A program made the position numbers and the translations under genes. Under the pieces are notes generated by a model that was not told the origin of the DNA, made no database searches, and saw only the letters and a list, made by a program, of their open reading frames with translations. Positions 1-64,000 of a DNA stretch of 64,000 nt are shown piece by piece (positions within the stretch are counted from its first letter, which is position 1; each line of letters starts with the position of its first letter). The stretch comes from a virus, in the IMG/VR virus record IMGVR_UViG_3300028399_000005, positions 1 to 64,000 of that record; one strand, given 5' to 3'.

Positions 1-392
1 CCGCAGATGGGAGACTTCCTGAACAGCCCGCCAACGAACACTTTTGAGCTGTTCAGATCGGCACCGCAAACGTCGCAATTGCGCTCGTACTTGGACTTGC
101 GGTACCTCTTTATTTTGAAGTCCCCTTCTCGGACGATTTCGGGGATTTCGGCAACGGCGCGCTGATAGGCGTGTTCCCGCCTATTCTGAATCATTTCTTC
201 CTCGGTTAGGAAGACTGGGTGCACGAGTGCATCACAAGTAAAGCACTCGTACGCGCCATTGAAGATCATTTGCAAGTGCTCAAAACAAGTAGGGCAAGCG
301 GGCTTGTAGCCTCTTGCCACCATTTCTACTTGAATTTGAAATAGATTTACAGCCTGTGCAGTTTTTTCTCGAAGGTCTTTGAGGTCTGTCAT
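1..392 (-). CDS. Partial zinc-binding protein, 3' end outside window
   Basis: The minus-strand frame is open from an ATG at 392 to the window edge, giving at least 130 residues. It carries CPTC and CFTC pairs near residues 34-55 and CDVCG near residue 110, so one or two zinc ribbons are likely. The ATG sits at the end of a P1 promoter, so the mRNA is probably leaderless. The middle is rich in charged helical residues. I do not recognise the family; a DNA- or RNA-binding role is only a guess. The C-terminus is missing. Confidence 0.75.
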   Translation of the reverse strand, partial: MTDLKDLREKTAQAVNLFQIQVEMVARGYKPACPTCFEHLQMIFNGAYECFTCDALVHPVFLTEEEMIQNRREHAYQRAVAEIPEIVREGDFKIKRYRKSKYERNCDVCGADLNSSKVFVGGLFRKSPIC

Positions 393-432
393 CAATATAC
401 TATAGGAAACAATAATATATAAAAGTTGTGGT
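390..432 (-). promoter_or_regulatory. P1 promoter, leaderless
   Basis: On the minus strand it reads ACCACAACTTTTATATATT, then a TATA-like block ending in TATTGATG. The TATA box lies about 25 nt upstream of the ATG. Confidence 0.75.
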
Positions 433-452
433 AAAAAACATGAGATATTCAT

Positions 453-462
453 TGTTCTAACG
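453..462 (+). promoter_or_regulatory. P2 palindrome (TGTTCTAACG)
   Basis: P2 variant, followed about 12 nt later by a TATA-like GTATAAAAAC and then the ATG at 503. Confidence 0.6.
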
Positions 463-502
463 GGAAGAATCGTATAAAAACGGCGCAACGCTGAGTGCCA
501 CA

Positions 503-1057
503 ATGAATGAACAGCAGTACTCGAAGCTATACGACCTCTTGCGAGAAGAAGGCAGGATCGAGTATTACTCGCTCGAAGCCTCGAAGAACAAGGTCGCCCT
601 CTACGAGCACTTTCTTACCGAGAACTCGATCATCCAGACGAACAAGGTGATCGAGGCGAGGAAGTGGCGGGCGAAAAAAACGATCGAAGCCGTGCGCTAC
701 TATTTCATGAAAGAGATCGCCGACCTTGCCCATCAGCGCCTCGTCAAGCACGAGAAAAAAGCACGCCTCGAAGAGCTCGAAGAGCGAGCCTTCATGTGCC
801 AGTCTGCCCTCAAAAACTTGGAAAACCTCAGCAATAGCATCGTCGTTTCTTTTCTTGATCCGCACGAAGCGTCGTGGGTGTTTTTCTACATGTCCACGCT
901 TGCGACGCTCACGCCAGAAAAAGTCCAAACGTATAATGACGTTGTGTTCTCGCTCGCAATCGAGGAAATATGGTTCTGGGCGTGGAAGTACCGCCAGATC
1001 GGGCGCCCAGCCGTGAACGCCTTCAAGGTCATGTACCGAGACAAAGCAGAGATTTAG
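503..1057 (+). CDS. Hypothetical protein, 184 aa
   Basis: Soluble, mostly helical, charged protein with aromatic residues concentrated near the C-terminus (region WFWAWKYRQIG). There is no signal peptide, membrane segment or cysteine motif. Its ATG follows a P2 element and a TATA box. It ends 12 nt before the convergent terminase gene. Family not recognised. The frame is chosen because the promoter and the lack of any better overlapping frame agree. Confidence 0.8.
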   Translation: MNEQQYSKLYDLLREEGRIEYYSLEASKNKVALYEHFLTENSIIQTNKVIEARKWRAKKTIEAVRYYFMKEIADLAHQRLVKHEKKARLEELEERAFMCQSALKNLENLSNSIVVSFLDPHEASWVFFYMSTLATLTPEKVQTYNDVVFSLAIEEIWFWAWKYRQIGRPAVNAFKVMYRDKAEI

Positions 1058-1069
1058 TTTTCTGGCACT

Positions 1070-2674
1070 TCAAAGATTAAGGTTCGAGACGAAGAGGAAG
1101 CCCTTGCTGGATTCCTTCCATCCTTCGACGGCTTTTAGGAGCGCCATCACGGTGTCCGTGTGGGGTGCGACGCTCAAATACTTGTTCTTGTCGGGGTCGT
1201 AGTACCAACCCGCAAGCTCGTCTTTGAGGATCTGCATTTCTTCCCGACCGATCTTGTTCCCGACGGCGAAACGGAGCCTGTTCGTCTCGAAGAGCGGGAG
1301 CAACGAAGGAATGCCGTGCTTGTCGTCGTGCTTCTCGATGCCCGTTTTCGACTGGATCACTGGAATGCGGTAGTCGCCGACGATTCGAGGGTCTGTTGCA
1401 AGGTCTGCCCAGAGCTCTTGGAACTGGTTCGTCTCAATCACGACTTTTCTCGCCTCGTAGCGCTTCGCCATTTCGACGAGCTTCTTGAGCTTCCACGAAT
1501 AGTTTTTGTTGTGCGTTTTCGGGACTCTGAACACTTCTCGGATGATAGCGTAGCCAGGCTCTTCGCTCGTACGCCGAGAACCGCTGTAGCGCCCGAACGT
1601 CTCGATCGCTACGTAGACAGTCCACGAGGCTTTCTCGTCCGTCCCACGGGCGAGGTCGACGCCGATGAACACAACGCCGTCCTCGGCGTGGTGCGCTGGC
1701 GTATCCATGTCGCAAGCGTCGAGCAACGAATACGGGAAGATGCTCGCCTCGTCGGAGAGAGGCATGCAGAGGTATTCCCGTGCGAAGCGGATCTCGCCTT
1801 GGTCGATGCGTTGCTCTTCGAGGTACCACTTTGGGCGGACTTTGGGCCAGAGGGCGTTCCCGTTCTCGTCGAGCGCCGAGTAGCGGGCGCCCACGTAAAC
1901 GCCTTGCTCGACTTTTTCGAGGAGTTTCGCCAAAAGGTCGTCGTGGCGCAACGGCGTCCCCACGACGGCGATCCTCGTGCCAGGCGTGAGCATCCCGACG
2001 AGGGTCTGGAAGTAGAGTTGCTCGATCAGCTTCGGGCTCACGTATTGCTTGTCGGTCAAAAGGTCGTCGCAGAGGATCAAGTGCGGGTGCTTCCCGCGGA
2101 GCCCCGAGATGAGCGCCTTGCTCTTAAGGATCGATCCGTTCGAGAGCTCCGTGATGAAAGCGCTTTCCCGCACGATCCGTATCGGAAGATTGAGGCGCCG
2201 AAGCGCTATTTTCAAGTACTTTCGGAAATTAGCGTCCCCGCTCGCGTGCCACTCGTCCGCCTGGTCTTGCGAGAACGAGACTTGCAAGATGTAGAACCCC
2301 TTGACGTCCGAGTCCTCGCTCATGTCGTCGAAGAGCGTCGCCACGGAGTGTAGCTTGTCTTTTTCGAGGTCTCGCTCGAGCCGTAGCCCCGTGAGCTTTG
2401 CGTACTGCTCTGGGAAGATCATCGCCCAGACGGCGAAGACTTGGAAGAACGTGCTTTTCCCGTGCCCTCTCGGCGCCATGATGACGGCTCGCCCTTTCTT
2501 GTGGGTCATGAACTGGTACCATTCTCTGTGAAAATCGGGGAAGTCGAAGCGCATGATGTTTTCTACGAAGTAGCGGAAGCTTCTCTTCGCAGATTCCACG
2601 TGCGCCCTAAACGACACTATGTGGCTTTGATGTGCTCTCATTTGTTGTGCTTTCGACATTTTTTCGGGTTTCAC
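1070..2674 (-). CDS. terL: Terminase large subunit
   Basis: ATP-driven DNA-packaging motor and headful/cos nuclease of tailed viruses, docking on the portal. The 534-residue length is normal. The ATPase domain shows Walker A APRGHGKST (67-75), Walker B HLILCDD (198-204) and a coupling motif VVGTPLRHDD (237-246). The C-terminal RNase H-like nuclease begins with FIGVDLARGTDE near 336, with its first acidic residue at D340, and VIETNQF follows. The start is GTG at 2674; an in-frame ATG lies at 2659. A TATA-like CCTTAAAAAC lies just upstream, with no P1 or P2 element, as for the other virion genes. The small subunit was not identified with certainty. Confidence 0.95.
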   Translation of the reverse strand: MKPEKMSKAQQMRAHQSHIVSFRAHVESAKRSFRYFVENIMRFDFPDFHREWYQFMTHKKGRAVIMAPRGHGKSTFFQVFAVWAMIFPEQYAKLTGLRLERDLEKDKLHSVATLFDDMSEDSDVKGFYILQVSFSQDQADEWHASGDANFRKYLKIALRRLNLPIRIVRESAFITELSNGSILKSKALISGLRGKHPHLILCDDLLTDKQYVSPKLIEQLYFQTLVGMLTPGTRIAVVGTPLRHDDLLAKLLEKVEQGVYVGARYSALDENGNALWPKVRPKWYLEEQRIDQGEIRFAREYLCMPLSDEASIFPYSLLDACDMDTPAHHAEDGVVFIGVDLARGTDEKASWTVYVAIETFGRYSGSRRTSEEPGYAIIREVFRVPKTHNKNYSWKLKKLVEMAKRYEARKVVIETNQFQELWADLATDPRIVGDYRIPVIQSKTGIEKHDDKHGIPSLLPLFETNRLRFAVGNKIGREEMQILKDELAGWYYDPDKNKYLSVAPHTDTVMALLKAVEGWKESSKGFLFVSNLNL

Positions 2675-2796
2675 TTTGTCTGTGGGCGTTTTTAAGGATT
2701 CGTCTCAGTGCTTCTTTTTTCCGTAGTGAACGGAGAGAGGCTCACGATTTAGCGTGTCGCACGTAGAAGACGAGAAGCCTTGTAGTCCCCGTAGAT

Positions 2797-3622
2797 GATT
2801 TTTTAAAATTTTTTATCTTTTTTCGCGCATTTTTTCGAGAATCATGAAATCCAGTTTTTGGGTAGAAGAAGCTTCCTTCTCGGAGAATCGACGATTATTT
2901 TTTATTTTTCAGTACCCCCCGCGGTAGCCTATAGAATCAGGAATCCTACTACTAAGCCCTAAGACCCCAGAATTTTCAAAAAAAGAACCAAAAAACCTAC
3001 TATTTTTTAGATTCTTTTTTTTCAATATTTCGCGTTATTTTTCACATTATTTTCAATATCTTACTTTGCTCGGAGGCTTTCCCTTTTTTCATTTTTTACT
3101 ATTTTCCTATTATTTTTTTATTATTTTCAATACTATATACGATAGAATACTAAATCCATAACCTTTAAATATTAGCCCAATATATAATTACTAATATAAT
3201 ATATCATATATTATAATATATGATTCTCAGCTATTCCCGAAATCGGCGCCCCCTATAATAATATAATATCTAGTACAGCAGGCGGAAAACGACGTTGTCT
3301 ATCGAGGGGGGTACTGAAAAAAATAAAAAAATATAGTGATTTTTTAGAATTTAAAAGATTCAGACCGCCAGAAGCAATTCTAAAAAATGGAAAAAAAGTG
3401 AAAAATAACGCGAAAAATATGAAAAAAATACTTCAAGGGGCGACGGCGCAAAAATCGAACGTCGTGGGAGATTCCCTCTCTTCATCAGCGTCTATCGCAC
3501 CCCCCATTGAAAAATAAAAAAATAATCATCAATTTTTCAAAATTTAATACCTAAGGCGAATGTAAGACCATTTTAGAAATTGAAAAGAATATGAAAAATA
3601 ACGCGAAAAATATGAAAAAAAT
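2797..3622. repeat. Inverted repeat copy A, AT-rich non-coding block
   Basis: About 0.8 kb without genes. It aligns along its whole length, imperfectly, with the reverse complement of 50895-51695. Inside are three copies of a G6/C6 tract joined to an A/T run (near 2892, 3305 and 3498), three copies of a TTTTTCGCGTTATTTTTCA-like element (near 3022, 3395 and 3585), and a very AT-rich core (3120-3230) beside CCCCCTATAATAATATAATAT. Iterated elements around an easily melted core would suit a replication origin; recombination sites or packaging signals are alternatives. Confidence 0.85.
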
Positions 3623-3663
3623 GTTTCACGGTGTGTAGCTCGATTTTGCGGGCACGGCTTCCC

Positions 3664-3673
3664 CGTTAGAACG
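3664..3673 (+). promoter_or_regulatory. P2 palindrome CGTTAGAACG
   Basis: Followed about 12 nt later by CTTATATTTTA. The transcript would then carry a leader of about 60 nt before the ATG at 3771. Confidence 0.6.
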
Positions 3674-3770
3674 GGGCGATTCTCTTATATTTTACGTCTC
3701 TAAGGCTTACACGAGCGGTTTCTCAACGGGCGTTCTCGCCTGTTCGGGCAAGCTCAAGAGATGATGAAGA

Positions 3771-4016
3771 ATGAAACGTAGAAGAACAAACTGGGAAAAC
3801 AGATTCTACGAAATCCTACTGATGGTCGCCGTGTGGCAAGTCCTTTTGCTACAAGTTCTGTACCTCGCCATCATCGAGGGCGAAATGTCGTTGTACTGGG
3901 GATTCTTCAAGCTAAGCGCTCTCGCTTTCTTCGTGTTCCTCGTGGCGGAAGGCGTTTCTTTCCTTCGGGACAAGCGCAAGGCGACCCAAGAAGCCGATCT
4001 CGGCGTTCTCATATAG
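3771..4016 (+). CDS. Small membrane protein, two helices
   Basis: 81 residues. A basic N-terminus (MKRRR) is followed by a hydrophobic segment (about 15-37) and a second one (about 47-66), then a short charged tail. The topology suggests an integral membrane protein with both ends on the same side. A GAGATGATGAAGA ribosome site precedes the ATG. It lies directly inside inverted repeat A and heads a P2 transcript with the next gene. Holin-like or envelope roles are possible but nothing specific supports them. Confidence 0.75.
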   Translation: MKRRRTNWENRFYEILLMVAVWQVLLLQVLYLAIIEGEMSLYWGFFKLSALAFFVFLVAEGVSFLRDKRKATQEADLGVLI

Positions 4017-4034
4017 GTTTGCGAGGAGATGCGC

Positions 4035-4667
4035 ATGGCGGTAAAATACTATCTGGGTACGAAGAAAGACAAGGAAGAATTCTTGCAACGGATGGAACGG
4101 CTCTTTGACCACATGGTGCTTACGGATCGAGTGATCATCACGACCGAGGAGTGGACTGGGAAAATAGAGGGGCCAAAAGAAGGGGAGAAATTTATCAAGT
4201 ACTTTCGTCCCTTGGTACCAACGGAGTTCATCCATCATCAATCGTACAATGTTTTTGCGTTGAATTCCGATGAGTTCGCAATCATCGGCGTAAAGACATT
4301 GGAGACGAGCGACAAGATACGAAAGGAACGCAAAGACGCCTGGCGAAAGAAAGAGCTTCTCACCGAGGAAGAGATCAGAGCTTCGTGGGCTTCGAAGGAG
4401 AAGGAAAACGCTGAGAAGGGAACCGAGGGACTGAAAACAATCAATAAAGTAGGTGATAGTAAAATGGAAGAAAACAATGGAAAGTATCTTGTTGTCTATA
4501 TGGAGAATCGGGAACTGATTTTCAATTTCTACGAGTCGTCGGAGCAAGTCGTCGATTTCTTGCGATCGGTCGAACTTGAACAAGTAGGCGAGACGATCTT
4601 TGTCTTCAAGGCGGTCGATGGAAGGATCGCCCAAGTTCGGGTCTCGCTGTCCTTGGTCGAGAGCTGA
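4035..4667 (+). CDS. Hypothetical protein, 210 aa
   Basis: Lysine- and glutamate-rich soluble protein with a helical, charged centre (near residues 95-140) between two more globular parts. I chose the ATG at 4035 because GAGGAG lies 6 nt upstream; an ATG at 4029 is also in frame but sits on that ribosome site. It is 18 nt downstream of the small membrane protein and probably co-transcribed. Family not recognised. Confidence 0.75.
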   Translation: MAVKYYLGTKKDKEEFLQRMERLFDHMVLTDRVIITTEEWTGKIEGPKEGEKFIKYFRPLVPTEFIHHQSYNVFALNSDEFAIIGVKTLETSDKIRKERKDAWRKKELLTEEEIRASWASKEKENAEKGTEGLKTINKVGDSKMEENNGKYLVVYMENRELIFNFYESSEQVVDFLRSVELEQVGETIFVFKAVDGRIAQVRVSLSLVES

Positions 4668-4711
4668 GCTTTTCGTCGCCACTGCTAAACCTTCAAATAG
4701 CCTTTCTTCCA

Positions 4712-4984
4712 ATGAACGACCAAGAAACGATTAAAGGTGAAACAAAAATGGTTCTTTTCGACAAACTTATTCGGAAGCCCGAGAAATGCGCCACGTGCGG
4801 GCACGAGCGTGGCTACCATTTTCGGGACAAGGTGTGCGACAAGTGCAGTGATGCGTTGAACGGTCTTCTCGCCAAGAGCAAGAAGATCCACTATCGGGAC
4901 TTGAAGCGCTATCGTTGCGCCGACAATTACGTGTATCGGCTCGCCGAGAACAGGCTCCGATCAACGACGAAACCGTTGAAGTAG
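4712..4984 (+). CDS. Zinc-ribbon protein, 90 aa
   Basis: CATCGH near residue 26 and CDKCS near residue 43 make a compact four-cysteine zinc ribbon; the rest is basic. The ATG at 4712 lies about 24 nt after a TATA-like AAACCTTCAAATA. A second in-frame ATG at 4748 has a good GGTGA ribosome site and may be the real or an additional start. Probably nucleic-acid binding. Confidence 0.75.
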   Translation: MNDQETIKGETKMVLFDKLIRKPEKCATCGHERGYHFRDKVCDKCSDALNGLLAKSKKIHYRDLKRYRCADNYVYRLAENRLRSTTKPLK

Positions 4985-5027
4985 CGTCGTGTATCCTCGC
5001 CATAGCGCTTTTCCGAGAAAAAAGCGC

Positions 5028-5037
5028 TGTTATAACG
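5028..5037 (+). promoter_or_regulatory. P2 palindrome TGTTATAACG
   Basis: Preceded by a hairpin-forming AGCGCTTTT...AAAAGCGCT (5005-5028) that may terminate the upstream transcript. Followed by a TTTTTATATTTT TATA box and the leaderless ATG at 5080. Confidence 0.7.
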
Positions 5038-5079
5038 ACGCATTGGTTTTTTATATTTTCGCCGAGTCTTTTCTATTAA

Positions 5080-5379
5080 ATGAAGCTCGAAGATATTTTC
5101 GCCTGGTTCGAAGAAGAGCCAGAGCTATGGAAGGCCTACGTCCTTAGGGAACGGCTTGCGTACTTTCGAGCGCTGATGAAACGAAAAATGCTTCTCTGCC
5201 CCGTTTGCGGTTCCTACATAAAAGCGGTCGAGTACAACAACACGGGCGCTCTTTGGTGCGATTCGTGCGCCAAGTGGCTCGACAGCGAATCTGCCGTGAT
5301 AGTTGCTGGGGAGCCAAATAACCAAGGTTATCGGGGCGAGAAGGAAAACTCAATTCTTCAAAAAATATTGAGAGAGTGA
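5080..5379 (+). CDS. Zinc-ribbon protein, 99 aa
   Basis: A helical N-terminal half carries many aromatic and basic residues, followed by CPVCG (about 40) and CDSC (about 59), a zinc ribbon. It is first in a P2-driven operon reaching through thyX to the ribbon-helix-helix gene, with gaps or overlaps of only a few bases. No enzyme motif seen. Confidence 0.8.
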   Translation: MKLEDIFAWFEEEPELWKAYVLRERLAYFRALMKRKMLLCPVCGSYIKAVEYNNTGALWCDSCAKWLDSESAVIVAGEPNNQGYRGEKENSILQKILRE

Positions 5380-5383
5380 AAAC

Positions 5384-5605
5384 ATGAAAGGAAAGAATGG
5401 TTTGAAATGTAGACATGCCCGCGTCCACGGCGCGCACTTGGTCGACTACTTCAAAGGAACGAACATGCAAGGACTGGCTTATATTTCCGTCGAAGCGACG
5501 TGCCTCGATTGCAATTCCCTCGTGGTCATGAAAGGCACGGTGATGATCGAAGAATCGCCGACAGTAATCATCGGCGAAGAGGTTCGAGTGGTGCAAAATG
5601 AATGA
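5384..5605 (+). CDS. Small protein with CxxC, 73 aa
   Basis: Contains a lone C/H pair near the N-terminus (CRHARVHG) and CLDC near residue 40, which could together bind one zinc. It starts 4 nt after the previous stop and overlaps the next start by 8 nt, so it belongs to the same operon. Family not recognised. Confidence 0.75.
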   Translation: MKGKNGLKCRHARVHGAHLVDYFKGTNMQGLAYISVEATCLDCNSLVVMKGTVMIEESPTVIIGEEVRVVQNE

Positions 5606-5873
5606 GCAAGAAGCCGTGAGCGGGGCGCCCATCGAGTACGTGCGAGAAGTGGACTCTTGCGTCGCAGGCTCACTCGTCCACGTGGGCGCCGAGGGGAAAG
5701 TAGATCACTACTTCGACTCGGCGTTCAGTGTCGAGATGTTGCGAGAGCTCCGCGAGCGAGGGGAAGCAAAGACGTACTACCGAGAGATCCTCATCTGCCC
5801 GATTTGCAACAAGTTGTTCCGCTTCTCGATCTTGCTCAGCGAGATCGGCAATAAAAACAAGGCGAAGGGGTGA
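5598..5873 (+). CDS. Small protein with CPIC motif, 91 aa
   Basis: Acidic N-terminal half, then CPIC near residue 77 and a hydrophobic C-terminus. One CxxC alone does not complete a zinc site unless C21 helps or the protein dimerises. It overlaps the gene before it. Family not recognised. Confidence 0.7.
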   Translation: MNEQEAVSGAPIEYVREVDSCVAGSLVHVGAEGKVDHYFDSAFSVEMLRELRERGEAKTYYREILICPICNKLFRFSILLSEIGNKNKAKG

Positions 5874-5882
5874 TGGCGAAAA

Positions 5883-6677
5883 ATGGTCGAATACAAGCAG
5901 ACCCGCGTGGAACTCATAGACCGCATGGGGGACGACTTGGCGATCGTGAACTCCGCTCGCATGAGTTTTGGGCGGGGCGACGCGTCCGAGCGGTCGCAAG
6001 AAGAAAACGAACGATTGATTCGCTACCTCTGGTGGCACGGCCACCACACCCCGTTCGAGATGGTTCAGTTCGTGTTCGAAGTCGAGTGCCCGATCTTCGT
6101 AGCGAGGCAGATCATGCGCCACAGGGCGTTCTCGTACAACGAGGTGTCTCGGCGCTACACTGACGACGACGTGGCGTTCTACGACTATCGTTTCCGATCA
6201 AAAGACACTTCGAAAACGAAGCAAGGGAGCGGGATAGTCCTCGGGCGCGTGTCGTGGAACGCGAAGATCTACGGGGACGCCGACATTATTTTTCGCAACA
6301 CTCGGTACTTGTACCGTCGCCTCGTCGAGCAAGACAACGTTTCCCCCGAGACCGCCCGTGTCGTCCTACCCATCAACGCAATGACGAAGTTCTACATGCG
6401 CGCCGATCTCCGTAACTTGTTCCATTTCCTCGAGCTCCGCATGGACGAGCACGCCCAAGCGGAGACTCGAACCGTGGCGTATCGGATCGCCACGATCGTG
6501 AAAAGCGTCGTCCCGCTCGCCTGGAAAGCGTTCGACGAGAAGCGAAGACTCGACAACGTTATTCGGCGGGAAGGCTATGCAATCTTCAAACGAAACAACG
6601 GCTTCGAATTTAGCGAGTTCCTTGCATGGCTACGCGATAGCATCCGAAAATACGCCGAGGAGTTGGAAAGCAAATGA
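5883..6677 (+). CDS. thyX: Flavin-dependent thymidylate synthase ThyX
   Basis: Makes dTMP from dUMP with methylene-tetrahydrofolate and FAD/NADPH, feeding viral DNA synthesis. At 264 residues it has the family length. The signature RHRAFSYNEVSRRYT (about 79-93) matches the RHRxxSxNExSxRY motif that binds FAD and dUMP. GGGGTGATGG lies just upstream of the chosen ATG. It overlaps the following gene by ATGA. Many tailed viruses carry ThyX to escape limits of the host thymidine pathway. Confidence 0.96.
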   Translation: MVEYKQTRVELIDRMGDDLAIVNSARMSFGRGDASERSQEENERLIRYLWWHGHHTPFEMVQFVFEVECPIFVARQIMRHRAFSYNEVSRRYTDDDVAFYDYRFRSKDTSKTKQGSGIVLGRVSWNAKIYGDADIIFRNTRYLYRRLVEQDNVSPETARVVLPINAMTKFYMRADLRNLFHFLELRMDEHAQAETRTVAYRIATIVKSVVPLAWKAFDEKRRLDNVIRREGYAIFKRNNGFEFSEFLAWLRDSIRKYAEELESK

Positions 6678-7123
6678 GGCTCTTGGACAACTTCGTGTTG
6701 CGGTTCGTCGCCCTCGACAAGTTCTCCGACAGCATGATCAACGAGCAAGGCGTCAAGATCCACGCCTACTACCATGGCATCGAGATCGTGGACAAGGACA
6801 CCATGGGCTCGATCTACCCCGTGATCAAGAACGGCGTCGTCGTGGCTTACGCCATGAAGCGCGTGCGGGTCTTCGTCCGCTTCTACGTCCCGTTCTCGCC
6901 CGTCGCAAGCGACACGTTTGCCTACGAACGATTGCGCCGAGAACGGTCGGAAGGAGCTCTAACCAAACTAATGGCTTTCCTCGTCGAGAACGCCGACGAG
7001 ATCGTCGAAAAAGCCAGCAAGCCAGTCGTGCGGGAAAGCCTCGTGTTGCTGTCCGTCGTCCCCGACAACGACTACTTGCTCGAGTACGACCCAGAAAAAG
7101 ACGAGGTGGCAGAGGATGAGTAG
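6674..7123 (+). CDS. Hypothetical protein, 149 aa
   Basis: Beta-rich N-terminal half and an acidic C-terminus. Its start overlaps the thyX stop (ATGA) and its end overlaps the next start, so translation is coupled. No motif recognised; a link to nucleotide metabolism rests on position only. Confidence 0.75.
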   Translation: MRLLDNFVLRFVALDKFSDSMINEQGVKIHAYYHGIEIVDKDTMGSIYPVIKNGVVVAYAMKRVRVFVRFYVPFSPVASDTFAYERLRRERSEGALTKLMAFLVENADEIVEKASKPVVRESLVLLSVVPDNDYLLEYDPEKDEVAEDE

Positions 7124-7493
7124 GAACGGCAAGGTCTCGAAGTGGTTCGGCGTCCCGTTCTTGTCGCTCGAGGTCGAGAAAATGACCTCGAAGGACGTGA
7201 TCGACCTTTGGGTCGAGAACGGGAAGAAGCTCCCGAAACTCCAATACGTCCGCTCGTTCGTCATCCTTCAAGAAAGTCCCGACAAGTTCTCGTGCTGGCG
7301 GTGCGGGGGAAGGAACGCTCTCTGCAAGGTCTGGCTCACGAACGGCGTCGTCGGAGTCCTCTGCTGGGAGTGCGTGCGGGAACAAGCCTACTTCAACGCC
7401 CCGCTCGCACAAATTCGTAGGATCCGAAAGATAACCAAATCAGCGGGTGGTAAGAGTGCCAAAAAACGCAAACGGCGAAAAGGTCATGTTTAA
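7116..7493 (+). CDS. Zinc-finger protein with basic tail, 125 aa
   Basis: CWRCGG (about 59) and CWECV (about 82) form a zinc ribbon. The C-terminus is strongly basic (KSAKKRKRRK), as expected for nucleic-acid binding. It overlaps its upstream neighbour and contains the start of the ribbon-helix-helix gene near its 3' end. Confidence 0.75.
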   Translation: MSRNGKVSKWFGVPFLSLEVEKMTSKDVIDLWVENGKKLPKLQYVRSFVILQESPDKFSCWRCGGRNALCKVWLTNGVVGVLCWECVREQAYFNAPLAQIRRIRKITKSAGGKSAKKRKRRKGHV

Positions 7494-7611
7494 GGTCTCG
7501 AAGCACATGCTCGAGAAAATCGACGAGCTCATAGAGAAAAACGGCTACAAGAACCGCGCCGACGTGGTTCGCGAAGCCGTCAAGAACCTAATCGAGAAAG
7601 AGCTCGAATAA
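7456..7611 (+). CDS. Ribbon-helix-helix (CopG-like) regulator, 51 aa
   Basis: A short gene with the pattern of a CopG/Arc-type DNA-binding protein: a beta strand FKVSKHML, helix EKIDELIEKN, then GYKNRADVVREAVKNLIEKE, where the turn and second helix follow the family closely. Such proteins bind palindromic operators as dimers. The GTG at 7456 has a GGTGGTAAGA site; an ATG at 7486 would give a 41-residue core. It is the only obvious small DNA-binding regulator in the window and so a candidate reader of the P2 palindrome. Confidence 0.75.
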   Translation: MPKNANGEKVMFKVSKHMLEKIDELIEKNGYKNRADVVREAVKNLIEKELE

Positions 7612-7637
7612 CTTTTCTCCTTCTTTTTTCCTTCAAT
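7612..7637 (+). terminator. Pyrimidine-rich terminator
   Basis: CTTTTCTCCTTCTTTTTTCC directly after the stop at 7611, typical of archaeal T-rich termination. Confidence 0.5.
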
Positions 7638-7647
7638 CGTTCTAACG
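7638..7647 (+). promoter_or_regulatory. P2 palindrome CGTTCTAACG
   Basis: Followed by a GCTTTTTAACC TATA box and the clamp-loader start. Confidence 0.75.
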
Positions 7648-7687
7648 GGAATCAAAGCTTTTTAACCGTCGAGCCAAACGAAAAGTG

Positions 7688-8713
7688 ATGATACAGCAAT
7701 CGCAAGAACAACAGCCCTTGAACGAAAAATACCGCCCAAAGACGCTCGACGAAGTGATCGGCCAAGACGAGGTCGTCGAAGCGATCAAGAACGTGCTTCA
7801 AGCGGGCTACACTTCGCACTTTCTCTTCGTCGGCGCCCCTGGGTGCGGAAAAACAACGATCGCCCAGATCGTGGCGAACATGATCCTCGAAAAACGACAA
7901 TCAGACAGCGTGGTCGACGAGGGAGCGATCTTCATGACGAACGCCTCGGACGATCGGGGGATAGACTACGTGCGGGACGTGATCCGCCACAAGATCGAGC
8001 AAGAACGGTTCTTCGTGATCATCCTCGACGAAGCGGACGCCCTCACCTACCAGGCGCAAGACGCTCTTCGCGGGCTCATGGAACTCGCTGGCAAGCGAGG
8101 GAAGCCCTTTATCCTCACGGGGAACTACGAGAACCGCTTCTCGCCCCCGATCCTCAGTAGGTGCATGGTCTTCAAGTTCCGCAAGCTCTCTTGGAAAGAA
8201 ATCGGTTTCCGCTTGCTCGAAATCGCCGAGAGCGAGGGGATCGAGGTTCCGCAAACCCCCGAGTACGCCCAGTTCTTCAAATTCATCTCCGAGCGGGCGG
8301 ACGGAGACCTTCGGGAAGCAATAGACTACTTGCAAAGCGCCATCTACGTCGACGAGAACGGCGAGAAGCGAATCAACACGAGCATCGCCGTCCAACAACA
8401 AAAACCCAAAGAAATGCTCAAGCAGTTCTTTGCCCTCGTCCGCCGAGGAGAGACCGAGGGGATCGTCAGCGACGTTCGCCACATCGAAGAGCTCCTTCAA
8501 GATGGTAAGCTCCTGCCCGACGACATCGTGAAAACCGCCTACGAGTGGGTGATCGAAAGCAAGCTCTCCGATGAAGAGATTCGCAAACATATCATAGCGA
8601 TCGCCGACACCGAGGCGCGTCTCAAGCTCGGGACGCAACCAATCATCCAGTTCGCCTACCTCATTTCCAGAATCTACCAGAACGCCCTCGAAGCAAACGG
8701 TGGTGCTCGCTGA
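7688..8713 (+). CDS. rfcS: Replication factor C small-subunit-like clamp loader
   Basis: AAA+ ATPase that loads the PCNA sliding clamp on primer-template DNA. About 341 residues. It begins with LNEKYRPKTLDEVIGQDEVV as in RFC small subunits, then Walker A GAPGCGKTT (about 55-63), Walker B ILDEADAL (about 116) and the SRC arginine-finger motif (LSRC, about 158). An RFC-type collar follows. The track-length GTG at 7685 is one codon upstream; ATG 7688 is preferred. It is first gene of a P2 transcript with the nuclease and an unknown gene. A second, larger clamp-loader-like ATPase lies at 53802. No PCNA gene is visible, so the host clamp is probably used. Confidence 0.93.
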   Translation: MIQQSQEQQPLNEKYRPKTLDEVIGQDEVVEAIKNVLQAGYTSHFLFVGAPGCGKTTIAQIVANMILEKRQSDSVVDEGAIFMTNASDDRGIDYVRDVIRHKIEQERFFVIILDEADALTYQAQDALRGLMELAGKRGKPFILTGNYENRFSPPILSRCMVFKFRKLSWKEIGFRLLEIAESEGIEVPQTPEYAQFFKFISERADGDLREAIDYLQSAIYVDENGEKRINTSIAVQQQKPKEMLKQFFALVRRGETEGIVSDVRHIEELLQDGKLLPDDIVKTAYEWVIESKLSDEEIRKHIIAIADTEARLKLGTQPIIQFAYLISRIYQNALEANGGAR

Positions 8714-9618
8714 TGGAAAACATCCCTCAAGACTCGCTCTTGATCTCGTTCTCGCAATTCGCTCTTCTCGAACAGTGCGAGCGAAAATGGTTCTACAAGT
8801 ACATTCGCCTCATTCCCGAGCCGATCGAGGACTCGAAATACCTCGTCCTCGGGAAAGCACTGCACGGCGCTTTCGAACGCACCCTCGCCTTCCTCGCTGG
8901 GCAAGTCGCCACGACGAACGACGCGAAGAAAGCCTTCCTTGCAAGTCTCGAACGAACGCTCGAGGAAATCGAAGACGTGGACTCCGCCACGAGGAGCTTT
9001 GTCGAAGAACGTATTTTCACCGTCGTTCCGACGCTGACGTCGCTCGTGGCGAAGTACTCGCACGTGGCTCAAAGACAAGGGATCGAGAAATACGTCCAGT
9101 ACGAAGTGCCACGCGGGCTCTACGAGAAAAGCGCCCTCGACAGCATGCTCGTCCCATTGTTCGACGACGAGCGCAACGAGGTCATCGACTGGATTCGCCC
9201 AGAACGCGTCATTTTCCGCGGATACGTCGATCTTTTCACGTCAAAGGGCGACGTGATCGACTGGAAAACAGGGCGCCCCTCTCCGCAGAAAATCCAAAAA
9301 TACTCGAAACAAATCCAGACATACGCCTACGTGCTCCGAGAGCTCGGCGAAACCGTGCGGAGCGGGAAAGTCGTGTTCATCGAGAACGGGAGCGAAATCG
9401 ACGTCCCCGTCGACGAGGGCGTCTCTCGTCAAATCGCCGAGAAAGTGTTCCGAAGTCTCATCGACGCCTACGAGCGCCAAGTGCAACCACGCCTCTTCAA
9501 GAAGACAAAGAACGAGTTCGCCTGCAAGTGGTGCGGGTACGCATGGGTCTGTCAAGCCCAAACTTCAAAAACCCTTATCCCGCTTATTAGGAATGAAGCA
9601 CTCGGTGGTCTGTTATGA
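8713..9618 (+). CDS. PD-(D/E)XK nuclease, Cas4/RecB-like
   Basis: Single-strand exonuclease or end-processing nuclease. 301 residues. Motifs in order: SFSQFALLEQCERKWFYKY (14-32, first cysteine), GKALHGAFE (about 50), GYVDL (about 170), DWKTGRPS (about 180, the core D-x-K) and Q..TYAYVL. The C-terminus has CKWCGYAWVC, so with the N-terminal cysteine it can hold a 4Fe-4S cluster as in Cas4 and AddB. The ATG overlaps the clamp-loader TGA. The replication context favours recombination or end processing over CRISPR adaptation, and no cas1/cas2 is present. Confidence 0.9.
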   Translation: MENIPQDSLLISFSQFALLEQCERKWFYKYIRLIPEPIEDSKYLVLGKALHGAFERTLAFLAGQVATTNDAKKAFLASLERTLEEIEDVDSATRSFVEERIFTVVPTLTSLVAKYSHVAQRQGIEKYVQYEVPRGLYEKSALDSMLVPLFDDERNEVIDWIRPERVIFRGYVDLFTSKGDVIDWKTGRPSPQKIQKYSKQIQTYAYVLRELGETVRSGKVVFIENGSEIDVPVDEGVSRQIAEKVFRSLIDAYERQVQPRLFKKTKNEFACKWCGYAWVCQAQTSKTLIPLIRNEALGGLL

Positions 9619-10073
9619 AGCCGTACTATGTTGGTAACATACGATTGTCTCTCGCCGTCCGAGAAGAGCGCGAAGAAAAATTCAGTTGCGCGTTCGCAAC
9701 AGACTTTGACGGAATCACAGCTAACGACATTGAGAAACTTCTTGATCACTACGAGAACAAATGGGGAAAACAAGTCGACTTCTTGCTCTCTAAGTTCATC
9801 AAGGATATGTACCCCGTCTCCGTGAACGTCAATATGTCCATGACCGTGATCCCGTTCATGAACAAGAAATCCAAGAGAAGAGCCCTCAAACTCACGTCCA
9901 AGCGGAAAGACAGCGAAGAGCTGGGAATGTCCACGATCATGATCGGCTCGCTCGTCCAAGACGCTTTCGACGAACTGCGAGAAACGTTCAGAAGGCACAT
10001 AGACATTCTCGACAACTTCATGTATGCAGGCGTGGACGTCGAAGGCGCTGACAGCCTCTTCGACATGGCATAG
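9615..10073 (+). CDS. Hypothetical protein, 152 aa
   Basis: Soluble alpha/beta protein whose ATG overlaps the nuclease stop (ATGA). No conserved motif recognised. The operon position suggests a role in replication or recombination; nothing in the sequence itself shows this. Confidence 0.75.
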   Translation: MKPYYVGNIRLSLAVREEREEKFSCAFATDFDGITANDIEKLLDHYENKWGKQVDFLLSKFIKDMYPVSVNVNMSMTVIPFMNKKSKRRALKLTSKRKDSEELGMSTIMIGSLVQDAFDELRETFRRHIDILDNFMYAGVDVEGADSLFDMA

Positions 10074-10076
10074 CCC

Positions 10077-10086
10077 CGTTATTACG
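10077..10086 (+). promoter_or_regulatory. P2-like palindrome CGTTATTACG
   Basis: Symmetric with flanking C/G (CCGTTATTACGG). Followed by GCTTTTATTC, a TATA candidate; transcription would start near 10126. Confidence 0.5.
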
Positions 10087-10360
10087 GCGCGAAATGCTTT
10101 TATTCTTCCCTTGCGAACCATATCTTGCGAGCAACGAGAGAGACAATATTAGTTGTGGCCTTTAACTATTTTTCGTCTCGTGGTGCTTCGCCCTCGTTGC
10201 TCGTGCTCCCTCCCCCATCTATCATTCCCAAGTCCCTCGTCGTCGCCTTCTCCTTCCCCGCCTTTTCTCCTTTTTCCGTAAAAACCGCTCTTTTATGCGA
10301 TACATTAATAATATTCCGCAAAAAATATTCAAGCGCAAAACGAAGCAAAGGTAATGCCGT
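10087..10360. other. Long pyrimidine-rich leader, coding unclear
   Basis: About 270 nt between a P2-like site and the next gene, C/T-rich on the plus strand. A plus-strand frame from a TTG at 10125 to 10364 (79 aa, hydrophobic) would be leaderless and overlap the next ATG by ATGA, but its composition is unlike neighbouring genes. I treat it as an untranslated leader, with a small gene as an alternative. Confidence 0.35.
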
Positions 10361-10762
10361 ATGAGTGGAAACGTAGTTGTAAAAATCGCTTTGAACCAAG
10401 ACGTCAGCCTTAGGGACGCCGACAATGACGTGTATGTTTTGAGGGCAGGGAAGTACCATGCAACCGACCCGCAAATCGCTCAATTATTGCTCACCAAGGT
10501 AGCGAGCGGGGTAAAGTTCGTAACAAAGCCCGCAGAAGCCGAGGAAGCAAAGAAATACCCGAAACTCGTCCTCGGCGACGGCAACAGATTGAAAGTCCTC
10601 GAATCCAGCCCGCAATTGCAAGCCGAGCTTGCCACAAGCCCCCAAGAAACACCCCCAAAAGAAGAAGCAACGGCGCCCCCAGGCCAGAGACAAACCCAAG
10701 AACAAGCACCCAACACCCAGCAAGTCGCCCCTACAGCCCCTTCCGAAGAGGCAAAAAAGTAG
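10361..10762 (+). CDS. Small protein with P/Q-rich tail, 133 aa
   Basis: The N-terminal 80 residues look globular (beta-rich, with YVLRAGKYHATDP and DPQIAQLLL). The remainder is low complexity, rich in proline, glutamine, alanine and glutamate. Such tails occur in virion and scaffold-like proteins, but the function is not known. Stop and next start are 2 nt apart. Confidence 0.75.
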   Translation: MSGNVVVKIALNQDVSLRDADNDVYVLRAGKYHATDPQIAQLLLTKVASGVKFVTKPAEAEEAKKYPKLVLGDGNRLKVLESSPQLQAELATSPQETPPKEEATAPPGQRQTQEQAPNTQQVAPTAPSEEAKK

Positions 10763-10764
10763 AA

Positions 10765-10947
10765 GTGGCGATCAAGGGGATCGCCGAGAACCAAACGCTC
10801 GTTGTCTCGGAGCGAAAGCTTCTCGAGCAACAAGAACGGCTGATCCGCCGACAAGCGATCCTCGCGAACGAAATAATCGACCTAAAACGTCTCATCGACC
10901 AAGTGTCGAAAACGCTCGTCGAGCAACGGTCGACGAAAAAAGATTAG
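10765..10947 (+). CDS. Coiled-coil microprotein, 60 aa
   Basis: Starts at GTG 10765, directly after the previous stop. Heptad-like leucine/isoleucine spacing through residues 14-52 predicts a single coiled coil ending in a basic tail. The tight linkage to the neighbour suggests co-translation and perhaps a shared complex. Confidence 0.65.
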   Translation: MAIKGIAENQTLVVSERKLLEQQERLIRRQAILANEIIDLKRLIDQVSKTLVEQRSTKKD

Positions 10948-11025
10948 CGATTTCTTAGGCGTTTAAGAAAACAATTTTTAAGCTTTTTTCTCGAAGGAAC
11001 AATAGACATTCTACGGAGTGTTTCC

Positions 11026-11859
11026 ATGCAAGGAGAAGAAGACAATCTACAGCAAGCAAAAGATTCTCGTGCGCAACAATCGGACGAAATCCTCGAGCTC
11101 GCCCTCGACCAGATCCGTGGCGAGGACGGTGAGGACGAAAAAGAAATTGTGCTCTCGGGCGACGAGATCATCGAGAAGCTCTTCGACATCCAACAGACCA
11201 CGACCGACCAGTACATCATGGTCGTGCGGGAGCTCAAGCAAACCGTCGCCCTCATACGGGACTTCATCGAGAAAGCCGACACGAGCAACGAACGCCTGTT
11301 CGAGGTCATAAGCACCATGAAGGACGAGCTCAACACGAACGTCGTCAGAATCCTCGACTCGGTCGTGAACATGCTCTCGGAGCTCACGGTCTTGTCGGGG
11401 AGCATCTCGCAAAAAGTCGACGAGCTCGCTGGCACAAAAGACCTCGGCGCCCCCGACGAGGGCGACCCGCTATGGACGGTCGGGCAAAAAATGATCATCG
11501 ACGCCCTCGCAAAGATCCACTCGATCCTCAGCGGAAGGCCTGGGAGCGAGTTCGTCGAAGCGCTTAACGACTACGCGATCAAGACAGTCGGGAGCGGGCG
11601 GAAAGTCGACGAGCACTTCAACCGCTGGCAACAAGAGCGATTCTTTGCCGAGTTCGTGCTCGACGTTGCGAAGCGCTACAACTACCCCGACCAAGTCGTC
11701 CCGATCTTGCTCGCTTTCGTCGTCGCTTTCATCGCCTTGCGGACGAGGACACCGCTCTTCGCTTCGACGGGGCTTTCCGTGGCGATCGAGAAGTACATCG
11801 CTTCGAACGTTCGAATCGATAAAAAAGAAGAAGGGGAAAAGGCGGGAGAGGATCAGTAG
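11026..11859 (+). CDS. Helical protein with C-terminal membrane segment, 277 aa
   Basis: Acidic N-terminus, a long helical and coiled-coil central region (about 30-140), then a hydrophobic stretch VVPILLAFVVAFIAL (about 225-240) and a basic C-terminus. A GGAG ribosome site lies 8 nt upstream of the ATG; a TATA-like ATTTTTAAGC lies about 45 nt upstream, with no P1 or P2 element, as for virion genes. A structural or lysis role is possible; family not recognised. Confidence 0.75.
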   Translation: MQGEEDNLQQAKDSRAQQSDEILELALDQIRGEDGEDEKEIVLSGDEIIEKLFDIQQTTTDQYIMVVRELKQTVALIRDFIEKADTSNERLFEVISTMKDELNTNVVRILDSVVNMLSELTVLSGSISQKVDELAGTKDLGAPDEGDPLWTVGQKMIIDALAKIHSILSGRPGSEFVEALNDYAIKTVGSGRKVDEHFNRWQQERFFAEFVLDVAKRYNYPDQVVPILLAFVVAFIALRTRTPLFASTGLSVAIEKYIASNVRIDKKEEGEKAGEDQ

Positions 11860-12044
11860 CGATTGTTGCACCACTCGCACGGGGCGTCCCCTATGCAGAG
11901 GCAACAATCAAGGCGCTCTTGGGAGCGCCAATATAACCGCCTGCACGAGTGCCCGCAAGCGTAGCATCTTTTGACCCGTCTGCGGTACCGCAACGGCTCA
12001 GAAAAGATATAGCTATACGATCCAGATAGCAAATCGGTCGTCAT
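11853..12044 (-). CDS. Cysteine-rich zinc protein, 63 aa
   Basis: The ATG at 12044 ends a P1 promoter. The C-terminal half carries CYACGHSC, CCLC and CEWC, enough for two zinc sites, among many arginines. It overlaps the convergent gene by 7 nt. Probably a nucleic-acid or protein-binding zinc finger made early. Confidence 0.8.
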   Translation of the reverse strand: MTTDLLSGSYSYIFSEPLRYRRRVKRCYACGHSCRRLYWRSQERLDCCLCIGDAPCEWCNNRY

Positions 12045-12084
12045 CAAGATATTATAGTATATTAGAATATTTAATTTTTGTGGT
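12042..12084 (-). promoter_or_regulatory. P1 promoter, leaderless
   Basis: Minus strand ACCACAAAAATTAAATATTC followed by the CTATAATATCTTGATG block. Confidence 0.7.
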
Positions 12085-12117
12085 AAAAAATGTGGCGGGG
12101 AAGCGAGGCTGGGGGTG

Positions 12118-12390
12118 TTAGTGAGAGACGACTTCAACATATACCATGTCCCCGACCCCAGCGGGGGTTACGGGGAGCCATTCGATTATTGGCATGTTAA
12201 ATACTTGCAGGGCTTCTGCAAGCTTTTTCTTCGCCTCGTCGATTCTGTCGGGGCTGACCATGACCCCGACTTGGAGCCTCTCCGAATTAGGATCGGCTAA
12301 ATCTGTCCGTATGAGCACCGCATGAGCTGGTGCTCGGATGTATCGCATGAGAAATTTTTCAACACGTTGATAGGCGTATTCGTTTGTCAT
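12118..12390 (-). CDS. Hypothetical protein, 90 aa, next to AcrIII-1
   Basis: Small alpha/beta protein, leaderless from a P1 promoter, lying directly downstream of the ring nuclease gene with its own promoter. No family recognised. The regulatory class and neighbour make it a candidate anti-defence protein; that is guilt by association only. Confidence 0.8.
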   Translation of the reverse strand: MTNEYAYQRVEKFLMRYIRAPAHAVLIRTDLADPNSERLQVGVMVSPDRIDEAKKKLAEALQVFNMPIIEWLPVTPAGVGDMVYVEVVSH

Positions 12391-12430
12391 CAATATAATA
12401 TACGTAAGGGTATTATATAAAGGTTGTGGT
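12388..12430 (-). promoter_or_regulatory. P1 promoter, leaderless
   Basis: ACCACAACCTTTATATAATA then a CGTATATTATATTGATG block on the minus strand. Confidence 0.8.
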
Positions 12431-12515
12431 AAAGGTAAGAAGCGAAACGAAAATATGGACAGGCTTGCTAAAAAAGAAAAAAAGAAGAAGGAAGGCGGAG
12501 AAGGCGCTGGGCGCT

Positions 12516-12836
12516 TTACGCGACCCTTTCGAGAAGACCGAGGTCGTACCCGATCTCCTCGAGCTCCTCGACGGAGTTTATGACAACCCCTTCGGGGAGC
12601 CTTCTCTTGAGCTTGAAGACCAGGGCTTTGTCCCCAGTCTCCATGGCTATTTGGAGACGATTCGCTGGGACTTCGATGCCCAGCAACTTCGTGAGGGCTT
12701 CCGCCGTGGCAACATGCCCGACGGCGCTCTCAAACCCGCCCGCAAGGAGCTCACGGGCGTCTTCCACGCTTATGGGGGAGAACTTGTATTCTCCCCAAGC
12801 GGTGATGATCGGGGCGTTCAACACGTAGATCGTCAT
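12516..12836 (-). CDS. AcrIII-1 family ring nuclease (DUF1874)
   Basis: Predicted viral enzyme that degrades cyclic tetra-adenylate (cA4), the messenger made by type III CRISPR complexes, so host accessory nucleases are not switched on. 106 residues, the usual size. It shows the family pattern: YVLNAPI start, SAVGHVATAEALTKLLG (37-53, with the histidine at 41 matching the catalytic position), PANR, ETGDKAL and KRRLPEGVVI. The ATG ends a P1 promoter, so it should be leaderless and expressed with the other P1 genes. Known relatives are spread through archaeal viruses (for example SIRV1 gp29). It implies that the host, or co-resident elements, carry type III immunity. Confidence 0.92.
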   Translation of the reverse strand: MTIYVLNAPIITAWGEYKFSPISVEDARELLAGGFESAVGHVATAEALTKLLGIEVPANRLQIAMETGDKALVFKLKRRLPEGVVINSVEELEEIGYDLGLLERVA

Positions 12837-12876
12837 CAATACATATTATGTGATGATATTATATAAAGGTTGTGGT
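12834..12876 (-). promoter_or_regulatory. P1 promoter of AcrIII-1
   Basis: ACCACAACCTTTATATAATA on the minus strand, TATTGATG at the start codon. Confidence 0.8.
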
Positions 12877-12887
12877 GCACGAATAGT

Positions 12888-12897
12888 AGTTATAACG
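12888..12897 (+). promoter_or_regulatory. P2 palindrome AGTTATAACG
   Basis: Followed by AGTTCAAAAACG as TATA box and the ATG at 12938. It lies back to back with the AcrIII-1 promoter. Confidence 0.65.
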
Positions 12898-12937
12898 GCG
12901 GGAATAGTTCAAAAACGAATCGGAGCAATCAAAGCAT

Positions 12938-13360
12938 ATGACGCGAGAAAAACCGTCAGCACTGAAAGGGGCGATCGTTGCATATTGCAACATTTGCCTG
13001 CACCCGCTAATGTTCTCGAGAAGGCTCACGAAGTTCTGCCATGCATGCGGGAACGTGATAGACGAATCAGATATTACCCTTGAAAAGCCTGTTTTTCAAC
13101 CGAAAACAGCGTTACCGCCATCAATACAAGAACTTTATGTAACCGATTTCGTCGCCACACTCGGGCATCTATTACGAATCGGTACTACGGGAATTCATCA
13201 TCTTGGTTTCAAGCTTTCAAGATACAAGCTCACGGAGATCAAGAAAATTAAATCAAAAGTGCGAAAGAACGACGCTGAGCTCGTCCTCAAGCTTGGTTTC
13301 ACGAACAAGGAGCTTCTAAAGGCTCAAAACGCCCTCAGCGTACTAACCATCACGGAGTGA
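12938..13360 (+). CDS. Zinc-ribbon protein, 140 aa
   Basis: CNICL (about 17) and CHACG (about 34) form an N-terminal zinc ribbon like those of transcription or translation factors. The C-terminal 70 residues are helical and lysine-rich and may hold a helix-turn-helix (GFKLSRYKLTEIKKIKS). P2 drives it, and a GGAGTGATC site links the next gene. A viral transcription factor is a reasonable guess, not shown. Confidence 0.75.
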   Translation: MTREKPSALKGAIVAYCNICLHPLMFSRRLTKFCHACGNVIDESDITLEKPVFQPKTALPPSIQELYVTDFVATLGHLLRIGTTGIHHLGFKLSRYKLTEIKKIKSKVRKNDAELVLKLGFTNKELLKAQNALSVLTITE

Positions 13361-13367
13361 TCAGTGA

Positions 13368-13883
13368 ATGGACGAGAGTATCGATCCAGAGGAACTGCTG
13401 TTCAATTTCTCAGATATGGATATAGACATGGCTCATCGTGTTGAAGACAACCCGTCAAAGTACGTCAAGTTAGTCTCGAAATTCTCCGTTGATTTCTTCA
13501 TTGACCCTAAGATGTGGGCCTTCCCGCTATCGATCGAGTTCAACTACGCAAAGCGCGACCGCGACGACGAGGCCGAGCGAAGAAAGCCGTACTACATGAC
13601 GTTCGTGCTCTACATCACGATCCTTTGTTTCACGCTACGCTTCTCCCTCGAACAAGAAGAAAAAATCGTCGGAGACCTCAAGTGGGCGGTCTATTTGATT
13701 CTCGACTTCTACTATCGCGACGCTCTTGACAGGCTTGAAAGAGCCGACATTATCGCCGAGATTGCGAGAAACTGGGACGTCTCATACATCAAGGTTGCGA
13801 ACGCTTTCAGTGAGCTCAAGTATCACATCGAAGTCATGCGGAGAATGGATAAAATAAGGTATCGGCGGAAAAATAGGATTTAG
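13368..13883 (+). CDS. Hypothetical protein, 171 aa
   Basis: Acidic N-terminus, a hydrophobic centre (YYMTFVLYITILCFTLRFSL, about 82-101) that could be one membrane helix or a buried core, and a basic C-terminus (RYRRKNR). Ribosome site GGAGTGATC. Family not recognised. Confidence 0.75.
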   Translation: MDESIDPEELLFNFSDMDIDMAHRVEDNPSKYVKLVSKFSVDFFIDPKMWAFPLSIEFNYAKRDRDDEAERRKPYYMTFVLYITILCFTLRFSLEQEEKIVGDLKWAVYLILDFYYRDALDRLERADIIAEIARNWDVSYIKVANAFSELKYHIEVMRRMDKIRYRRKNRI

Positions 13884-13941
13884 TTTTTTACTCCCTTTCC
13901 TAAGAACTTTTTTAATTTTAAGGGCGGATTCTTTAACAAGC

Positions 13942-14637
13942 ATGAAAAAACTACGATCTATCGCCAAAAAAAGCAAGCAAAAAGACCCGCCCAGCCCGTT
14001 CGGGATCTTGGACGAAATTAGGGACGTAAAGAACCTCACGTTCGGCGACATCACGCGCCTCTTCTTCGAGCAGAACGTGCGCGAGCAAATCAAGATCTTC
14101 GGCGACCCAGAGTTCTTGAAATACCTCGTGATCTCGATCATCGTCTTGTACTTCAAGTCCGCCTGGGATGGTTTCGTGCAAGGAGACCTTCGAGCGGTCT
14201 TCGTCCTCGTCGTGCTTTTCGCCATCTACGTAGCCTTGCACGCGTTAAACCTCAAGGAAAAGCGATGGAAAGCGTCGCTCATGAAGTCGATCGTGAACTT
14301 CAAGTATTTCGTGGATCACGTCGACCCAGGGATTGCGAACCCCCACGAGAAAATGCAACACGCCGTGATCGCTCTCGCCGACGAGAACTCGCCCCTCGTG
14401 CGGGACTACGTGATCAAGCTCATTGCCACGTTCGGGCGGGAGCTCAAGGAAAACGTCGGCGACTTGAAGACCGAGCTCGACGAGACCGCCGAGATCGTGC
14501 GGGACATGAACGAGAAGATCCAAGACATCGTGTTGAACATCGACGTTGCTGACAGGGAGCTCGCCGAAAAGAGAGCGCAAACATTCGTCGACCTTGCGAA
14601 AAAAGAACTCGAAAAACGATTGTTTCCTAAGAGATAA
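13942..14637 (+). CDS. Membrane protein with long helical tail, 231 aa
   Basis: Basic N-terminus, two hydrophobic segments (about 54-68 and 78-96), then about 120 residues of charged amphipathic helix with coiled-coil character (region around ELKENVGDLKTELDETAEIV). It is expressed from a plain TATA box (TTTTTAATTTTA), the class used by virion genes. It could be a membrane-anchored virion or lysis component; unproven. Confidence 0.75.
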   Translation: MKKLRSIAKKSKQKDPPSPFGILDEIRDVKNLTFGDITRLFFEQNVREQIKIFGDPEFLKYLVISIIVLYFKSAWDGFVQGDLRAVFVLVVLFAIYVALHALNLKEKRWKASLMKSIVNFKYFVDHVDPGIANPHEKMQHAVIALADENSPLVRDYVIKLIATFGRELKENVGDLKTELDETAEIVRDMNEKIQDIVLNIDVADRELAEKRAQTFVDLAKKELEKRLFPKR

Positions 14638-14674
14638 TGAGAAAAAAAGAAGGGGGAGGAGGTCGTGGCGGGGA

Positions 14675-15079
14675 CTAAGAAGACGCCATGTCGATGACGC
14701 TCGACAAGACTTCGAGGTTGCATCGAACGGCGCGCTCGAGCCTCCAATGAAGAGGCTCGGAGTTGAGGATGTCGAGAAGCGATGCATAGATGATGCGTAG
14801 GCTCCTCGCGGAGAGGTTGTTGCGCCATTCGTCCATGCCTTCGACGTTGTAAAGAATGAAGTCGAAGGCGCTGTACATCCCCCCGTACATCATTCTCCCG
14901 TATGCGAGCATTTCGATTACTCGCACTGGGAGAAGTGCAAAGACTGCTGGGGGAATGTATAGGTAGATTCTGATTACTCTTTTTCCTCTCTCGTAAGCCA
15001 CGACGAACCCGATGTCGTGGCGATCTCCCGCCTCGCGGGAGAGATGATGATCGGGTAGATGCCTATCACAATATCTCAT
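14675..15079 (-). CDS. Hypothetical protein, 134 aa
   Basis: P1-driven, with a short leader holding TTGAGGAAGT before the ATG. The centre is hydrophobic (IYLYIPPAVFALLPVRVIEML). No family recognised. It is convergent with the membrane protein before it. Confidence 0.75.
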   Translation of the reverse strand: MRYCDRHLPDHHLSREAGDRHDIGFVVAYERGKRVIRIYLYIPPAVFALLPVRVIEMLAYGRMMYGGMYSAFDFILYNVEGMDEWRNNLSARSLRIIYASLLDILNSEPLHWRLERAVRCNLEVLSSVIDMASS

Positions 15080-15125
15080 ACTTCCTCAATATATTATAGG
15101 AAGTGGTAATATATAAAGGTTGTGA
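15077..15125 (-). promoter_or_regulatory. P1 promoter with short leader
   Basis: Minus strand ACAACCTTTATATATTACC, then CCTATAATATATTGAGGAAG; the SD-like GAGG adds a few leader bases. Confidence 0.8.
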
Positions 15126-15271
15126 TTTAGGTAAGAATAGTTGCGACGTCCGATTATCCGCGATCACGGCTTCGACGGGACGCCACGAGCGCCCTTAAAG
15201 TCGAAAAATTCGCCGAAAAACTGCGCAAAGTATATAAATGAACCCCCGCGCAAAAACAAAGTGAGACGCTT

Positions 15272-16576
15272 ATGAGCAGACTTCTACAGCAGAACCGTGC
15301 AAAGCCGAAGCCCACACAAAAACAGCTATTGGGAATTATCAAGCGTCTCGATACTTCAAAAATTAAATCCATTAAAGAGCTTCTACCGAAAAACCTCGAG
15401 GACGTCTACAAAGACCCCCTCGCACCACCGATCGACGAGCTCGACCCGAAAACAATGAGGCTCGTCCCAGGAATCGCTTCTCTCATGGTGCAAGACCGAG
15501 AAGGGGACATCATCGTCCCGAGAGCATTCGTCCGATCGCTACCGACGTACATGAAGAACCCCGTCTTACGCTACAACCACGAAAACGGGACAGTCATCGG
15601 GCGAGTCCTCTTCGCATGGGTCGATGACGACGGTCTCAACATCATCGCCGAGATCGCCCGTGGCGTGAACGAGGACGACCTTCCAGAGAAGATCTGGAAC
15701 CTAATCAAGCAACGTATGCTCCGAGCGTTCTCGATCATGGGCGCCGTAAACGACTACGAGTACCTCGAGGACTCCGAGTACGGGGGGTACCTCATCAAAG
15801 ACCTCGAACTCATGGAGATCTCGGTCGTGGACATCCCAGCGAACCAAGAAGCTCTTTTCAGTGTGCTCGAGCGAAGTATCGAACTCAAACGCAAAATGAG
15901 CAAAAAGAAAGGTGAGAAAATGACAAAAGTCGAAAAAGACGCAAGCGTCGAACCTACTCCCACTGAGCCTCAACAAGCGCCTGTCATCGAGGAACAAGTC
16001 ATCGAACAGGCGCAAGCCGAGGAAGCTCCCGTCGCTCAAGAGACGACCGAAATGCCACAAGACGCTCAACAAGAAAGCGAGGCACCCGTCGAGCTTTCAA
16101 GCGAGCAAGAACAAGCACTGCTCGCAAGCATCTTGTCGCAAGTCGTCGAGCAACAAGAGCGCCTCGTCGAGGAGAACAGGCAAACGCGGGAACAACTCGC
16201 CGAACTGCGGGAATTGCTTGCACAGCAACAAGCACAGCAAGCACAACCCCAGATCGCCGAGGTAAGCGCTTCCGCAAAGCCCGAAACAAAGAAAGAAACC
16301 GAAACAGAGCCCGAAGCGGTAAAAACACCGCAAACAGTCAAATCCCAGCTACTCGGAGAACTCGTCATCGTGTCAAAGAAAGAGCTACAGCAACTCGTCG
16401 AACAAGCCGTCGAGAAGCGCCTCGCAAACCTCAATATCGAGAAGAACGTTTCAACCGTCGTTCGGAAAGCCGTGGACTCTGGCGCAATCCAACACGAAAT
16501 CGTGCCGTCCCGTAGCGAAACAGAAGCCGTCGGGCTGTCCAAGGCAATAGAGCTCATGTTCACTCGCCGAGAGTGA
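15272..16576 (+). CDS. Prohead protease fused to scaffold
   Basis: Builds and matures the capsid shell. Residues about 60-205 form an HK97/S78-type prohead protease: TMRLVPGIASLMVQDREGD, YNHEN with the catalytic His103, RAFSIMG with Ser154, and LMEISVVDIPANQEA. The rest (210-434) is a glutamine- and glutamate-rich coiled-coil scaffold that is normally removed before DNA fills the head. A strong GGTGAG site and an in-frame ATG at 15920 could start a separate scaffold protein. The promoter is a plain AGTATATAAATG TATA box. The major capsid gene follows after 32 nt. Confidence 0.93.
   Translation: MSRLLQQNRAKPKPTQKQLLGIIKRLDTSKIKSIKELLPKNLEDVYKDPLAPPIDELDPKTMRLVPGIASLMVQDREGDIIVPRAFVRSLPTYMKNPVLRYNHENGTVIGRVLFAWVDDDGLNIIAEIARGVNEDDLPEKIWNLIKQRMLRAFSIMGAVNDYEYLEDSEYGGYLIKDLELMEISVVDIPANQEALFSVLERSIELKRKMSKKKGEKMTKVEKDASVEPTPTEPQQAPVIEEQVIEQAQAEEAPVAQETTEMPQDAQQESEAPVELSSEQEQALLASILSQVVEQQERLVEENRQTREQLAELRELLAQQQAQQAQPQIAEVSASAKPETKKETETEPEAVKTPQTVKSQLLGELVIVSKKELQQLVEQAVEKRLANLNIEKNVSTVVRKAVDSGAIQHEIVPSRSETEAVGLSKAIELMFTRRE
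15920..16576 (+). CDS. Possible nested scaffold protein, internal start
   Basis: AAAGGTGAGAAA precedes an ATG at codon 217 of the protease gene, in the same frame. Translation here would give a 218-residue scaffold without the protease, like the nested Nu3 scaffold in the C gene of phage lambda. The site could be chance, but it falls exactly at the domain boundary. Confidence 0.5.
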   Translation: MTKVEKDASVEPTPTEPQQAPVIEEQVIEQAQAEEAPVAQETTEMPQDAQQESEAPVELSSEQEQALLASILSQVVEQQERLVEENRQTREQLAELRELLAQQQAQQAQPQIAEVSASAKPETKKETETEPEAVKTPQTVKSQLLGELVIVSKKELQQLVEQAVEKRLANLNIEKNVSTVVRKAVDSGAIQHEIVPSRSETEAVGLSKAIELMFTRRE

Positions 16577-16608
16577 GGAACACAACCAAAAAGGAGTGAG
16601 AAAGAAAA

Positions 16609-17787
16609 ATGGCTCAACCAACCCCGAAAACAATCAAAGAAAGCGCCCCAAAGTGGCAAAGAAGCATCTTCAAGGACTTGAACCTTGATTCGAACCAAGC
16701 CTACGCCTTCGCAAGCGAGTTTTGGCATGGCGTGCCCCCAGGCACCCCATGGTGGGGCGTCAAGAACGCAAAAATGGGCGCGGGGCTCGACCCCGAGAAC
16801 TTCCAACGAGAAGTCGTCGACGCTTTCGCCAAGAGGCTCGCCAAGTATGGTGAGGAGACACTGCGAAAAACGCTCACACTCACGGGTGCGACCGTTTTCG
16901 TGCCAACGATCATCGACCCAAAGGTCGTCGACATCTTGCGCCGTGAAACCCCGTTCACCGCATTCGTTCCAAAGTACACCACGTACACCACGACCTCGAA
17001 GGTGAACGTCCGCACTGGGCGAACCAGCCCAGCGTTCTACTCTGGCGACCAGACCGCCGAGTTCACACCATCACCATCAACCTACAAGGCCGTGGACATC
17101 GACGTCAAGTTCCTCTACAACCCCGACGCCGTCGTGCTCCCAGCAATCGCTGGTTCACAGCTTACAACCGATATTTACGCTCAAGAGATTCAAGCATCAT
17201 TCATCGACCTCATGCGAACCAAAGAAGAAGCCCAGCTCCGAGCTCGAAAAGCTTCGGGCACAGAGACGTGGGGCGGGTTCTTGACAGCCGACGCGAACGC
17301 ATGGGACGGTGTATTCAAAGCGCTCTTCAACTTTGACGCTTCCGAGAGCATGGATCACTACGTAGAACTACCCTCTGGTGCTTCCATTAGCATCTCCCAC
17401 ATGGAGCAGATCATCGAGAAAGTCGAAACCCAAGGCGCAATGGTCGACGCGTTCTTCTGCGACCTTGCGACCTTTAACCAGCTACGAGGACAAGCCCGCT
17501 TGCAACAGCGCCTGTCCCAAGGAGACCTCTCAATCGGTGCGCCACGAAGACGCTTCTTCTTCGACGATATCCCCGTCATCGCCACGACACAACTTCCCGT
17601 AACCTCTGGCCAGCGAGCATTGATCGGGCTAAGCCTCGAATCTGTGCGAAGCGACATCCTCATCCCAGAGACCTTGCGAGAAGTCGCCCAGAACATGAAG
17701 CCCGTCAAGGAGTTCTTCTGGATGGCTTACGAGGCGTTCACGCTCGTCTCTGGCTGGTGGTGCGCTGGGTTCGTCGGCGGAACATAA
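16609..17787 (+). CDS. HK97-type major capsid protein
   Basis: 392 residues, placed right after the protease-scaffold with an AAGGAGTGAG ribosome site. The central region has the mixed beta pattern of HK97 shells: ATVFVPTIIDPKVVDIL, an aromatic/threonine-rich strand, AVDIDVKFLYNPDAVVLPAI, and a helical spine IQASFIDLMRTKEEAQLRAR. Identification rests on position and these patterns more than on a single motif. It forms hexamers and pentamers of the head. Confidence 0.85.
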   Translation: MAQPTPKTIKESAPKWQRSIFKDLNLDSNQAYAFASEFWHGVPPGTPWWGVKNAKMGAGLDPENFQREVVDAFAKRLAKYGEETLRKTLTLTGATVFVPTIIDPKVVDILRRETPFTAFVPKYTTYTTTSKVNVRTGRTSPAFYSGDQTAEFTPSPSTYKAVDIDVKFLYNPDAVVLPAIAGSQLTTDIYAQEIQASFIDLMRTKEEAQLRARKASGTETWGGFLTADANAWDGVFKALFNFDASESMDHYVELPSGASISISHMEQIIEKVETQGAMVDAFFCDLATFNQLRGQARLQQRLSQGDLSIGAPRRRFFFDDIPVIATTQLPVTSGQRALIGLSLESVRSDILIPETLREVAQNMKPVKEFFWMAYEAFTLVSGWWCAGFVGGT

Positions 17788-17816
17788 GCGTAGGATCGTA
17801 GGAGCGTGATAACAAC

Positions 17817-18077
17817 ATGACAGAAGTCGAGATCCCTGGGCAACCCCTCGTCCGAATCTACACGGGGACGCTTGCCAGCGGGACAGTATCTTTCGAGACA
17901 ACGTTCAAGGAGATCTACGGCGCAGTTCCGTTCTTCAACACTGCTACACCGCCCGCCGAAGGGCTCGGAGTGCAAATCGCCGACGGTGCCGACGGCGTGA
18001 ACAAGAAAGTAACTATCACCTCGAGCAACGCAACTTCTACGGCGAACGTAGGGATCGTTGTCTTCGGAAGACACTAA
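17817..18077 (+). CDS. Small beta-rich virion protein, 86 aa
   Basis: Third gene of the capsid operon. Rich in Thr, Gly, Val and Ala with predicted beta strands throughout and almost no charge clusters. A head decoration protein or small tail protein fits by position and composition; no family recognised. Confidence 0.7.
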   Translation: MTEVEIPGQPLVRIYTGTLASGTVSFETTFKEIYGAVPFFNTATPPAEGLGVQIADGADGVNKKVTITSSNATSTANVGIVVFGRH

Positions 18078-18115
18078 AAAACCCTAAAAAGCGCCACGAG
18101 GGATCGTAGCGCTAA

Positions 18116-18137
18116 AATTTCTTTTTTCTTCTTTTTC
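18116..18137 (+). terminator. T-rich terminator of capsid operon
   Basis: ATTTCTTTTTTCTTCTTTTT follows the operon's last stop by about 40 nt. Confidence 0.55.
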
Positions 18138-18145
18138 AAAAAAAA

Positions 18146-18775
18146 TCAGTGCGAGGAACAGCCGTACACGCTACGGTGCAAGTGATCGGCTTTTTCCCGC
18201 AACGAGTTGAGCTTCGAGTTCGAGACGAAGTAGTCGCTTTCAACGCGCTTTTTCTTGAAAGTCAAGAGGTCGCCTTCTTTTCCCGAAACGTAGAACAACG
18301 TGCGGAACGCTGGCTCGACGGACATGTAGATCGCCAAGTGGTCTTTGAGGGCGCTTACCGCCACGAAATCTGGGCCAAGCTTTCTAACAGCCCAAGAATG
18401 CGCCTCGGACAAATCGTCGAATTCATAAAACGAGTAAGGTCGAGGCATGACCACTACGGCGCCGTCAGTGCTCATGAAGAGCACTTTCGTCCCTTTCTCA
18501 ACGCATAACTGGCTGACAATACTTGCCAGCAACGAGTGCGATATACGCTTGTGAACGAAAATGTAAGGGAACGCGCTATGGGAAGCTTCTCTGACTACGT
18601 AGCCTTCCGCGAGAGTTTCTTGCGTCTTTGCAATGATCGTCTTGCGTGCCTCTGTGCTGTACCCAAACGTGCCCGTTACTTGAACGCCGTACCCGTTCCG
18701 CGCTTCTCCCGCCACGAGTGCGACGACCTCGGAAATGGGCAGTTGTTTCTCAATGCTTTCTTGTTCGCTTGTCAT
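18146..18775 (-). CDS. Hypothetical protein, 209 aa
   Basis: Mixed alpha/beta protein; the N-terminus is acidic and the C-terminal third lysine/arginine-rich. The start carries GAGGAATGAAAT upstream. A P2 element at 18842 overlaps the stop codon of the upstream methylase and is followed by a GGTTTAATAAT TATA box, so it has its own promoter. Family not recognised. Confidence 0.75.
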   Translation of the reverse strand: MTSEQESIEKQLPISEVVALVAGEARNGYGVQVTGTFGYSTEARKTIIAKTQETLAEGYVVREASHSAFPYIFVHKRISHSLLASIVSQLCVEKGTKVLFMSTDGAVVVMPRPYSFYEFDDLSEAHSWAVRKLGPDFVAVSALKDHLAIYMSVEPAFRTLFYVSGKEGDLLTFKKKRVESDYFVSNSKLNSLREKADHLHRSVYGCSSH

Positions 18776-18841
18776 ATTTCATTCCTCAGTGGAAAAGTCT
18801 TGTGTAAAAAATAACGTTTGTATTATTAAACCGTTGTGGGG

Positions 18842-18851
18842 CGTTAGAACA
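18842..18851 (-). promoter_or_regulatory. P2 palindrome TGTTCTAACG
   Basis: Overlaps the methylase stop codon. A TATA-like GGTTTAATAAT follows on the minus strand. Confidence 0.6.
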
Positions 18852-19620
18852 AGTCGTCATTGAGGCGCTTCGTGTAGAGCATGTCCAAGAATCGCTGTCC
18901 GATCGCCGAGAAGTACTCCTTCGATTTCTCGAACAAGATCGGGCGCCGATCGAGCGTAGACGCGACAAACCCAGTCATGCCCGAGCCAGCGAAGGGGTCG
19001 AAAACAACGTCGCCAGGGTTCGAGCTCGTCAAGATCACGTCTTGAAGGATCTCTCGAGGCTTTTGTGTGGGGTGCAGTTTCTCGCTCGGCGGGTGCAAGA
19101 CCCAGTAGCCCTTGCACCGCTCATACGTGTAGTTGAACGTGGGCTTGCCCTTCTCGAAGTAGAGCAAGAACTCGATCGAGGAAAGCCATGCCCGCTTGAA
19201 GAACCGAGGGGTGGGGTTCGGTTTTATCCAGACGAGCACGTTCTTGAGGGAGAAGCCCGCCCGCTCGAACGCGTCGAACCACCATCCAGTCATGGTCTTG
19301 TTCACGAAAACATAGCAGGCGGTGTCTTGCTTCAAGATTCTGAAAAACTCCCTTGCAAGGAGCTCTATTTGCTCTTGCGTGATGCCGTCCCATTCCTTGA
19401 TCGCGTCGTGGTTATCCCGCAACGATCTCCAACGATCGACTTGTTGCGGGTCGTTGAAATTCACACCATAGGGCGGGTCTGTCAAAATGAGATCTATGCT
19501 TTCTGGCGGTAGTTTCTTGATCGCTTCGTAGGAATCCACGTTCGCTACAAAAGAATCGGCTTTCTTTGAGAAAAAGTCGCGAATGCTTTTTTCAAGTTCG
19601 TAGATGTCTTGTGGTTGCAC
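18844..19620 (-). CDS. DNA adenine-N6 or cytosine-N4 methyltransferase
   Basis: Adds a methyl group from SAM to an exocyclic amino group. Motif IV LTDPPYG lies near residue 44 and motif I DPFAGSGMTGFV near residue 205, the order of beta-class amino-methyltransferases. 258 residues, standing alone with no restriction endonuclease nearby, so it probably protects viral DNA or marks it for regulation. Start is GTG 19620, about 25 nt after a GCTTTTTAATTC TATA box under a P2 element. Confidence 0.92.
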   Translation of the reverse strand: MQPQDIYELEKSIRDFFSKKADSFVANVDSYEAIKKLPPESIDLILTDPPYGVNFNDPQQVDRWRSLRDNHDAIKEWDGITQEQIELLAREFFRILKQDTACYVFVNKTMTGWWFDAFERAGFSLKNVLVWIKPNPTPRFFKRAWLSSIEFLLYFEKGKPTFNYTYERCKGYWVLHPPSEKLHPTQKPREILQDVILTSSNPGDVVFDPFAGSGMTGFVASTLDRRPILFEKSKEYFSAIGQRFLDMLYTKRLNDDLF

Positions 19621-19660
19621 AAAGAAAAAATGGCGGGGAGAATTAAAAAGCGGTGCGACG

Positions 19661-19670
19661 CGTTATAACG
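19661..19670 (-). promoter_or_regulatory. P2 palindrome CGTTATAACG
   Basis: Perfect palindrome upstream of the methylase TATA box. Confidence 0.75.
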
Positions 19671-19671
19671 A

Positions 19672-20013
19672 TCACTTCGAGGTGTAGAACTCCAAGAGCT
19701 TGGCGAACTCGAGCGACTCGTCGAATTCGTACATTGAGCTCAGCGCGTTTATGATGATGCGTCGAATTCGAAGGAAACGCTTGGAGCTGTCGATATGGGA
19801 CGATTTGGAGAATCTGCCGAGCTCGTCCCCTTCGGCATTTTTGAGCACAACAACGTAGTGTAGCTTGTTGTTGTACACCTCGATTTTCGCGAGCCCCTCT
19901 GGGAGGAACTCGCCGAGGGAGATCCCCTCGATTTTCTCTATGGCGCGGATGACGCGCTCATAGTCTTCAAGAAGTATAATGCTTATGAAATACCCTCTGC
20001 TTGCGGATATCAT
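19672..20013 (-). CDS. Hypothetical protein, 113 aa
   Basis: Compact alpha/beta protein with a hydrophobic N-terminal strand and a basic middle. Start chosen at ATG 20013, about 27 nt after a GTTTAAATATTA box in a P1-like promoter; an ATG at 20046 would lie on that box. Family not recognised. Confidence 0.7.
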   Translation of the reverse strand: MISASRGYFISIILLEDYERVIRAIEKIEGISLGEFLPEGLAKIEVYNNKLHYVVVLKNAEGDELGRFSKSSHIDSSKRFLRIRRIIINALSSMYEFDESLEFAKLLEFYTSK

Positions 20014-20052
20014 ATGTCTATTATACTCATTGTAATATTTAAACATTGTGTA
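20011..20052 (-). promoter_or_regulatory. P1-like promoter (divergent copy)
   Basis: Reads ACACAATGTTTAAATATTAC then GTATAATAGACATATG; weaker match to the class. Confidence 0.5.
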
Positions 20053-20066
20053 ATATTACGAAGGGA

Positions 20067-20429
20067 TTAGTCGAGTCCTCTCTTGAGCTCGACTTCGATC
20101 ATGCTTCTGATCCCTCGTCCGAGGAGCTTTCGAATGCGAGGATCGGACGCTTCTTTCCCGCGAGCGAACATGTGGCGCCCAGGCACCCAGCGACCACCAA
20201 CGGACATGTGCCCGTACTCGACGTAGGGTGCGTACTCGACGTTCGTGCCGACGAAGCCCTCAATATTGTTGTCCCGCGTTAGGATCGGCCCACGCTTTGT
20301 TATCGACGAACGCAGGCGACCCGTGTCGACGGGCGTTCTTATCACTATTTGGCGTTGTAGCTCTTCGAGAGCACTGTCGAACTGTCTTAATAATTCCCGC
20401 AAGAACCTTCTTTCGTCAAAAACGGTCAT
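20067..20429 (-). CDS. HK97 gp10-like tail completion protein
   Basis: 120 residues. Shows the family's core: IRTPVDTGRLRSSI near residues 30-43, VGTNVEYAPYVEYG near 62-75, and an R/H-rich segment WVPGRHMFARG before a C-terminal helix. These proteins join head and tail. The start at ATG 20429 is preferred over the longer frame because a TTATTATTC TATA-like box lies about 30 nt upstream. It is far from the capsid operon but shares the P1/P2-free promoter type. Confidence 0.85.
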   Translation of the reverse strand: MTVFDERRFLRELLRQFDSALEELQRQIVIRTPVDTGRLRSSITKRGPILTRDNNIEGFVGTNVEYAPYVEYGHMSVGGRWVPGRHMFARGKEASDPRIRKLLGRGIRSMIEVELKRGLD

Positions 20430-20513
20430 TCTCGCTATGAAAAACGAAGTTATGAATAATAAGTCTATCGAAGAAAAAAACGGCGGGGAATCGGGCAAAA
20501 ATCGCTCTTAGAA

Positions 20514-21071
20514 TCAAAAATAGATCACGAACTTGGAGAGTTCGTGGTCGATGAGATAGTAGTGGAACTCACTTCTGTTCTCATCGATCTCGAGCTCGGC
20601 GTAAAGCACGTCCTTGATGACTCTTGCGAGCCATAGTCTGTGCTTGGGAGATCCTCTTCTGATCGAGCCAGCGATCTTGATCCTCAACCCGAGGCTTCTA
20701 ACTCTTGGACTGTTGATATAATCGTTGTCGTCAAGCGACTCGAAGCTCATGTCGGCCATAAGACCGCCATGCTCGAGGTCGCGGGCACCGTCGAAGTAGA
20801 CGTGGTAAGCGTAGTACGGCTCATAGTCGTCGTCGTAGCTATAGTCATCAACGGCGGAGTAGTCGATCTCCTTGATGTTGTTTAGGCTGGCACTGGGGTC
20901 GATTCTCGCCATGAGAGAGCTTGCGAATCTTAGCGCTCTCTCCTTGTTCGCGTCGGAGAAGAGGTAATAACCTACCTCTCCGTCGATATTGACTATATGG
21001 ACGGGGTCGCCCCCGTCCTCAGACATCACGATAAGTGATATGTCAAGTCCCTTGTGGAATAATCCTATCAT
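20514..21071 (-). CDS. Acidic protein with DY-rich segment, 185 aa
   Basis: The ATG at 21071 is at the end of a P1 promoter. The middle has an unusual acidic, tyrosine-rich run (DYSAVDDYSYDDDYEPYYAY, about 93-112). Such stretches can mimic DNA, as in some anti-restriction and anti-CRISPR proteins, but here that is speculation. Family not recognised. Confidence 0.8.
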   Translation of the reverse strand: MIGLFHKGLDISLIVMSEDGGDPVHIVNIDGEVGYYLFSDANKERALRFASSLMARIDPSASLNNIKEIDYSAVDDYSYDDDYEPYYAYHVYFDGARDLEHGGLMADMSFESLDDNDYINSPRVRSLGLRIKIAGSIRRGSPKHRLWLARVIKDVLYAELEIDENRSEFHYYLIDHELSKFVIYF

Positions 21072-21111
21072 CAAGAAAGTATAGGAAGTGATAATATAAA
21101 AAGGTTGTGGT
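21069..21111 (-). promoter_or_regulatory. P1 promoter, leaderless
   Basis: ACCACAACCTTTTTATATTA then a CCTATACTTTCTTGATG block. Confidence 0.8.
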
Positions 21112-21130
21112 CTATATGTGTTTTTCCCGA

Positions 21131-22747
21131 TCAAATGAGTGGGGCGATGAATAGAACAACGGTCTTCCCATCGAGGGAGCCCGCCTCATCGCCGTCATCG
21201 CCATCTCCGAAAAGATCGTCGGCGCTCTCCTTTCTCGGAATCTCCCATGCAACGCCCATGATCGCAGTGTCCTTCAAGTCGGCGTCCGTATCAGCCAAAC
21301 CAGGGGTCTCCGTGTAGCAAATGAAGGTCTTCGACGGGGCGACGCCGACTCGCTTCCAGACCTCGAACAGCGAGCTCGTGAAAATATGGCGATCAAAAAA
21401 GATAGACTTCGAAGAATCGGGGTAGCGGAAATACTGGAAATACGCAAAAGGCAGTTCAAGGATTTCTGCGACGAAGTACTCCTCGACGACGTCCTTGAAA
21501 CGCAACCAGTCGTTTTCTTTCCCAAGAGAGTAATCCCAGAGACTGCTCTCTTCGAGAGGCAGAACGAAGTCTTGCCATCGCTCTTTTGGGTCGAAAGTTG
21601 AAAGGGCGTTTTCGAACGCCAAAAAAACCGTAGTATCCCCGAAAGTGTGTTTTGCGTGAATTTGCACGTTGTCAAACCGTTTGCGAATACTTTCTAAAAC
21701 ATCATCGAGCTTTTTTGACAACACAACAACGCTCGAAACGTTGTCCGCCGAGTAAAAGCTCTTAAACTCGACCGCCCCGCCTAAGAACATAAATTGTTGA
21801 ATAATGAAAGCCCTTGAGGACGGCTTGAGGTTCGTATTGCACCAAATATGCTCGTTGATCACTCGGGGGAACGTCCGAGACAAGCTCTCATAGAAATCGA
21901 AGACCGTGCTCACGGGCTTTCCCTTGACAGCCTTGGCCTTCGCCCGATTGAAAGCATTGAGCGTCGGGAACGTCGTGTATTTCTTTTGTTTGAATGATGT
22001 TGCTTTCGTTTCTAAGAAAAGCCGTAGCAACCAGTCCAACGCCTCGATCTGGTCTCTTTCTTCGTTTGGAGCTGGGAAGAACTCATCGACGAGCGAGGAC
22101 ATCTTCATCTCGTAGTCAGCTTCTCGCCGAATCGCCTTCGTGCCGTGGAACGCCCTCGAAACAACGGTACCACGAATGTTTGCAGGCGAGTGGCGCAACG
22201 CAACACCGAGAGCTCTGAACGGTTTCTTGTCTTCCTTGATGCTCGCGAGCAATTTGCGAGCGGAGTGCATCGTGTCGTTCGAACCAGCGAGCATGAAGTC
22301 AAGAGCGACGAGGTTCAGAGCGTGCTTGTCCGCAAACGCCTTGAGGATGATGGCGCTCTTTGATACGAAAACGCCGAACCCTTGCTCGAGCTGTTGCTTG
22401 TCGTCGTCATCCAGCTCTTGTTCTTTCTCTTCTCGCTTCTTCCAACGCTTCTTGAGAAATATCATGACGAGCTTCTCGAAGTCAAGGTCGTAGAACTTGC
22501 GCAACCCGTCCTCAATCCACGCGCTGTCTGGGTCGAGGGCGCATCGTTTGATCGCAATGTCGAACATCTTGAACAAGTCGAACAGCAAGGCAAAAACGAC
22601 TTCGTCTTCGTGTTTTTGGATCAGCCGAACCTCGTCGGCGAACGTTGGTTTCTTCCTCGAGGCGTCTCGCAAGGCGTCCTTGTAGGTTTGGAGCAAGGAT
22701 CGAAGGTCTTGAGACGCCCGATCAAGGTATGGTTCTATCGTTGCCAT
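21131..22747 (-). CDS. Large unknown protein, 538 aa
   Basis: Soluble, mostly helical in the first half, with a lysine/glutamate-rich linker (KKRWKKREEKEQELDDDDK, about 101-119) and a very acidic patch near the C-terminus (DDLFGDGDDGDEAG). A P2 element shared with the divergent PolB operon drives it, so a role in replication is likely. I see no Walker, nuclease or polymerase motif. The length and position would suit a replication accessory factor. Confidence 0.8.
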   Translation of the reverse strand: MATIEPYLDRASQDLRSLLQTYKDALRDASRKKPTFADEVRLIQKHEDEVVFALLFDLFKMFDIAIKRCALDPDSAWIEDGLRKFYDLDFEKLVMIFLKKRWKKREEKEQELDDDDKQQLEQGFGVFVSKSAIILKAFADKHALNLVALDFMLAGSNDTMHSARKLLASIKEDKKPFRALGVALRHSPANIRGTVVSRAFHGTKAIRREADYEMKMSSLVDEFFPAPNEERDQIEALDWLLRLFLETKATSFKQKKYTTFPTLNAFNRAKAKAVKGKPVSTVFDFYESLSRTFPRVINEHIWCNTNLKPSSRAFIIQQFMFLGGAVEFKSFYSADNVSSVVVLSKKLDDVLESIRKRFDNVQIHAKHTFGDTTVFLAFENALSTFDPKERWQDFVLPLEESSLWDYSLGKENDWLRFKDVVEEYFVAEILELPFAYFQYFRYPDSSKSIFFDRHIFTSSLFEVWKRVGVAPSKTFICYTETPGLADTDADLKDTAIMGVAWEIPRKESADDLFGDGDDGDEAGSLDGKTVVLFIAPLI

Positions 22748-22787
22748 CGTCGAGGATTCGAAGCGATCGCTTAAAAACCGAACTAAA

Positions 22788-22797
22788 CGTTATAACG
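22788..22797. promoter_or_regulatory. P2 palindrome CGTTATAACG, bidirectional
   Basis: Serves the minus-strand 538-aa gene (CGGTTTTTAAGC box) and lies just before ATTATTATATAAG for the plus-strand PolB operon. Confidence 0.75.
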
Positions 22798-22835
22798 ATG
22801 CCTCATTATTATATAAGCGATTGTGGGATAGAACA

Positions 22836-23135
22836 ATGATAGCTATGCTCGTACGAATATACGTTTTCGCAGGAATCACTTACGGTGAGGAAGAACACAT
22901 CAAGACGCTGGTTCGAGAAAACATTGTTTCTCGTTCCAAGAAGTTCAAGCGAAACAAGCTCGCTATTCGTGCCACGCGAGAAGAAACATACGCGTTGTTC
23001 GAGTTCGACATCGTGCGCTACGATGACTACAAGCCTGGGTTGCAACGAATCAAGTATGCACTCGAAAAGGACGGCTATAACGTCATGATCGAGCTCTTTA
23101 GCAAGCGGGACAACACCGTCGTGCGAAGGCTTTGA
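22836..23135 (+). CDS. Hypothetical protein, 99 aa
   Basis: Small alpha/beta protein heading the PolB operon. ATG 22836 is about 25 nt after the ATTATATAAG box, so leaderless. It ends 12 nt before PolB. Family not recognised. Confidence 0.75.
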   Translation: MIAMLVRIYVFAGITYGEEEHIKTLVRENIVSRSKKFKRNKLAIRATREETYALFEFDIVRYDDYKPGLQRIKYALEKDGYNVMIELFSKRDNTVVRRL

Positions 23136-23147
23136 CAAGGTGGTACC

Positions 23148-25724
23148 GTGGCGAGAAAGCTTCCCTACCCGTTGTACAAAGTTCTGCGCATAGACCACGA
23201 CGAAACGGACGAAGCGGGGCTCGTGATAAGTGCTTTGCGGGAAGACGGTACGAGAGTGCGTTTCTTCGTCAAGAACTTCAAGCGCTACTCGTTCGTCAAG
23301 AAAAGCGACTATGAACGCCTCGGGATCGGTCGATACATCGGGAACAACGATCTCCCCGTGGTCGTCGAAGAGGAAGGATTTAGGTTCCTTCTCGACGGCG
23401 AAGAAGTATATACGCTCAAAACACGCAAACCCGTCGTCCTCTCAAAAATGAAGGAAAGGTTCGGTGCGGACGTAATACACCAAGCGGACGTGCTCTACCC
23501 GACGGCGTTCATGGTCTGGATCGGGCTCAAGCGGTTCTTCTACCTCGAGAACGCCGCGTTGCTCGCAATGATGGGCGACGACCACGGCTCGGAAATAGAC
23601 TACCGCCAGATAAAGCCTGTAGCGGACGAGGACGTCCCAGCGGAGCGACGATTCATCTTCAAGCACCGCGTCGCCTACGTGGACATCGAGGTCTTGCCGA
23701 AAGAAGGCTCGGTCTCGTTCATCGACGTGGAAAAAGCCGAGGAACCCGTGCACGTTGTGAGCGTGGTGATCCGTGGCGAGGACAAAGACGTCGAACGAGT
23801 GTTCCTTCTCACAAGTGATCGTCGGCTCGTCAAGCATGGAACGACAATGCGCCACAAGTTCTACGACGTTGATTGCGAGATTCTCTTCGTCGCAAACGAG
23901 CGAGAAATGCTTTTGGCCCTCGACAAGACGCTCGCAGAGGTTACCGTGGTCTCGTTCTGGAACTTCAAGTTCGACGTGCCGTACTTGACCAAGAGAGCGC
24001 AAAAGCTCGGTGTTCGCCTCGATTTCTTGCGGGAAGCGATGATCTTCGACGCAATGATCGCTTTCTCGAAGTATCAACGTATAGACAGCTATCAGAAGCT
24101 CAAGAGTGTATTTGACTTCTTGCAAAAGTTCCGAGCGTCCGAGTTCGAGAAATTGCCACCGCAGTTCCGCACGGAAATAGGAAAGCGCTACATCGACGCA
24201 AGGCGTTCGCAGTCGGGGTCTTCTGCGATCACGGACGTTCGCTCGGGGAAAGTAGCCGAATACTTGTTCTACTCGTTCTCGGACGTGCTCGACATGTGGG
24301 CGCTCGACGAGGTTTGCGGGACGGACAGCTTCTTAGGGCTCATTGACGCCATCGGCCTCGCCGACCCGCTCGACGTTTTCATGCACTCGTCCACGCTCGA
24401 CCCCGTTCATTTGTTCTTCGCCATGCGCCACAAGGTCGCTTCCCCGAGCAAGATCCGAGACCGCAAGGAAGAAGTCATCCGCGGGGCGATCGTCTTCGAG
24501 CCGAAAGTCGGGTTGCACGAGAACGTGCTCGTGCTCGACATCTCGCACTACTACCCCTCGATCATTCTCTCGAAGGAAGTCAGCCCCGAGAACGTGCCTG
24601 GCAGGGAGAACAACCCTCGCATGTTCGACGGGCAGTTCTTCCTCGTTGCGTTCATGGAGCGCATGCTCAAGCTACGCTACCACTACGAAGCGTTGCGAGA
24701 TGCTACCGACGACCCTATTTTGAAGGATCGCTACGCGAAGGAAGCGTGGCGAGTGAAAACACTCACCTCGGGTGAATGGGGCTACATTGCTTCCGAGAGG
24801 AACCGCTACTATGCGGGCCACGTGAAACGAATCATCCTCGAAGAATCGAGGCGGGGGATCCAGAGAATCGCCGATTTTGTGAAAACGCAAGGCGTTGAGC
24901 TCATCGGCGGGGACACCGATTCCGTGTTCGTGCAGATCCTCGGCGAAGCAACGGTCGAGAGAATCCGCTCGCTCGAGCAAGCTATCAACGCGATGCTTGA
25001 CGATTATTGCAGAGAGCAAGGATACACTCAAAAGATCAAGCTCAAGGCGGAAAAGCTCGGCGGGCGAATGCTCATCACGCGCAAGAAGCGCTACGCAATG
25101 ATGATCGTTTGGAAGCAAGGGGACGCCGAGATCAAGCCCCTCGAGCAAGGAAAGCTCTACGTCAAGGGGCTCGACCTCGTCCGTGGCGACACCCCGCTCG
25201 TGGCAAAACATCTCCAACAAAGAATTCTTGACAAGATACTCAAAGAGGACGTAGAAAGCGCTCTTTCGTTCTTCGTCGATTATTACCACTCGATCGAGAA
25301 AAAGGCTCGAGAACTCCGAAAAAACGGCAAAAACAAGGACACCGAGTTCATAGAATCAATCGCTGTTCCGATCAACTTCAAAGCCGAGCTCGAGAGTTAC
25401 AAGAAAGGAACGTCATTCCATACGTACGCCAAGAGCGCAAGCGTCTGGAACGAGAGATTCCCAGATGAGCAAATCGGCGCACGGACGAAGTGCTTCGTCG
25501 TGTATTTCACGGACACGTACGATCAAGCATATCGTGGCCTCGATCGCGTCGTTTTCACGAACTCGGCCCTCGTGGATTGGAGCAAGTTCGAGATCGACGT
25601 TCGAAAGCACTTCGAGATCGCCGTGATCCGCAAAGTCTCGCTCCTCTTCGACAGCGTCGGCTATGACGAGGACAAGCTTCTCTCGCGGATCGCTGGCACC
25701 GTGGGAGCGGAAGACTTGTTCTGA
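23148..25724 (+). CDS. polB: Family-B DNA polymerase
   Basis: Replicative polymerase with 3'-5' proofreading. 858 residues. Exo I YVDIEV (177-182), Exo II NFKFDVPYL (272-280) and Exo III YSFSD (375-379) are intact. Motif A is LDISHYYPSII (463-473), motif B lies in KTLTSGEWGYIAS (537-549) and motif C is GGDTDSV (587-593), giving the metal-binding aspartates 464, 589 and 591. Start is GTG 23148 behind AAGGTGGTACC. The XPF-like nuclease follows after 13 nt. Confidence 0.97.
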   Translation: MARKLPYPLYKVLRIDHDETDEAGLVISALREDGTRVRFFVKNFKRYSFVKKSDYERLGIGRYIGNNDLPVVVEEEGFRFLLDGEEVYTLKTRKPVVLSKMKERFGADVIHQADVLYPTAFMVWIGLKRFFYLENAALLAMMGDDHGSEIDYRQIKPVADEDVPAERRFIFKHRVAYVDIEVLPKEGSVSFIDVEKAEEPVHVVSVVIRGEDKDVERVFLLTSDRRLVKHGTTMRHKFYDVDCEILFVANEREMLLALDKTLAEVTVVSFWNFKFDVPYLTKRAQKLGVRLDFLREAMIFDAMIAFSKYQRIDSYQKLKSVFDFLQKFRASEFEKLPPQFRTEIGKRYIDARRSQSGSSAITDVRSGKVAEYLFYSFSDVLDMWALDEVCGTDSFLGLIDAIGLADPLDVFMHSSTLDPVHLFFAMRHKVASPSKIRDRKEEVIRGAIVFEPKVGLHENVLVLDISHYYPSIILSKEVSPENVPGRENNPRMFDGQFFLVAFMERMLKLRYHYEALRDATDDPILKDRYAKEAWRVKTLTSGEWGYIASERNRYYAGHVKRIILEESRRGIQRIADFVKTQGVELIGGDTDSVFVQILGEATVERIRSLEQAINAMLDDYCREQGYTQKIKLKAEKLGGRMLITRKKRYAMMIVWKQGDAEIKPLEQGKLYVKGLDLVRGDTPLVAKHLQQRILDKILKEDVESALSFFVDYYHSIEKKARELRKNGKNKDTEFIESIAVPINFKAELESYKKGTSFHTYAKSASVWNERFPDEQIGARTKCFVVYFTDTYDQAYRGLDRVVFTNSALVDWSKFEIDVRKHFEIAVIRKVSLLFDSVGYDEDKLLSRIAGTVGAEDLF

Positions 25725-25737
25725 GAGGTAGGTTCAC

Positions 25738-26619
25738 ATGACAGAAAAAGAAGGCAACAATGTCGAAATTCCCCGAATAACCCCTGTTTTCGCCCCGTTA
25801 GAGCCACTTGACAGCAAGACCCGAACAAAAGATCGGCCAAAAAGAAAACCCTCGAAAAGACGCAAAAAGCGGGCAATTTCGAGGGCGAAAAAGACCGCCC
25901 CGAAAGTAGTCATCACGATCGACGTCCGAGAGCAAGGAGCGTCGAAAATCCAACATTTCCTACGGTCGAAAGGCTGGGACGTTCGTCTCAAGATGATCCC
26001 CGTGGGCGACTATATCGTGGAAAGCGACGAGGGCGAATACGTCATCATCGAGCGGAAAACCGCCCCCGATTTGTTCCGTTCGCTCATCGATGGTAGACTC
26101 GATTTGCAGATCACGGAGCTCGGCGCCCACGAGCACTCGATCGTGGCGATCGTCGGGAGCGCCTACGATCCTCGGGCGAGCGAGAGCATGCGGAACGGCG
26201 AGTTCCCGCAACGAGTGGTCAGCGTCTTGACGAGCTTGGCGGTACGCGTGCCCGCCACGGGCTGGCGTCCGAGCTTGCTCTTCTTACGTAACGAGAACGA
26301 CTTCATGCTCTCGCTCGACTACATCGCTCGCTTGCTCCGAGACCGCCGTATCTATCGAGAAGAGCCCGCAACGCTCTTTCGGAGCTTGCAGAACCCGAGA
26401 AAGTCGATTGACGCGAAAGACCCCCGCCTCGTGCACGCGGTGCGGGTGCGGATCATCTCGAGCATCCCAGGCATCGGGCGCAACATTGCGAGCGAGATCT
26501 TGCATCATTTCGACGGCTCGCTCGAAGCGGTGTTCTCGGCGACGGTCGATCAATTGGAAAAAGTGCGTGGAATAGGAGCAAAACGGGCGATGATGATCTG
26601 GAACTTTCTTCATTCGTGA
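25738..26619 (+). CDS. XPF/Hef-type (ERCC4) structure-specific nuclease
   Basis: Cuts flap, fork or branched DNA during replication and repair. The N-terminal 55 residues are basic and disordered. The ERCC4 nuclease core has ITIDVRE with Asp62, VGDYIV (89-94) and VIIERKTAPDLFRSL (102-116), which matches GDX(n)ERKxxxD. The C-terminus has two helix-hairpin-helix units (SSIPGIGRNIASEIL and KVRGIGAKRAMMIW) for DNA binding and dimerisation. No helicase domain is present, as in short archaeal XPF. Ribosome site GAGGTAGG. Confidence 0.94.
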   Translation: MTEKEGNNVEIPRITPVFAPLEPLDSKTRTKDRPKRKPSKRRKKRAISRAKKTAPKVVITIDVREQGASKIQHFLRSKGWDVRLKMIPVGDYIVESDEGEYVIIERKTAPDLFRSLIDGRLDLQITELGAHEHSIVAIVGSAYDPRASESMRNGEFPQRVVSVLTSLAVRVPATGWRPSLLFLRNENDFMLSLDYIARLLRDRRIYREEPATLFRSLQNPRKSIDAKDPRLVHAVRVRIISSIPGIGRNIASEILHHFDGSLEAVFSATVDQLEKVRGIGAKRAMMIWNFLHS

Positions 26620-26651
26620 AAAAGTGCGGGCGGGGAAGTTTTTTGTTCTTT

Positions 26652-27608
26652 TTACCAAGTTGCGTCTTCGAACTCTTCGGCGATTACGAAGAGATCGGCG
26701 GTTAGGTCAGTAAAGGCATAGAACATACCGTATTCCTCGATTGCCTCGTCGACACGGGCGACGTATTCTGCGACGAGTTCATCGTCGTCGGATTCCTTGT
26801 TGAAGAACTTGATGAGTTCTTCTTTGATTAGTTTCTTGAATTTCTTGAAAGCGTCGAAGTCGGGGTCGGTGTAGAAAACGTATCTGCGCCCCCATGGGGT
26901 GTTGCTCTCATAAGGGTCTTCGCTTGCGTCGACGGTCTTGATGAGACCAGCCTCTTCTAAGACGTCGACCATGGGGATGCTGTCGTGGATGGAGATGACT
27001 TCGGTGCCTGTCTCGATGTCGTAGTCGGAGTCCGCAAACCCCATGTAGTGCTCACATGGGATGAAGACTCCTTCCCAGACTGTATTGGGAGTTCCGTCGT
27101 CGTGGTACCCAATTATTTCTTGGCGGGTGTCATACAATGGTTCTTTGCACACTGGACAGTAAATGTTCGGCGCAGAGCCATTCTTGAGAAGTCCGTCAAA
27201 AGGCTTATAACCCTCGAGTGAGGGATTCTCTCGGAGTTCGTGGATGATGAACTCCCATATTATTCTAACTCGCAACCTCTTTCCAATGTTCTTCGCCCTG
27301 GCGATGGGATGATTTGTGTATTCTCTTTCCCATCCCAGGGGGTTTTGATGGGTTGCGAGGTAGAAATGTAGGTATTCATTGATGGCGATCTCGTGGCATG
27401 TTGCCACTTTATGAAAAGTGTTGAGGTTCGCCACGAAATCGGAAAGGTCGCGATCGAGCTCGATTGCGGTCTTGATCACGCGCAGAAGGTATTCGTGCGC
27501 GTGCTTGTAGTAGAGAGGCACAAGAGCCTCTCGGGCGTATCTCTTTAGTTTTTTAATTGATGGGGCGATTTGTTTTAATTGTTCGAGCGGTGGCATTTTC
27601 TTTGTCAT
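26652..27608 (-). CDS. Hypothetical zinc-containing protein, 318 aa
   Basis: Largest P1-driven gene of unknown function. The N-terminal 130 residues are helical; the centre has CPVCKE (about 153) and a later CEH (about 188) that may bind zinc; the C-terminus is acidic and helical. ATG 27608 is leaderless. Family not recognised. Confidence 0.8.
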   Translation of the reverse strand: MTKKMPPLEQLKQIAPSIKKLKRYAREALVPLYYKHAHEYLLRVIKTAIELDRDLSDFVANLNTFHKVATCHEIAINEYLHFYLATHQNPLGWEREYTNHPIARAKNIGKRLRVRIIWEFIIHELRENPSLEGYKPFDGLLKNGSAPNIYCPVCKEPLYDTRQEIIGYHDDGTPNTVWEGVFIPCEHYMGFADSDYDIETGTEVISIHDSIPMVDVLEEAGLIKTVDASEDPYESNTPWGRRYVFYTDPDFDAFKKFKKLIKEELIKFFNKESDDDELVAEYVARVDEAIEEYGMFYAFTDLTADLFVIAEEFEDATW

Positions 27609-27648
27609 CAATATAATATAGGAAGTGATAATATATAAAGGTTGTGGT
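27606..27648 (-). promoter_or_regulatory. P1 promoter, near-consensus
   Basis: ACCACAACCTTTATATATTA then CCTATATTATATTGATG; the best representative of the class. Confidence 0.85.
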
Positions 27649-27690
27649 AAAGACATGTTTTGATCCTTCTTTGGATGTATAATAGCGATA

Positions 27691-27704
27691 GTTTTTTATA
27701 AAGG
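27691..27704 (+). promoter_or_regulatory. TATA box of tRNA gene
   Basis: GTTTTTTATAAAGG about 28 nt upstream of the tRNA 5' end. Confidence 0.5.
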
Positions 27705-27731
27705 TGGTTGGAATATGAGTATGAGAAGAAT

Positions 27732-27852
27732 GGGGCAGTAGCTCAGCCTGGGAGAGCGCGCGAGTAAAGCCCCCTTGCGCGCGCCACTCTGCGCACAGCA
27801 GATTGAGGGGGCCTCAGTGTAGTCGCGGGTTCAAATCCCGCCTGCTCCACCA
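27732..27852 (+). tRNA. tRNA-like gene, probable 43-nt intron, CCA encoded
   Basis: The acceptor stem (GGGGCAG with CTGCTCC), D arm (GCTC/GAGC around AGCCTGGGA) and T arm (GCGGG-TTCAAAT-CCCGC) are canonical, with an encoded CCA at 27850-27852. The anticodon arm is interrupted. If 27770-27812 is an intron at the usual 37/38 position, the stem is CGCGA paired with TC-GTG around one bulged A, and the loop is GTAAAGC with anticodon AAA. The putative intron has its own helix of about 8 bp (GCCCCCTT with GAGGGGGC). AAA is an unusual anticodon, so identity is left open. Confidence 0.75.
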
Positions 27853-28388
27853 CTTTTTTTGTGAAACAAGCCTAAACCCCGCCATCGTCTCGATGAGGTA
27901 ACTTCTCGTCGGTTTTCTTTGTGCAGATAACAATATTTTCGCAATTCTTTCTCGGATTCTTGCACTGCCCGAATGACTACGAAAAAAATGGCACTACAAG
28001 TATCCAGAACATACTTCAGGATTTTTTCGATTTTTCGGGGCAAAAACCCGAACTTTTTCGTTGAAAAAATCAGTTTCCAAGACAAAAAGTATAATTTCAC
28101 GATTAAGATTTTCAAAAAACTTAATGATTTACCTCAGTTTCCTATGAAAAGTATATCTTGAATACTCGAGCATATGTTTCATGGCGTGATACAAGCTATT
28201 GCAACAGAAATAATTATCGCCATTTCTTCTCGCATGTTTCAAGACCCGTGATACAAATATGAACTTAGAAAACAGTTCGGAACGTATCGAAAACAAAGAA
28301 GTCGAATAGCATGGCAGGATCCTACACAAGTTATGCATTTTTTCATATTCGCGCGCTCCGCACTTGTACTTACAAAATATTTCTTGTT
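27853..28388. other. AT-rich non-coding stretch after tRNA
   Basis: About 530 nt with no convincing gene on either strand; short frames here are low-complexity K/F/I peptides. Two similar segments, ATGTTTCA then CGTGATACAA, occur about 62 nt apart (near 28174 and 28234). The base composition differs from the flanks, so it may be acquired DNA or an old integration scar beside the tRNA. Confidence 0.5.
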
Positions 28389-28431
28389 ACCACAACCTTT
28401 ATATATTTCTCATTCCTATAGTATATTGATG
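28389..28431 (+). promoter_or_regulatory. P1 promoter, leaderless
   Basis: ACCACAACCTTTATATATTT then CCTATAGTATATTGATG. Confidence 0.85.
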
Positions 28432-28902
28432 ACTGGACAAACAACTCTTGAAGAGTTTGCTCTTCGCCTCATCCCCGTGGGCGAAGAGATCGAAGTTGTT
28501 GTGAAAAAAGACGGGAAAGTAGTCGACTATGTCCCCGTCTTTCGAAAAGATAAAGCGAATTTCGTCCTCGGCACGTTCGAGGGTGTCGTCGAAGTCGAAG
28601 GCAAAACACCGCGCCAGGCGTTAAACGCGGTCAAACGTACACTCAAACAAACCTATGGCATTGTCAAATCGCGACGCAGACTACACACCGTCGACGTATC
28701 CCTCGAGCAGAGAGTCCTCGACTATATCGGGGACTACGACGAGTGGGTGCTCGTCTTCGACATATACGAACGCTACGATGTCGGGGTCTCGGAACTCATC
28801 GACGCTATTAAGAAGCTACACGAACAAGGAAGAATCGACGTGGCGGGCGGAATAACACCCCCGCCGATCCCAGCGAGCATGGCGCTCATCCGAAGAATCT
28901 AA
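28429..28902 (+). CDS. Possible winged-helix protein, 157 aa
   Basis: N-terminal beta-rich domain (EEIEVVVKKDGKVVDYVPVF), then a helical part (VLDYIGDYDEWVLVFDIYER, then VSELIDAIKKLHEQGRIDV) resembling a winged helix-turn-helix. It could be a regulator expressed with the P1 set. Family not recognised. It ends 6 nt before the convergent portal gene. Confidence 0.75.
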   Translation: MTGQTTLEEFALRLIPVGEEIEVVVKKDGKVVDYVPVFRKDKANFVLGTFEGVVEVEGKTPRQALNAVKRTLKQTYGIVKSRRRLHTVDVSLEQRVLDYIGDYDEWVLVFDIYERYDVGVSELIDAIKKLHEQGRIDVAGGITPPPIPASMALIRRI

Positions 28903-28908
28903 ACCCTC

Positions 28909-31900
28909 TTACTTCCCGCCTTCTGTTTTTTCTTCTGGCTCGCAATCACAAAGCGAGTATGCTATCGCAACCGCCTGTTCTCTGCTCATCCGCGGGTTCT
29001 CTTCAAGAATTATAGGGATCTTGCGAGAAACGCAGTCATCAACGCTCTCGTTGCGCCGACGCTCGCAACGCTTCTTCTTTTTGGCGCTTTCTTTGGCTTT
29101 CTCGGCCCAGGCGTCATAGTACTTGGCGAACTCTCGAAGGATCGCCTCGTCGCTCACGCTCTCGTGGATTCTGAGCACGGAGCGGAGCAACGAAGCAAGC
29201 GCGCTAAAAAGACGCTTGGATCGCTCGAGCTCGCCTTGCGAAGCATAGGAGCGAGCGGTCTCTGCGACCTCGACGACGATCGGCAAAGCGCTCTCCGCGG
29301 GGATCGGCGCCGTGGGCGTGCTTTGCGGATTCTCGAGCCCCTCGATCTTCGCGATCATCGTGCAACGACAATTCGGATGGATCGGCGGGCGGTTCTCCAA
29401 GTCCTTGATCGAGTACTCCGTCCCGTGCAAGGGCTCGCAGATCGGGCACACCCGCTCGTCTCGCCAGGCGAGGAAGATCCATTCCTTGATGCCCGCCCGT
29501 TCCATTGCTCGTTGTTTCGAGAGATTCGAAGCGAACAAGACCTCGGTGCGGGCGATGGTCTGTGCACGCTTCGTGGGGACGTCCGCCACGCGGGAAATTC
29601 TTCGGGCGATTTTGGGAATGCCTTCGCCAGCCTTGATGCCTTCTATGATCTCGTAGCGCAACTGTTGCTCGATGTCGAACGACACGGAGTCCGCAACGAG
29701 CAGTTTCCGCGTCTCGAGGATCTTTACGGCGTCCTCGTCGACAACGTCGAAAACGTCTGGGAGTTCTTGAATGACGGGTTTGCCGTTCTCGTCGATCACG
29801 AGGCTGACGCCGAGGACGAGCGCCTTGTCCAAGAACTCGTCAAGGACGTCTTGGAGCTCTTGCTCGACCCGTTGCACGAACTGTCGAATGTCTGGATCGT
29901 CCCGAATGCGGATGTATGCTTGTTCCTCATCCATGCTTGCGTAGCGCGTGGCGAGCTTCTTGTCAATGCCGAGCTCTTGGCGAAGTTGCGCTATTTTTCG
30001 ACGAATCGCCCTGGAAAATGCCAAGACGAGCGTTTTTATGCCCCTTAGTGCTCTGCGTAACAGTTCCGATCTGTTCTCGATCTTGGCGACGTTTCGGCGC
30101 TTTTTCTTGACCGTTTTCGGCTTGCTACGGTGCTTGTTCTTGGCTACCCGTTCCTTCGGTCGCCACTCGCTGATATAGAACGACGACGGCAATAATTCGT
30201 CGCTCGAAAGGGCTGGGGCGATCCCTTGCTTCTCGAGCAAGTCCGCGTAGTAGTTGAGCTTCTGATAGCTCCAACGCGGGAATCGTTGGCGGAGCACGCG
30301 CATGATCTGTTTTCGCTCCGAAGTGATTGTTTTCTCGACGAGGGCTTTTTTGAGCCATGCCTCGATCTTCTTTGCGAATTTGCGCTGGTCTTGAGCGTTC
30401 GGATCATCGGGCTTCGCTTCCTCGCCTTCGTCGTCCTCTTGCTCCTCAATGTTTTCTTCGTCGAGCTCGTCGCCTTGTTGCGAATCTTCATCATTGTTTT
30501 CATCGCTCGGTTCTTCTTGGCCAGGCGTTTCTACGACCTCGTAATCGGGGAGCCCGAAGAGCTCGGGGTCTCGCTGGATCGCTTCTTGGAGCCAAATGTT
30601 GAGGTCGAACGGGGCGTTGCCCCAAGGGACGGGGTCGAGCCCGAGCTCAGTTCTGACCTCGTTCACGGTGATCAAGCCCGAGCGAAGTTTTTGCGAGATC
30701 ACGGACTGCTTGCGGAGCTCTTCCTCGGCTTCCTCGTCAATGATCCATCGAAACTGCACGCGCTTCTCGTCGTCGAACTCGGGAATTATTTCCCTGTTGA
30801 TGAGTTCCTCGAGGTGCTTGAGCAACGGTTTGATCGTCGCTCGGCGCATGACGTGCTTTTGCTCGTAGCCCACGGCTTTGTTCACGGTGTCCGTGAGCCC
30901 GAGCTCGGACGGCGTGATGAGGAAAGCACTCATGACAATCCGTTGGAAGAACTCGAGCTCGTCGAGGAGCATGATCTCCTTGCGGGAAAACGTGAGCGGG
31001 ATAAATTTAAGGTCTCCCTCGCTGTCCGCACCGACTACGGGGAGCTTGTACGGTTGTCCTTCGACTTCCGACTTCCACATGTCTCGGAACGTCTCGAATT
31101 GTTCGAGCGAGCCGAAAATCGCAATGATTCCTTGCGGGATGTCGCCCTTGTCGTGGAACTTCTCAACGTTCTCGACGATCCGCACGAGCGACTCGACGAC
31201 TTGTTTCACGCTTTGGAGCGGAGACCAGCCGTAGAGCGAATACGTCGTGTCGTGGCGGGCTATCCAGACAATCTCCCTGTTCGAGAAAAACTCGATCTTG
31301 CCTCGGAAAGGATTCAGTTGCCAATAACCGATGACGACGCCGTTCGCGTCGACTTGCTTGACGAACGTTGCCCCGTCCACGGCGAACAATTCTTTCAACA
31401 GTCCAGCGGGGGCGTCGAGCGGGACGTATTGGATCGTGGTCTGCGCACTCTCGGTCTCGAGCGCCTTGTAAGCCCGAGGGTCGAAGTTCTTGACGATAAC
31501 ACCTTGGTCGAGTGTGAGCAAGTCATAGATCCCCTTGCGCAAGACTTCTTTCAAGCTCTCTTCGTTGGCGTTCACGGTCTCGAAGAACTGCGTGATCTCT
31601 TCGATCAGATCGGCGGTCTTCGCAGAATCGTCGAGCGGGTTCGTCGGCACGATCTCGTACGGAAAGCTCAAGACCTCGTTGATGATCAAGCTCGTGCACC
31701 GTTGCACCCAGACCGAGCCCGCAAGCGCCCGCAAGTTCGCATGGTCGACGAATTGCTTCGCCGAGACGCCGAGCTGGGACGCCATTCGCCCGATCGCTTG
31801 CTTTCGGCTGACGTTTGCGAACTGCTCGGACACAAGGGACTCCGACATTGGTTCCACGCCAAAGATCGTGCCGAGATTGAAAATGAACTTCGAAACGTCG

Positions 31901-31983
31901 CTAACGTCGTCCTTCCCGTTCGTCGGGACGGGCTTCGTCTGCGCTTTCTCGGCTTGGGCTTGGGCGGGTTCTTCTTCGCTCAT
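28909..31983 (-). CDS. Portal protein fused to Mu F-like head protein
   Basis: 1024 residues, about twice a normal portal. Residues about 60-480 look like a tailed-virus portal, the dodecameric ring through which DNA enters: SLIINEVLSFPYEIVP, DKGDIPQGIIAIFG and MLLDELEFFQRIVMSAFLITPSELGL. An acidic linker follows (about 490-550), then a helical region. A Mu F (SPP1 gp7-like) domain with ARTEVLFASNLSKQRAMERAG, CPICEPLHG and HPNCRC ends near 877. The last 60 residues hold CVSRKIPIILEENP and AYSLCDC. In most viruses portal and Mu F proteins are separate; fusion would fix their ratio. Confidence 0.92.
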   Translation of the reverse strand: MSEEEPAQAQAEKAQTKPVPTNGKDDVSDVSKFIFNLGTIFGVEPMSESLVSEQFANVSRKQAIGRMASQLGVSAKQFVDHANLRALAGSVWVQRCTSLIINEVLSFPYEIVPTNPLDDSAKTADLIEEITQFFETVNANEESLKEVLRKGIYDLLTLDQGVIVKNFDPRAYKALETESAQTTIQYVPLDAPAGLLKELFAVDGATFVKQVDANGVVIGYWQLNPFRGKIEFFSNREIVWIARHDTTYSLYGWSPLQSVKQVVESLVRIVENVEKFHDKGDIPQGIIAIFGSLEQFETFRDMWKSEVEGQPYKLPVVGADSEGDLKFIPLTFSRKEIMLLDELEFFQRIVMSAFLITPSELGLTDTVNKAVGYEQKHVMRRATIKPLLKHLEELINREIIPEFDDEKRVQFRWIIDEEAEEELRKQSVISQKLRSGLITVNEVRTELGLDPVPWGNAPFDLNIWLQEAIQRDPELFGLPDYEVVETPGQEEPSDENNDEDSQQGDELDEENIEEQEDDEGEEAKPDDPNAQDQRKFAKKIEAWLKKALVEKTITSERKQIMRVLRQRFPRWSYQKLNYYADLLEKQGIAPALSSDELLPSSFYISEWRPKERVAKNKHRSKPKTVKKKRRNVAKIENRSELLRRALRGIKTLVLAFSRAIRRKIAQLRQELGIDKKLATRYASMDEEQAYIRIRDDPDIRQFVQRVEQELQDVLDEFLDKALVLGVSLVIDENGKPVIQELPDVFDVVDEDAVKILETRKLLVADSVSFDIEQQLRYEIIEGIKAGEGIPKIARRISRVADVPTKRAQTIARTEVLFASNLSKQRAMERAGIKEWIFLAWRDERVCPICEPLHGTEYSIKDLENRPPIHPNCRCTMIAKIEGLENPQSTPTAPIPAESALPIVVEVAETARSYASQGELERSKRLFSALASLLRSVLRIHESVSDEAILREFAKYYDAWAEKAKESAKKKKRCERRRNESVDDCVSRKIPIILEENPRMSREQAVAIAYSLCDCEPEEKTEGGK

Positions 31984-32010
31984 TTCGAATCATCTCTCTC
32001 GGGCGGGTTA

Positions 32011-32541
32011 TTATTTTTTCGAGTCGCTCGGTAGCTTCTTGCTCGCCTTCTTCGCAATTGCGACGAGTTCTTGGTGCGGGGCGGGTGGCTCTTTCACGAC
32101 TTTCGGCGCTTTCGACGGAGCCTTGCGTTTCGGCTTTTCTTTCGCCTTCTTCGGCTTATCTTTCTTCTCTTCCTTCTTTTCTTCTGGCTCGGGTTCTTCC
32201 ACGTCCGTTTCGTCCGTCTTCGAGGGTTCCGCCGTCTTGACGCCGTCGCCGTATTTTCGGCGCAAATCGTAGCGTTCTTTTCGTGTCTGCCCGTCGGGGT
32301 GCTTGCAGGCGAGATTCGTGCACCACACGGAAATCTCGACCCATGATTTCTTCGCCTTAGGGTCGTGGAAAAACTCAACGCCCGTAATCATCTTGTTGCC
32401 CGTGCAACCCTTCGCGTCGCACGAGAACTTCCGATGTGAAACCATCGGGATCATGGTGCTGGCGTAGTAATGATCGTAACTCTGCCCTGGCACTCGGGAT
32501 CGTGTAAAACCATACGTTTTGTTTTCTTTCTTGTTGCTCAT
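32011..32541 (-). CDS. Zinc-binding protein with charged tail, 176 aa
   Basis: Residues 1-100 contain CDAKGC and CTNLACKH, a likely zinc site. The rest is a low-complexity run of K, E and P that could bind DNA or act as a flexible spacer. The ATG overlaps the upstream stop, and the portal starts 27 nt later, so it belongs to the portal operon and is probably involved in assembly or packaging. Confidence 0.75.
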   Translation of the reverse strand: MSNKKENKTYGFTRSRVPGQSYDHYYASTMIPMVSHRKFSCDAKGCTGNKMITGVEFFHDPKAKKSWVEISVWCTNLACKHPDGQTRKERYDLRRKYGDGVKTAEPSKTDETDVEEPEPEEKKEEKKDKPKKAKEKPKRKAPSKAPKVVKEPPAPHQELVAIAKKASKKLPSDSKK

Positions 32542-32996
32542 TCTAATCGCTCCTTTTTGCTTTCACGGATTCTTGCGCTGGTCTCTTGCTGGTGCAACCA
32601 TGCCACGAACTCTGGGAGCAGTTCCTCGTGCCTCTCCGCGAGGAACGCCACGACGTTCTCCGCCGTGATGATCGCCTCGTTCTCTTGAACGTTCTCGGCG
32701 TCTTGGTCTTCTTGACCGTAGCGGATAAGGATCAGCGAGGTCTGGCGGATCTCTCGGATCAAGTCGAGCGCCATGCGGAGATTCTGCGGTTTCGAGTAAT
32801 CCGCGGTCATCTCGATCTTTGCGAGCATCTCGGTAAGGCTTCGCAAGATGACCCTATTGATGTCGAGGACATTGTTCGTGCGCTCGATCAGCGTTGCGAT
32901 GTTCGTCTGCACTGGGAGGTCGATGGCGGGCTCTGGCTGTTGCTTCCCTGGCGGGCTGGTGTCTTCGAAAAAATCGTCGAAATCGTCAGCGCTCAT
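32538..32996 (-). CDS. Hypothetical protein, 152 aa, heads portal operon
   Basis: Acidic, phenylalanine-rich N-terminus (SADDFDDFFEDTSPPG), then long helices. The position before portal and its size would suit a small terminase subunit, but no helix-turn-helix is evident. Start chosen at ATG 32996, after two TATA-like boxes (CTATTATATAG and CTTTATATAG). No P1 or P2 element. Confidence 0.75.
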   Translation of the reverse strand: MSADDFDDFFEDTSPPGKQQPEPAIDLPVQTNIATLIERTNNVLDINRVILRSLTEMLAKIEMTADYSKPQNLRMALDLIREIRQTSLILIRYGQEDQDAENVQENEAIITAENVVAFLAERHEELLPEFVAWLHQQETSARIRESKKERLE

Positions 32997-33074
32997 TATA
33001 TCGTTCAACTATATAAAGAAAAAACTATATAATAGTAATGATAAAATGGCGGGAGAGGAAAAAAGATAGCCGTG

Positions 33075-34394
33075 CTACAAGTAGCCGAGCTGTTTTTCGG
33101 CGGAGAACAAGCCGAACACCCGTTTTCTGTGTTTCTGGCGCAGACCGAGCATCTTCCGAGCGAAGTCTTGGAGCGAGAACCCAGCGTTGGCTTCCTTCTC
33201 CGCGTCGCCGAGAAAATCGAACAAGATCTTGCTAAACGGCGACCCTTCCACGGCGAGAGCGAACGCTTTCCGTTGCTCATCGGCGGGGGCTTGGTTCTTC
33301 CGATTAACGCCTTCCTTGAACGCTTGCACCGCCTTCTCGTACATTACGCCGACAAGCGTCTCAACCTCGGCGTATCGTTGTTTCACGGCGTCGCCGAAGT
33401 TCGTGTGCACGATCTCGTAGAAATCTCTGCTCCCCTCGGCGAGGTCTCGCAGAATCGCCTCGAACATCTCGAACCCGCTCTGCTGGCGCACTCTCGAGAG
33501 CAAGAAGAACTCTTCCTTCTTGATTTTTAAACGGTTTCCGTTCGCGTCCCTCGCAACGAACCCCTCTTCGTCTTTCTCTAAGTCTCCGAGCAACTCGAGG
33601 GCGTAGTTGATGTTGTCGGCTGGTATGCGTCTCGGTCTCAGTGCGCCGATCATGCCAGCGACGCCGTCGAGTGTGTTTGCCTTCGTGATCTCCGCCCTGT
33701 AAGACTCGTTCTGGCCCGCAACGCGCATCGTGAGCAACGCCGTTTGGTGCTTGTCGTAGCGAGTAACGAGGCTGTGGCGACTCCAGTGCGGGAACATGAC
33801 CTCGAAAGCGTAGGTGAATCGCTTGCTCAAGAGATCGTCGAGCTGGTCAAGGCTGACGTCGAGCGCCGTCAAGAAACCGTCGACGAAATCGATGTCGGCG
33901 GGGATCTTGTTCCGCGTGGCGAAAACCCAATCACCACAGTAGTAGAAAACGTTGAGTAATGTACCATCGAACTTCGTCTCGAGCCACGCCCGCTCCCAAT
34001 CGAAGTCGACGTGGCGCCCTTCTTCCTCGTTGTAATTGAAGAACCGAGGGAAGGCGAGGGCTACATAGTTGCCCTTGGCGTCCACGACGAGCCCGCGCAT
34101 GACTTGGAACAGGGGTTCTCGGCGCACGAGCCTCGTCAGCCCAAGATTCGTGTTGAGTTTCATGGTCTGGCGGTAGTTGAGCAAGAACAAGTCCTTCTCG
34201 GGGTGTTGCCGAACGTTGATGCCAAAGATGAAAGCATCGAGATAGTCCTCGGCGTAGTATCTGCGCCCCTCGTGGTAGTACATGTTGCCGTCCCGCTCGT
34301 CGAACACCGAGACCTTGCGCTTGGGGAAGGCTTTCTTCTCGACGAGGCGGGCGAGCATCTCGTACTGCAACATTTCTTCGATCTTGTCTGTCAT
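33075..34394 (-). CDS. T4 Rnl1-like RNA ligase
   Basis: Joins RNA ends through enzyme- and RNA-adenylate steps, typically to repair tRNAs cut at the anticodon by host defence. 439 residues. Motif I is ETKFDGTLLN with Lys141, preceded by FPRFFNYNEEEG, which is typical of the Rnl1 branch. Motif III is YAFEVMFP, motif IV DEEGFVARD and motif V RLKIKKEEF. The promoter is a P1 variant. No matching polynucleotide kinase is seen in the window, so end healing would be by the host or another viral enzyme. Confidence 0.92.
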   Translation of the reverse strand: MTDKIEEMLQYEMLARLVEKKAFPKRKVSVFDERDGNMYYHEGRRYYAEDYLDAFIFGINVRQHPEKDLFLLNYRQTMKLNTNLGLTRLVRREPLFQVMRGLVVDAKGNYVALAFPRFFNYNEEEGRHVDFDWERAWLETKFDGTLLNVFYYCGDWVFATRNKIPADIDFVDGFLTALDVSLDQLDDLLSKRFTYAFEVMFPHWSRHSLVTRYDKHQTALLTMRVAGQNESYRAEITKANTLDGVAGMIGALRPRRIPADNINYALELLGDLEKDEEGFVARDANGNRLKIKKEEFFLLSRVRQQSGFEMFEAILRDLAEGSRDFYEIVHTNFGDAVKQRYAEVETLVGVMYEKAVQAFKEGVNRKNQAPADEQRKAFALAVEGSPFSKILFDFLGDAEKEANAGFSLQDFARKMLGLRQKHRKRVFGLFSAEKQLGYL

Positions 34395-34434
34395 TATTGA
34401 AAAATACGTATAAAAAATATATAAGAATTGTGTG
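34392..34434 (-). promoter_or_regulatory. P1-variant promoter of RNA ligase
   Basis: CACACAATTCTTATATATTT, then a TACG block and AATAATG at the start. Confidence 0.6.
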
Positions 34435-34457
34435 ATGTTGGAACAAGGCGGGAGAAG

Positions 34458-35289
34458 CTACCATTCGCCGAGCTCCTTTTCGATCCGCTCCCTCGCCATG
34501 TCGACGTATTCTTGCTTGACGTCGATCCCGATGAACAATGCGCCTCGTCTCACGGCACAGGCGCCGACGGTACCGCTACCCATGAACGGGTCGAGCACTG
34601 TGGCTTCTACCGCAAACTCGCTCCCGCAACCACATGACGGCTCGTAGCGGGCGAGGACTCGTTGTTTCTTGAGACTTTCAAGAATGTTCCTCTTCGTTAC
34701 CGAAGGGTCTTGCGCCAAGTGCTTCTCGTACTCCTTCAAAGCAACACCGCCGTATTTTTCGACGTCTCCGTCGTCTCCCACGATCCGCTTGTATTCGTAA
34801 ACGGGGACGAAGGGCGCCTGGCAGTGCGAGCACACGAACGGCGGTAGCGAGGTCGCCATGATTTTCTCGACGAGTTTCTCGGGGAAAACAGCCACGTGCG
34901 CTCCCTTGTAAGAAGCCGTGGGGATGACCCAAGTGCTCCGTCCGAGGCGCTTAGGCTTCGCAACCAAGGCTTTGCCCTTGTAGTAATACTTCGAACTCAG
35001 CTCTTCGTAGAACGTCGCATAGTAATACTTGGGTTGTTTCACGAACATGGTTACAATTGTTCGAATCAGTTTTCGTTCCGTCGTAGAACACTGGCTCTGT
35101 TCCGTAGGAGCGCAGTCCATAGTACGGTGGCGATGTTACGACGAGGTGCACGTTCTTACCGTCTTTTTTTAGTTTTCTTAATTCTTCCAAGGCGTGCCCA
35201 CGAATGAGTTTCGTTTTTGGGTTTTTCTCAATGCGTAGCCTCGATCTTCGTGAAATCGCTTCTTCCTCTGATAAAAATGGTCTCCCCAT
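34458..35289 (-). CDS. DNA methyltransferase, frameshifted
   Basis: Two minus-strand frames together make one amino-methyltransferase. The N-terminal part (ATG 35289) carries motif [14 protein letters not shown]. The C-terminal part, read one base further on, carries [19 protein letters not shown], a CSHC...CGCG zinc-like insert and motif [13 protein letters not shown]. The join lies near 35040-35060, where the reading must skip one base (+1). There is no homopolymer there, so a real mutation, an error, or recoding are all open. If not corrected, the enzyme is split and probably dead. P2 and a GTTTTTTATTTT box precede it. Confidence 0.8.
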
Positions 35290-35330
35290 GGATAAGAAAA
35301 GAAACAACTAAAAATAAAAAACAAGCGAGG

Positions 35331-35340
35331 CGTTATAACG
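35331..35340 (-). promoter_or_regulatory. P2 palindrome CGTTATAACG
   Basis: Perfect palindrome (GGCGTTATAACGCC extended) upstream of the split methylase. Confidence 0.75.
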
Positions 35341-35358
35341 CCTGCTAAAAAGAGCACA

Positions 35359-36228
35359 CTACTTCTTCGCGTTTTTGACGATTCGCATGAGGTTGTCCTC
35401 GGTCTTGTGCGGATCGTAGGCGACGCGCACGAGCAAAACCCTATTGTTCCGCCATGTTTTTGGAACGACGACGTGCGCCCCGCTCGAGAATTTCTTGACC
35501 TCGGCTTCCTTGATCTCGATGTCGGGGAGCATCTTGTGCCCCCGTTCCTTGAAGTACTTGCGGATCTTCTCATCAACGCCGTCCCGAATGATTGAGGAAA
35601 GCCAGATCCGCACCGCTCGCTCCGTCTCATAGATCGCGTAGAACGCAATGTCGAGGTCGAACACGTCCGTGTAGGCGATCGCTCTCACGATAGGGAGTGA
35701 GTATCGCTTGCTAAGGATGAGCAACGTCATGTCTCGGTAGTTCTTGTCGCCAGAGAATTCCACATAGTCCGCTATCATGCGCTCCAATACTGTGTTCGCA
35801 ATGTTCGGGAAAACGTCGAACCCTATCTCCTTGATGATCTTTTCCACTTTTTCGTAGGCGTGGCGCCTGAAGTCCTCGTAGTACCTCGGCGAGTCCTCGA
35901 GCTTGTTGAGGATCGCAGAGACGAGATCGACCCCCCACGTTTGCAAGAAATTGCCCTCTCCTTCGACGACCATGACTATGTTGCCGTCTTTGTCATAGAC
36001 TTCGAGTTCTCGGCGCCAAGCGTCGAACTTGATAGTTTTTGCATAGACTGGGAGAGTGTATTGCTCGATGAAGTCGTCTTGATCGGCTTCGTCCTCGATA
36101 GTTTCGAGGACGTCCTCAAGCGCCTCGAGGTATATTTTATTGGGGATGTGGAATTTCCTTCCAGACAATTTAGAGTCTCCGAGTCGCATCATGCCTCGCT
36201 TTAGCCATCCCTTCGGATTCTCCATCAT
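35359..36228 (-). CDS. Hypothetical protein, 289 aa
   Basis: Start chosen at ATG 36228, 4 nt after GAGGTGA and overlapping the stop of the upstream gene; the longer frame reading into that gene is rejected. Soluble, mixed alpha/beta, with a basic C-terminus. No motif recognised. P1- and P2-free transcript. Confidence 0.75.
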   Translation of the reverse strand: MMENPKGWLKRGMMRLGDSKLSGRKFHIPNKIYLEALEDVLETIEDEADQDDFIEQYTLPVYAKTIKFDAWRRELEVYDKDGNIVMVVEGEGNFLQTWGVDLVSAILNKLEDSPRYYEDFRRHAYEKVEKIIKEIGFDVFPNIANTVLERMIADYVEFSGDKNYRDMTLLILSKRYSLPIVRAIAYTDVFDLDIAFYAIYETERAVRIWLSSIIRDGVDEKIRKYFKERGHKMLPDIEIKEAEVKKFSSGAHVVVPKTWRNNRVLLVRVAYDPHKTEDNLMRIVKNAKK

Positions 36229-36590
36229 GCATTCACCTCTTTCTTGGGTTGATACCAGAAGCGGAAATAATGCATTAAATATTCGGCAAAAGGCTCTTCC
36301 AAGAACTTTGCAAGCATTTGGTCGAATGACTCTTTTCGCCATTCGATGTTGGCGATTCGTTGTCTGTGAATGTACACCCGTGCGGGGTGCGCTTGCCCGC
36401 AGTGAGCGCACTCAAGCAACGCTGGGACGTAAATGTAGCTTCGACGGAGTTTCGGCGGTGTCGGCACGTAGTCATGGAAGCGGTATACTTGCCTCGTTTT
36501 GCCGAGAAACGTCGTCTTGAGCTCTACAAGCTCGCCTGTCGCCCCGCAAGGGGGCGTAGCTCTGAGTTGAAAAACGTCATAACTCATCAT
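36225..36590 (-). CDS. Hypothetical protein with CxxC, 121 aa
   Basis: Contains CAHCGQAHPARV (about 61), possibly half of a zinc site with an earlier cysteine. Basic and aromatic. A GTTATATATCG box lies about 25-30 nt upstream of the ATG, within an AT-alternating stretch. Co-transcribed with the next gene. Confidence 0.75.
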   Translation of the reverse strand: MMSYDVFQLRATPPCGATGELVELKTTFLGKTRQVYRFHDYVPTPPKLRRSYIYVPALLECAHCGQAHPARVYIHRQRIANIEWRKESFDQMLAKFLEEPFAEYLMHYFRFWYQPKKEVNA

Positions 36591-36685
36591 ATATATGTAT
36601 ATATATGCGATATATAACTATTTTTGTTTATTAAAACAATGGATGAGCTGGGGGTCTCTTCGCGGTTAAGTGGGGTATGTCTTTA

Positions 36686-36734
36686 TCACAACCTTTATAT
36701 AATACTGTTTCCTATATTATATTGAGGAAACATG
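36686..36734 (+). promoter_or_regulatory. P1 promoter with short leader
   Basis: TCACAACCTTTATATAATAC, then CCTATATTATATTGAGGAAA and the ATG; GAGG acts as ribosome site. Confidence 0.8.
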
Positions 36735-37031
36735 TATAAGCGAGCAAAGATCGATTACGGAAAGATTGACGAATTCAACATGAGCCCCGTCGAAGAAATA
36801 ATCATCGACGAGCTCAAGGACTTCGGCTTCGAGACGGCGTACTACGAAGACGCCGTTTTCACGAAGAACGAACGCGGACAGCTCGTCATCCGCGTTCCGA
36901 AATTTAACGAGCTCTATGACTCCAAGAACTTAATCGCCCTCAAACTAATTCAGAAGTTCTTAGAGGACGCACGCATCTACAGCAGGCTCGTCTCAATCCA
37001 AGACGAATTCCAACTCGTCTTCGAACAGTAA
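36732..37031 (+). CDS. Hypothetical protein, 99 aa
   Basis: P1-driven small alpha/beta protein, acidic, no cysteines. It converges on the primase gene, with a T/C-rich stretch (CTTCTCCTTCTTCTTTTCTC) between them. Family not recognised. Confidence 0.8.
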   Translation: MYKRAKIDYGKIDEFNMSPVEEIIIDELKDFGFETAYYEDAVFTKNERGQLVIRVPKFNELYDSKNLIALKLIQKFLEDARIYSRLVSIQDEFQLVFEQ

Positions 37032-37064
37032 TAGCCATACTTCTCCTTCTTCTTTTCTCCGTTT

Positions 37065-38090
37065 TTAGCCCGTTTTTCGCATTCTTTTCAACGCATGCTT
37101 CTTCTCGAGCCACTCGCGGGTCTTACGAACGTGGTACGCCGTAATTTCTTGCTTGAAGTCAAGCCAGCGAAGGTACGAGAAAAGCTCGACGATCTCGTGC
37201 TCCGTCAGCCCCGCTTCGAGAAGGAAAGCCGTTGCGCTCACCCTCGCCTGGTGGTCGGGGTTCAACGCGGAGATCCGTTTCACGAGCGTTTTCGGCATTA
37301 CTCGCCCAAAGAAACGAAGAACAGCTTCTCGAGACGTTTTCTCCTCGAAATCGAGCATTGCTACTTGTTTCTGCTCTAAAGCGACGTTCGAAATCTCGAC
37401 AGAGCGGGTTTCCTCGATTTCGAAAGCGTACCCCTCGTACTCGTTCACGAGCTTTCCCAGCGAGACTTTGCTCCCCGCCCCACACGGCGCGACGAAATCG
37501 TCGATGTCCTCGACGTTCGTCGTGAGAAAATCAATGAAAGAAACAGATTCTTCGATTTGTGTATTCGTCGCCACGTAACAAAAACTGTTCGTGTCGTAGC
37601 GGTACGTCCCTGGGATGCGCGTCAAGCGTCGTAAGTCCCCGTGCACGTGCGGGTCGGCGCTTTCGAGCTCGAGCTTCGCCACGATCCCGTTCTGCGCTTG
37701 CAACACGCTCGAGACCACGCTCGACATGTTCTGGGGGTTCACGAGCACGGGTTCGAGAGAGACATAGACGTGGAATCCTTTCTTCCCCGAGAAAACGACA
37801 AAGTGTTCGACTCCTTGCTCGTGCAACTCCGCGTCGAGCATTTTCATGTCCCGATACGCGCTCGCACCGTCGAGGTCGAAAAAAAGTTTGTCCACGACGA
37901 TCTCGGGGTAGGAATACACAGAAACGAACTTCGGGCTCTTGTGCGGGCTTTTCGCCACGAGCTCAAGGATCTGCTTCTGCGAAGAAACGGGGTATGGTAA
38001 CCTTGCAGGGAAGCCGACTTCCCGCCGTTGTGTTTTCGAAGTTGGAAAAAGCGCCTTGAGGGCGTTCTTGAGGTGTTCCCGCAAGATCAT
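37065..38090 (-). CDS. priS: PriS-type archaeo-eukaryotic primase
   Basis: Makes RNA or DNA primers for PolB. 341 residues from ATG 38090, which overlaps the SprT-like gene and has GAGGTGATGAG upstream. The catalytic DLD is in LFFDLDG (Asp72, Asp74), and SGKKGFHVYV (101-110) is the nucleotide-binding SGxxGxH motif. The C-terminal third is helical. No PriL was found, so it may act alone or with the helicase at 54828. Confidence 0.92.
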   Translation of the reverse strand: MILREHLKNALKALFPTSKTQRREVGFPARLPYPVSSQKQILELVAKSPHKSPKFVSVYSYPEIVVDKLFFDLDGASAYRDMKMLDAELHEQGVEHFVVFSGKKGFHVYVSLEPVLVNPQNMSSVVSSVLQAQNGIVAKLELESADPHVHGDLRRLTRIPGTYRYDTNSFCYVATNTQIEESVSFIDFLTTNVEDIDDFVAPCGAGSKVSLGKLVNEYEGYAFEIEETRSVEISNVALEQKQVAMLDFEEKTSREAVLRFFGRVMPKTLVKRISALNPDHQARVSATAFLLEAGLTEHEIVELFSYLRWLDFKQEITAYHVRKTREWLEKKHALKRMRKTG

Positions 38091-38725
38091 CTCATCACCT
38101 CGACGCGTTGCTTCTTCGAGAGCGCAATGAATTCGGCGAGCCTCTCGCTGAGAAAATGCTCCCAATTGCGGGCAAGACTGTGATATATGATCTTGAAGTC
38201 CCGTCCATGAGCGTCCTTCTTCGGGGTGATATATACGTGTAGCGCGTGAGCAACTTCATGAAGGATCGTGTCGACGATCTCGTACGCTTTTGTTGTAGCG
38301 ATCCTACCACTTTTGAACGAGTTTACGTAGATTTTGATCATTGATTCGGCGGGATCGTTGAAATGTTGACCGTAGTATGGTTTTTTCTCCAAAGAAAACT
38401 CTATCGGGAGCGCCAGGCTGGCCGATCTTACGGCACAAAATCGCGGGTCGTGGAAGAAATGCTCGAACATCGTCATCGCGAAGATTCGGGGGAGCGGGAT
38501 TAGGGCGATTTTTACGAGCGACGGTAGCCGTTCGATCGCCCCGCGAAACTCGATCGCTACTCTTAGCCACTTGAAGGGGAAGAACTCAACGTTGATTGAT
38601 CGCCCGTCGTCGCTTATCTCGATTTTCTCATGATACGGTTCGAACGTTTTTTTCAAGAAGTCCGTCGGTTTTAGCCCGAGTCTTCGTTTCCATTCTTCAT
38701 GTTCGTATGGCGTGAAACACTTCAT
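38087..38725 (-). CDS. SprT-like zinc metalloprotease
   Basis: The motif TILHEVAHALHVYI (HExxH near residue 160) and a following HGRDFK match the SprT/Spartan fold, which degrades proteins crosslinked to DNA or associated with replication. 212 residues. ATG 38725 is preferred: it is about 26 nt past an ATTATTTTTTTATTG box under a P2 element; the TTG at 38749 lies on the box. It shares a transcript with the primase, supporting a replication-linked role. Confidence 0.85.
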   Translation of the reverse strand: MKCFTPYEHEEWKRRLGLKPTDFLKKTFEPYHEKIEISDDGRSINVEFFPFKWLRVAIEFRGAIERLPSLVKIALIPLPRIFAMTMFEHFFHDPRFCAVRSASLALPIEFSLEKKPYYGQHFNDPAESMIKIYVNSFKSGRIATTKAYEIVDTILHEVAHALHVYITPKKDAHGRDFKIIYHSLARNWEHFLSERLAEFIALSKKQRVEVMR

Positions 38726-38765
38726 TGGGCTACGTTTCGTGGCGATCAATAAAAAAATAATCGCT

Positions 38766-38775
38766 CGTTAGAACG
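38766..38775 (-). promoter_or_regulatory. P2 palindrome CGTTAGAACG
   Basis: Upstream of the SprT-primase transcript. Confidence 0.75.
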
Positions 38776-38791
38776 GAAGGGCGGAAATAGC

Positions 38792-39247
38792 TTAGATTGC
38801 GTCGTAAACGACGAATTCCACGAAATTGCTTCCTTCGAGCCTGTGAACCAGTATTGCTGGGTTCTCGATCTTCGCCCTCGCAAAAGCGTCGCTATACATG
38901 AATCGGAACACTTCGAGCAACGCAAAATCAACGACCCGCTTGTATCGTTGGTACAACGTTATGAACATGTCTTTGACGACGTTGATGTCTGGGATGTCGT
39001 GAATGCGCGGTAGCGCAAGAACCTCGAACGAGCTTGGGCGCACCCGAACCTCGCTCTGGAACATGAAGAACATCAAGAGCCAGTCTATGACGAATTTTTT
39101 GTGGTTGAAGACATGCTCTGCTTCTTGCAAGTAGTACAACTGACTGACGGTTCGTATCCCTTCGATCTCGTCCGCAAACTTCTCGTCTATTAGTTTCCTT
39201 ACTTCTTTCTCAATTTCGTCGAGCGATTGAAGTTTCCTTTTTGTCAT
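38792..39247 (-). CDS. Hypothetical protein, 151 aa
   Basis: Helical, with a hydrophobic WLLMFFMF segment at about 56-63 that is too short for a clear membrane helix. P2-driven, single-gene transcript. Family not recognised. Confidence 0.75.
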   Translation of the reverse strand: MTKRKLQSLDEIEKEVRKLIDEKFADEIEGIRTVSQLYYLQEAEHVFNHKKFVIDWLLMFFMFQSEVRVRPSSFEVLALPRIHDIPDINVVKDMFITLYQRYKRVVDFALLEVFRFMYSDAFARAKIENPAILVHRLEGSNFVEFVVYDAI

Positions 39248-39287
39248 ACTTGAAAAAAGCGAGGATATAATAAAAAAGATTGCCCGC

Positions 39288-39297
39288 CGTTCTAACG
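39288..39297 (-). promoter_or_regulatory. P2 palindrome CGTTCTAACG
   Basis: Followed on the minus strand by TTTTTTATTATATCC and the ATG at 39247. Confidence 0.75.
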
Positions 39298-39309
39298 GCG
39301 AGGGCGTTG

Positions 39310-40233
39310 CTACTCTGCCAAAGAAGAAGGATTAGAAGGAGGCAACATGGCTGTGATCTGTGTCGGGGGCAACGTAGCGCCGTTCACGATCTCGCTGTTG
39401 GCCCAGAAACGGATATTGTTAATAGTTTCTTTTTCTTCGTACACAACACCTATAAAATTGAATTCTGGCGCGACAATGGTCTTCAACGCACCTTCTACGT
39501 ATGGTGCCCGTATGAATTCGGAATATGCTATTGGGGGGAAACCAGCGCTTTCACCGAGTTGCTTGAGCTCGCCTGTAGTAACGGTGTGGGCGACTACGTC
39601 GTTTCTGAGGATGCTCTCTTGCGTGATGTTGTAATCCGCGCCGAGAGAGATCTGCCCCTTGAAATCAACACCCAAGATTAGGTTCGCGTTCTTGTTTGGG
39701 AGCCAGGGACTGAAGTCGGCGGACACAACCTCAAAGACGAACCATGGGAATCTCTCGTAAATAGACCTTGGGAGAAGAAATGGTTCTATACGAGTTTGCG
39801 AGAACTTGCTCGGGCGTAGGTCTTCGACGGAGCGCAACGCAACAATGATGTAGCGGTCGGGGCGTTCCGCGTCCGAGATCTTCAAGAATCCTTCTTTTTC
39901 CACTGCGAACTCAATGATCTCTGCGTCCCGCATCGCTTTCTTGAAGAAATCGTAGGCGTCGCTGGTCTTGAAGGCGATGTCTATGCAGTCCCCTTCGAGG
40001 GAGCTGGGATCTTCGGGGGCGTCGAGCTCTATCGGGAACTCGAGGGTCTCGGCGACTTCTTGCGGGGCGAAACCCAAGAGCAAGAGATCCACAAGGTTTG
40101 CGTTCGTCGCGAGGATACCGTTCTTCGTGAGCTTTAGGAGCAACACGGGGTCTCCGATCCTCAAGAACGCCTCGGTTGTGTTGTAGGGTAGCGAGAACCG
40201 CAACCCTTCCAGGGAGAGTTCTTGTTCTATCAT
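39310..40233 (-). CDS. Hypothetical protein, 307 aa
   Basis: Soluble, beta-rich in the second half. ATG 40233 follows a GTTTTTATTTC box; the longer frame into the promoter is rejected. The repeated LLKLTKNGI and DLLLLGFAP segments suggest a globular enzyme or binding protein, but no catalytic motif is recognised. P2-driven. Confidence 0.75.
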   Translation of the reverse strand: MIEQELSLEGLRFSLPYNTTEAFLRIGDPVLLLKLTKNGILATNANLVDLLLLGFAPQEVAETLEFPIELDAPEDPSSLEGDCIDIAFKTSDAYDFFKKAMRDAEIIEFAVEKEGFLKISDAERPDRYIIVALRSVEDLRPSKFSQTRIEPFLLPRSIYERFPWFVFEVVSADFSPWLPNKNANLILGVDFKGQISLGADYNITQESILRNDVVAHTVTTGELKQLGESAGFPPIAYSEFIRAPYVEGALKTIVAPEFNFIGVVYEEKETINNIRFWANSEIVNGATLPPTQITAMLPPSNPSSLAE

Positions 40234-40275
40234 GCGTTTTGTTCTTCCGAGGGGAGAAATAAAAACGCAACGTCC

Positions 40276-40285
40276 CGTTATAACG
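40276..40285 (-). promoter_or_regulatory. P2 palindrome CGTTATAACG
   Basis: Perfect palindrome upstream of the 307-aa gene. Confidence 0.75.
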
Positions 40286-40343
40286 AAGAGACCGAGCGAT
40301 AAAAAGGAAAGGCGGGGAAGGGAGCTCGTCGGCGAGGGTGCGA

Positions 40344-40901
40344 TCAATCGAGTGGCTCAAGGTAGTAGTCCACAACGTGCCCCCCGCTCGGGGTGGCGTT
40401 GTAGCCTACCTTGACAGCATCGGGGTTTTGCGGGGCATTGATGACGGTCTTGTGCGATGTGAACTTCGAGCGGTACGGCTTGATAACGTAGTGCGGAGCG
40501 TCATTTTCGTCGGCGAATCTTGGCTCTCGGACGGAGATGACGGTAACAACGTCGTCGTCGGCAGGCTCTGGCTTGTAGGCGAGGACTTGGTTCTCGCTCA
40601 TTCTCGTGCTCGAACAGACGGTGCTGAGTACTTGCGCTTTCTTGGTGTAGCTTAGGCGGACTTGTTGGTTCACGTAGATCGTTACGGGCACGGCTTCCCC
40701 GCGCATCAGTGCTTCGACTATGCTTTCGTCCTCAAATTTGAAGACTGGCCCAGCTCTGACGGCATAGCCTTGTTTTACATAGTACTTGTTCCCGCTCGCT
40801 TTGACGAGCTCGAGCGACGGGTCGAGCGATAAGACGCAATCGACCCTTCGTTTGGTTCTCTTTGTTTGTTTGGTTCGATTTCTTACTTCATCTATGTTCA
40901 T
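40344..40901 (-). CDS. Hypothetical protein, 185 aa
   Basis: Basic N-terminus (NRTKQTKRTKRR) and a beta-rich body. Its ATG overlaps the preceding stop, with AAAGGTGGTAAAG as ribosome site. Last gene of a three-gene P1 operon that starts at 41751. A C/T-rich tract with CCCCGCC follows the stop as terminator. Family not recognised. Confidence 0.75.
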   Translation of the reverse strand: MNIDEVRNRTKQTKRTKRRVDCVLSLDPSLELVKASGNKYYVKQGYAVRAGPVFKFEDESIVEALMRGEAVPVTIYVNQQVRLSYTKKAQVLSTVCSSTRMSENQVLAYKPEPADDDVVTVISVREPRFADENDAPHYVIKPYRSKFTSHKTVINAPQNPDAVKVGYNATPSGGHVVDYYLEPLD

Positions 40902-41161
40902 TCTTTACCACCTTTTTCTTTTTCCTTGACGAGTTCGTCCGCTTGTTTGATGAAACGGCGGAGTTTCTCGTCGACAGAAGCGTAATACTCGAGTGTTTCT
41001 CTCGAGATTTCGTACGCCTCGTTGGCGTCATCGTTGAGGCTTGCAATAGCCTCGCCGATCTCTTCCTCTGTACCATAAATGTAGTACAGAGTGGCGTCGC
41101 TGAGGACGATCTTGCCGTCCTCAATGGGGTGCTTGCATAGGAACGCTAGTCGTTTACTCAT
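40898..41161 (-). CDS. Hypothetical acidic protein, 87 aa
   Basis: Helical and acidic, ending in KEKEKGGKE. ATG 41161 has AAAGGTGAGT upstream; the longer frame is rejected because it overlaps the upstream gene. Middle gene of the P1 operon. Confidence 0.75.
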   Translation of the reverse strand: MSKRLAFLCKHPIEDGKIVLSDATLYYIYGTEEEIGEAIASLNDDANEAYEISRETLEYYASVDEKLRRFIKQADELVKEKEKGGKE

Positions 41162-41187
41162 TTTCGACTCACCTTTCCGCTCTATCT

Positions 41188-41751
41188 CTAAAACTTGAAA
41201 TAATAGAGGTAGAGGTTGTTCGTCATGGGCACGTGCACGTTTCGGAAGAACACGCGCAAGAACCGCTCGGTTACTCGCGTGCTCATCCCGAGGTGCAACG
41301 CGATGTTCCTTCTCGTGGGGACTCCGTCGAACGACCGAACCCTTTCGAGAAGGCTCACAAAGAAGCCAGGGGACATGCTGGCTGTTGCATGCTCCTTGAT
41401 GGCTTCGATGATCATTTTCTTCCGCCCAGAGTAATTGATTGTAAAAACTCTGGGAGAAAGTTGGTAGTAGCGTGGGTTGTTGCGTAGCATCTTCTTGGCG
41501 GTTACGTGGCTGACTCCCTTCTTCTTCGCGTACCAACTTGCGGAGAAAACGAAGATAGAAGGGATAGAGTGGATCGTCTCGTTGCAGACCTCTGCCCAGC
41601 GGATCTTGAGGTACTGAGCTGAGAGGTAGAACGAACGCGGTATTGTTGAGTAGAAGACCCTATACTGCCTGTTTTTTACTTTTATCGTTTTCACGGGCTC
41701 GCGGTGGCGCTTGTACGCCAGAGTCTGTTTTTCGTCTCGTGGTATGATCAT
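41188..41751 (-). CDS. Possible helix-turn-helix protein, 187 aa
   Basis: First gene of a P1 operon. Basic throughout; residues about 85-95 (VSHVTAKKMLRN) and 145-165 (PTRRNIALHLGMSTRVTERF) look like helix-turn-helix segments. That suggests a DNA-binding regulator made with the P1 set, though no family is recognised. Confidence 0.75.
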   Translation of the reverse strand: MIIPRDEKQTLAYKRHREPVKTIKVKNRQYRVFYSTIPRSFYLSAQYLKIRWAEVCNETIHSIPSIFVFSASWYAKKKGVSHVTAKKMLRNNPRYYQLSPRVFTINYSGRKKMIIEAIKEHATASMSPGFFVSLLERVRSFDGVPTRRNIALHLGMSTRVTERFLRVFFRNVHVPMTNNLYLYYFKF

Positions 41752-41792
41752 CAATTACATTATTACACATTGTATTATTTAAAGGTTGTGGT
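41749..41792 (-). promoter_or_regulatory. P1 promoter, leaderless
   Basis: ACCACAACCTTTAAATAATA, then a TAATGTAATTGATG block. Confidence 0.8.
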
Positions 41793-41813
41793 AATAAGAT
41801 GTTGTCCGCCCGT

Positions 41814-41823
41814 CGTTATAACG
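41814..41823 (+). promoter_or_regulatory. P2 palindrome CGTTATAACG
   Basis: Followed by ATCTTTTATTATC and the ATG at 41863. Confidence 0.75.
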
Positions 41824-41862
41824 GTTCTTCAATCTTTTATTATCGGCGGCGAAAAGATACCC

Positions 41863-43842
41863 ATGAACGAACAAGACGAATCATTCGACCCAGAGAAAGT
41901 AGTAGCGAAAATTCTCGATCTTGCGCCGAAAACAGTCCTCATCATGGGAAAGATCGGCGAGGACGAAAGAAAGGCGCTTGAGCGCCACATCAAGGAAGAA
42001 TTCAAGAAGAGCGCCGAAAAGGAGAACGCCCACGCAGAACTACTCGGTTTCGCGGACTACTACGGACGGCACCAAAAATACGAAAAAACGAAGAAAGCAT
42101 TCGGCGACCGAATCGTCGAAGCCCTTGACAGAATCGCAACAAACCAAATAGTCGACATTCTCGAAGTGTACCGCCCATTGTTGCTCTCGAAATATTACAA
42201 CTTTACGCACTTGAACAAAAAAATAGACGGGAGGATCGCAGACATTCTCGTCCCCACGAATTTCGAGCGAGTCTTTCTATCTACACTGTTCGTCGGCGAA
42301 ATAACGCACTTGGCAACAGGCGCCGAGCTCGTGGGGAGTATTTCCCGTCCAGACCTCGAATTCAAGGCGAAAGAAAGCGATTTCGACGTTCGGGCGTTTT
42401 CCACGCACGAACTCACGTTCGCAACGGCGGTCGGTTTCACGCTCGAAAAAGTGTTCAAGCGTTTGCTCGCACGCGTTACGCAAACGGCGTATGAGAACGA
42501 CGTGCCAAACGTCGTGGCGACCGTTGATCGGTTCGTAGCGTCGATTAAAGGACGAGAACTCTTGCTCGAGCTCGTCGAAGACCCTGGCTTCGACTTGCAA
42601 GTGCGGGAATGGGAGAGCCTCGGAATGCTCGATGAGTCAGTCATCGATCCTCGAGAAGCCGTCCGCGAGCACGCCCTTCAAGAACCGACGGCGTCTTTCC
42701 GAACGTTGTTCTTGCCCTTCGACTCAAGGTTTTTCTCCCGCGAGAACAAACAACGCATGCTCGACCTCTTCGAGCATGATAAAGACGGTGCTGTCCTCGT
42801 CGGCGATAGCTACGTGGCCTTGCGCGTGCTTGCGGATGACGCTACCATTAACAAGAGCTTCGTCCAGACCATTTTCATCGATCCGCCGTTCAACAAGCCG
42901 AACGAGGCGAACTACAAGTATAGCGTCAAGATCGGCGACGACGTCTGGATTGCCATGCTCCGCTCAAGGCTTCGGCTCGCAAGGGAGCTCTTGCACGAGA
43001 CGGGCTCGATCTTCGTTCGATGCGACTATGAGGGCTCTCACTACGTCCACCTTCTTCTCGACGAGATTTTCGGCAAGAAGAATTTCCGCAACGAAATCGT
43101 CGTCAAGCGCTCGAACCGCATCAAGAGCCCGACGTCTCGCTTCTTGTCGTGGCACGACGTTGTGTTCTTCTATGCGAAAAGAGCGGACAGAGCTTTTTTC
43201 AAAGAGCTTGTCGTCGATGAAGAGGCACGCAATGGCTGGCGGGGAATGGACATGCCAGGCGATTCTTACGAGGTCGTCCCCTCGGGGCTCGAGTCATTAT
43301 TCGAGCCGTGGATGCTTGAGAAAGACTCTTATGAACAGACAGTTACTCGTGCGAGGCTGTTCTTCGGAAAACCTATCATGCCCCCGCCAGGGCGCAGATT
43401 CCCTTCCCAAGCAAAAATCAACGAAGAGATCGAGAAGGGCAATATTCGCTTTTCTCGCTCGGGGCGCCCGTTGATCCGCAAGCGTGGCTACAAGGTGCTT
43501 ACCGACGATTGGACGGACATTTTCGGCTACAAGAACCGCTTCGGGTTCACGACGGAGAACAGCGAGGAACTGCTACGACGCGTGATCATGGCAACTTCGA
43601 AGGAAGAGGACGTTGTGCTCGACTTTTTCGCTGGTAGCGGGACGACCCTTGCCGTGGCGCACAAGCTCGGGCGAAAATGGGTCGGCGTAGAAATCAACGA
43701 CCACGCTTTCGAGGTGCTCATCCCCCGCATGAAGAAAGTGCTGTTCTACGACGAAGGAGAGATCAGCTCGTTGAAAGAAGTCAGAGAAAAATACAACAAA
43801 CGCCGAGCTGGCGGGGTCTTCTACTATTACTCTTATGAATAG
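41863..43842 (+). CDS. Type III Mod-like DNA methyltransferase, 659 aa
   Basis: Motif IV is FIDPPFN (about 343) and motif I VLDFFAGSGTTLAVA (about 585), in the beta-class order, as in type III modification (Mod) subunits. Between and before them are large regions that would carry sequence recognition; SIFVRCDYEGSHYVHLLLDEIFG is typical of this group. No Res subunit is nearby. The N-terminal 200 residues are helical and lysine-rich. P2-driven. Its 3' end overlaps the convergent cysH gene by 10 nt. Confidence 0.92.
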   Translation: MNEQDESFDPEKVVAKILDLAPKTVLIMGKIGEDERKALERHIKEEFKKSAEKENAHAELLGFADYYGRHQKYEKTKKAFGDRIVEALDRIATNQIVDILEVYRPLLLSKYYNFTHLNKKIDGRIADILVPTNFERVFLSTLFVGEITHLATGAELVGSISRPDLEFKAKESDFDVRAFSTHELTFATAVGFTLEKVFKRLLARVTQTAYENDVPNVVATVDRFVASIKGRELLLELVEDPGFDLQVREWESLGMLDESVIDPREAVREHALQEPTASFRTLFLPFDSRFFSRENKQRMLDLFEHDKDGAVLVGDSYVALRVLADDATINKSFVQTIFIDPPFNKPNEANYKYSVKIGDDVWIAMLRSRLRLARELLHETGSIFVRCDYEGSHYVHLLLDEIFGKKNFRNEIVVKRSNRIKSPTSRFLSWHDVVFFYAKRADRAFFKELVVDEEARNGWRGMDMPGDSYEVVPSGLESLFEPWMLEKDSYEQTVTRARLFFGKPIMPPPGRRFPSQAKINEEIEKGNIRFSRSGRPLIRKRGYKVLTDDWTDIFGYKNRFGFTTENSEELLRRVIMATSKEEDVVLDFFAGSGTTLAVAHKLGRKWVGVEINDHAFEVLIPRMKKVLFYDEGEISSLKEVREKYNKRRAGGVFYYYSYE

Positions 43843-44600
43843 CGCTTTTTGGGTTTGCCGACCACTCGGTCTCGCCATAAAAACAGCCCGCTCGTTTCCT
43901 TGCTCCCGAAGTGGTTGAACTCGCTGTCGAAAAACGTCGAGAGACGGGCGTTCTCCCATCCACCGTTGATTCTGGCGAGCTTTTCATAGACGGACGGCAC
44001 GGGGACATCGTGCTCGACAATGTAGGCCCAGACGTCTTTCGCCGTCCACTCGGCGATCGGGAACGCCGTGTCCGTGAACCCGCTCTTTTTCGGTTCTATC
44101 CACGTTCCCGTGCGTCGCTTCGCCTCGGCGATCCGCGCTCGGCGCTTCTGGGACTCTTGGGATCGTAGACCGAGGAAACAGACGTCCCAGCCGTGGCGTT
44201 TCACGGCTTCCGACAAACGGGGGAAAAACGGCGATTTAGCGATGTGTGATTCTCTTGCGGACGGTTTATCGCCCCCAGGCCTTTTCTCGTAACTATGGCG
44301 AGAAAAAGGGGCAATCTGGTCAATTCCTTGCAAGATCTCTTTCTCGATCCAACGGGGGATCAACCATTCGCCGTAGTCCCAGTGGCGAACCCAGACGTCC
44401 CTCTTGTACTGGACGACGAGATGGAGCATCGCCATGGAGTCCTTCCCGCCAGAGACGGCGACATAGGGGTTTTGATAGCTCGCCAAGACTCGGCGAATGA
44501 ACGAGCGGGACGTGGCTACCTTGCGCCGATACTCCGACGTGTTCGTGTGTAGGAGAAAGCCAGCGATGACGGGTTTCGGCATGAATTTGGACGGTTTCAT
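43833..44600 (-). CDS. cysH: CysH-like PAPS reductase-fold protein of type IV-B locus
   Basis: PP-loop ATP-pyrophosphatase fold. SGGKDS (50-55) is the PP-loop; GLRSQESQKRR (144-154) and PIAEWTAKDVWAYI (181-194) are further CysH-family motifs. The C-terminal catalytic ECGLH of true PAPS reductases is absent, so sulfate reduction is unlikely. A cysH-like gene is the known companion of type IV-B CRISPR loci; its role there is unsettled. The ATG overlaps the csf3 stop (ATGA), so it is part of the same operon. 255 residues. Confidence 0.92.
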   Translation of the reverse strand: MKPSKFMPKPVIAGFLLHTNTSEYRRKVATSRSFIRRVLASYQNPYVAVSGGKDSMAMLHLVVQYKRDVWVRHWDYGEWLIPRWIEKEILQGIDQIAPFSRHSYEKRPGGDKPSARESHIAKSPFFPRLSEAVKRHGWDVCFLGLRSQESQKRRARIAEAKRRTGTWIEPKKSGFTDTAFPIAEWTAKDVWAYIVEHDVPVPSVYEKLARINGGWENARLSTFFDSEFNHFGSKETSGLFLWRDRVVGKPKKRYS

Positions 44601-45391
44601 TGCGCAAGACCTATTTTTTGCTTTACTTGGGCGGAGAGCTCGCACTTTGCGCCGACGGGGACGCACGCGTCGATGTTTCGTCTGTCCCAGTACGGCGGTT
44701 TCCAGGCGAGGTAGGCGAAGTCGTCGTATTCGTCGCAGTAGCGCGTCGGGATGGGTCGTAGCGCTTCTTTTGTTTTCGGGTTCCAGAAGCTCGCCTTGTC
44801 GGGGTTTGGCTTGATCTCGACATGGCTGACTTCGCCGAAGCCGTAGGCGGTCTTTTTCCCGAGCCCCGTAACGTGTGCTATGAGCGATAGCAAGGAGTAG
44901 GGCTTCGCCTCGACGAAGACGTCGGCGTATCGGGCGGAAATGTAGGGGATTCTGATCGAGTAGTTCTTGAACGTCCCAGAGCCGAGGCTGATCTTGCTCT
45001 TCTTCCCGCCGATCTTGTGGGCGTCTGGCTCGTGGAAGCGTTTGTAAACATACTCGATGTTCGCCCGCTCCTCGACGTTGATGAGCTTCCCGTCGGCGTC
45101 CTTGAATAGGATGACAGAGGAGTGATAGAAGTACGTTTGGCGGATTGGCATGGGCAACGCTCGGACGCGCTTTCCGAGGGGGTCGTTCGAGGGGAGCATG
45201 TAGTAGTCTTGCCCGAGGGTGAGGCGGAGCAACATGTGCGCCACGAGCCCGTCGAAGTTGATCCACGGGTGCGTGATCATGACGGGCGCTTTCAAGTGGA
45301 ACCGCACGAGGACGTGCGCCCACTCTTCGCCTTTGAGCGTGGCGTAGTACTCCGTCGGCGTGTCCGCGAGCAAGTATTGCCGTAGGAACAT
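44597..45391 (-). CDS. csf3: Csf3 (Cas5-like) type IV CRISPR subunit
   Basis: RAMP-fold protein expected to cap the 5' end of the guide RNA in a type IV complex. 264 residues. The N-terminal region VRFHLKAPVMITHPWINFDGLVAHMLL (two pieces around residue 40) matches the Csf3 pattern of a strand then a hydrophobic helix. The late glycine-rich loop GLGKKTAYGFGEV is the RAMP signature. ATG 45391 is used, with GGGATGACG upstream; longer frames overlap csf2. Confidence 0.85.
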   Translation of the reverse strand: MFLRQYLLADTPTEYYATLKGEEWAHVLVRFHLKAPVMITHPWINFDGLVAHMLLRLTLGQDYYMLPSNDPLGKRVRALPMPIRQTYFYHSSVILFKDADGKLINVEERANIEYVYKRFHEPDAHKIGGKKSKISLGSGTFKNYSIRIPYISARYADVFVEAKPYSLLSLIAHVTGLGKKTAYGFGEVSHVEIKPNPDKASFWNPKTKEALRPIPTRYCDEYDDFAYLAWKPPYWDRRNIDACVPVGAKCELSAQVKQKIGLAQ

Positions 45392-45395
45392 AGCG

Positions 45396-46286
45396 TCATC
45401 CCTTCTTCTTGAACGATGAGAAATCGATTTTCTGGGCATCAATCGCCTGCAAGAGCGCCAAGATGTCGTCTTGATTTTCTTCGACGAATCTTAGATACGT
45501 TTCTTCTTTTCCGAGTGCGCTCAAGGCAGTCTTGTCGTAGTCTGGACGCAACGCGCCGAGCCCGATGCTTGACTTCCCGCCGACGTAGCAATTGTTCTCC
45601 CAGATTCGGAACGCTCTTCGGAAGAACGCTTCTTCGACGGGCGTGGGGTCTTCGAGGACGAAAGCGTGCGTCAGCCTCGTGCCAGGGATCAAGACCTCGT
45701 ATTCGACGAGCATTTGTTGTGCTTGTTCGCCTTCGTCCCGCTCGGCTCTGAGCTCGTCTTTGCGGGTCTGGTAAGTGTCGCTCATGAGCTCGTGGAAACT
45801 GAATTCGGCGCCCCTAACCGTTGAAGGGTCGAACGTGATCCCTTCGAGCTCCTTGCAGATCGGGAAAGCGTTCATGACCTTGAGCTTTCCCGTGAACGCT
45901 TGGTTGAGGAAGGACGAGCCGAAAACACTAATGGGGGGCAAGAGGTATCGGATGGTCTTCCTCGCTTCGAGGTTGAGCGTCCCGCTGTCCTTCGAGGACA
46001 CTTTCTCGAGGTTCCCGCCCGAGTAGAAAAAGTGGTAGAGTCTGGCGGTCTCGAATCGGTGTCTTTGGCCCTCTCTGTAGCCCACGAGGTCGAGGAAGTC
46101 CTTCATGACGAGGCGTCGCAGGCGCCCTCTGATTGCATTTCCGCTGATGTAGGGCACTTCTTGGATCCCCTTGTTCGTGATCATTTCGATTCTTCGGAAC
46201 CCGATCGTGGATCCCGTTTTTTCGTTCCCGCCGTGGTGGACGGGGGAAAGAGCTGTCAATATTCCGCTGATTTTAATTGTCTTCAT
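45396..46286 (-). CDS. csf2: Csf2 (Cas7-like) type IV backbone subunit
   Basis: Forms the helical backbone that coats guide RNA. 296 residues. Begins with SGILTALSPVHHGGNEKTG (7-25) and PYISGNAIRGRLRRLV (45-60), a pattern characteristic of Csf2, and has a C-terminal GGKSSIGLGAL glycine-rich loop. AAAGGAGTTGAG lies upstream of ATG 46286. Lies between the small-subunit genes and csf3, the usual order in type IV loci. Confidence 0.92.
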   Translation of the reverse strand: MKTIKISGILTALSPVHHGGNEKTGSTIGFRRIEMITNKGIQEVPYISGNAIRGRLRRLVMKDFLDLVGYREGQRHRFETARLYHFFYSGGNLEKVSSKDSGTLNLEARKTIRYLLPPISVFGSSFLNQAFTGKLKVMNAFPICKELEGITFDPSTVRGAEFSFHELMSDTYQTRKDELRAERDEGEQAQQMLVEYEVLIPGTRLTHAFVLEDPTPVEEAFFRRAFRIWENNCYVGGKSSIGLGALRPDYDKTALSALGKEETYLRFVEENQDDILALLQAIDAQKIDFSSFKKKG

Positions 46287-46312
46287 TCTTTTTTTCTCAA
46301 CTCCTTTTGTTC

Positions 46313-46648
46313 TTACTTTTCATGGCACGAGCAATAGCAACCGAAGGCTTTGTAGCTCACGTTGCATCGCTCGGTGCATCTTCTGTCCGAGTGATGGCGA
46401 AACTCGAACTTTTTCTTGAGCGTCCACTTGACCTTTCTCGGCGAGTAGCCTACCGAGAAAAGCCCTTCGTGGGTCTTTTCTGTGGCAACGATCTCTTGGA
46501 AAAGCTCGTATTTCTCGAGCTCGCCGACGAGCGAGGAGACAACTTCCCGCAAGCGGTTCGTGATCTCGCTCGCCACGATTTGGGCGAGGAATACAAGATC
46601 GTCCCGTGATTCTTCGCCGTGCATTGTTTCTTCCGTTTCTTCCGTCAT
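46313..46648 (-). CDS. Unknown small protein inside the csf operon, 111 aa
   Basis: Not part of the standard type IV-B gene set as I know it. Acidic helical N-terminal 60 residues, then a basic segment (RKVKWTLKKKFEF) and a C-terminal cluster CTERCNVSYKAFGCYCSCH, enough for a zinc site. The ATG overlaps the stop of the cas11-like gene. It could be an extra complex subunit, a divergent small subunit, or a regulator. Confidence 0.8.
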   Translation of the reverse strand: MTEETEETMHGEESRDDLVFLAQIVASEITNRLREVVSSLVGELEKYELFQEIVATEKTHEGLFSVGYSPRKVKWTLKKKFEFRHHSDRRCTERCNVSYKAFGCYCSCHEK

Positions 46649-47073
46649 TCTTCATCATCCTTTGCTTTTCGTTGCTTTTCCTTCCGCTTCTCGCGTAGCA
46701 ACTGCGAGTATCTTCGAGCGAGCATCACGCAGAGCTGGGACTCCGTGCGGACGGTGTCGAGGAACTCGTCGGCGTATTTCTCCGCCTCGAGGATGAGCTC
46801 TGGCTCATCATGGAGCGCTTGGATGCTCAGCTGGTTGCAGAGCTTGTTCACGAACTTTGCAACGGTCGGCTTGCGGGAAGAGTTCTTGATTCTGTGCTCG
46901 AAAATGTCCGTGGCGATCTTGGACGTGCTCATCTGGTGCCAGTTCACTTGGTAGTAGACCCTTCCGAGAAGGGCGGAGATGAGCTCGTACACTCGCTTTT
47001 TTCTTGGCGAGACCCACGAGAGGTCTTGGCCTGGCAATATTTCTTCGAGGCTAAAAGTAGATTTCTGCGCCAT
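46645..47073 (-). CDS. cas11: Probable Cas11-like small subunit
   Basis: 142 residues, almost entirely helical with a basic C-terminal tail (RRYSQLLREKRKEKQRK), as in small subunits that line the RNA groove of class 1 complexes. The identification rests on size, fold prediction by eye and its place between csf1 and csf2, not on a sequence signature. It overlaps the csf1 3' end by 23 nt. Confidence 0.65.
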   Translation of the reverse strand: MAQKSTFSLEEILPGQDLSWVSPRKKRVYELISALLGRVYYQVNWHQMSTSKIATDIFEHRIKNSSRKPTVAKFVNKLCNQLSIQALHDEPELILEAEKYADEFLDTVRTESQLCVMLARRYSQLLREKRKEKQRKAKDDEE

Positions 47074-47821
47074 AGACTTCGCCTTCTTCTTCTTTCTTTC
47101 GTTTTTTCGATTGCTTCTCGGGCTTCTTAGTATCTTTGCGGAGCGTCTTCATGGTCGTGAGCTTCTTCGGCGTATCCGTGCACTTGACGACGAGCTCCCA
47201 GGCGGGGTTCCCCGCGAACTTCTTCGCCTCGTAGTAGTGCTGTATCGCCCCGACCTCGACGAGCGTCTCGATGATCGAGCTGTTGGTCTCGAGCGTTTCG
47301 AGGCGCTTCTTCCCGAAAAATGGCATGAGCGCGTCGACGAGTCCCGTGATTTTCTCGTAGCTTCGTGGCGTGAACCGTGCGACGTCTTCTTCGAAGATCA
47401 CGACGAATCTGTTGATTGACCCCTCGTTCGACGGCGTGTTGATGGCGAACGGGTTCACGATCCATCCGTGCTTCTTGAAGCTCTTCGTTACGAAGATTGC
47501 GAAGGGCTCGTTTCGAGCGAGCGCTTCGGTGAGGACGTCCCGAAACTCGTTGAACTTGAACGCCTTGAACCTTGCGGGGGAAACAACCCAGTTCGTTTTT
47601 CGGACTGTCGCTTCTTTGAGCGCCCCCGCACAAAAAACGCAGAGCCCGTGGCCCGCTTTCAAGTGCTGGAATCCCGTGAAATTGCCCGAGACTACTCTCT
47701 TGATGTCCACGAGCTCGTCGACGGTCTCCATGCAAATATAGCACCTACCGTGGTGCTTTTCGCCCGAGATTGGCTCGATCATTTTTGCTTGTGCGAGCAG
47801 GCGTGGTATTGTGAGAATCAT
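47051..47821 (-). CDS. csf1: Csf1 (Cas8-like) type IV large subunit
   Basis: 256 residues. N-terminal zinc ribbon CYIC (27-30) and CVFC (61-64) with 30 residues between them is the hallmark of Csf1. A central alpha/beta region follows, and the C-terminus is a basic tail (KKPEKQSKKRKKEEEG). No HD domain, which argues against type IV-C. ATG 47821 is preferred over the adjacent TTG. A P2 palindrome at 47871 and a CTATTATAC box drive the whole operon. Confidence 0.88.
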   Translation of the reverse strand: MILTIPRLLAQAKMIEPISGEKHHGRCYICMETVDELVDIKRVVSGNFTGFQHLKAGHGLCVFCAGALKEATVRKTNWVVSPARFKAFKFNEFRDVLTEALARNEPFAIFVTKSFKKHGWIVNPFAINTPSNEGSINRFVVIFEEDVARFTPRSYEKITGLVDALMPFFGKKRLETLETNSSIIETLVEVGAIQHYYEAKKFAGNPAWELVVKCTDTPKKLTTMKTLRKDTKKPEKQSKKRKKEEEGEVYGAEIYF

Positions 47822-47870
47822 CAAGCAATCGACGATTTATCGAGAATCGCTGTATAATAGCCTTGCTCGC

Positions 47871-47880
47871 CGTTATAACG
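47871..47880 (-). promoter_or_regulatory. P2 palindrome of csf operon
   Basis: Perfect CGTTATAACG followed on the minus strand by GGCTATTATACAG and the csf1 start. Confidence 0.75.
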
Positions 47881-47905
47881 ATACTTTTCTTTCTTTAGGT
47901 GAACT

Positions 47906-47915
47906 TGTTATAACG
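47906..47915 (+). promoter_or_regulatory. P2 palindrome TGTTATAACG
   Basis: 35 nt from the csf1 element, facing the small gene at 47957 with an ATCGTTTAAGAA box. Confidence 0.65.
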
Positions 47916-47956
47916 AGGCGAAAATCGTTTAAGAATCGGGCGGAAAACATACAAAT

Positions 47957-48082
47957 ATGAAGATCGAAAAACTATCAAGATACTTTAGAAAAACAGAAGC
48001 GCGCCAGAGACCCATGAGCGGTTTTCAGAAGCACGTTCGCGCGTTCCGTCGTTTCCGATTTCGTGCGGTCATGTCTTCATAG
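47957..48082 (+). CDS. Basic microprotein, 41 aa, divergent from csf operon
   Basis: Leaderless ATG about 22 nt after a TTTAAG-type TATA box under a P2 element. Strongly basic (about ten Arg plus Lys, with HVRAFRRFRFRAVM near the end) and without cysteine. It could bind RNA or DNA. Shared regulation with csf1 makes it a candidate partner or regulator; no family is known to me. Confidence 0.55.
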   Translation: MKIEKLSRYFRKTEARQRPMSGFQKHVRAFRRFRFRAVMSS

Positions 48083-48100
48083 GCGAAGTAGGCAAAGAAA

Positions 48101-48126
48101 GGAAAAAAGGGCGGAGCAGAGCTCCG
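48101..48126 (-). terminator. Hairpin terminator after 43-aa gene
   Basis: CGGAGC-TCT-GCTCCG stem followed on the minus strand by CCCTTTTTTCC. A covarying relative lies at 48491-48523. Confidence 0.6.
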
Positions 48127-48158
48127 AAAGGCAAAGGCGGAGAGGAAGCGGTAGGCGC

Positions 48159-48290
48159 TCAGAGCTCGAGGTTGTCGAAGAATTCGCTAAATAAGACCGC
48201 TAAGAGCTCATCGTCGAACTCTGACAGCGCCTTCGCTTCGTAAAGCTTTGAAGAATTGTCGTCTTTTGAGAAGTTGTCGTTCTCGCTCAT
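48159..48290 (-). CDS. Acidic microprotein, 43 aa
   Basis: ATG 48290 is preceded by a structured leader and a P1 promoter. Acidic, with phenylalanine and leucine in a C-terminal helix (FDDELLAVLFSEFFDNLEL). Its size, promoter and leader match the two following genes. Family not recognised; a small inhibitor is possible. Confidence 0.7.
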   Translation of the reverse strand: MSENDNFSKDDNSSKLYEAKALSEFDDELLAVLFSEFFDNLEL

Positions 48291-48292
48291 GG

Positions 48293-48347
48293 TACATCCC
48301 TGTCGTCGGGCGGGTCTCCTTCCCCCTTGCGGGGGTAACCCACCAAT
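48293..48347 (-). ncRNA. Structured 5' leader, copy 1
   Basis: From the P1 start site: outer helix GGTGGG with CCCGCC, inner helix CCCCC-GCAA-GGGGG, an AAGGAGA internal loop strand, then CGACGAC and the start codon. Outer-helix bases differ but still pair in the two other copies. Confidence 0.75.
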
Positions 48348-48383
48348 ATAATATAGGAAGGAGAAATATAAAAAGGTTGTGGT
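48345..48383 (-). promoter_or_regulatory. P1 promoter feeding structured leader
   Basis: ACCACAACCTTTTTATATTT then CCTATATTATATTGG. Confidence 0.8.
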
Positions 48384-48490
48384 AAAGGTAATCAATATGT
48401 TTGTATTTTTCTGATAAAAAATAAGAGAAACTTGGCAGGCGGTTTATTACAAAAAAATGACAAAAAATAGCGCGACGGAAGCGGTAGCAA

Positions 48491-48523
48491 AGAAAGAAAA
48501 GAAGGGGCGAAGCAAAGCTCCGC
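48491..48523 (-). terminator. Hairpin terminator after 135-aa gene
   Basis: GCGGAGC-TTT-GCTTCGC stem then CCCCTTCTTTTCTTTC on the minus strand; similar to the element at 48101. Confidence 0.6.
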
Positions 48524-48550
48524 AAAGTTAGGAAGGCAAAGTTGAAGGGC

Positions 48551-48958
48551 TTATAAGTCCAGTTTTCTACCGTATGCTTCGAGGAGCGCCGTAAGCTCCA
48601 AATCTATTAGGCCTCTCTCATTTGAGAGGAAGCCCAATAGATTCAAGGTATGGCGGGCGTCTAAGAAGTCGTCCACCTTCGATCGGAAGGCGATCCGAAG
48701 GAAGGTATAGACGATGTGGTAGGCGAGGTCTCGGGCGGTCATGCCCTTCGTCTCATAGACCGCTTGTGCGAGCTCGAAGGCTCTCACAATGGTCTCGTTC
48801 ATCTCGGCTTCGAACTCTTCTGGATTCATGCGTTGCGATAGCGCAGACGCAATGAAGTCCTGGAAGAGCCCGTCTATTTCGTTCAAAGCGTGCTCGTCTA
48901 TCGGGGCGTCGCCCGATAATGGACGGACACGCTTAGCGTCGAACGTTTCGTCTGCCAT
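48551..48958 (-). CDS. Hypothetical protein, 135 aa
   Basis: Helical, acidic protein; the ATG at 48958 follows a structured leader (copy 2) and a P1 promoter. No family recognised. The longer frame through the promoter is rejected. Confidence 0.75.
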   Translation of the reverse strand: MADETFDAKRVRPLSGDAPIDEHALNEIDGLFQDFIASALSQRMNPEEFEAEMNETIVRAFELAQAVYETKGMTARDLAYHIVYTFLRIAFRSKVDDFLDARHTLNLLGFLSNERGLIDLELTALLEAYGRKLDL

Positions 48959-49016
48959 AGTCCATCTCTCCGTCGTCGGGTGGTGTTCCTTCCCCGCATG
49001 GGGGTGCACCACCAAT
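48959..49016 (-). ncRNA. Structured 5' leader, copy 2
   Basis: Outer helix GGTGGT with ACCACC (perfect), inner CCCC-GGGG helix with a CATGC loop, AAGGAAC internal strand, then CGACGAC before the ATG. Compensating changes relative to copy 1. Confidence 0.75.
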
Positions 49017-49052
49017 ATAATATAGGAAGTGGTAATATATAAACTTTGTGGG
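49014..49052 (-). promoter_or_regulatory. P1 promoter feeding structured leader
   Basis: CCACAAAGTTTATATATTAC then CCTATATTATATTGG. Confidence 0.8.
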
Positions 49053-49336
49053 AAATTGGTAGATAATTGCACTCTAAAAGTGTTGCGAGGAGCAAGAAAA
49101 CGAATCTCGCCTGTCCGCCCGCTGGGGGTGGCGGGTGTTTACGTCAATCAAACGTCTATTCTTTTAGACAAGCGACTGATTGGGGTACTATTTACGCCAA
49201 TTTGAAAAGTTGCTAATTAATAAAGGAATTAATTAACAAAACTTGCAGGGAATTCTGCGTGCGGAAAAATATAATCATTAAAAAACGGCGATCGATCGAA
49301 TCAAGGAAAGAAGAAGGCGAAGAAAGGCGGGGTTTG
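49053..49336. other. Non-coding gap upstream of P1 unit
   Basis: About 280 nt with no supported gene. Contains a G/C inverted segment (CCGCCC near 49116, GGCGGG near 49129) and, at its right end, the C/T-rich end of the minus-strand transcript of the 133-aa gene. Confidence 0.4.
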
Positions 49337-49738
49337 TCAAAGGTTGTTATAAACTATCTCGAGCGCTCTTCGGATTGTGAGTGTCTTCGGTGGGCGCTTG
49401 TAAGGGGCGTAGCCGACGTCCCATACGAGCGTCCCTCGAATGCTAACCCGTGCACTCCCCTCGAAGAGGAGCTCGTCGTCTGGACTGTACGCCTTGACAA
49501 CGATGTCGTGCACGGTAACGCTGTATTCCGTGCCAGGCCATGGTCTGCCCTTGTAGCGCTCGACTTCTACAAGGGCGATCTCGAGCCGTACCGAGCCCTT
49601 GTTCGAGTCCACGAAAAGCGTGAGCTCGTCAAGGGCGTCGTAGTCGTCGCGTAATACGAGGGCTACCCCCTCGAAGCCGTTCCCAGCCACGAAGGAGTAG
49701 CCCTTCAACTTAGAGTTATAGGCTAACTTCATTCTCAT
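49337..49738 (-). CDS. Beta-rich hypothetical protein, 133 aa
   Basis: Beta-strand-rich with hydrophobic/charged alternation (VALVLRDDYDALDELTLFVD, then VTVHDIVVKAYSPDDELLFEG). ATG 49738 has GGTGATACT upstream and follows structured leader copy 3. The C/T-rich tract with CCCCGCC after the stop is a likely terminator. Family not recognised. Confidence 0.75.
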   Translation of the reverse strand: MRMKLAYNSKLKGYSFVAGNGFEGVALVLRDDYDALDELTLFVDSNKGSVRLEIALVEVERYKGRPWPGTEYSVTVHDIVVKAYSPDDELLFEGSARVSIRGTLVWDVGYAPYKRPPKTLTIRRALEIVYNNL

Positions 49739-49740
49739 AG

Positions 49741-49793
49741 TATCACCGTCGCCGAGCGAGTCTCCTTCCCCCATAAGGGGGTAACCCGCTAAT
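49741..49793 (-). ncRNA. Structured 5' leader, copy 3
   Basis: Outer helix AGCGGG with CTCGCT (one G-T pair), inner CCCCC-TTAT-GGGGG, the same AAGGAGA strand, then CGGCGAC. Covaries with copies 1 and 2. Confidence 0.75.
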
Positions 49794-49829
49794 ATAATAT
49801 ACGCAACGGTAATATATAAGTTTTGTGGG
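49791..49829 (-). promoter_or_regulatory. P1 promoter feeding structured leader
   Basis: CCACAAAACTTATATATTAC then a CGTATATTATATTAG block. Confidence 0.8.
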
Positions 49830-49894
49830 AATTTGGTTAGAAGATGCGTAAAAAATATGAAAAAAATGTGCAAAAATATGAAGCATAAATCATG

Positions 49895-50251
49895 CTAAGA
49901 ATGATGACGAACGCCTTGTTCGCGAAGGTCGTCGATGACCTCGGCAAGCATCTCTTGAGCCTCGTCGATGGTCGCAAGCATCCCTTCGAGGACGGCGAAC
50001 TCGTCGAGCTCGGGGTTCCCAGAAAAGACGCGAACCCAAGGAACGACGGGCATCATGACGAAATCGTCGTAGCGCAGAACTGCGATGACTTTCTCAGTCG
50101 TCTTGTCCTTGACCGTAGCGGTCTTCGCAGTGCGTTCGTACTCTATAATTACCCTGTCAAATTCCTCAACAGCATCGAGCGCTTGGTATATCCTATCTAT
50201 AACGACATTGCTAATGTCGAACGACGATTCTATATAGATCTGTTTCATCAT
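49895..50251 (-). CDS. Hypothetical protein, 118 aa
   Basis: Acidic alpha/beta protein ending in a helix. ATG 50251 (or 50248) follows a weak P1-like element. Divergent from the P1 gene at 50355. Family not recognised. Confidence 0.75.
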   Translation of the reverse strand: MMKQIYIESSFDISNVVIDRIYQALDAVEEFDRVIIEYERTAKTATVKDKTTEKVIAVLRYDDFVMMPVVPWVRVFSGNPELDEFAVLEGMLATIDEAQEMLAEVIDDLREQGVRHHS

Positions 50252-50289
50252 GACTAATAATACCAGCCCAGAATACAAAAACTTTGTGG
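50249..50289 (-). promoter_or_regulatory. P1-like promoter (weak)
   Basis: CCACAAAGTTTTTGTATTC then a GGTATTATTAGTCATG block. Confidence 0.5.
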
Positions 50290-50314
50290 AATTTAAAACC
50301 AGCTATAAGAGAAC

Positions 50315-50357
50315 ACCACAAAATCTAAATATTTCAACTTCGCATAGTATATTGATG
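50315..50357 (+). promoter_or_regulatory. P1 promoter, leaderless
   Basis: CCACAAAATCTAAATATTTC then GCATAGTATATTGATG. Confidence 0.7.
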
Positions 50358-50873
50358 AAGACCAGATTACTATCCAAGGGCGGATGGCGTATCCACGTCG
50401 TCGCCATGAAAATACTTGAAGAATTCATGCCACGCACGATCCCTTGCCCCGCGTGCGGACAAGGGGAAGCAACGCTCGACCCAGACTTCTCGGGCGAACG
50501 CCCTACCGTAGCGTACGCCCACGAGGGCCACAAGACCACAACTGACGTTTTCGACGACGGTCTCAAACAAAAATTCGAGACCGCCCGCGAGCTGTTCCGC
50601 GAGCTACGGCTCGCCTCGCTGGCGGACGTGTTCGAGCTCACCGAAAAACAAACCCGAGCACTCGAAAAACTCGTCAAAGAAGAGTTTCTCCGACATGTAG
50701 CCGACGGGGGCTTTCGAGGGTTCTCCGAGAGGAACGGCCCGATCGACCGCCACTATCTCAGAGCGTTGCGCAAGAAAGGGCTCTTGCGCCACGAAAACGG
50801 TAAATACTTGACTAAGGACTGGGTCGCCACGTACGTGGTCGTCTTCGGAGTGGAATCCCCGATCGGGCTCTGA
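50355..50873 (+). CDS. Zinc-binding protein, 172 aa
   Basis: CPACGQ (about 31) and a later HEGH make a possible C2H2-type zinc site; the C-terminal half is helical and may include a winged helix (ERNGPIDRHYLRALRKKGLL). P1-driven, the last gene before inverted repeat B. Family not recognised. Confidence 0.75.
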   Translation: MKTRLLSKGGWRIHVVAMKILEEFMPRTIPCPACGQGEATLDPDFSGERPTVAYAHEGHKTTTDVFDDGLKQKFETARELFRELRLASLADVFELTEKQTRALEKLVKEEFLRHVADGGFRGFSERNGPIDRHYLRALRKKGLLRHENGKYLTKDWVATYVVVFGVESPIGL

Positions 50874-50894
50874 CGCGTCGACAGGCGGTGTACT

Positions 50895-51695
50895 ATTTTT
50901 TTCATATTTTTCGCGTTATTTTTCATATTCTTTTCATTTTTTAATTCCTATCGAGAAGGTCTGAATCTATTAAATTCTAAAGAATCGATGATTATTTTTT
51001 ATTTTTCAATGGGGGGTGCGATAGGCATAATTATGTTCCTCGAGAATCTACGAAGCGCCGAAACTCGGAAAAACAGCAACAAGAGATTTTTTTGACTTTT
51101 TCGCGTTATTTTTCACATTCTTTTCAATTTCTAAAATTGTTTCTTACGCTTTGAACCCTTTAAATTTTGGATTTCCCATGATTATTTTTTATTTTTCAGT
51201 ACCCCCTGCGATAGGCATGCCCCATTGGTGCCCCCTATAATAATATAATATAGGGTACAGGCAGTGGCGGTTTCGGGAATAGTTTGGAATCATATACTTT
51301 AGTATATGATATATAATTAAGAATAAGAATCTGGGTTGATTCTAACCTATCGTATATAGTATTGAAAATAATAAAAAAATAATAAGAAAATAGTAAAAAA
51401 TGAAAAATTAGAAGCCCTTGTAGGCATTTAGAAAACTGAAAATAATGTGAAAAATAACGCGAAATATTGAAAAAAATAAACTTGGAATATAGGGTATGAT
51501 TTTTGCTTTTTTCTTAGTTTTTTAGGGTTTCAGGCTTTGGTATTAGGAATCAAGAATCTATACGCGATCGCGGGGGGTACTGAAAAATAAAAAATAATCG
51601 TCGATTCTTTGGAGTCATGAGTTGAGCGTTGTGTTTATTGCGATTCATGATTCTGAAAAAAATGCGCGAAAAAAGGTAAAAAATTTTAAAAAATC
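50895..51695. repeat. Inverted repeat copy B, AT-rich non-coding block
   Basis: Reverse-complement partner of 2797-3622. It keeps all the sub-elements: G/C6 tract plus A/T run near 50990, 51178 and 51570; CGCGTTATTTTTCA-type elements near 50900, 51097 and 51445; and the AT core near 51290-51400. The most conserved parts are those iterated elements, which suggests protein binding. The two copies enclose about 47 kb. Confidence 0.85.
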
Positions 51696-51830
51696 GTTTG
51701 TGCGGTCGAGGGGCTGTCTTCTCAAAACTCGGGGCTGTAGTCGCGAAAAACAAGAGATTGGCGGGGCGAGTTTTCGGCGACCCGCGATTGATTGTGGGAA
51801 ACACGAACATCTACGGACGCTCCGAAACCT

Positions 51831-51840
51831 CGTTCTAACA
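51831..51840 (+). promoter_or_regulatory. P2-like CGTTCTAACA
   Basis: Followed by CCGTTTTTTAAGC and the ATG at 51883. Confidence 0.6.
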
Positions 51841-51882
51841 ACTCGTAACCGTTTTTTAAGCGGTTTTCGAGAGTAGCACAGA

Positions 51883-52431
51883 ATGATGCTCGATAATGCA
51901 AGACTCGATGAAATGATTAGAAGAGCCCGTGAACGGCGGGAAAAGCGAGAAAAAGCGATACTGCAAGAAATAACGCGCAACGCGAGGACGCCACGGTTCT
52001 TCCCCGTTGCCGAGCGCCACATTGGCGAGGGCCTCAAGCGGGAGTTCTTGAACTCCGCAGAAGCTCGGAAGATGCCTCGCACGCTTATCGACCTCGTGGA
52101 AAACGTTGCCCCCTCGGCGAAGCCGATTTTTTCAAAGTACACGCTCAGCATTCGCCCGCTCCCGAAGTGGATCGGGGAGCGCAACTGGCAGGCGCTGACG
52201 AAGTACTACAAGCAGTGGTGGTTCGAGTGGCGGGACAGAATCTGGCTCTTCCATGCGGGGAGCAGTGCGTTGCAGTTGCGGGACGTCTATCGTCTCGAGG
52301 TCGTGGCGGAGCACGAGAGGCTCCCGATCGGCGGGATTTTGTTGCTCGAGCTCTATCGCATGGGGCGCCCCGCCCGCAAGTACTGCAACAAGAAAGGAAT
52401 CCCGTACTATGATTATTTGACACTTCCGTGA
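51883..52431 (+). CDS. Hypothetical basic protein, 182 aa
   Basis: Arg/Lys-rich N-terminal helix (MIRRARERREKREKAI), tryptophan-rich middle (WWFEWRDRIWLF) and a C-terminal helix-rich part. It sits beside inverted repeat B, so an origin-binding role is conceivable. P2-driven. Family not recognised. Confidence 0.75.
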   Translation: MMLDNARLDEMIRRARERREKREKAILQEITRNARTPRFFPVAERHIGEGLKREFLNSAEARKMPRTLIDLVENVAPSAKPIFSKYTLSIRPLPKWIGERNWQALTKYYKQWWFEWRDRIWLFHAGSSALQLRDVYRLEVVAEHERLPIGGILLLELYRMGRPARKYCNKKGIPYYDYLTLP

Positions 52432-52464
52432 AAACGGGAAAATAATATGTTTTTTTTAGTCGCT

Positions 52465-52474
52465 CGTTAGAACG
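52465..52474 (+). promoter_or_regulatory. P2 palindrome CGTTAGAACG
   Basis: Followed by GCTATTATAATT and the DpdA-like gene. Confidence 0.75.
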
Positions 52475-52523
52475 ATAATAAACGCTATTATAATTTCTGT
52501 TTAAAAACGCATTTTGGTGAGAA

Positions 52524-53676
52524 ATGGGAATCCGATTCATTCCAAAAAAAGAATGTGATGTGGGTTTAGCTCGAAATGGAGTATTGGACTTCGGTAAAAA
52601 GAAACTTCCTACTCCCTTTCTTTGGTTTGGCTTATCAAATCGAGAATCTGTAGTTTTTCAAAAAACAGTATTTGAAAGTGCGATGATCGAAGGAATCATG
52701 GCAAATGCATACGACCTTATGTTTCAAGATAGGACTGGCTCTCGAACTGAAATGGTCAAAGAATTGTCTCGCTCAGGGCTCGTAGTAAAATGTGATAGCG
52801 GGGGTTACCAAATACTTAAGAGAGGGAAAAAAATCGATCGATCCAAAGTTCTGAGGTTTCAAGAAGATTTGAATTGCGATTTGATGGTTCAACTCGATTA
52901 TCCCATATTAGGTTCTGATCCTCGAGAACTTAAGAAAAAACATATTGATAAAACCCTCAATAATCTGGAATATGCTTTGAAAACAGCTAATCGTCCAGAA
53001 AGAATTGTTCCAACTATTCATGGACACGATTCCGAGTTATTGCGTTATCAAGCAAAAAAAAATTACAGATCTCCTTGGCGAAACCCCGCCTATTATTAGT
53101 GTTGGTTCTTTGGTTCCTCTACTTTTTAATTCAAAAGGAGCAAAAGGGGTTGGAGGTAAAGCAAAAGCTTTGGAAGTTATAAGGATTGTTCGAAAACTTT
53201 TTCCAAAAACAATGATTCATGCTCTCGGTATTGGGGGCGCTCTTACATATCTCGCTATATATTTTGGCGCAGATAGTTTCGATAACAACGGTTGGATACA
53301 AAAAACTGGTTTCGGCGTAATTCAAGTTCCTGGATCATCGGATCGGTTTCTTGGAACCCCGCCGAATGGCAGAAAGAAAATTGATACTGACGAAATAGCC
53401 TATCATAGATGGCTTGAATGTGTGTGCCCAGCTTGTAGGAGTTCTTCTAATAGAAGTGTATTCATTGGACGAGATGAGAGCGCAAGGCTAAATCGAGGAA
53501 TACATAACGCCTATACATTTCAAGCGGAAATTTGGAGAGTAAGGAGATATATCCATGAAGGCCAATATATCAACTTTATAAAAGAGAGAATGAAAAATTC
53601 TATATATTTGCGGATTTTACAAGAGGAATTAAATCGTAACGATCATGAAAAAATATTTAACGATGTGTGGTTTTAG
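52524..53676 (+). CDS. dpdA: DpdA/TGT-like 7-deazaguanine transglycosylase, frameshifted
   Basis: Queuine/archaeosine tRNA-guanine transglycosylase fold; DpdA relatives exchange guanine for 7-deazaguanines in DNA and protect viral genomes from restriction. Frame 1 carries KCDSGGYQIL (nucleophile region, about 90) and LMVQLDYPILGSD (about 125). Frame 2 carries ISVGSLVPLL, GIGGALTYLAIYFGADSFD and a late CVCPAC. The join is at a run of nine A (about 53047-53055); eight A would give one frame. The gene is markedly more AT-rich than its neighbours, a sign of recent transfer. No queC/D/E/folE partners are seen, so the base would come from the host. Confidence 0.88.
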
Positions 53677-53749
53677 ACCGAGAAACTGTTCAGTTTATTT
53701 AGATACTATGATCCAAATATGAAGAATTTTTAGCGTTTTTTTAGTAGAT

Positions 53750-53759
53750 CGTTAGAACG
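53750..53759 (+). promoter_or_regulatory. P2 palindrome CGTTAGAACG
   Basis: Followed by ACGTTTTTATTG and ATG 53802. Confidence 0.75.
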
Positions 53760-53801
53760 AGACCTTACGTTTTTATTGTGTCGCCACGAATAGCCGAAAG
53801 A

Positions 53802-54686
53802 ATGTTTTCGAAACAAGCAGTAGTCCTCGACGTTCACGACGAGATCCGCGAGAAGCTCAAGCGGATCTATCAAGAGTTTTATCCGCCAGTGCTCCTTGAC
53901 GGACAGCCAGGCGCTGGGAAGACGTTCCTCGCCAAGCGAGTGGCGCAAGAACTCGGGTACGACCTTATCGAGGTGAACGCCTCGATGAACACGACGCAAG
54001 CGCAGATCGACCGCCTCAAGGACATCGCCTCGATCCAACGCGACGAGCCGACAGTGCTCTTGCTCGACGAGATCGAGTCCACGTTCACGAGCGAGGAGAT
54101 CGCCGATCTCGTGGACTTCGTTGCGATGAATGGGCGAGCGAACAAGATCATGCTCGTGGCGACGGCGAACAACGCCTGGCGATTGTCGAACGCTATCCGC
54201 GAGAAGTTCTCCGTCATCAAGCTCCGACAGCCCACGTTGCGCGAGGTTCGCTCGGCGCTCAAGAAAGCGCGGGTCAGCCTCGACGGGCAGTTCATCACCC
54301 GCGATTTGCGCCAGCTCGTCCGATCCATAGAGCTTCAGAAAAGGGGCATATTGCCCCGAGAATCGACGGACGCGACGTTCGCCGTATCTTTTTCCACGGT
54401 TTCGGATTTCGTCGCAGGATCGATCGAAAAACGGCAAAATATCATGGACGACGGGAAGCTTTATCGTCTGCGCCCCGCGATCGAGAAGTGGCTTGTTTAC
54501 AACGCCCTCGCCGAGACTATCATGAAGAAGCACACGATCGAGTGGCACGAGACGCTCGAGCTGTTGTCGCTCTACGACGCCCTCGGGCGCAACAAGAACG
54601 TGCTCTTGACGCTCCCTCGCTTCTCGATCGGGTTCGGCGAGCTAAAGCACCCGACGCAACTTTTTAGGCAAGGCAAGAATCAATAG
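53802..54686 (+). CDS. AAA+ ATPase, RFC large-subunit-like
   Basis: 294 residues. Walker A DGQPGAGKTF (about 34), Walker B VLLLDEIES (about 88), and an ATANN sensor-1 (about 123) fit the clamp-loader/Cdc6 AAA+ group. The C-terminal helical region resembles the RFC large subunit, shortened. Together with the small-subunit-like gene at 7688 it could make a viral clamp loader; an Orc/Cdc6-like initiator is the alternative. Start chosen at ATG 53802, about 27 nt after the TATA box; GTG 53778 overlaps that box. Confidence 0.85.
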   Translation: MFSKQAVVLDVHDEIREKLKRIYQEFYPPVLLDGQPGAGKTFLAKRVAQELGYDLIEVNASMNTTQAQIDRLKDIASIQRDEPTVLLLDEIESTFTSEEIADLVDFVAMNGRANKIMLVATANNAWRLSNAIREKFSVIKLRQPTLREVRSALKKARVSLDGQFITRDLRQLVRSIELQKRGILPRESTDATFAVSFSTVSDFVAGSIEKRQNIMDDGKLYRLRPAIEKWLVYNALAETIMKKHTIEWHETLELLSLYDALGRNKNVLLTLPRFSIGFGELKHPTQLFRQGKNQ

Positions 54687-54827
54687 ACAATGGGGTCGTA
54701 ATTTCGTGATAGCGTTCGATTTCCGCCCGATTCTTCGACGAAAAATATTTTTCCGACCAATTCTTCGTTCGGCGAAGAACTCACAAAGAATCGCAAAAAA
54801 TCGCACAAAAACAAGGAGTGAATAAAA

Positions 54828-56285
54828 ATGACGAAAAATAAGAGCAAACGAAAAAAAGTAGTCAAAAACACGGAGACGCAAAACACTCGCACGTATTCGG
54901 ACGTGCGCCGAATCAACGACGAGGAGATGCGGAAGATCCTCGAGGGCGTCGGGATGACGCCCCGCCACGAGGACGAGTGGTTGCGCGTGGCACGGCGCCA
55001 CGAGATATTGAACGAGGGCGTAGAGCTTTTCATGAGTACTTCGGACATGAGTCCGAAGATCGCCGTTACGGCGACGCTCATGAGCCTCGCCTCGATGACC
55101 CGTCGAGAGCAACGCGTCGTCGTCATGCAAGGGTCGCCACATCTCAACCTCTGGGCGACCGTGATCGGGATCTCGGGATGGGCTCGGAAGACGACCGCCG
55201 AGAAGATCTTGACGAAGCTCGTGAAAGAAGCGGAAGGGGAGTTTCTCCCCGCAAATTTCACGCCAGAAGCCATCATCTCGCACCTCTCGAAGAAGGCGCA
55301 AGGGCTTATCGTGAAAGACGAGATCTCGGGGCTCATAAAGGCGTTCCGCAAAGACCACAACGCGGATCTTCCCGAGGTGCTGAGCGAGATCTACGAGTGC
55401 AAGGATCGCGTCGAGCGCCACACGATCAGCCGAGGGCTCGAAGTCGTCGAGAACGCCTACGTGAACTGGTGGGGCGGGACAGCCGTGCACTACATCCGCC
55501 TGTTGCGGGACGATGACTGGAACCAAGGGTTCATGCATCGTTGGATCTATTGCCTCGACATCGACCTCATGCAGAAGAAAGTGCGCCCGCTGGTTTTCAC
55601 GTCCGCCGAGCTCGACACCCGCATTCAAGACTTTGCGCAGACCTTGAAGAAGGTGCGGGAAGTCCCCGTCGAGACGCTTATCCCCGCCGAGAAGACGAAG
55701 AAGTTCAAGACGCTCGAGCAAGAAAGCTTCGAAAAAGCGAAGCAGTACTATTCTCGGGACATTTTCGACATTGCGCACCCGTACTTTGCCAGGGTGCCGA
55801 TCACGACGCTCAAGATAGCGGGGATCTTGCAAGTAGCAGACCTCGCTGGGAAGGGGAGCACGCTCGAACAGTTCGTCATCACGCCCGAGATCATGGACTT
55901 GGCGAGCGACCTCATGCGCTTGTACTTGCAAGAATTCGAAGCCCTCGTGGCGATCTTCAAGCGGACGGCGATCAGCGCACCGCCGACGACGGATCGGCGC
56001 AACCTCGGGTACTTCATCGAGACGCTCCGAAGCCTTGGGGGCGTTGCGAGGCAACAAGAGCTCCTCACGGCGCTCGGTTTTTCCTATGCGAAGTACCAGA
56101 AGCTCCTCGACACGCTCGTCGAGCGGGGGGACGTGGACGTCGGAAGGGTCGCAATTTCGGATCAGAAAGGAGCACCGCCCCGCCTCATCTGGCTCCGTTC
56201 CTATGCCTCGAACCTCGGCGACGCCGAGCAACTGTGGGTCGAGACGAAGGAGCTCCGAGACAAGGCATTGCGGGTCAAGAGTTGA
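54828..56285 (+). CDS. DUF3987-like helicase/primase-associated ATPase
   Basis: 485 residues. GISGWARKTTAEKIL (about 118-132) is a P-loop variant, VKDEISGLI (about 162) a Walker B, and MHRWIYCLD lies later. This pattern is typical of DUF3987-type replication proteins, thought to act as helicases. The C-terminus holds a winged-helix-like segment (VARQQELLTALGFSYAKYQKLL). AAGGAGTGAATAA lies before the ATG. With PriS, PolB and clamp loaders it would complete a replisome. Follows the clamp-loader-like gene on the same strand. Confidence 0.8.
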   Translation: MTKNKSKRKKVVKNTETQNTRTYSDVRRINDEEMRKILEGVGMTPRHEDEWLRVARRHEILNEGVELFMSTSDMSPKIAVTATLMSLASMTRREQRVVVMQGSPHLNLWATVIGISGWARKTTAEKILTKLVKEAEGEFLPANFTPEAIISHLSKKAQGLIVKDEISGLIKAFRKDHNADLPEVLSEIYECKDRVERHTISRGLEVVENAYVNWWGGTAVHYIRLLRDDDWNQGFMHRWIYCLDIDLMQKKVRPLVFTSAELDTRIQDFAQTLKKVREVPVETLIPAEKTKKFKTLEQESFEKAKQYYSRDIFDIAHPYFARVPITTLKIAGILQVADLAGKGSTLEQFVITPEIMDLASDLMRLYLQEFEALVAIFKRTAISAPPTTDRRNLGYFIETLRSLGGVARQQELLTALGFSYAKYQKLLDTLVERGDVDVGRVAISDQKGAPPRLIWLRSYASNLGDAEQLWVETKELRDKALRVKS

Positions 56286-56287
56286 TT

Positions 56288-56297
56288 CGTTACAACG
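56288..56297 (+). promoter_or_regulatory. P2 variant CGTTACAACG
   Basis: Followed by TTCTTTTTATATTA and ATG 56339. Confidence 0.65.
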
Positions 56298-56338
56298 CCC
56301 CGCTTTCTTTTTATATTATTGCTAATCGTTTTTCAATC

Positions 56339-57265
56339 ATGGAACACTTGGTTTTTCATGCGGAAGAAAAAGACGGAAACGTCCGTTACCGATCAACGAA
56401 ACGAAACGACGTCGGGTCTCTCCGCACCACGGAAATGCGGAACACAGTCCTCGTTGGCTCGTTCACCCAGACGGCGATTCCGATCGAGTGTCTTGAGCTA
56501 ACGCCTCTTATTTCGGAACGATTGCATTATCACTTGGAATTGTGTAATTGCGAAGAGATGGCGCCAGAATATGGGCCACCTTATATTCTCGAACGAAACT
56601 ACAGCGAGGGCTACGTCAAAGCAATGTGGCGGGACGATTTTTGCGTAAACTGCAAAGCGGTCTTTCATTCGTTGGAAGACATCAAAGACCCGCTCTATGG
56701 TAATCCTTCGTTGCTCTTCGTGATCATCTACTACGATCCCGATTCGAAGAAGACCGAGCTCGTCATCACGCGCCAATATTTCCGTTATTTGGCGTTCGAC
56801 ATCATGCGAAGAAAGAACCTTGCGAGAGACCAGCTAAAAGTCGTCATGGCGACGAGATGGTTCTACGTCAAGAAACCGATCCTCGAACTTGAATTTCTCT
56901 TCGACGGCAACATTGAGAAAGACTTGTTCGACTACGGCGGAGACGATATGTTCGATGACCTCACAAAGAAGAAGTTCGAGGAAAGCACGTTTTCCTACGT
57001 GCGCTACGTCGGAAAGCGACCGATGGGGCAAACCGAGACGTTGGAACTGTCATTCCAAGAGTTATTAGACGAAATAAAAAAGTGCGACCTTGGAACGATG
57101 TTTTATCACAGGGAGTTTTTCTTGCATTACGGCGGGCAAAAAATCCCCGCAAGGAAAACATTTGCATACGTCCCCGTTTCTGCGTACTTGAACGCAAAAG
57201 AGCTCGAAGCGGGCTATCGCTTTACGAAAAGACCGCGTAGAGCAGTTTTGTCTGTCGTCCCTTGA
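56339..57265 (+). CDS. Hypothetical protein with CxC/CxxC, 308 aa
   Basis: CNC near residue 69 and CVNC near residue 101 may bind zinc. The rest is a mixed alpha/beta fold with many aromatic residues and a basic end. P2-driven. Family not recognised; the longer frame upstream, out of phase with the helicase gene, is rejected. Confidence 0.8.
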   Translation: MEHLVFHAEEKDGNVRYRSTKRNDVGSLRTTEMRNTVLVGSFTQTAIPIECLELTPLISERLHYHLELCNCEEMAPEYGPPYILERNYSEGYVKAMWRDDFCVNCKAVFHSLEDIKDPLYGNPSLLFVIIYYDPDSKKTELVITRQYFRYLAFDIMRRKNLARDQLKVVMATRWFYVKKPILELEFLFDGNIEKDLFDYGGDDMFDDLTKKKFEESTFSYVRYVGKRPMGQTETLELSFQELLDEIKKCDLGTMFYHREFFLHYGGQKIPARKTFAYVPVSAYLNAKELEAGYRFTKRPRRAVLSVVP

Positions 57266-57518
57266 CTCCCTTGATGGTTAAAGTGAGTAAAAAGTCGGTT
57301 TAGTAAAAGCAAATAATTAAAAAAGTGGCGGTGCTCGCGAGCCTCGCACTCGCTCTCCTTTTCGGGCAGAGCCACCTTCTGCCCTATCCGCTTCCCCCGC
57401 GTGGTGGCTTGGGCGGGTTTCACGGAAAGGAGCGGGCTATTCCCAGCACCATGTTTATGTATTATCCCCCTCTATTATATGTTTTTCGGTATTTAAAAAT
57501 TTTATGCTCCATTTGTCT
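57266..57518. other. Non-coding region with two exclusive hairpins
   Basis: A GGGCAGA (57364-57370) / TCTGCCC (57378-57384) stem and an AGCCACC (57370-57376) / GGTGGCT (57403-57409) stem share bases, so only one can form. A pyrimidine-rich stretch follows the upstream stop. It may be a terminator or a switch; no gene supported. Confidence 0.4.
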
Positions 57519-57528
57519 CATTATAACG
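57519..57528 (+). promoter_or_regulatory. P2 variant CATTATAACG
   Basis: Followed by ATCATTTAATATGG; leader of about 25 nt with GAGGTTCTGTGA before ATG 57590. Confidence 0.6.
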
Positions 57529-57589
57529 CTGAGCAATCATTTAATATGGCGGTACCGAGGCAAGAGACAAACGATTCGAGGTTCTGTGA

Positions 57590-57754
57590 ATGAAAACAAC
57601 AGTCATAAAAGAAATCCCAGACCCTTGCCCGATTACGGGAATAAACTGCTTTACGAAGAGAATTGCAAGCTCAGCGGACATATACATCGACAGGGGCTGT
57701 CCAGTTCTGGCTGACGACAAAAACTGTGATTACGTCATCCGAGAAGACAAATAG
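57590..57754 (+). CDS. Cysteine-containing microprotein, 54 aa
   Basis: Four cysteines (CPITGINC, GCPVL, NC) could bind one zinc in a compact knuckle. A GAGG site lies 7-8 nt upstream. Its promoter carries its own P2 element. Family not recognised. Confidence 0.65.
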   Translation: MKTTVIKEIPDPCPITGINCFTKRIASSADIYIDRGCPVLADDKNCDYVIREDK

Positions 57755-57776
57755 TTCCCCATAGTGTTTTCCTTTT

Positions 57777-57786
57777 TGTTATAACA
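57777..57786 (+). promoter_or_regulatory. P2-like TGTTATAACA
   Basis: Perfectly symmetric copy 22 nt upstream of the main P2 site of the next operon; tandem sites could bind cooperatively. Confidence 0.5.
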
Positions 57787-57798
57787 AAAACCGTTTCT

Positions 57799-57808
57799 CG
57801 TTATAACG
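57799..57808 (+). promoter_or_regulatory. P2 palindrome CGTTATAACG
   Basis: Followed by AATCATTTAATAAC and the start at 57856. Confidence 0.75.
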
Positions 57809-57855
57809 GGAAATAATCATTTAATAACTCGTATTCAACATTTGGATTGATCCAC

Positions 57856-58899
57856 ATGACAAGCGAAGGAGACTTTTTTGCCATGGTAGAAAAGAAGAGC
57901 GAATCTAAAAAGGAGCCCGCCAAGGCACCCGCCGAGGCAAACCAAGCGCAACCCCCCGCTTCGGCGGAACCAAAGCCCGCGGTCGCTCCGCAGACGACAG
58001 CACAAGCAGAGCTCTCGCTCTCGCAAGAGCTCATGGAAGACTTGCGTAACAAAGCAATAGAATTCGGCATTGATTTCACGGAAGTCGTGAAAATCGCCCA
58101 GTCAATCCTTGCAGACCCAGCGCTACAAGCACAAAGCCCCAAGCTCCGAGACCGCCTCGTGGCTGTGAACGTCAAAGTGCGCCTGCAACAAAAGCAAAAA
58201 ACAAAGCAAATACCATTCTTGCTAATCGGGAAGGACAAGAACTACTGGAAATCGAGCGGGAACATCTCTGGGAACGCCTACGGCATTTTTACAATCGAAG
58301 AGAACGGCGAGACCTCGCACTACCTCGGCAGAATCTCGCTCAACGGCGAGGACGTCGAGAAACTCAACAAAGCCATCCTACTCGCACGGTACACCCCCTA
58401 CGTCGAAATCCCCGAGAAGCGGGACAACGGGACGAACTTCCTCGTGGCGTTCTCAAACGAGCTGACCGATTTCGAAAATCCAGAGGTCTTGTCCATCTCT
58501 TATCCAGACTTGCTTGAGCGAGCCCTCGGGATCAGCCTCGCCTACAAGATCGAGGGCGAGGGCGGGTGCGGTCTCTCCGCCCTAAACGACAAGGGCTACC
58601 CGCTCCCATACGACCTCAAGGCGCTCTTAGTCATTGCTCAAAGCCCCCGCAAGATCGCTTCCACGCCCGACGACCTAAGCGTGAAAATCTCTACCCATGT
58701 GGCGACCGCCTTCTCGCTCGAGGGCGACGAGCAGATCCAACTATGGATTCCAGACTTCCCAGAGTTCTTGAACTACGCACCCCTCAAGGAGCCATTGCTC
58801 GTGCTCGGCACTATCGCCGAGAGGCGCAAGAAGAACCAGTACAGCGACGAGAACTACGTGATGAACGTCATCGCCGTCGTCCCACTGAGCGACTATTAG
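57856..58899 (+). CDS. Probable DNA-metabolism protein (SSB-like?), 347 aa
   Basis: Begins with SEGDFFAMV, then an A/P/Q-rich linker (about 15-55), a helical segment and a globular C-terminal domain with beta strands (IPFLLIGKDKNYW, YGIFTIEENGETSHYLGRIS). It is directly followed by a RecA-fold ATPase that starts with almost the same peptide. A single-strand-binding or recombination mediator role fits, but no OB-fold signature can be claimed by eye. Confidence 0.75.
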   Translation: MTSEGDFFAMVEKKSESKKEPAKAPAEANQAQPPASAEPKPAVAPQTTAQAELSLSQELMEDLRNKAIEFGIDFTEVVKIAQSILADPALQAQSPKLRDRLVAVNVKVRLQQKQKTKQIPFLLIGKDKNYWKSSGNISGNAYGIFTIEENGETSHYLGRISLNGEDVEKLNKAILLARYTPYVEIPEKRDNGTNFLVAFSNELTDFENPEVLSISYPDLLERALGISLAYKIEGEGGCGLSALNDKGYPLPYDLKALLVIAQSPRKIASTPDDLSVKISTHVATAFSLEGDEQIQLWIPDFPEFLNYAPLKEPLLVLGTIAERRKKNQYSDENYVMNVIAVVPLSDY

Positions 58900-58921
58900 T
58901 GTCGCCCGCGGAGGTGTGAGT

Positions 58922-59905
58922 GTGTCGAAAAAGCCCCAAGAAAGCGAGGGAGACTTCTTCTCGGCGATCGCCCCAGTGAAAAAGCCTGGGAGCACTTCGT
59001 CGGCGAGCGAAGCCCCCTCGCAACCCCCAGCCCAGACGGCGGTCGTTGCCACGCCCGCGAGCAAGGAACTACGAAAGCAAGCGATCCGAGACGAAGTAAG
59101 GACGGCGAAGCAACGAATCCGTGCCGAGCACGCACCGCCAGAAGGCCCGTCGCTGTTCCCCGTCCCCAAGCGGGCGACGATCACGATCTACGGCGCCAAG
59201 GGAAGCTCGAAGACCATGCTCTCGACCTACATCGCCCTTGCGTCGAGCAAGGGAAAGATCCTCATCATCACGTTCGAGACAACCGCCACGCGCAACACGA
59301 TCGACCAGTTCTTCGACAAGTTCAAGGACAGAATCGACGTCTTAAGCCTTGACAGGCTCTTCGACTTCAATGACTCCGACGAAATGCTCAAGACCATGAG
59401 CGTCGCCGTGGACACGATCCTTGACGAGCTCCGAACCGCCGAGCAGAACCCCTACTCGTGGGTCATCCTCGAGGGCTTGCAAGAACTCAACCAAGTCGCC
59501 GAGGGCAAGATGCGCTACATGAACCAGCTCACCGCCTATCAAGGCGTCAAGAATCGCAACCTCTGGAAGGAGCGAAAGCTCTACCTCACGCAGATCTACA
59601 AGGCAATGCACCGAGCTTCGAAGAACGGCGTTATTTTCACGAGCCAAGAAGTAACGATCGAGGACGAGGACGGCAATCGGAAAGAGCCCGCATGGTACGG
59701 GATCATCAAGGAGCAGACGGACATCACAATCGAGACGAGGAAGAAAGTGGACTTTGGCTTGCAAGACTCGCAAGTGCGGTTTTTCGCAATCATACGGGAC
59801 GACAAGATCACGGGCAAAACGGGGCAATGCGAGGTAACGAACAAACCACAGGCGATCGTGGAATGGTTCCGTTCGGCGCAGAAGCCGTTCGAAATCGTGC
59901 TCTGA
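58922..59905 (+). CDS. RecA-fold ATPase, Sak4-like
   Basis: 327 residues. N-terminal SEGDFFSAI and a P/A-rich linker, then a P-loop YGAKGSSKT (about 98-106), strand IITFETT, and WVILEGLQEL as Walker B. The fold and size match viral Sak4-type recombinases (AAA_24). It probably promotes strand annealing or recombination-dependent replication. The GTG at 58922 is used with GGAGGTG 5 nt upstream. Confidence 0.85.
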   Translation: MSKKPQESEGDFFSAIAPVKKPGSTSSASEAPSQPPAQTAVVATPASKELRKQAIRDEVRTAKQRIRAEHAPPEGPSLFPVPKRATITIYGAKGSSKTMLSTYIALASSKGKILIITFETTATRNTIDQFFDKFKDRIDVLSLDRLFDFNDSDEMLKTMSVAVDTILDELRTAEQNPYSWVILEGLQELNQVAEGKMRYMNQLTAYQGVKNRNLWKERKLYLTQIYKAMHRASKNGVIFTSQEVTIEDEDGNRKEPAWYGIIKEQTDITIETRKKVDFGLQDSQVRFFAIIRDDKITGKTGQCEVTNKPQAIVEWFRSAQKPFEIVL

Positions 59906-59915
59906 GGTGTGCGCC

Positions 59916-60161
59916 ATGGTCTGGTACTACGTGAACTGCCGAAAATGCGGGGTCAAATGGGTCGGCACTGAAAGGCAGAAGGACGACGAAGTCGCCCGCC
60001 ACGAAAAACTGGCGAAGTACGGGCTTTGCAAGCCCAAGAACTTGAAGGTCGAAGTCTGGAAGTGCGAGCGGTGCGGAGAACCGTACCGTCCGACTCTCAG
60101 CCCGCTGGTAACGTGCAAAAAGTGCTCTTCTCAAGCAAATAAACATTACTTGAAGAAATGA
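59916..60161 (+). CDS. Zinc-ribbon protein, 81 aa
   Basis: CRKCG (about 8), CERCG (about 50) and CKKCS (about 67) provide enough cysteines for one or two zinc ribbons, with basic residues throughout. GAGGTG precedes ATG 59916. Same operon as the RecA-fold gene. Confidence 0.75.
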   Translation: MVWYYVNCRKCGVKWVGTERQKDDEVARHEKLAKYGLCKPKNLKVEVWKCERCGEPYRPTLSPLVTCKKCSSQANKHYLKK

Positions 60162-60178
60162 AAAGGTGATGAAAGAAA

Positions 60179-60616
60179 ATGCAATATGTCCCACAGTCTT
60201 ATTTCGCAACGCCTGCGGACAGAATGCTCGAGCTTTATGAATACCAGCTCTGGCTCAAGGAACGCCTCACCAAGCACGAGTGCGCTATTTGCAACGGCCC
60301 GATCACGTTCGACACGTTCTACGTAACGCTCGACTCTGCGAAAGCCGTCAGCGTCGAGCTTGCGTTCCGCTTCCTAACCTCGCACGTCGAGCCACAGCGA
60401 TACGACCTTGTTCTTTGCAAGCGTTGCTTCAACGAGACCAGAAAGGCAGTCCTCGACAAGATAGCCGTTCTTCGCCGAGAAAGCGAGAAAACGAAGCACC
60501 TCAATGATTACCTTAGGACGACGAAAAAGAGCCTCGAATCCGCTCAAAAATACCTCGAAATGAAGCTCGAAGAAATCAAGGAAGAGAAAGAGCAAAAAGC
60601 AGAGAACGACGACTAA
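60179..60616 (+). CDS. Zinc-ribbon plus coiled-coil protein, 145 aa
   Basis: CAICN (about 35) and CKRCF (about 80) with a long loop, then a coiled coil (about 95-140) ending in KEEKEQKAENDD. The AAAGGTGATG site lies 8 nt upstream of the ATG. Probably nucleic-acid binding as a dimer. Confidence 0.75.
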   Translation: MQYVPQSYFATPADRMLELYEYQLWLKERLTKHECAICNGPITFDTFYVTLDSAKAVSVELAFRFLTSHVEPQRYDLVLCKRCFNETRKAVLDKIAVLRRESEKTKHLNDYLRTTKKSLESAQKYLEMKLEEIKEEKEQKAENDD

Positions 60617-60639
60617 AACTAAAGAAACGAGGTGATAAC

Positions 60640-60741
60640 GTGAACGAAGTAGACGAGGACTTGATTCTAAGAATAATACTGTTTTTAAACATAATCTTCT
60701 GGTTCGCGATCGGAGTGATACAAAGCGAGAAGAGACGATGA
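60640..60741 (+). CDS. Single-helix membrane microprotein, 33 aa
   Basis: GTG start with an excellent GAGGTGATAAC ribosome site. Acidic N-terminus, hydrophobic LILRIILFLNIIFWFAIGV (9-27), basic QSEKRR end, so one membrane-spanning helix with the positive end inside. It ends the RecA-fold operon. A holin-like or membrane-anchoring peptide is possible. Confidence 0.65.
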   Translation: MNEVDEDLILRIILFLNIIFWFAIGVIQSEKRR

Positions 60742-60765
60742 TGTAGTTGTTGAAGACCCGTCTCA

Positions 60766-61344
60766 TTAGTAAACCGTGTGGACAAGCCAGCGCCTGTATG
60801 GTTTCAAGAACTCCTTGAGGTCGTCGGGCAAGAGCTCTTTCTCCGTGAACGAGACGCTCGCATCGGCGAGCTTCAACGAGTCCGCCCCGCCCGTGTGCTG
60901 GTGCGCCCGAAGCCTTTCGTAGAGGCGCACCACGATTTCTATGATCACGTTTTTAACGGCGTCGGGGACGGTTTCCCCGCCCCACGTGTAGACGATTTCG
61001 ACGTTCTGATTGCCGTCCTTGATTCTGCCATCCTTGAACTTTATCTTGCCCGTTTGCTTGTACACGTAATAGTCCGTGCCTTCCGTGAGCGTTTTCGTCC
61101 CGACCTTGATGTTCGTAACGCTCGAGATCGGGGCGTAGCGGGTGTAGTAGTAAACCCTGGAAGAATCGCCGTCCCATTTCTCGGTCTCCGTCGTGAGCGA
61201 GTTCCACTTGCGCCGACAAAACGTGTCCACGGCGCCCTCGACCCGCACGATCATGTCGTTTACGGCAGTCTGGTCGTTCGAATCGAGCGTTACGCCGAGC
61301 CTTGTCTGGACTTCTATTACTGTAACATATCTTGGGGTCGCCAT
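60766..61344 (-). CDS. HK97 gp6-like head-tail connector
   Basis: 192 residues. Typical start TVIEVQTRLGVTLDSNDQ, then VEGAVDTFCRRKW, a beta hairpin TKTLTEGTDYYVYKQTG, VEIVYTWGGETVPDAVK and a long helix. This is the pattern of gp6/YqbG-type adaptors that bind the portal. A plain TATA box (AACTATAAATTC) precedes it, the virion-gene class. Confidence 0.85.
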   Translation of the reverse strand: MATPRYVTVIEVQTRLGVTLDSNDQTAVNDMIVRVEGAVDTFCRRKWNSLTTETEKWDGDSSRVYYYTRYAPISSVTNIKVGTKTLTEGTDYYVYKQTGKIKFKDGRIKDGNQNVEIVYTWGGETVPDAVKNVIIEIVVRLYERLRAHQHTGGADSLKLADASVSFTEKELLPDDLKEFLKPYRRWLVHTVY

Positions 61345-61441
61345 GCTATGTAGTATAGCGTCGCGAGAATTTATAGTTTTATGCTTTTAAATGAGCGACT
61401 ACAAAATGGAAGAAAAAGAAAGGAGAGGAAACGAGGAAACC

Positions 61442-61798
61442 TTAGCTTGCGACGAGGTCTCGGAGCGGGATTCTGTAAACACTGAACCCGCCATGTCTCT
61501 TCCACGGGTTGAAGTAATACCCGTGGCTCTCGGGCGACTCACGCCAGGGCGGGAGATAGACCTCGTACATGTTTCGCTTTAGGTTCTCGGGTAGGTGCGG
61601 GAAGGGTTTCCGTGAGGAAATAACCCACATTCCGCGCTTCTTGTCATGGAGCACCTTCCCTCGGATTCCGAGGGAACGATTAAGCTCTCGAAGCTTATTC
61701 AGATATATTTCAACGGAAGGGGGCATGTCCTTCCGAATCCACAGCGGACTCTTTTTAGAGCCCAGATTTAGATAGACGTCATACATTACTGGGTGCAT
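61442..61798 (-). CDS. Hypothetical protein, 118 aa
   Basis: Basic, proline- and tryptophan-containing protein; leaderless from a P1 promoter at ATG 61798. No recognised family. P1-driven, like the unknown genes around 12-21 kb. Confidence 0.75.
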   Translation of the reverse strand: MHPVMYDVYLNLGSKKSPLWIRKDMPPSVEIYLNKLRELNRSLGIRGKVLHDKKRGMWVISSRKPFPHLPENLKRNMYEVYLPPWRESPESHGYYFNPWKRHGGFSVYRIPLRDLVAS

Positions 61799-61836
61799 CA
61801 AAATACTATACGCACCACTAATATATAAGAATTGTG
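61796..61836 (-). promoter_or_regulatory. P1 promoter, leaderless
   Basis: GCACAATTCTTATATATTAG then GTATAGTATTTTGATG. Confidence 0.7.
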
Positions 61837-61853
61837 CTTCTTCTACGATTGTG

Positions 61854-61863
61854 CGTTATAACG
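61854..61863 (+). promoter_or_regulatory. P2 palindrome CGTTATAACG
   Basis: Followed by GATGGTTTTTATTG; ATG 61921 has GAGGAAGTGATG upstream. Confidence 0.7.
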
Positions 61864-61920
61864 GTGGGGATGGTTTTTATTGAGTGTATTGCAAACGAAA
61901 AACGAGGAAGTGATGTTTTA

Positions 61921-62148
61921 ATGCAGAGAGGCAGAATCTTGTGTCCAAAGCACTTGAAGGTTTTCCAGGCGGAGAAGAACGGTGTAACCGTCCGCTATGG
62001 CTATTATGCGGGGTATTTCCACGCCGACATCATGCGTTGCCCCGTCGAGGACTGCGACATGCGGGTCATCACGGGGCTCGGCGAAGAAATCTTCGACCCA
62101 GACTTCGAGCCCGAGATAAGCCCCACAAAACCTTATCTAAACGATTGA
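61921..62148 (+). CDS. Zinc-binding protein, 75 aa
   Basis: CPKHLK near residue 7 and CPVEDC near residue 40 suggest a C-H-C-C zinc site. The start is chosen at the ATG preceded by GAGGAAGTGAT; the longer frame passes through the P2 site and TATA box. Family not recognised. Confidence 0.7.
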   Translation: MQRGRILCPKHLKVFQAEKNGVTVRYGYYAGYFHADIMRCPVEDCDMRVITGLGEEIFDPDFEPEISPTKPYLND

Positions 62149-62179
62149 TCCTCGCCCGTTTTTTTTTTGCATGCGTTTA

Positions 62180-62229
62180 TCACAACCTTTATATATTTCT
62201 CCTTCCTATATTATATTAGAGGAAGTATG
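62180..62229 (+). promoter_or_regulatory. P1 promoter with short leader
   Basis: TCACAACCTTTATATATTTC then CCTATATTATATTAGAGGAA and the ATG. Confidence 0.8.
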
Positions 62230-62826
62230 AGAGCGGGAAGATTTATATCGAGCCAAGAAGTTATCGCCCTAACGCGGGGCGCAATCAGCCCCATCAACGA
62301 TAGAGATGGGGTTTACTTCTTCATCGAACCTCAATCGGTCGTTGAGCTTAGCTTGCACACGAGGCATTTCCTCGTGGTCGCCGAGCTCGACGAATATCGA
62401 CAAACAATAGCCTCTTACGTCAGAGACGTTTTCAGAGGCGAGGACATCTGGGAGCAAACAGATGAGGTCGTTGCCCCCCAATACGACCTTTCCGCCGTCA
62501 GAGCCATTTACTTGAGCGCAAATGTCATCGTTGCGCTCGTCGAAGAATATGGCTACATGACGAACAGCATCATCGAATTCGCCCAGCAACACTACGAGAG
62601 AGCCTTACAACAGCTCTCTCAAATCGAAGAGCCAACGTCTGTTGAGATCAGCCTCGAGCTCTTCTATGCGCTCGAAGAGCTGATCGAGAATGGCATCGAA
62701 GTCCAGTTCGTTGATAACTGGGCCGTTTCAGAAGCCTTCGCAGTCAGTATGAACAGGCTTCTGAACTTTGACGGACTCGACGAGAACGAGGCGCTGATCG
62801 ACAGATTCATGAGCTTGATAGAATAA
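62227..62826 (+). CDS. Hypothetical acidic protein, 199 aa
   Basis: Acidic, mainly helical after residue 90, with no cysteine. P1-driven with a GAGG leader. Family not recognised. Confidence 0.8.
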   Translation: MRAGRFISSQEVIALTRGAISPINDRDGVYFFIEPQSVVELSLHTRHFLVVAELDEYRQTIASYVRDVFRGEDIWEQTDEVVAPQYDLSAVRAIYLSANVIVALVEEYGYMTNSIIEFAQQHYERALQQLSQIEEPTSVEISLELFYALEELIENGIEVQFVDNWAVSEAFAVSMNRLLNFDGLDENEALIDRFMSLIE

Positions 62827-62864
62827 AAGCCCCTCGCCCTATCCTTCTTTTTTCCAACCTTCGA

Positions 62865-63899
62865 TCAAAGATGTTCTTGCTTCTTGATTCGATCAGCGAT
62901 GGGTATTAGTGCGCCGAACGCCATGGCGAAGTAGGTTTGCCACGTAAATCCTAAAAAACCATTCTTTTCTTCGCTCCCAGCGCCAAACACGACGGCTTCT
63001 TGGACGGAGTAGCTCTTGAGCTCGCGCTCGATCACGTCGGTCGCCTGTGCGAGCTTCTGCCCAGCAAAGGCGCCGAGTTCGACCGAGCGAAGCGACGCCC
63101 CGCGATCGTTCAACCCCAGCGAAGGAACGAAGTAGCGCACGATCTTCTCGGAAATAGGAAGACCAATGCCCAAGGCGTAGGTTCGCTGTATCTCCATGAT
63201 CTTGGTGTTTAGCTCGACGGGACGGCCATACCCGCGGATGACGACCGTCAGCGCCTTCATGCTCACGGTCGCCGTGAGGTTCACCGCCTGCACGCTCGTC
63301 CCGTTGTATGTCGTGGTGAACTCCGCCGAGGGGACGTAGTTAATGCGGAAGTTCGCAATCACGGTAACATTGGTATTCGTAGGATCGACGGACTGGTCAA
63401 TGATGAAGTCCATTGCGACCTCGACGGGCTCTTGGTTCACGACAGCGACGGACGGGGACTGCCCCATGGTGTAGAGGTTGTACGCATACGTGCCAGTGTC
63501 ATTCGCTACCGTGGCGAAGCTCGCGTCGAGCGTTGCGAGCCCGCTCTGGTAGAGCAAGAAAGCTCCCCGTTGCGACAAAAGCACATGCTCGAGCGTGAAA
63601 TTGGTTATGGCGACACGCAACGTGTAGCCGTCGTCAGTTACTGCTTCGGCGCCGAGGAAGAACAAAGAATCGTTCGTGCTCACTTCGACTTGAAAGGCGT
63701 TGAGCTGGTTCGGATTGGCATAGTCTGGGCGCCCATCGTACGAGGCGAGCACGGAGTAGCTCGTGCCGTCCGTGAACACCCAGTTGTCGTTCACGTTGAT
63801 CTTGACGATCTGGGCGCCTGCTCCCGCAAGGAGCGAGGTGCCCATGATCACCAATAAGAAGGCGAGTAGCCACAATTTGTTGAACTTTGAAATTGTCAT
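62865..63899 (-). CDS. Secreted or membrane-anchored beta protein, 344 aa
   Basis: A signal peptide or anchor at residues 8-30 (LWLLAFLLVIMGTSLLAGAGA), then an extracellular-looking beta-rich domain full of N-x-S/T sites (VNDNW, TNDS, NFT, NDTG, NVT, NGTS), and a hydrophobic helix near the C-terminus (FAMAFGALIPIADRI) ending KKQEHL. The N-glycosylation motifs and topology suggest a surface protein, perhaps a receptor-binding or host-wall protein. The promoter is a plain ACTTAATATATT box. Confidence 0.8.
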   Translation of the reverse strand: MTISKFNKLWLLAFLLVIMGTSLLAGAGAQIVKINVNDNWVFTDGTSYSVLASYDGRPDYANPNQLNAFQVEVSTNDSLFFLGAEAVTDDGYTLRVAITNFTLEHVLLSQRGAFLLYQSGLATLDASFATVANDTGTYAYNLYTMGQSPSVAVVNQEPVEVAMDFIIDQSVDPTNTNVTVIANFRINYVPSAEFTTTYNGTSVQAVNLTATVSMKALTVVIRGYGRPVELNTKIMEIQRTYALGIGLPISEKIVRYFVPSLGLNDRGASLRSVELGAFAGQKLAQATDVIERELKSYSVQEAVVFGAGSEEKNGFLGFTWQTYFAMAFGALIPIADRIKKQEHL

Positions 63900-64000
63900 C
63901 GTTTATCTATTATGCTAATGAGAATATATTAAGTTATTTCTAATTCACATATTGGAAATGTGCCCAAAATCGTTAATCAAAGTAATCGTTCTTGAGCTTT
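63900..64000. other. Intergenic end of window
   Basis: Holds the TATA box of the minus-strand surface protein. A minus-strand frame ending at 63973 (about nine residues visible) might be the tail of another gene. Confidence 0.3.

Follow-up and report, generated by a model that had tools for sequence, protein, structure and literature searches.

A virus-encoded ring nuclease of the AcrIII-1/Crn2 family behind a promoter sequence shared with other viral genes, in a genome that also carries a type IV-B operon

The minus-strand gene at positions 12516 to 12836 encodes a well-formed new member of the AcrIII-1/Crn2 family that keeps every active-site position considered. It was studied in the first 64,000 bases (the window) of a virus record of 83,942 bases. 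Cyclic tetra-adenylate (cA4) is the second messenger made by the type III CRISPR (Cas10) complex of a host and activates effectors such as Csx1. We hold it probable that the gene product is a canonical AcrIII-1 cutting cA4, that the gene belongs to an early-type promoter set of about 16 genes, and that the type IV-B operon located elsewhere in this genome is a separate module.

12516 to 12836 (stop codon included), minus strand: AcrIII-1/DUF1874 ring nuclease coding sequence, 106 aa, ATG at 12836, reading frame intact

Residues 3-98 of the protein match the Pfam family PF08960 (STIV_B116-like, that is DUF1874) over profile positions 1-100 of 101, scoring 98.3 bits (E = 3.1e-28) against a curated cut-off of 26 bits. 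A PDB sequence search matched it to AFV3-109 (E = 5.7e-25) and SIRV1 protein 114 (E = 2.8e-5), with the STIV B116 and Marinitoga Csx1-Crn2 chains also among the matches. H41, R60, R79, and E82 align with His47, R66, R85, and E88 of SIRV1 gp29, the H47A variant of which is catalytically inactive (PMC7213978). Across 49 aligned DUF1874 sequences S37, G40, H41, A45, R60, R79, and G83 (ring nuclease numbering) show no variation and N7, T44, and E82 almost none, the invariance of G40 and H41 being partly built in because the pattern used to collect the sequences itself demanded "GH". An AlphaFold (AF2) model of the monomer has a mean pLDDT of 92.5. On structure comparison it matched 2j6b (AFV3-109, Z 16.4), 8y7g (Csx1-Crn2 with cA4 bound, Z 14.9), 6scf (an AcrIII-1 crystal structure, Z 14.3), and the AcrIII-1 structures 2x4i and 2j85; matches to AcrIII-1 and Crn2 span Z 14-16, and unrelated folds reach at most 2.6. 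The preliminary description had proposed a DUF1874 protein with a histidine at the catalytic position, which the Pfam match, the placement of H41 on His47, and the AcrIII-1-like predicted fold all bear out. The best PADLOC model was "Csx16" (PDLC01147, E 5.5e-35). We dropped that name, as PDLC01147 also matches textbook AcrIII-1 homologues (AFV7, Fnu1) and the Tepidicella protein; the label is therefore no evidence for a true Csx16, a family absent from the Pfam and NCBIfam results for this protein.

The ring nuclease is encoded by a virus. The same record codes for a terminase large subunit (TerL), a portal/Mu-F protein, a prohead protease, and one protein with weak head-protein matches. Its replication genes encode a family B DNA polymerase, an RFC-like clamp-loader subunit, an XPF-like nuclease, and a primase-like protein. 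Together these two groups of genes indicate a tailed virus of an archaeon. The top PDB chains for the RFC-like (1iqp) and XPF-like (2bgw) proteins point to different lineages. Among viral contigs we found no relatives of the major capsid protein (MCP), TerL, or ThyX of this virus, and the MCP had no match in phage records. The 12 bases CCGCAGATGGGA are common to both ends of the record (positions 1-12 and 83931-83942) as a direct terminal overlap, and when the ends are joined, a minus-strand reading frame that runs off the record start (its promoter is at 432) can be followed over the junction to its close. The 84-kb record may accordingly be a complete circle. Several other features of the genome were observed. 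Two AT-rich blocks at 2797-3640 and 50881-51695, about 48 kb apart, are copies of one another in inverted orientation (arms up to 146 nt, 84%) and are possible replication origins. A tRNA gene at 27732-27849 apparently bears an intron (an Rfam match of 118 nt, missed by ARAGORN), a T4-type RNA ligase-like gene lies at 33075-34394, and positions 82146-82364 of the record hold tandem 7-nt repeats with the units GTAGAAG and CTACTTT.

The ring nuclease gene is one of about 16 viral genes that stand behind a predicted common strong archaeal promoter, made up of BRE/TATA and a downstream TTCCTATATTATATTG block. The layout is ACCACAACC/TATA/TTCCTATATTATATTG, and versions of it recur on both strands. 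A matrix scan of the record gave 16 sites of at least 30 bits besides weaker ones, and five simulated 64-kb sequences gave none even at 12 bits or more; the matrix was made from 11 copies chosen in the same genome, so this null tests chance and not the choice of sites. The ring nuclease gene heads a cluster whose next two genes also have promoter copies, and further copies are spread over the window.

12837 to 12876, minus strand: shared promoter element of the ring nuclease gene, ACCACAACCTTTATATAATATCATCACATAATATGTATTG, 40 nt, ending at the ATG, 39.1 bits leave-one-out
12118 to 12390, minus strand: second cluster gene, 90 aa, own promoter copy at 12391-12430 (62.5 bits)
11853 to 12044, minus strand: third cluster gene, 63 aa, Cys-rich, weaker promoter copy at 12045-12084 (31.3 bits), ATG at offset 40
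393 to 432, minus strand: shared promoter copy, gene starting at 392 (62.7 bits)
15080 to 15126, minus strand: shared promoter copy, gene 14675-15079 (64.7 bits)
21072 to 21111, minus strand: shared promoter copy, gene 20514-21071 (58.8 bits)
27609 to 27648, minus strand: shared promoter copy, gene 26652-27608 (68.5 bits)
28389 to 28428, plus strand: shared promoter copy, gene 28429-28902 with a possible C-terminal winged helix (63.8 bits)
36685 to 36731, plus strand: shared promoter copy, gene 36732-37031 (63.0 bits)
48342 to 48383, minus strand: shared promoter copy (64.0 bits)
62179 to 62226, plus strand: shared promoter copy, gene 62227-62826 (59.6 bits)
from 49052, minus strand: related promoter copy (59.5 bits)
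from 49829, minus strand: related promoter copy (37.8 bits)
from 50315, plus strand: related promoter copy (39.5 bits)
from 61838, minus strand: related promoter copy (31.7 bits)

For most of these genes, the ring nuclease gene included, the distance from the first A of ACCAC to the ATG is 40 nt. Transcription from a TATA box of this kind would be expected to start at roughly that point, which makes leaderless mRNAs probable; the ring nuclease mRNA is probably one of them. The genes downstream of the element are mostly small and mostly lack an assigned function, and no copy was found in the stretches inspected upstream of the protease, MCP, TerL, and portal genes. The product of 12118-12390 had no Pfam or PHROG match and no homologue in phage records, and its AF2 single-sequence model (pLDDT 79.7) gave only weak matches to ribosomal-protein-S6-like folds. 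By eye the products of 28429-28902 and 41188-41751, both behind the shared promoter, are helix-turn-helix-like and are candidates for Aca-type autoregulators. A SMODS hint in the 28429-28902 product (E 0.012; cyclase E 0.014) was judged to be chance. At 48296-48385, 48965-49054, and 49742-49831 three genes have a conserved leader containing a CCCC..GGGG hairpin after the shared promoter, in place of an immediate ATG.

A survey of archaeal viruses found early anti-defence genes to be marked by shared strong promoters (PMC11065993). The arrangement sought there, a strong BRE/TATA promoter inside a regulatory sequence common to other genes of the same virus, is present at the ring nuclease gene. 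Such a predicted common strong promoter points to expression of the ring nuclease soon after infection. Timing differs among known relatives. STIV B116 is expressed early (PMC7213978). The shared early motif has a prevalence of 0.13 among AcrIII-1 homologues, and acrIII-1 of SIRV1/2 sits in a middle-stage operon (PMC11065993). According to that survey, which cites its ref. 47, SIRV2 AcrIII-1 expressed at the middle stage from its native promoter gave no anti-CRISPR effect during infection; lack of an early promoter is the explanation published for this (PMC11065993). Because of this failure, family membership does not guarantee an anti-CRISPR role. The role of AcrIII-1 in natural infections is disputed, and the window virus offers a natural counter-case to SIRV2. 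With an AcrIII-1 behind a strong promoter common to about 15 other genes, it makes the missing-early-promoter explanation testable. Through the shared promoter, the genome of this tailed archaeal virus also supplies a short list of uncharacterised genes that are candidates for anti-defence.

To see how the arrangement compares with other DUF1874 loci, the 36-mers upstream of the gene in 43 viral loci were matched to the rest of each locus and to simulated sequence, a coarse measure on loci that are fragments. In most of the 43, matches of the upstream 36-mers to the rest of the locus were no closer than those to simulated sequence. The clearest excesses were those of the window virus (28 identical bases versus at most 22 simulated). 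They also included L019/L028 (31 versus 24 and 22), L038 (28 versus 24), and L015 (26 versus 22).

The protein is most likely a fast cA4-degrading anti-CRISPR. It would be made early from the shared promoter, probably mostly as a leaderless mRNA, and would form a dimer enclosing cA4. The dimer would cut cA4 to linear di-adenylates, so that effectors activated by cA4, such as Csx1, would stay off, to the presumable benefit of the virus in a host with type III immunity. For published AcrIII-1 the rate of cA4 cleavage is 5.4 per min, some 60-fold that of the host Crn1 (PMC7213978).

The preliminary description had also placed the ring nuclease beside a virus-borne type IV system. The same genome does carry a type IV operon, and its gene content, csf1-cas11-csf2-csf3-cysH, fits the definition of subtype IV-B (PMC8175902), from which we took the subtype.

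47871 to 47880, no strand: palindrome CGTTATAACG in the region upstream of csf1; the window has 15 CGTTNNAACG sites, this one included
47051 to 47821, minus strand: csf1 (type IV Cas8-like), possible start ATG at 47821, PADLOC typeIV_Cas8 E 9.5e-21
46645 to 47073, minus strand: cas11 (type IV), PADLOC typeIV_Cas11 E 9.2e-24
46313 to 46648, minus strand: small reading frame of 111 aa between cas11 and csf2, no PADLOC match
45396 to 46286, minus strand: csf2 (type IV Cas7), PADLOC typeIV_Cas7 E 4e-65
44597 to 45442, minus strand: csf3 (type IV Cas5) reading frame, PADLOC typeIV_Cas5 E 1.7e-43
43833 to 44600, minus strand: cysH-like gene, 255 aa, SGGKDS motif, PF01507 E 7.5e-16 on the containing reading frame
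8713 to 9618, plus strand: Cas4/PD-(D/E)XK-like nuclease, PF12705 E 2.1e-22, PADLOC Cas4 E 1.4e-13

Among the proteins scanned, no dinG or cas6 match exceeded the csf3 match, and among the repeats listed, the vicinity of the operon included, there were no array-like spaced exact 20-nt repeats. The nearest record found for the operon is a Thermococcus nautili plasmid with an identical gene order (Csf2 43%, Csf3 35%, and Csf1 28% identical); the plasmid and the window virus have only the type IV genes in common.

The position given in the preliminary description does not hold. Some 31 kb separate the operon (43.8-47.8 kb) from the gene of the ring nuclease, and the two differ in their promoters: the ACCACAACC/TATA/TTCCTATATTATATTG element at one versus CGTTATAACG palindromes at the other. 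"Beside" is therefore overstated, and the type IV-B operon is a separate module under a different promoter. Upstream of csf1 there are palindromes of the CGTTATAAC type, and the TATA-like stretch there is a different one. CGTTNNAACG occurs in 15 copies in the window where about 1-3 are expected, and the palindromes are likely the operator of a second gene class. They were found at 3664, 7638, 19661, 22788, 35331, 38766, 39288, 40276, 41814, 47871, 52465, 53750, 56288, 57799, and 61854, and many of them directly precede a gene, among others the RFC-like gene, the AAA gene, and csf1.

A type IV-B complex contains no Cas10, and neither production of cA4 nor a need for it is expected of such a complex. 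For that reason the ring nuclease and the type IV-B module are compatible and not thereby linked. That the type IV effector may exploit immunity, as the preliminary description suggested, is speculative. The genome joins an AcrIII-1 with a type IV-B operon. Heterogeneous small RNAs are bound by IV-B complexes, for which a role as crRNA sponges has been put forward (PMC8175902). If they do act as sponges, the virus would hypothetically act on CRISPR immunity at two levels. An attack on type III immunity in which cA4 is removed early, crRNAs are later sequestered or redirected by IV-B, and about a dozen other promoter-sharing genes without an assigned function serve anti-defence is conceivable, though we think it unlikely. 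The Cas4-like nuclease is possibly a second anti-CRISPR factor or a replication nuclease.

A coordinated counter-CRISPR programme, added to the main explanation, would likewise have cA4 removed early and host crRNAs sequestered later by Csf complexes. The presence of the ring nuclease, the type IV-B genes, and the Cas4-like nuclease in one genome speaks for it, as does the small-RNA binding of IV-B complexes. The distance between the modules and their different promoter types speak against it, and so does co-occurrence. A Csf2 match was found in none of 64 other viral records with DUF1874 (48 and 16 searched, many of them fragments), and of the viral records with relatives of Csf2, 19 besides the present one (many again fragments), a single one has a DUF1874 homologue. 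That one, L108/L120, is a 28-kb contig resembling a bacterial temperate phage. It has a type IV-B set of csf1, cas11, csf2, cysH, and csf3 at L108:6969-11477, and in its DUF1874 homologue (L120:1495-1830) the catalytic His is replaced by Tyr and the R..E-G motif is missing. We set it aside as a second case of type IV with a ring nuclease, its DUF1874 protein being without the catalytic His. Among the records covered, the window virus is thus the only one that joins an intact ring nuclease to type IV-B, and we consider a coordinated programme quite unlikely. Two separate modules, with the ring nuclease as a canonical AcrIII-1, remain our preferred reading.

Virus-borne DUF1874 is already known to be widespread. 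An alignment-based profile scan found 65 DUF1874 loci in viral contigs, and a scan of the same kind of contigs with the single ring nuclease protein gave no match. The closest viral proteins, from contigs L011 and L012, are 57-61% identical to the window protein. A tree of 73 rows and 112 columns groups the window protein with these two and with five bacterial genome sequences (support 94/79, which is not strong). Going by coordinates and contig number, the DUF1874 gene is some 6 kb away from a match to the Cas10 palm domain in two of the bacteria, Tepidicella and Tepidimonas, as expected of Crn2. Bacterial sequences are among the nearest tree rows, and two of these sequences lie close to cas10, so a Crn2-like regulatory past of the ring nuclease is possible. 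The same neighbours, with the failure of SIRV2 AcrIII-1 under its native promoter noted above, speak for a Crn2-like housekeeping role, in which cA4 is cleaved mainly to shield the cell, and hence the virus, from runaway type III toxicity in a long infection, and not to rescue viral replication as an anti-CRISPR would. This seems rather improbable to us, since the window gene has a shared promoter typical of early anti-defence genes and the fork on which the grouping depends is somewhat weak in a tree of so few columns.

The 144-kb viral contig L012 has tandem DUF1874 genes. The copy at 7998-8312 is intact; that at 7466-7780, in which GH is changed to SN and the Arg and R..EG positions are lost, is possibly a decoy or a re-purposed copy. 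Homologues without catalytic residues such as this one and L120 exist, and RefSeq labels relatives "DNA binding protein", but another function for the window protein (DNA binding, for example) in place of ring nuclease activity is highly improbable, as no active-site position considered has changed.

The AcrIII-1 proteins of Sulfolobales viruses (AFV3-109, SIRV1 gp29, STIV B116) are like the window protein in DUF1874 fold, length, and His/Arg/Arg/Glu active site, and AFV3-109 is 48% identical to it over the fold. The viruses differ: those of the Sulfolobales are filamentous, rod-shaped, or turreted, whereas the window virus is tailed, and its ring nuclease is closer in sequence to L011/L012 and the bacterial genome sequences than to the Sulfolobales proteins. 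Crn2, the host DUF1874 protein of type III loci (e.g. Marinitoga Csx1-Crn2), shares the family and the active site; unlike Crn2, the window ring nuclease is encoded by a virus and has no Cas10 beside its gene. The PADLOC "Csx16" model fits the window protein best, yet fits AcrIII-1 homologues as well. For the type IV-B operon the nearest parallel is Fuxivirus of Bathyarchaeia, an archaeal tailed virus described in PMC10848311 as carrying type IV-B and a Cas4-like protein, so that type IV-B in such a virus is not new. By that account both viruses are tailed and archaeal and encode csf1-csf2-csf3-cysH with a Cas4-like nuclease; Fuxivirus is 32 kb with a mini-array, and the window virus 84 kb with no array found. 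The window virus has an AcrIII-1, and none is mentioned for Fuxivirus in the sections consulted of that paper. The promoter of the window ring nuclease is common to many genes, which is not so for most AcrIII-1 relatives (PMC11065993). The early regulatory motif of archaeal viruses resembles it as a BRE and TATA element common to many small genes of one virus (PMC11065993); the window promoter differs from that motif in its flanking sequence, its probable leaderless starts, its occurrence in a tailed virus, and the presence of an AcrIII-1 in its set.

What the first reader, a model, noticed from the sequence alone, without database searches (positions are those of the whole stretch)
48293..49793. 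A structured RNA leader repeated three times with compensatory changes
Three adjacent P1 genes share a 50-58 nt leader: an outer 6-bp helix, an asymmetric loop with AAGGA(G/A), an inner C4-5/G4-5 hairpin, then CGACGAC or CGGCGAC and the start codon. The outer helix is GGTGGG/CCCGCC, GGTGGT/ACCACC and AGCGGG/CTCGCT, so pairing is kept while sequence changes. The three proteins downstream are not obviously alike. This looks like a new cis-regulatory RNA, perhaps a protein-binding site, translation switch or processing signal. Most other P1 genes are leaderless, which makes it stand out.
Basis: partly seen in the sequence, partly recalled or inferred. Interest (0 to 1): 0.88.

Follow-up and report, generated by a model that had tools for sequence, protein, structure and literature searches.

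The report
Three matching RNA hairpins starting genes
In an unusual archaeal virus, three neighbouring but unrelated genes each begin their messenger RNA with the same folded hairpin, kept in shape while its letters changed, which suggests a shared RNA control signal not seen in any other sequence searched.

Summary
On the minus strand of an 83.9-kb archaeal tailed virus, three consecutive one-gene transcription units carry a homologous 52-55-nt leader. Four outer pairs change on both sides and 23 of 24 outer cells pair. A model built from copies 1 and 3 finds copy 2 at E 3e-9 and nothing else in the virus. The helix starts exactly at the predicted first transcript base: promoter spacing is the same as in the leaderless genes, whose starts fold weakly. 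The downstream proteins are unrelated. No copy was found in viral contigs, GTDB genomes, phages, plasmids, Rfam, or 19 viruses with a related type IV CRISPR protein, so covariation rests on three paralogous copies only. [quoted passage not shown] A plain 5'-end stabiliser is the main rival. Function is inferred.

The parts
48345..48381 (-). P1 promoter of unit 1 (CACAACCTTTTTATA ... TATATTATATT)
   Evidence: pattern match, 0 expected by chance
48291..48344 (-). leader RNA of copy 1 (54 nt); hairpin 48309-48344, CGACGAC 48302-48308
   Evidence: +1 predicted from promoter spacing, not mapped
48159..48290 (-). gene of unit 1, 43 aa acidic protein, no family
49014..49050 (-). P1 promoter of unit 2
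48959..49013 (-). leader RNA of copy 2 (55 nt); hairpin 48979-49013, CGACGAC 48972-48978
   Evidence: found by a model built from copies 1 and 3, E 3.3e-9
48551..48958 (-). gene of unit 2, 135 aa, predicted all-helical, no family
49791..49827 (-). P1 promoter of unit 3
49739..49790 (-). leader RNA of copy 3 (52 nt); hairpin 49755-49790, CGGCGAC 49748-49754
49337..49738 (-). gene of unit 3, 133 aa, predicted mostly strands (low-confidence model), no family
43833..47824 (-). type IV-B CRISPR-Cas-like locus downstream on the same strand: csf1 47051-47824, cas11 46645-47073, unknown 46313-46648, csf2 45396-46286, csf3 44597-45442, cysH-like from about 44600 to 43833
   Evidence: PADLOC E 9.5e-21, 9.2e-24, 4e-65, 1.7e-43 and PAPS-reductase-like matches

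Best explanation
A virus-specific 5'-terminal RNA element shared by three adjacent single-gene transcription units. Shown by sequence: a common P1 promoter module, a hairpin that begins at the predicted +1 base, an outer helix kept by compensatory changes, and an invariant core (A / AAGGA internal loop on a C4-5/G4-5 stem). Inferred: the core is recognised by an RNA-binding protein, viral or host, so that the three small genes are switched together after transcription, by changing access of the ribosome to the start site about 15-20 nt downstream of the hairpin and/or the life of the mRNA. It also turns what would be a leaderless start into a leadered one.
For: Structure and covariation. Core substitutions are 0/16 (copies 1-3), 1/16 (1-2) and 1/16 (2-3), against 7/20, 11/20 and 14/20 in outer helix plus apical loop; Fisher P 0.011, 0.0035, 0.0001. 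So the internal loop and inner stem are held while the rest varies, which is the pattern of a recognition site rather than of mere stability. Only 3 of 17 P1 starts carry it and they are adjacent. The proteins downstream are unrelated, so what is kept is the control region. The hairpin is predicted to stay folded at 60-85 C.
Against: Only three paralogous copies, no homologue elsewhere. No candidate binding protein was identified. The hairpin does not cover the start codon, so blocking would have to be indirect. CGACGAC is a common 7-mer in this genome (63 occurrences), so its conservation means less than it seems. No transcript data exist.
Confidence: 0.4

Rival explanations
1. A plain 5'-terminal stabilising hairpin: a blunt stem at the very end of the mRNA hinders 5'-to-3' exonucleases (aCPSF2/RNase J type) or end-binding factors, with no specific ligand.
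For: Pairing includes the +1 base in all three copies, and the +1 change G to A is matched by C to U at its partner. 5'-to-3' mRNA decay by aCPSF2 is known in Sulfolobus (PMC3792030), and aIF2-gamma stabilises mRNAs at the 5'-triphosphate end (abstract of PMC3936769).
Against: Does not explain why AAGGA, the opposing A and the C/G stem are invariant while the outer helix and apical loop vary, nor why only three adjacent genes use it.
Confidence: 0.28
2. Recent copying of a promoter-plus-leader cassette onto neighbouring genes, with little function left in the leader; similarity reflects descent.
For: A 90-nt block of promoter plus leader is repeated (64-77% identity). Promoter and leader have different nearest relatives (promoter of copies 2-3 alike 39/46; leader of copies 1-3 alike at all but 8 of 46 columns), so modules have been exchanged.
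Against: Under no selection the outer helix should have lost about a third to half of its pairs at this divergence (mean 4.1 and 5.3 of 8 expected, 7 and 8 seen), and changes should not avoid the core. Flanking sequence has diverged beyond alignment.
Confidence: 0.13
3. A DNA-level operator: a dimeric repressor binds the inverted repeat just downstream of the start site.
For: Dyad symmetry sits exactly where archaeal repressors block RNA polymerase (general knowledge); CCCC...GGGG half-sites are invariant.
Against: Half-site spacing changes by 1 nt in copy 2. The outer arms change sequence rather than keep a consensus. Copies 1 and 3 pair 13/13 on the sense strand and 11/13 on the antisense because of G-U pairs, although copy 2 goes the other way (11 against 12).
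Confidence: 0.1
4. The leader is coding: a leaderless GTG at +2 starts an upstream peptide (about 18 codons, TGA overlapping the ATG of unit 1) or an N-terminal extension.
For: GTG stands in copies 1 and 2 exactly where leaderless genes have ATG, and the frame is open into the gene in copies 2 and 3.
Against: Copy 3 has GCG there. Copy 1 is in another frame than its gene. Copy 2 has a 1-nt indel inside the hairpin. Of 7 differences between copies 1 and 3 only one is at a third codon position.
Confidence: 0.05
5. The hairpins are the cognate RNA of the neighbouring type IV-B Csf complex, which has no CRISPR array noticed here.
For: Csf1-Cas11-Csf2-Csf3-CysH lie immediately downstream. The RNA that type IV-B Csf3 would recognise is unknown (PMC7937560).
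Against: No such leader in 19 viral records and one Thermococcus plasmid with related csf2. The known type IV-B complex binds RNA without sequence preference (PMC7937560). Copies sit 669 and 777 nt apart at gene starts, not as an array.
Confidence: 0.03

Closest known systems
Archaeal L7Ae mRNA leader with kink-turn (PMC6298567)
   Same: Short protein-responsive stem-loop with an asymmetric purine-rich internal loop in an archaeal mRNA leader.
   Different: The tandem G.A/A.G core of a kink-turn cannot form (A.U or A.C at the second position). The L7Ae leader is reported unfolded without protein, whereas this one is predicted to be stably folded. Sits before three unrelated viral genes, not l7ae.
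T4 gene 32 and RegA translational operators (PMC3014915)
   Same: Virus-encoded post-transcriptional control of viral genes through mRNA leaders.
   Different: No pseudoknot found here. RegA sites are unstructured and overlap the AUG. No repressor identified.
5'-terminal stabilising stem-loops of bacterial and phage mRNAs (e.g. ompA leader; general knowledge)
   Same: A hairpin at the 5' end of the transcript with a free ribosome site downstream.
   Different: Has an invariant internal-loop core; host decay machinery unknown.
Fuxivirus and other elements with type IV-B CRISPR-Cas (PMC10848311; Thermococcus nautili plasmid NZ_OX281346.1)
   Same: Similar csf1-cas11-csf2-csf3-cysH cluster (csf2 43% identical to the T. 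nautili plasmid protein).
   Different: Records with csf2 relatives that could be searched carry neither this promoter nor this leader. The Fuxivirus genome itself was not identified among them.

Membership tests
Any Rfam 15 RNA family | Covariance-model match at or above the gathering score | tested here: not met
   No match in the leaders, even at E up to 10
Kink-turn / L7Ae-type leader | Three-nucleotide bulge followed by tandem sheared G.A and A.G pairs | tested here: not met
   AAG bulge and one G.A are possible, but the second pair would be A.U (copies 1, 3) or A.C (copy 2); read from the alignment
Protein-binding translational operator | Conserved core contacted by a protein while supporting helices covary | tested here: inconclusive
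   Conservation pattern fits; binding not testable here
Protein-binding translational operator | Binding changes translation of the downstream gene | not testable with these tools
   needs reporter and binding assays
5'-end mRNA stabiliser | Helix at or within a few nt of the mapped 5' end | tested here: inconclusive
   Helix starts at the predicted +1 in all three; 5' end not mapped
Upstream leader peptide | Open frame with start codon kept in all copies and mostly synonymous change | tested here: not met
   Start lost in copy 3, indel in copy 2, differences mostly at first and second codon positions
CRISPR repeat / crRNA source of the type IV-B locus | Same-sequence repeats spaced by short unique spacers near cas genes | tested here: not met
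   Three copies 669 and 777 nt apart, each at a gene start

The most novel reading that the evidence does not exclude
A dedicated RNA-operator regulon of an archaeal tailed virus: one RNA-binding protein reads a 5'-terminal hairpin shared by three accessory genes.
Probability: 0.05. Interest if true: 0.85.

Novelty: new variant of a known kind. Interest (0 to 1): 0.45.

Why it matters
Post-transcriptional control in archaeal viruses is little explored, and most genes with this promoter in this virus appear leaderless. A short structured leader used by three unrelated neighbours would be a compact, testable model of an RNA operator and of how leadered and leaderless starts are mixed in one virus. 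Its place beside a viral type IV-B CRISPR locus also gives a natural candidate to test for RNA recognition by that poorly understood complex.

Tried and rejected
A first promoter-pattern scan used a spacer one base too long; corrected and checked on the window, the scan gave 13 single hits, mostly in AT-rich contigs, judged chance. Copy-2 protein, capsid protein and PolB against viral contigs, and RFC against genome contigs, found no close relative. The 19 viral loci with csf2 relatives were searched with the model: no match (control on the own record). No shared family or fold for the three proteins. Rejected from sequence: kink-turn, leader peptide, CRISPR repeat. A match between the copy-1 promoter (TCTCCTTCC) and the leader loop (GGAAGGAGA) is not kept in copies 2 and 3 and lies upstream of the start, so it was dropped.

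Full report
What the window is. The window is 64 kb of an 83,942-bp virus record. Its proteins resemble those of archaeal tailed viruses: PolB (nearest named hits haloviral), a replication factor C small subunit, and a terminase. No close relative was found in the collections searched. A type IV-B CRISPR-Cas-like locus (csf1, cas11, csf2, csf3, cysH-like) lies at 47824-43833 on the minus strand. Csf2 is 43% identical to a protein of a Thermococcus nautili plasmid. A similar cluster is published for Fuxivirus, a hot-spring virus of Bathyarchaeia (PMC10848311), so an archaeal host is likely, but it is not identified.

The observation. Three minus-strand genes upstream of that locus share a promoter and leader block repeated at 669 and 777 nt. 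With the TATATTATATT box as anchor, the predicted RNAs start at 48344, 49013 and 49790. Copy 1 reads GGUGGGUU A CCCCC GCAA GGGGG AAGGA GACCCGCC CGACGAC..., copy 2 GGUGGUGC A CCCCC AUGC GGGG AAGGA ACACCACC CGACGAC..., copy 3 AGCGGGUU A CCCCC UUAU GGGGG AAGGA GACUCGCU CGGCGAC.... Each leader is 52-55 nt long.

Is it more than chance? A model made of copies 1 and 3 finds copy 2 at 42 bits (E 3.3e-9 in the 84 kb of the virus) and then only noise. The stored alignment pairs in 97% of cells; sliding the partner by 1-3 columns gives 44-62%. Four outer pairs change on both sides. The shuffle control is only suggestive with three rows (32/500 and 60/500). A simulation with the observed numbers of substitutions gives P about 0.03 and 0.01 for the pairing kept between copies 1-2 and 1-3, weaker with transition bias (0.1 and 0.03). 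I take the structure as very probable but not proven.

Where the structure sits. Seventeen promoter-like sites of this class exist in the whole virus. The base after TATATTATATT is the G of GATG in the leaderless genes, so it is very near the transcript start. In the three leaders the outer helix begins at exactly this base. The first 38 nt fold at -17.6 to -22.9 kcal/mol, the other 14 starts at -0.1 to -7.9; about 1.4% of random 38-mers of this genome form a comparable end-to-end hairpin. The element is thus a hairpin at the 5' end of the mRNA, predicted to stay folded up to about 85 C, with the ATG about 15-20 nt beyond it. Copy 3 has GGTGAT and copy 2 GGAG before the ATG, like Shine-Dalgarno sites; copy 1 has only a weak one.

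What is conserved. Core positions (A12, the C/G stem, AAGGA) differ at 0, 1 and 1 of 16 positions in the three comparisons, while the outer helix plus apical loop differ at 7, 11 and 14 of 20 (Fisher P 0.011, 0.0035, 0.0001). The core is held and the supporting helix covaries. This favours recognition by a protein (or a ligand) over mere stability, but the inner stem never varies and so gives no covariation evidence of its own. CGACGAC is frequent in this genome (63 times) and is weak evidence.

What it is not. It is not coding: the GTG that could serve as a leaderless start is lost in copy 3, copy 2 has an indel inside the hairpin, and the differences between copies 1 and 3 avoid third codon positions. 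It matches no Rfam family. It lacks the second sheared pair of a kink-turn. It is not a CRISPR array. A DNA operator is less likely because of G-U pairs on the sense strand in copies 1 and 3 and changed half-site spacing in copy 2, but it is not excluded.

Genes controlled. The proteins have 43, 135 and 133 residues, match no Pfam, NCBIfam, PADLOC or PHROG family, and do not align to each other (copies 1 and 3 were not compared directly). The second is predicted all-helical (pLDDT 65), the third mostly strands (pLDDT 48). Whatever is kept is the control region, not the gene. The models for genes 2 and 3 were run with one extra N-terminal residue.

Search for homologues. None was found in viral contigs, GTDB genomes, phages, plasmids, or 19 viral records with a csf2 relative (positive control). 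Records very near the window may be left out of the collections, and metagenomes could not be scanned, so absence is not proof of uniqueness.

Mechanism. I commit to a shared 5'-terminal RNA operator: one trans-acting RNA-binding protein reads the AAGGA core in three mRNAs and changes their translation or lifetime together (0.4). Shown: structure signal, position, restriction to three adjacent units, conserved core. Inferred: the protein, the direction of control, and the effect. A plain 5'-end stabiliser is the main rival (0.28), supported by the known 5'-to-3' decay in archaea (PMC3792030) and by pairing of the +1 base.

Verdict. The interpretation as a new cis-acting RNA is supported, its function is open, and the covariation support could not be extended beyond the three copies. 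The element is probably specific to this virus or its unsampled kin.

Noticed in passing
43833-47824, minus strand: A near-complete type IV-B CRISPR-Cas-like locus (csf1, cas11, csf2, csf3, cysH-like, plus an unknown 111-aa gene) in an archaeal tailed virus, with no CRISPR array noticed nearby.
   Followed up: partly
about 2890-3640 and 50890-51610: Two intergenic repeat clusters about 48 kb apart in inverted orientation (72% identity over 346 nt), each with palindromes and several copies of an AAAAATAACGCGAAAAATATGAAAAAAATA motif. A central segment (CCCCCTATAATAATATAATAT) seems flipped between the two; possible origins or recombination sites.
   Followed up: partly
27732-27849, plus strand: A tRNA-like gene (Rfam 42 bits) with an intron. 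ARAGORN calls it tRNA-Cys with a 32-nt intron, but the anticodon is uncertain.
   Followed up: partly
52524-53676, plus strand: A tRNA-guanine transglycosylase-like protein (Pfam TGT, E 2e-8) split over two overlapping frames; it may be a DpdA-like DNA-modifying enzyme or carry a frameshift.
   Followed up: no
36713, 62207 (plus) and 15098 (minus): A third start type with this promoter: 9-11-nt leaders with GAGGAA before the ATG, so one promoter class serves leaderless, short-leadered and hairpin-leadered genes.
   Followed up: partly
49895-50278, minus strand: A fourth gene next to the three units (118-127 aa) has a similar CCACAAAGTTTTTGTATT promoter but no structured leader.
   Followed up: no
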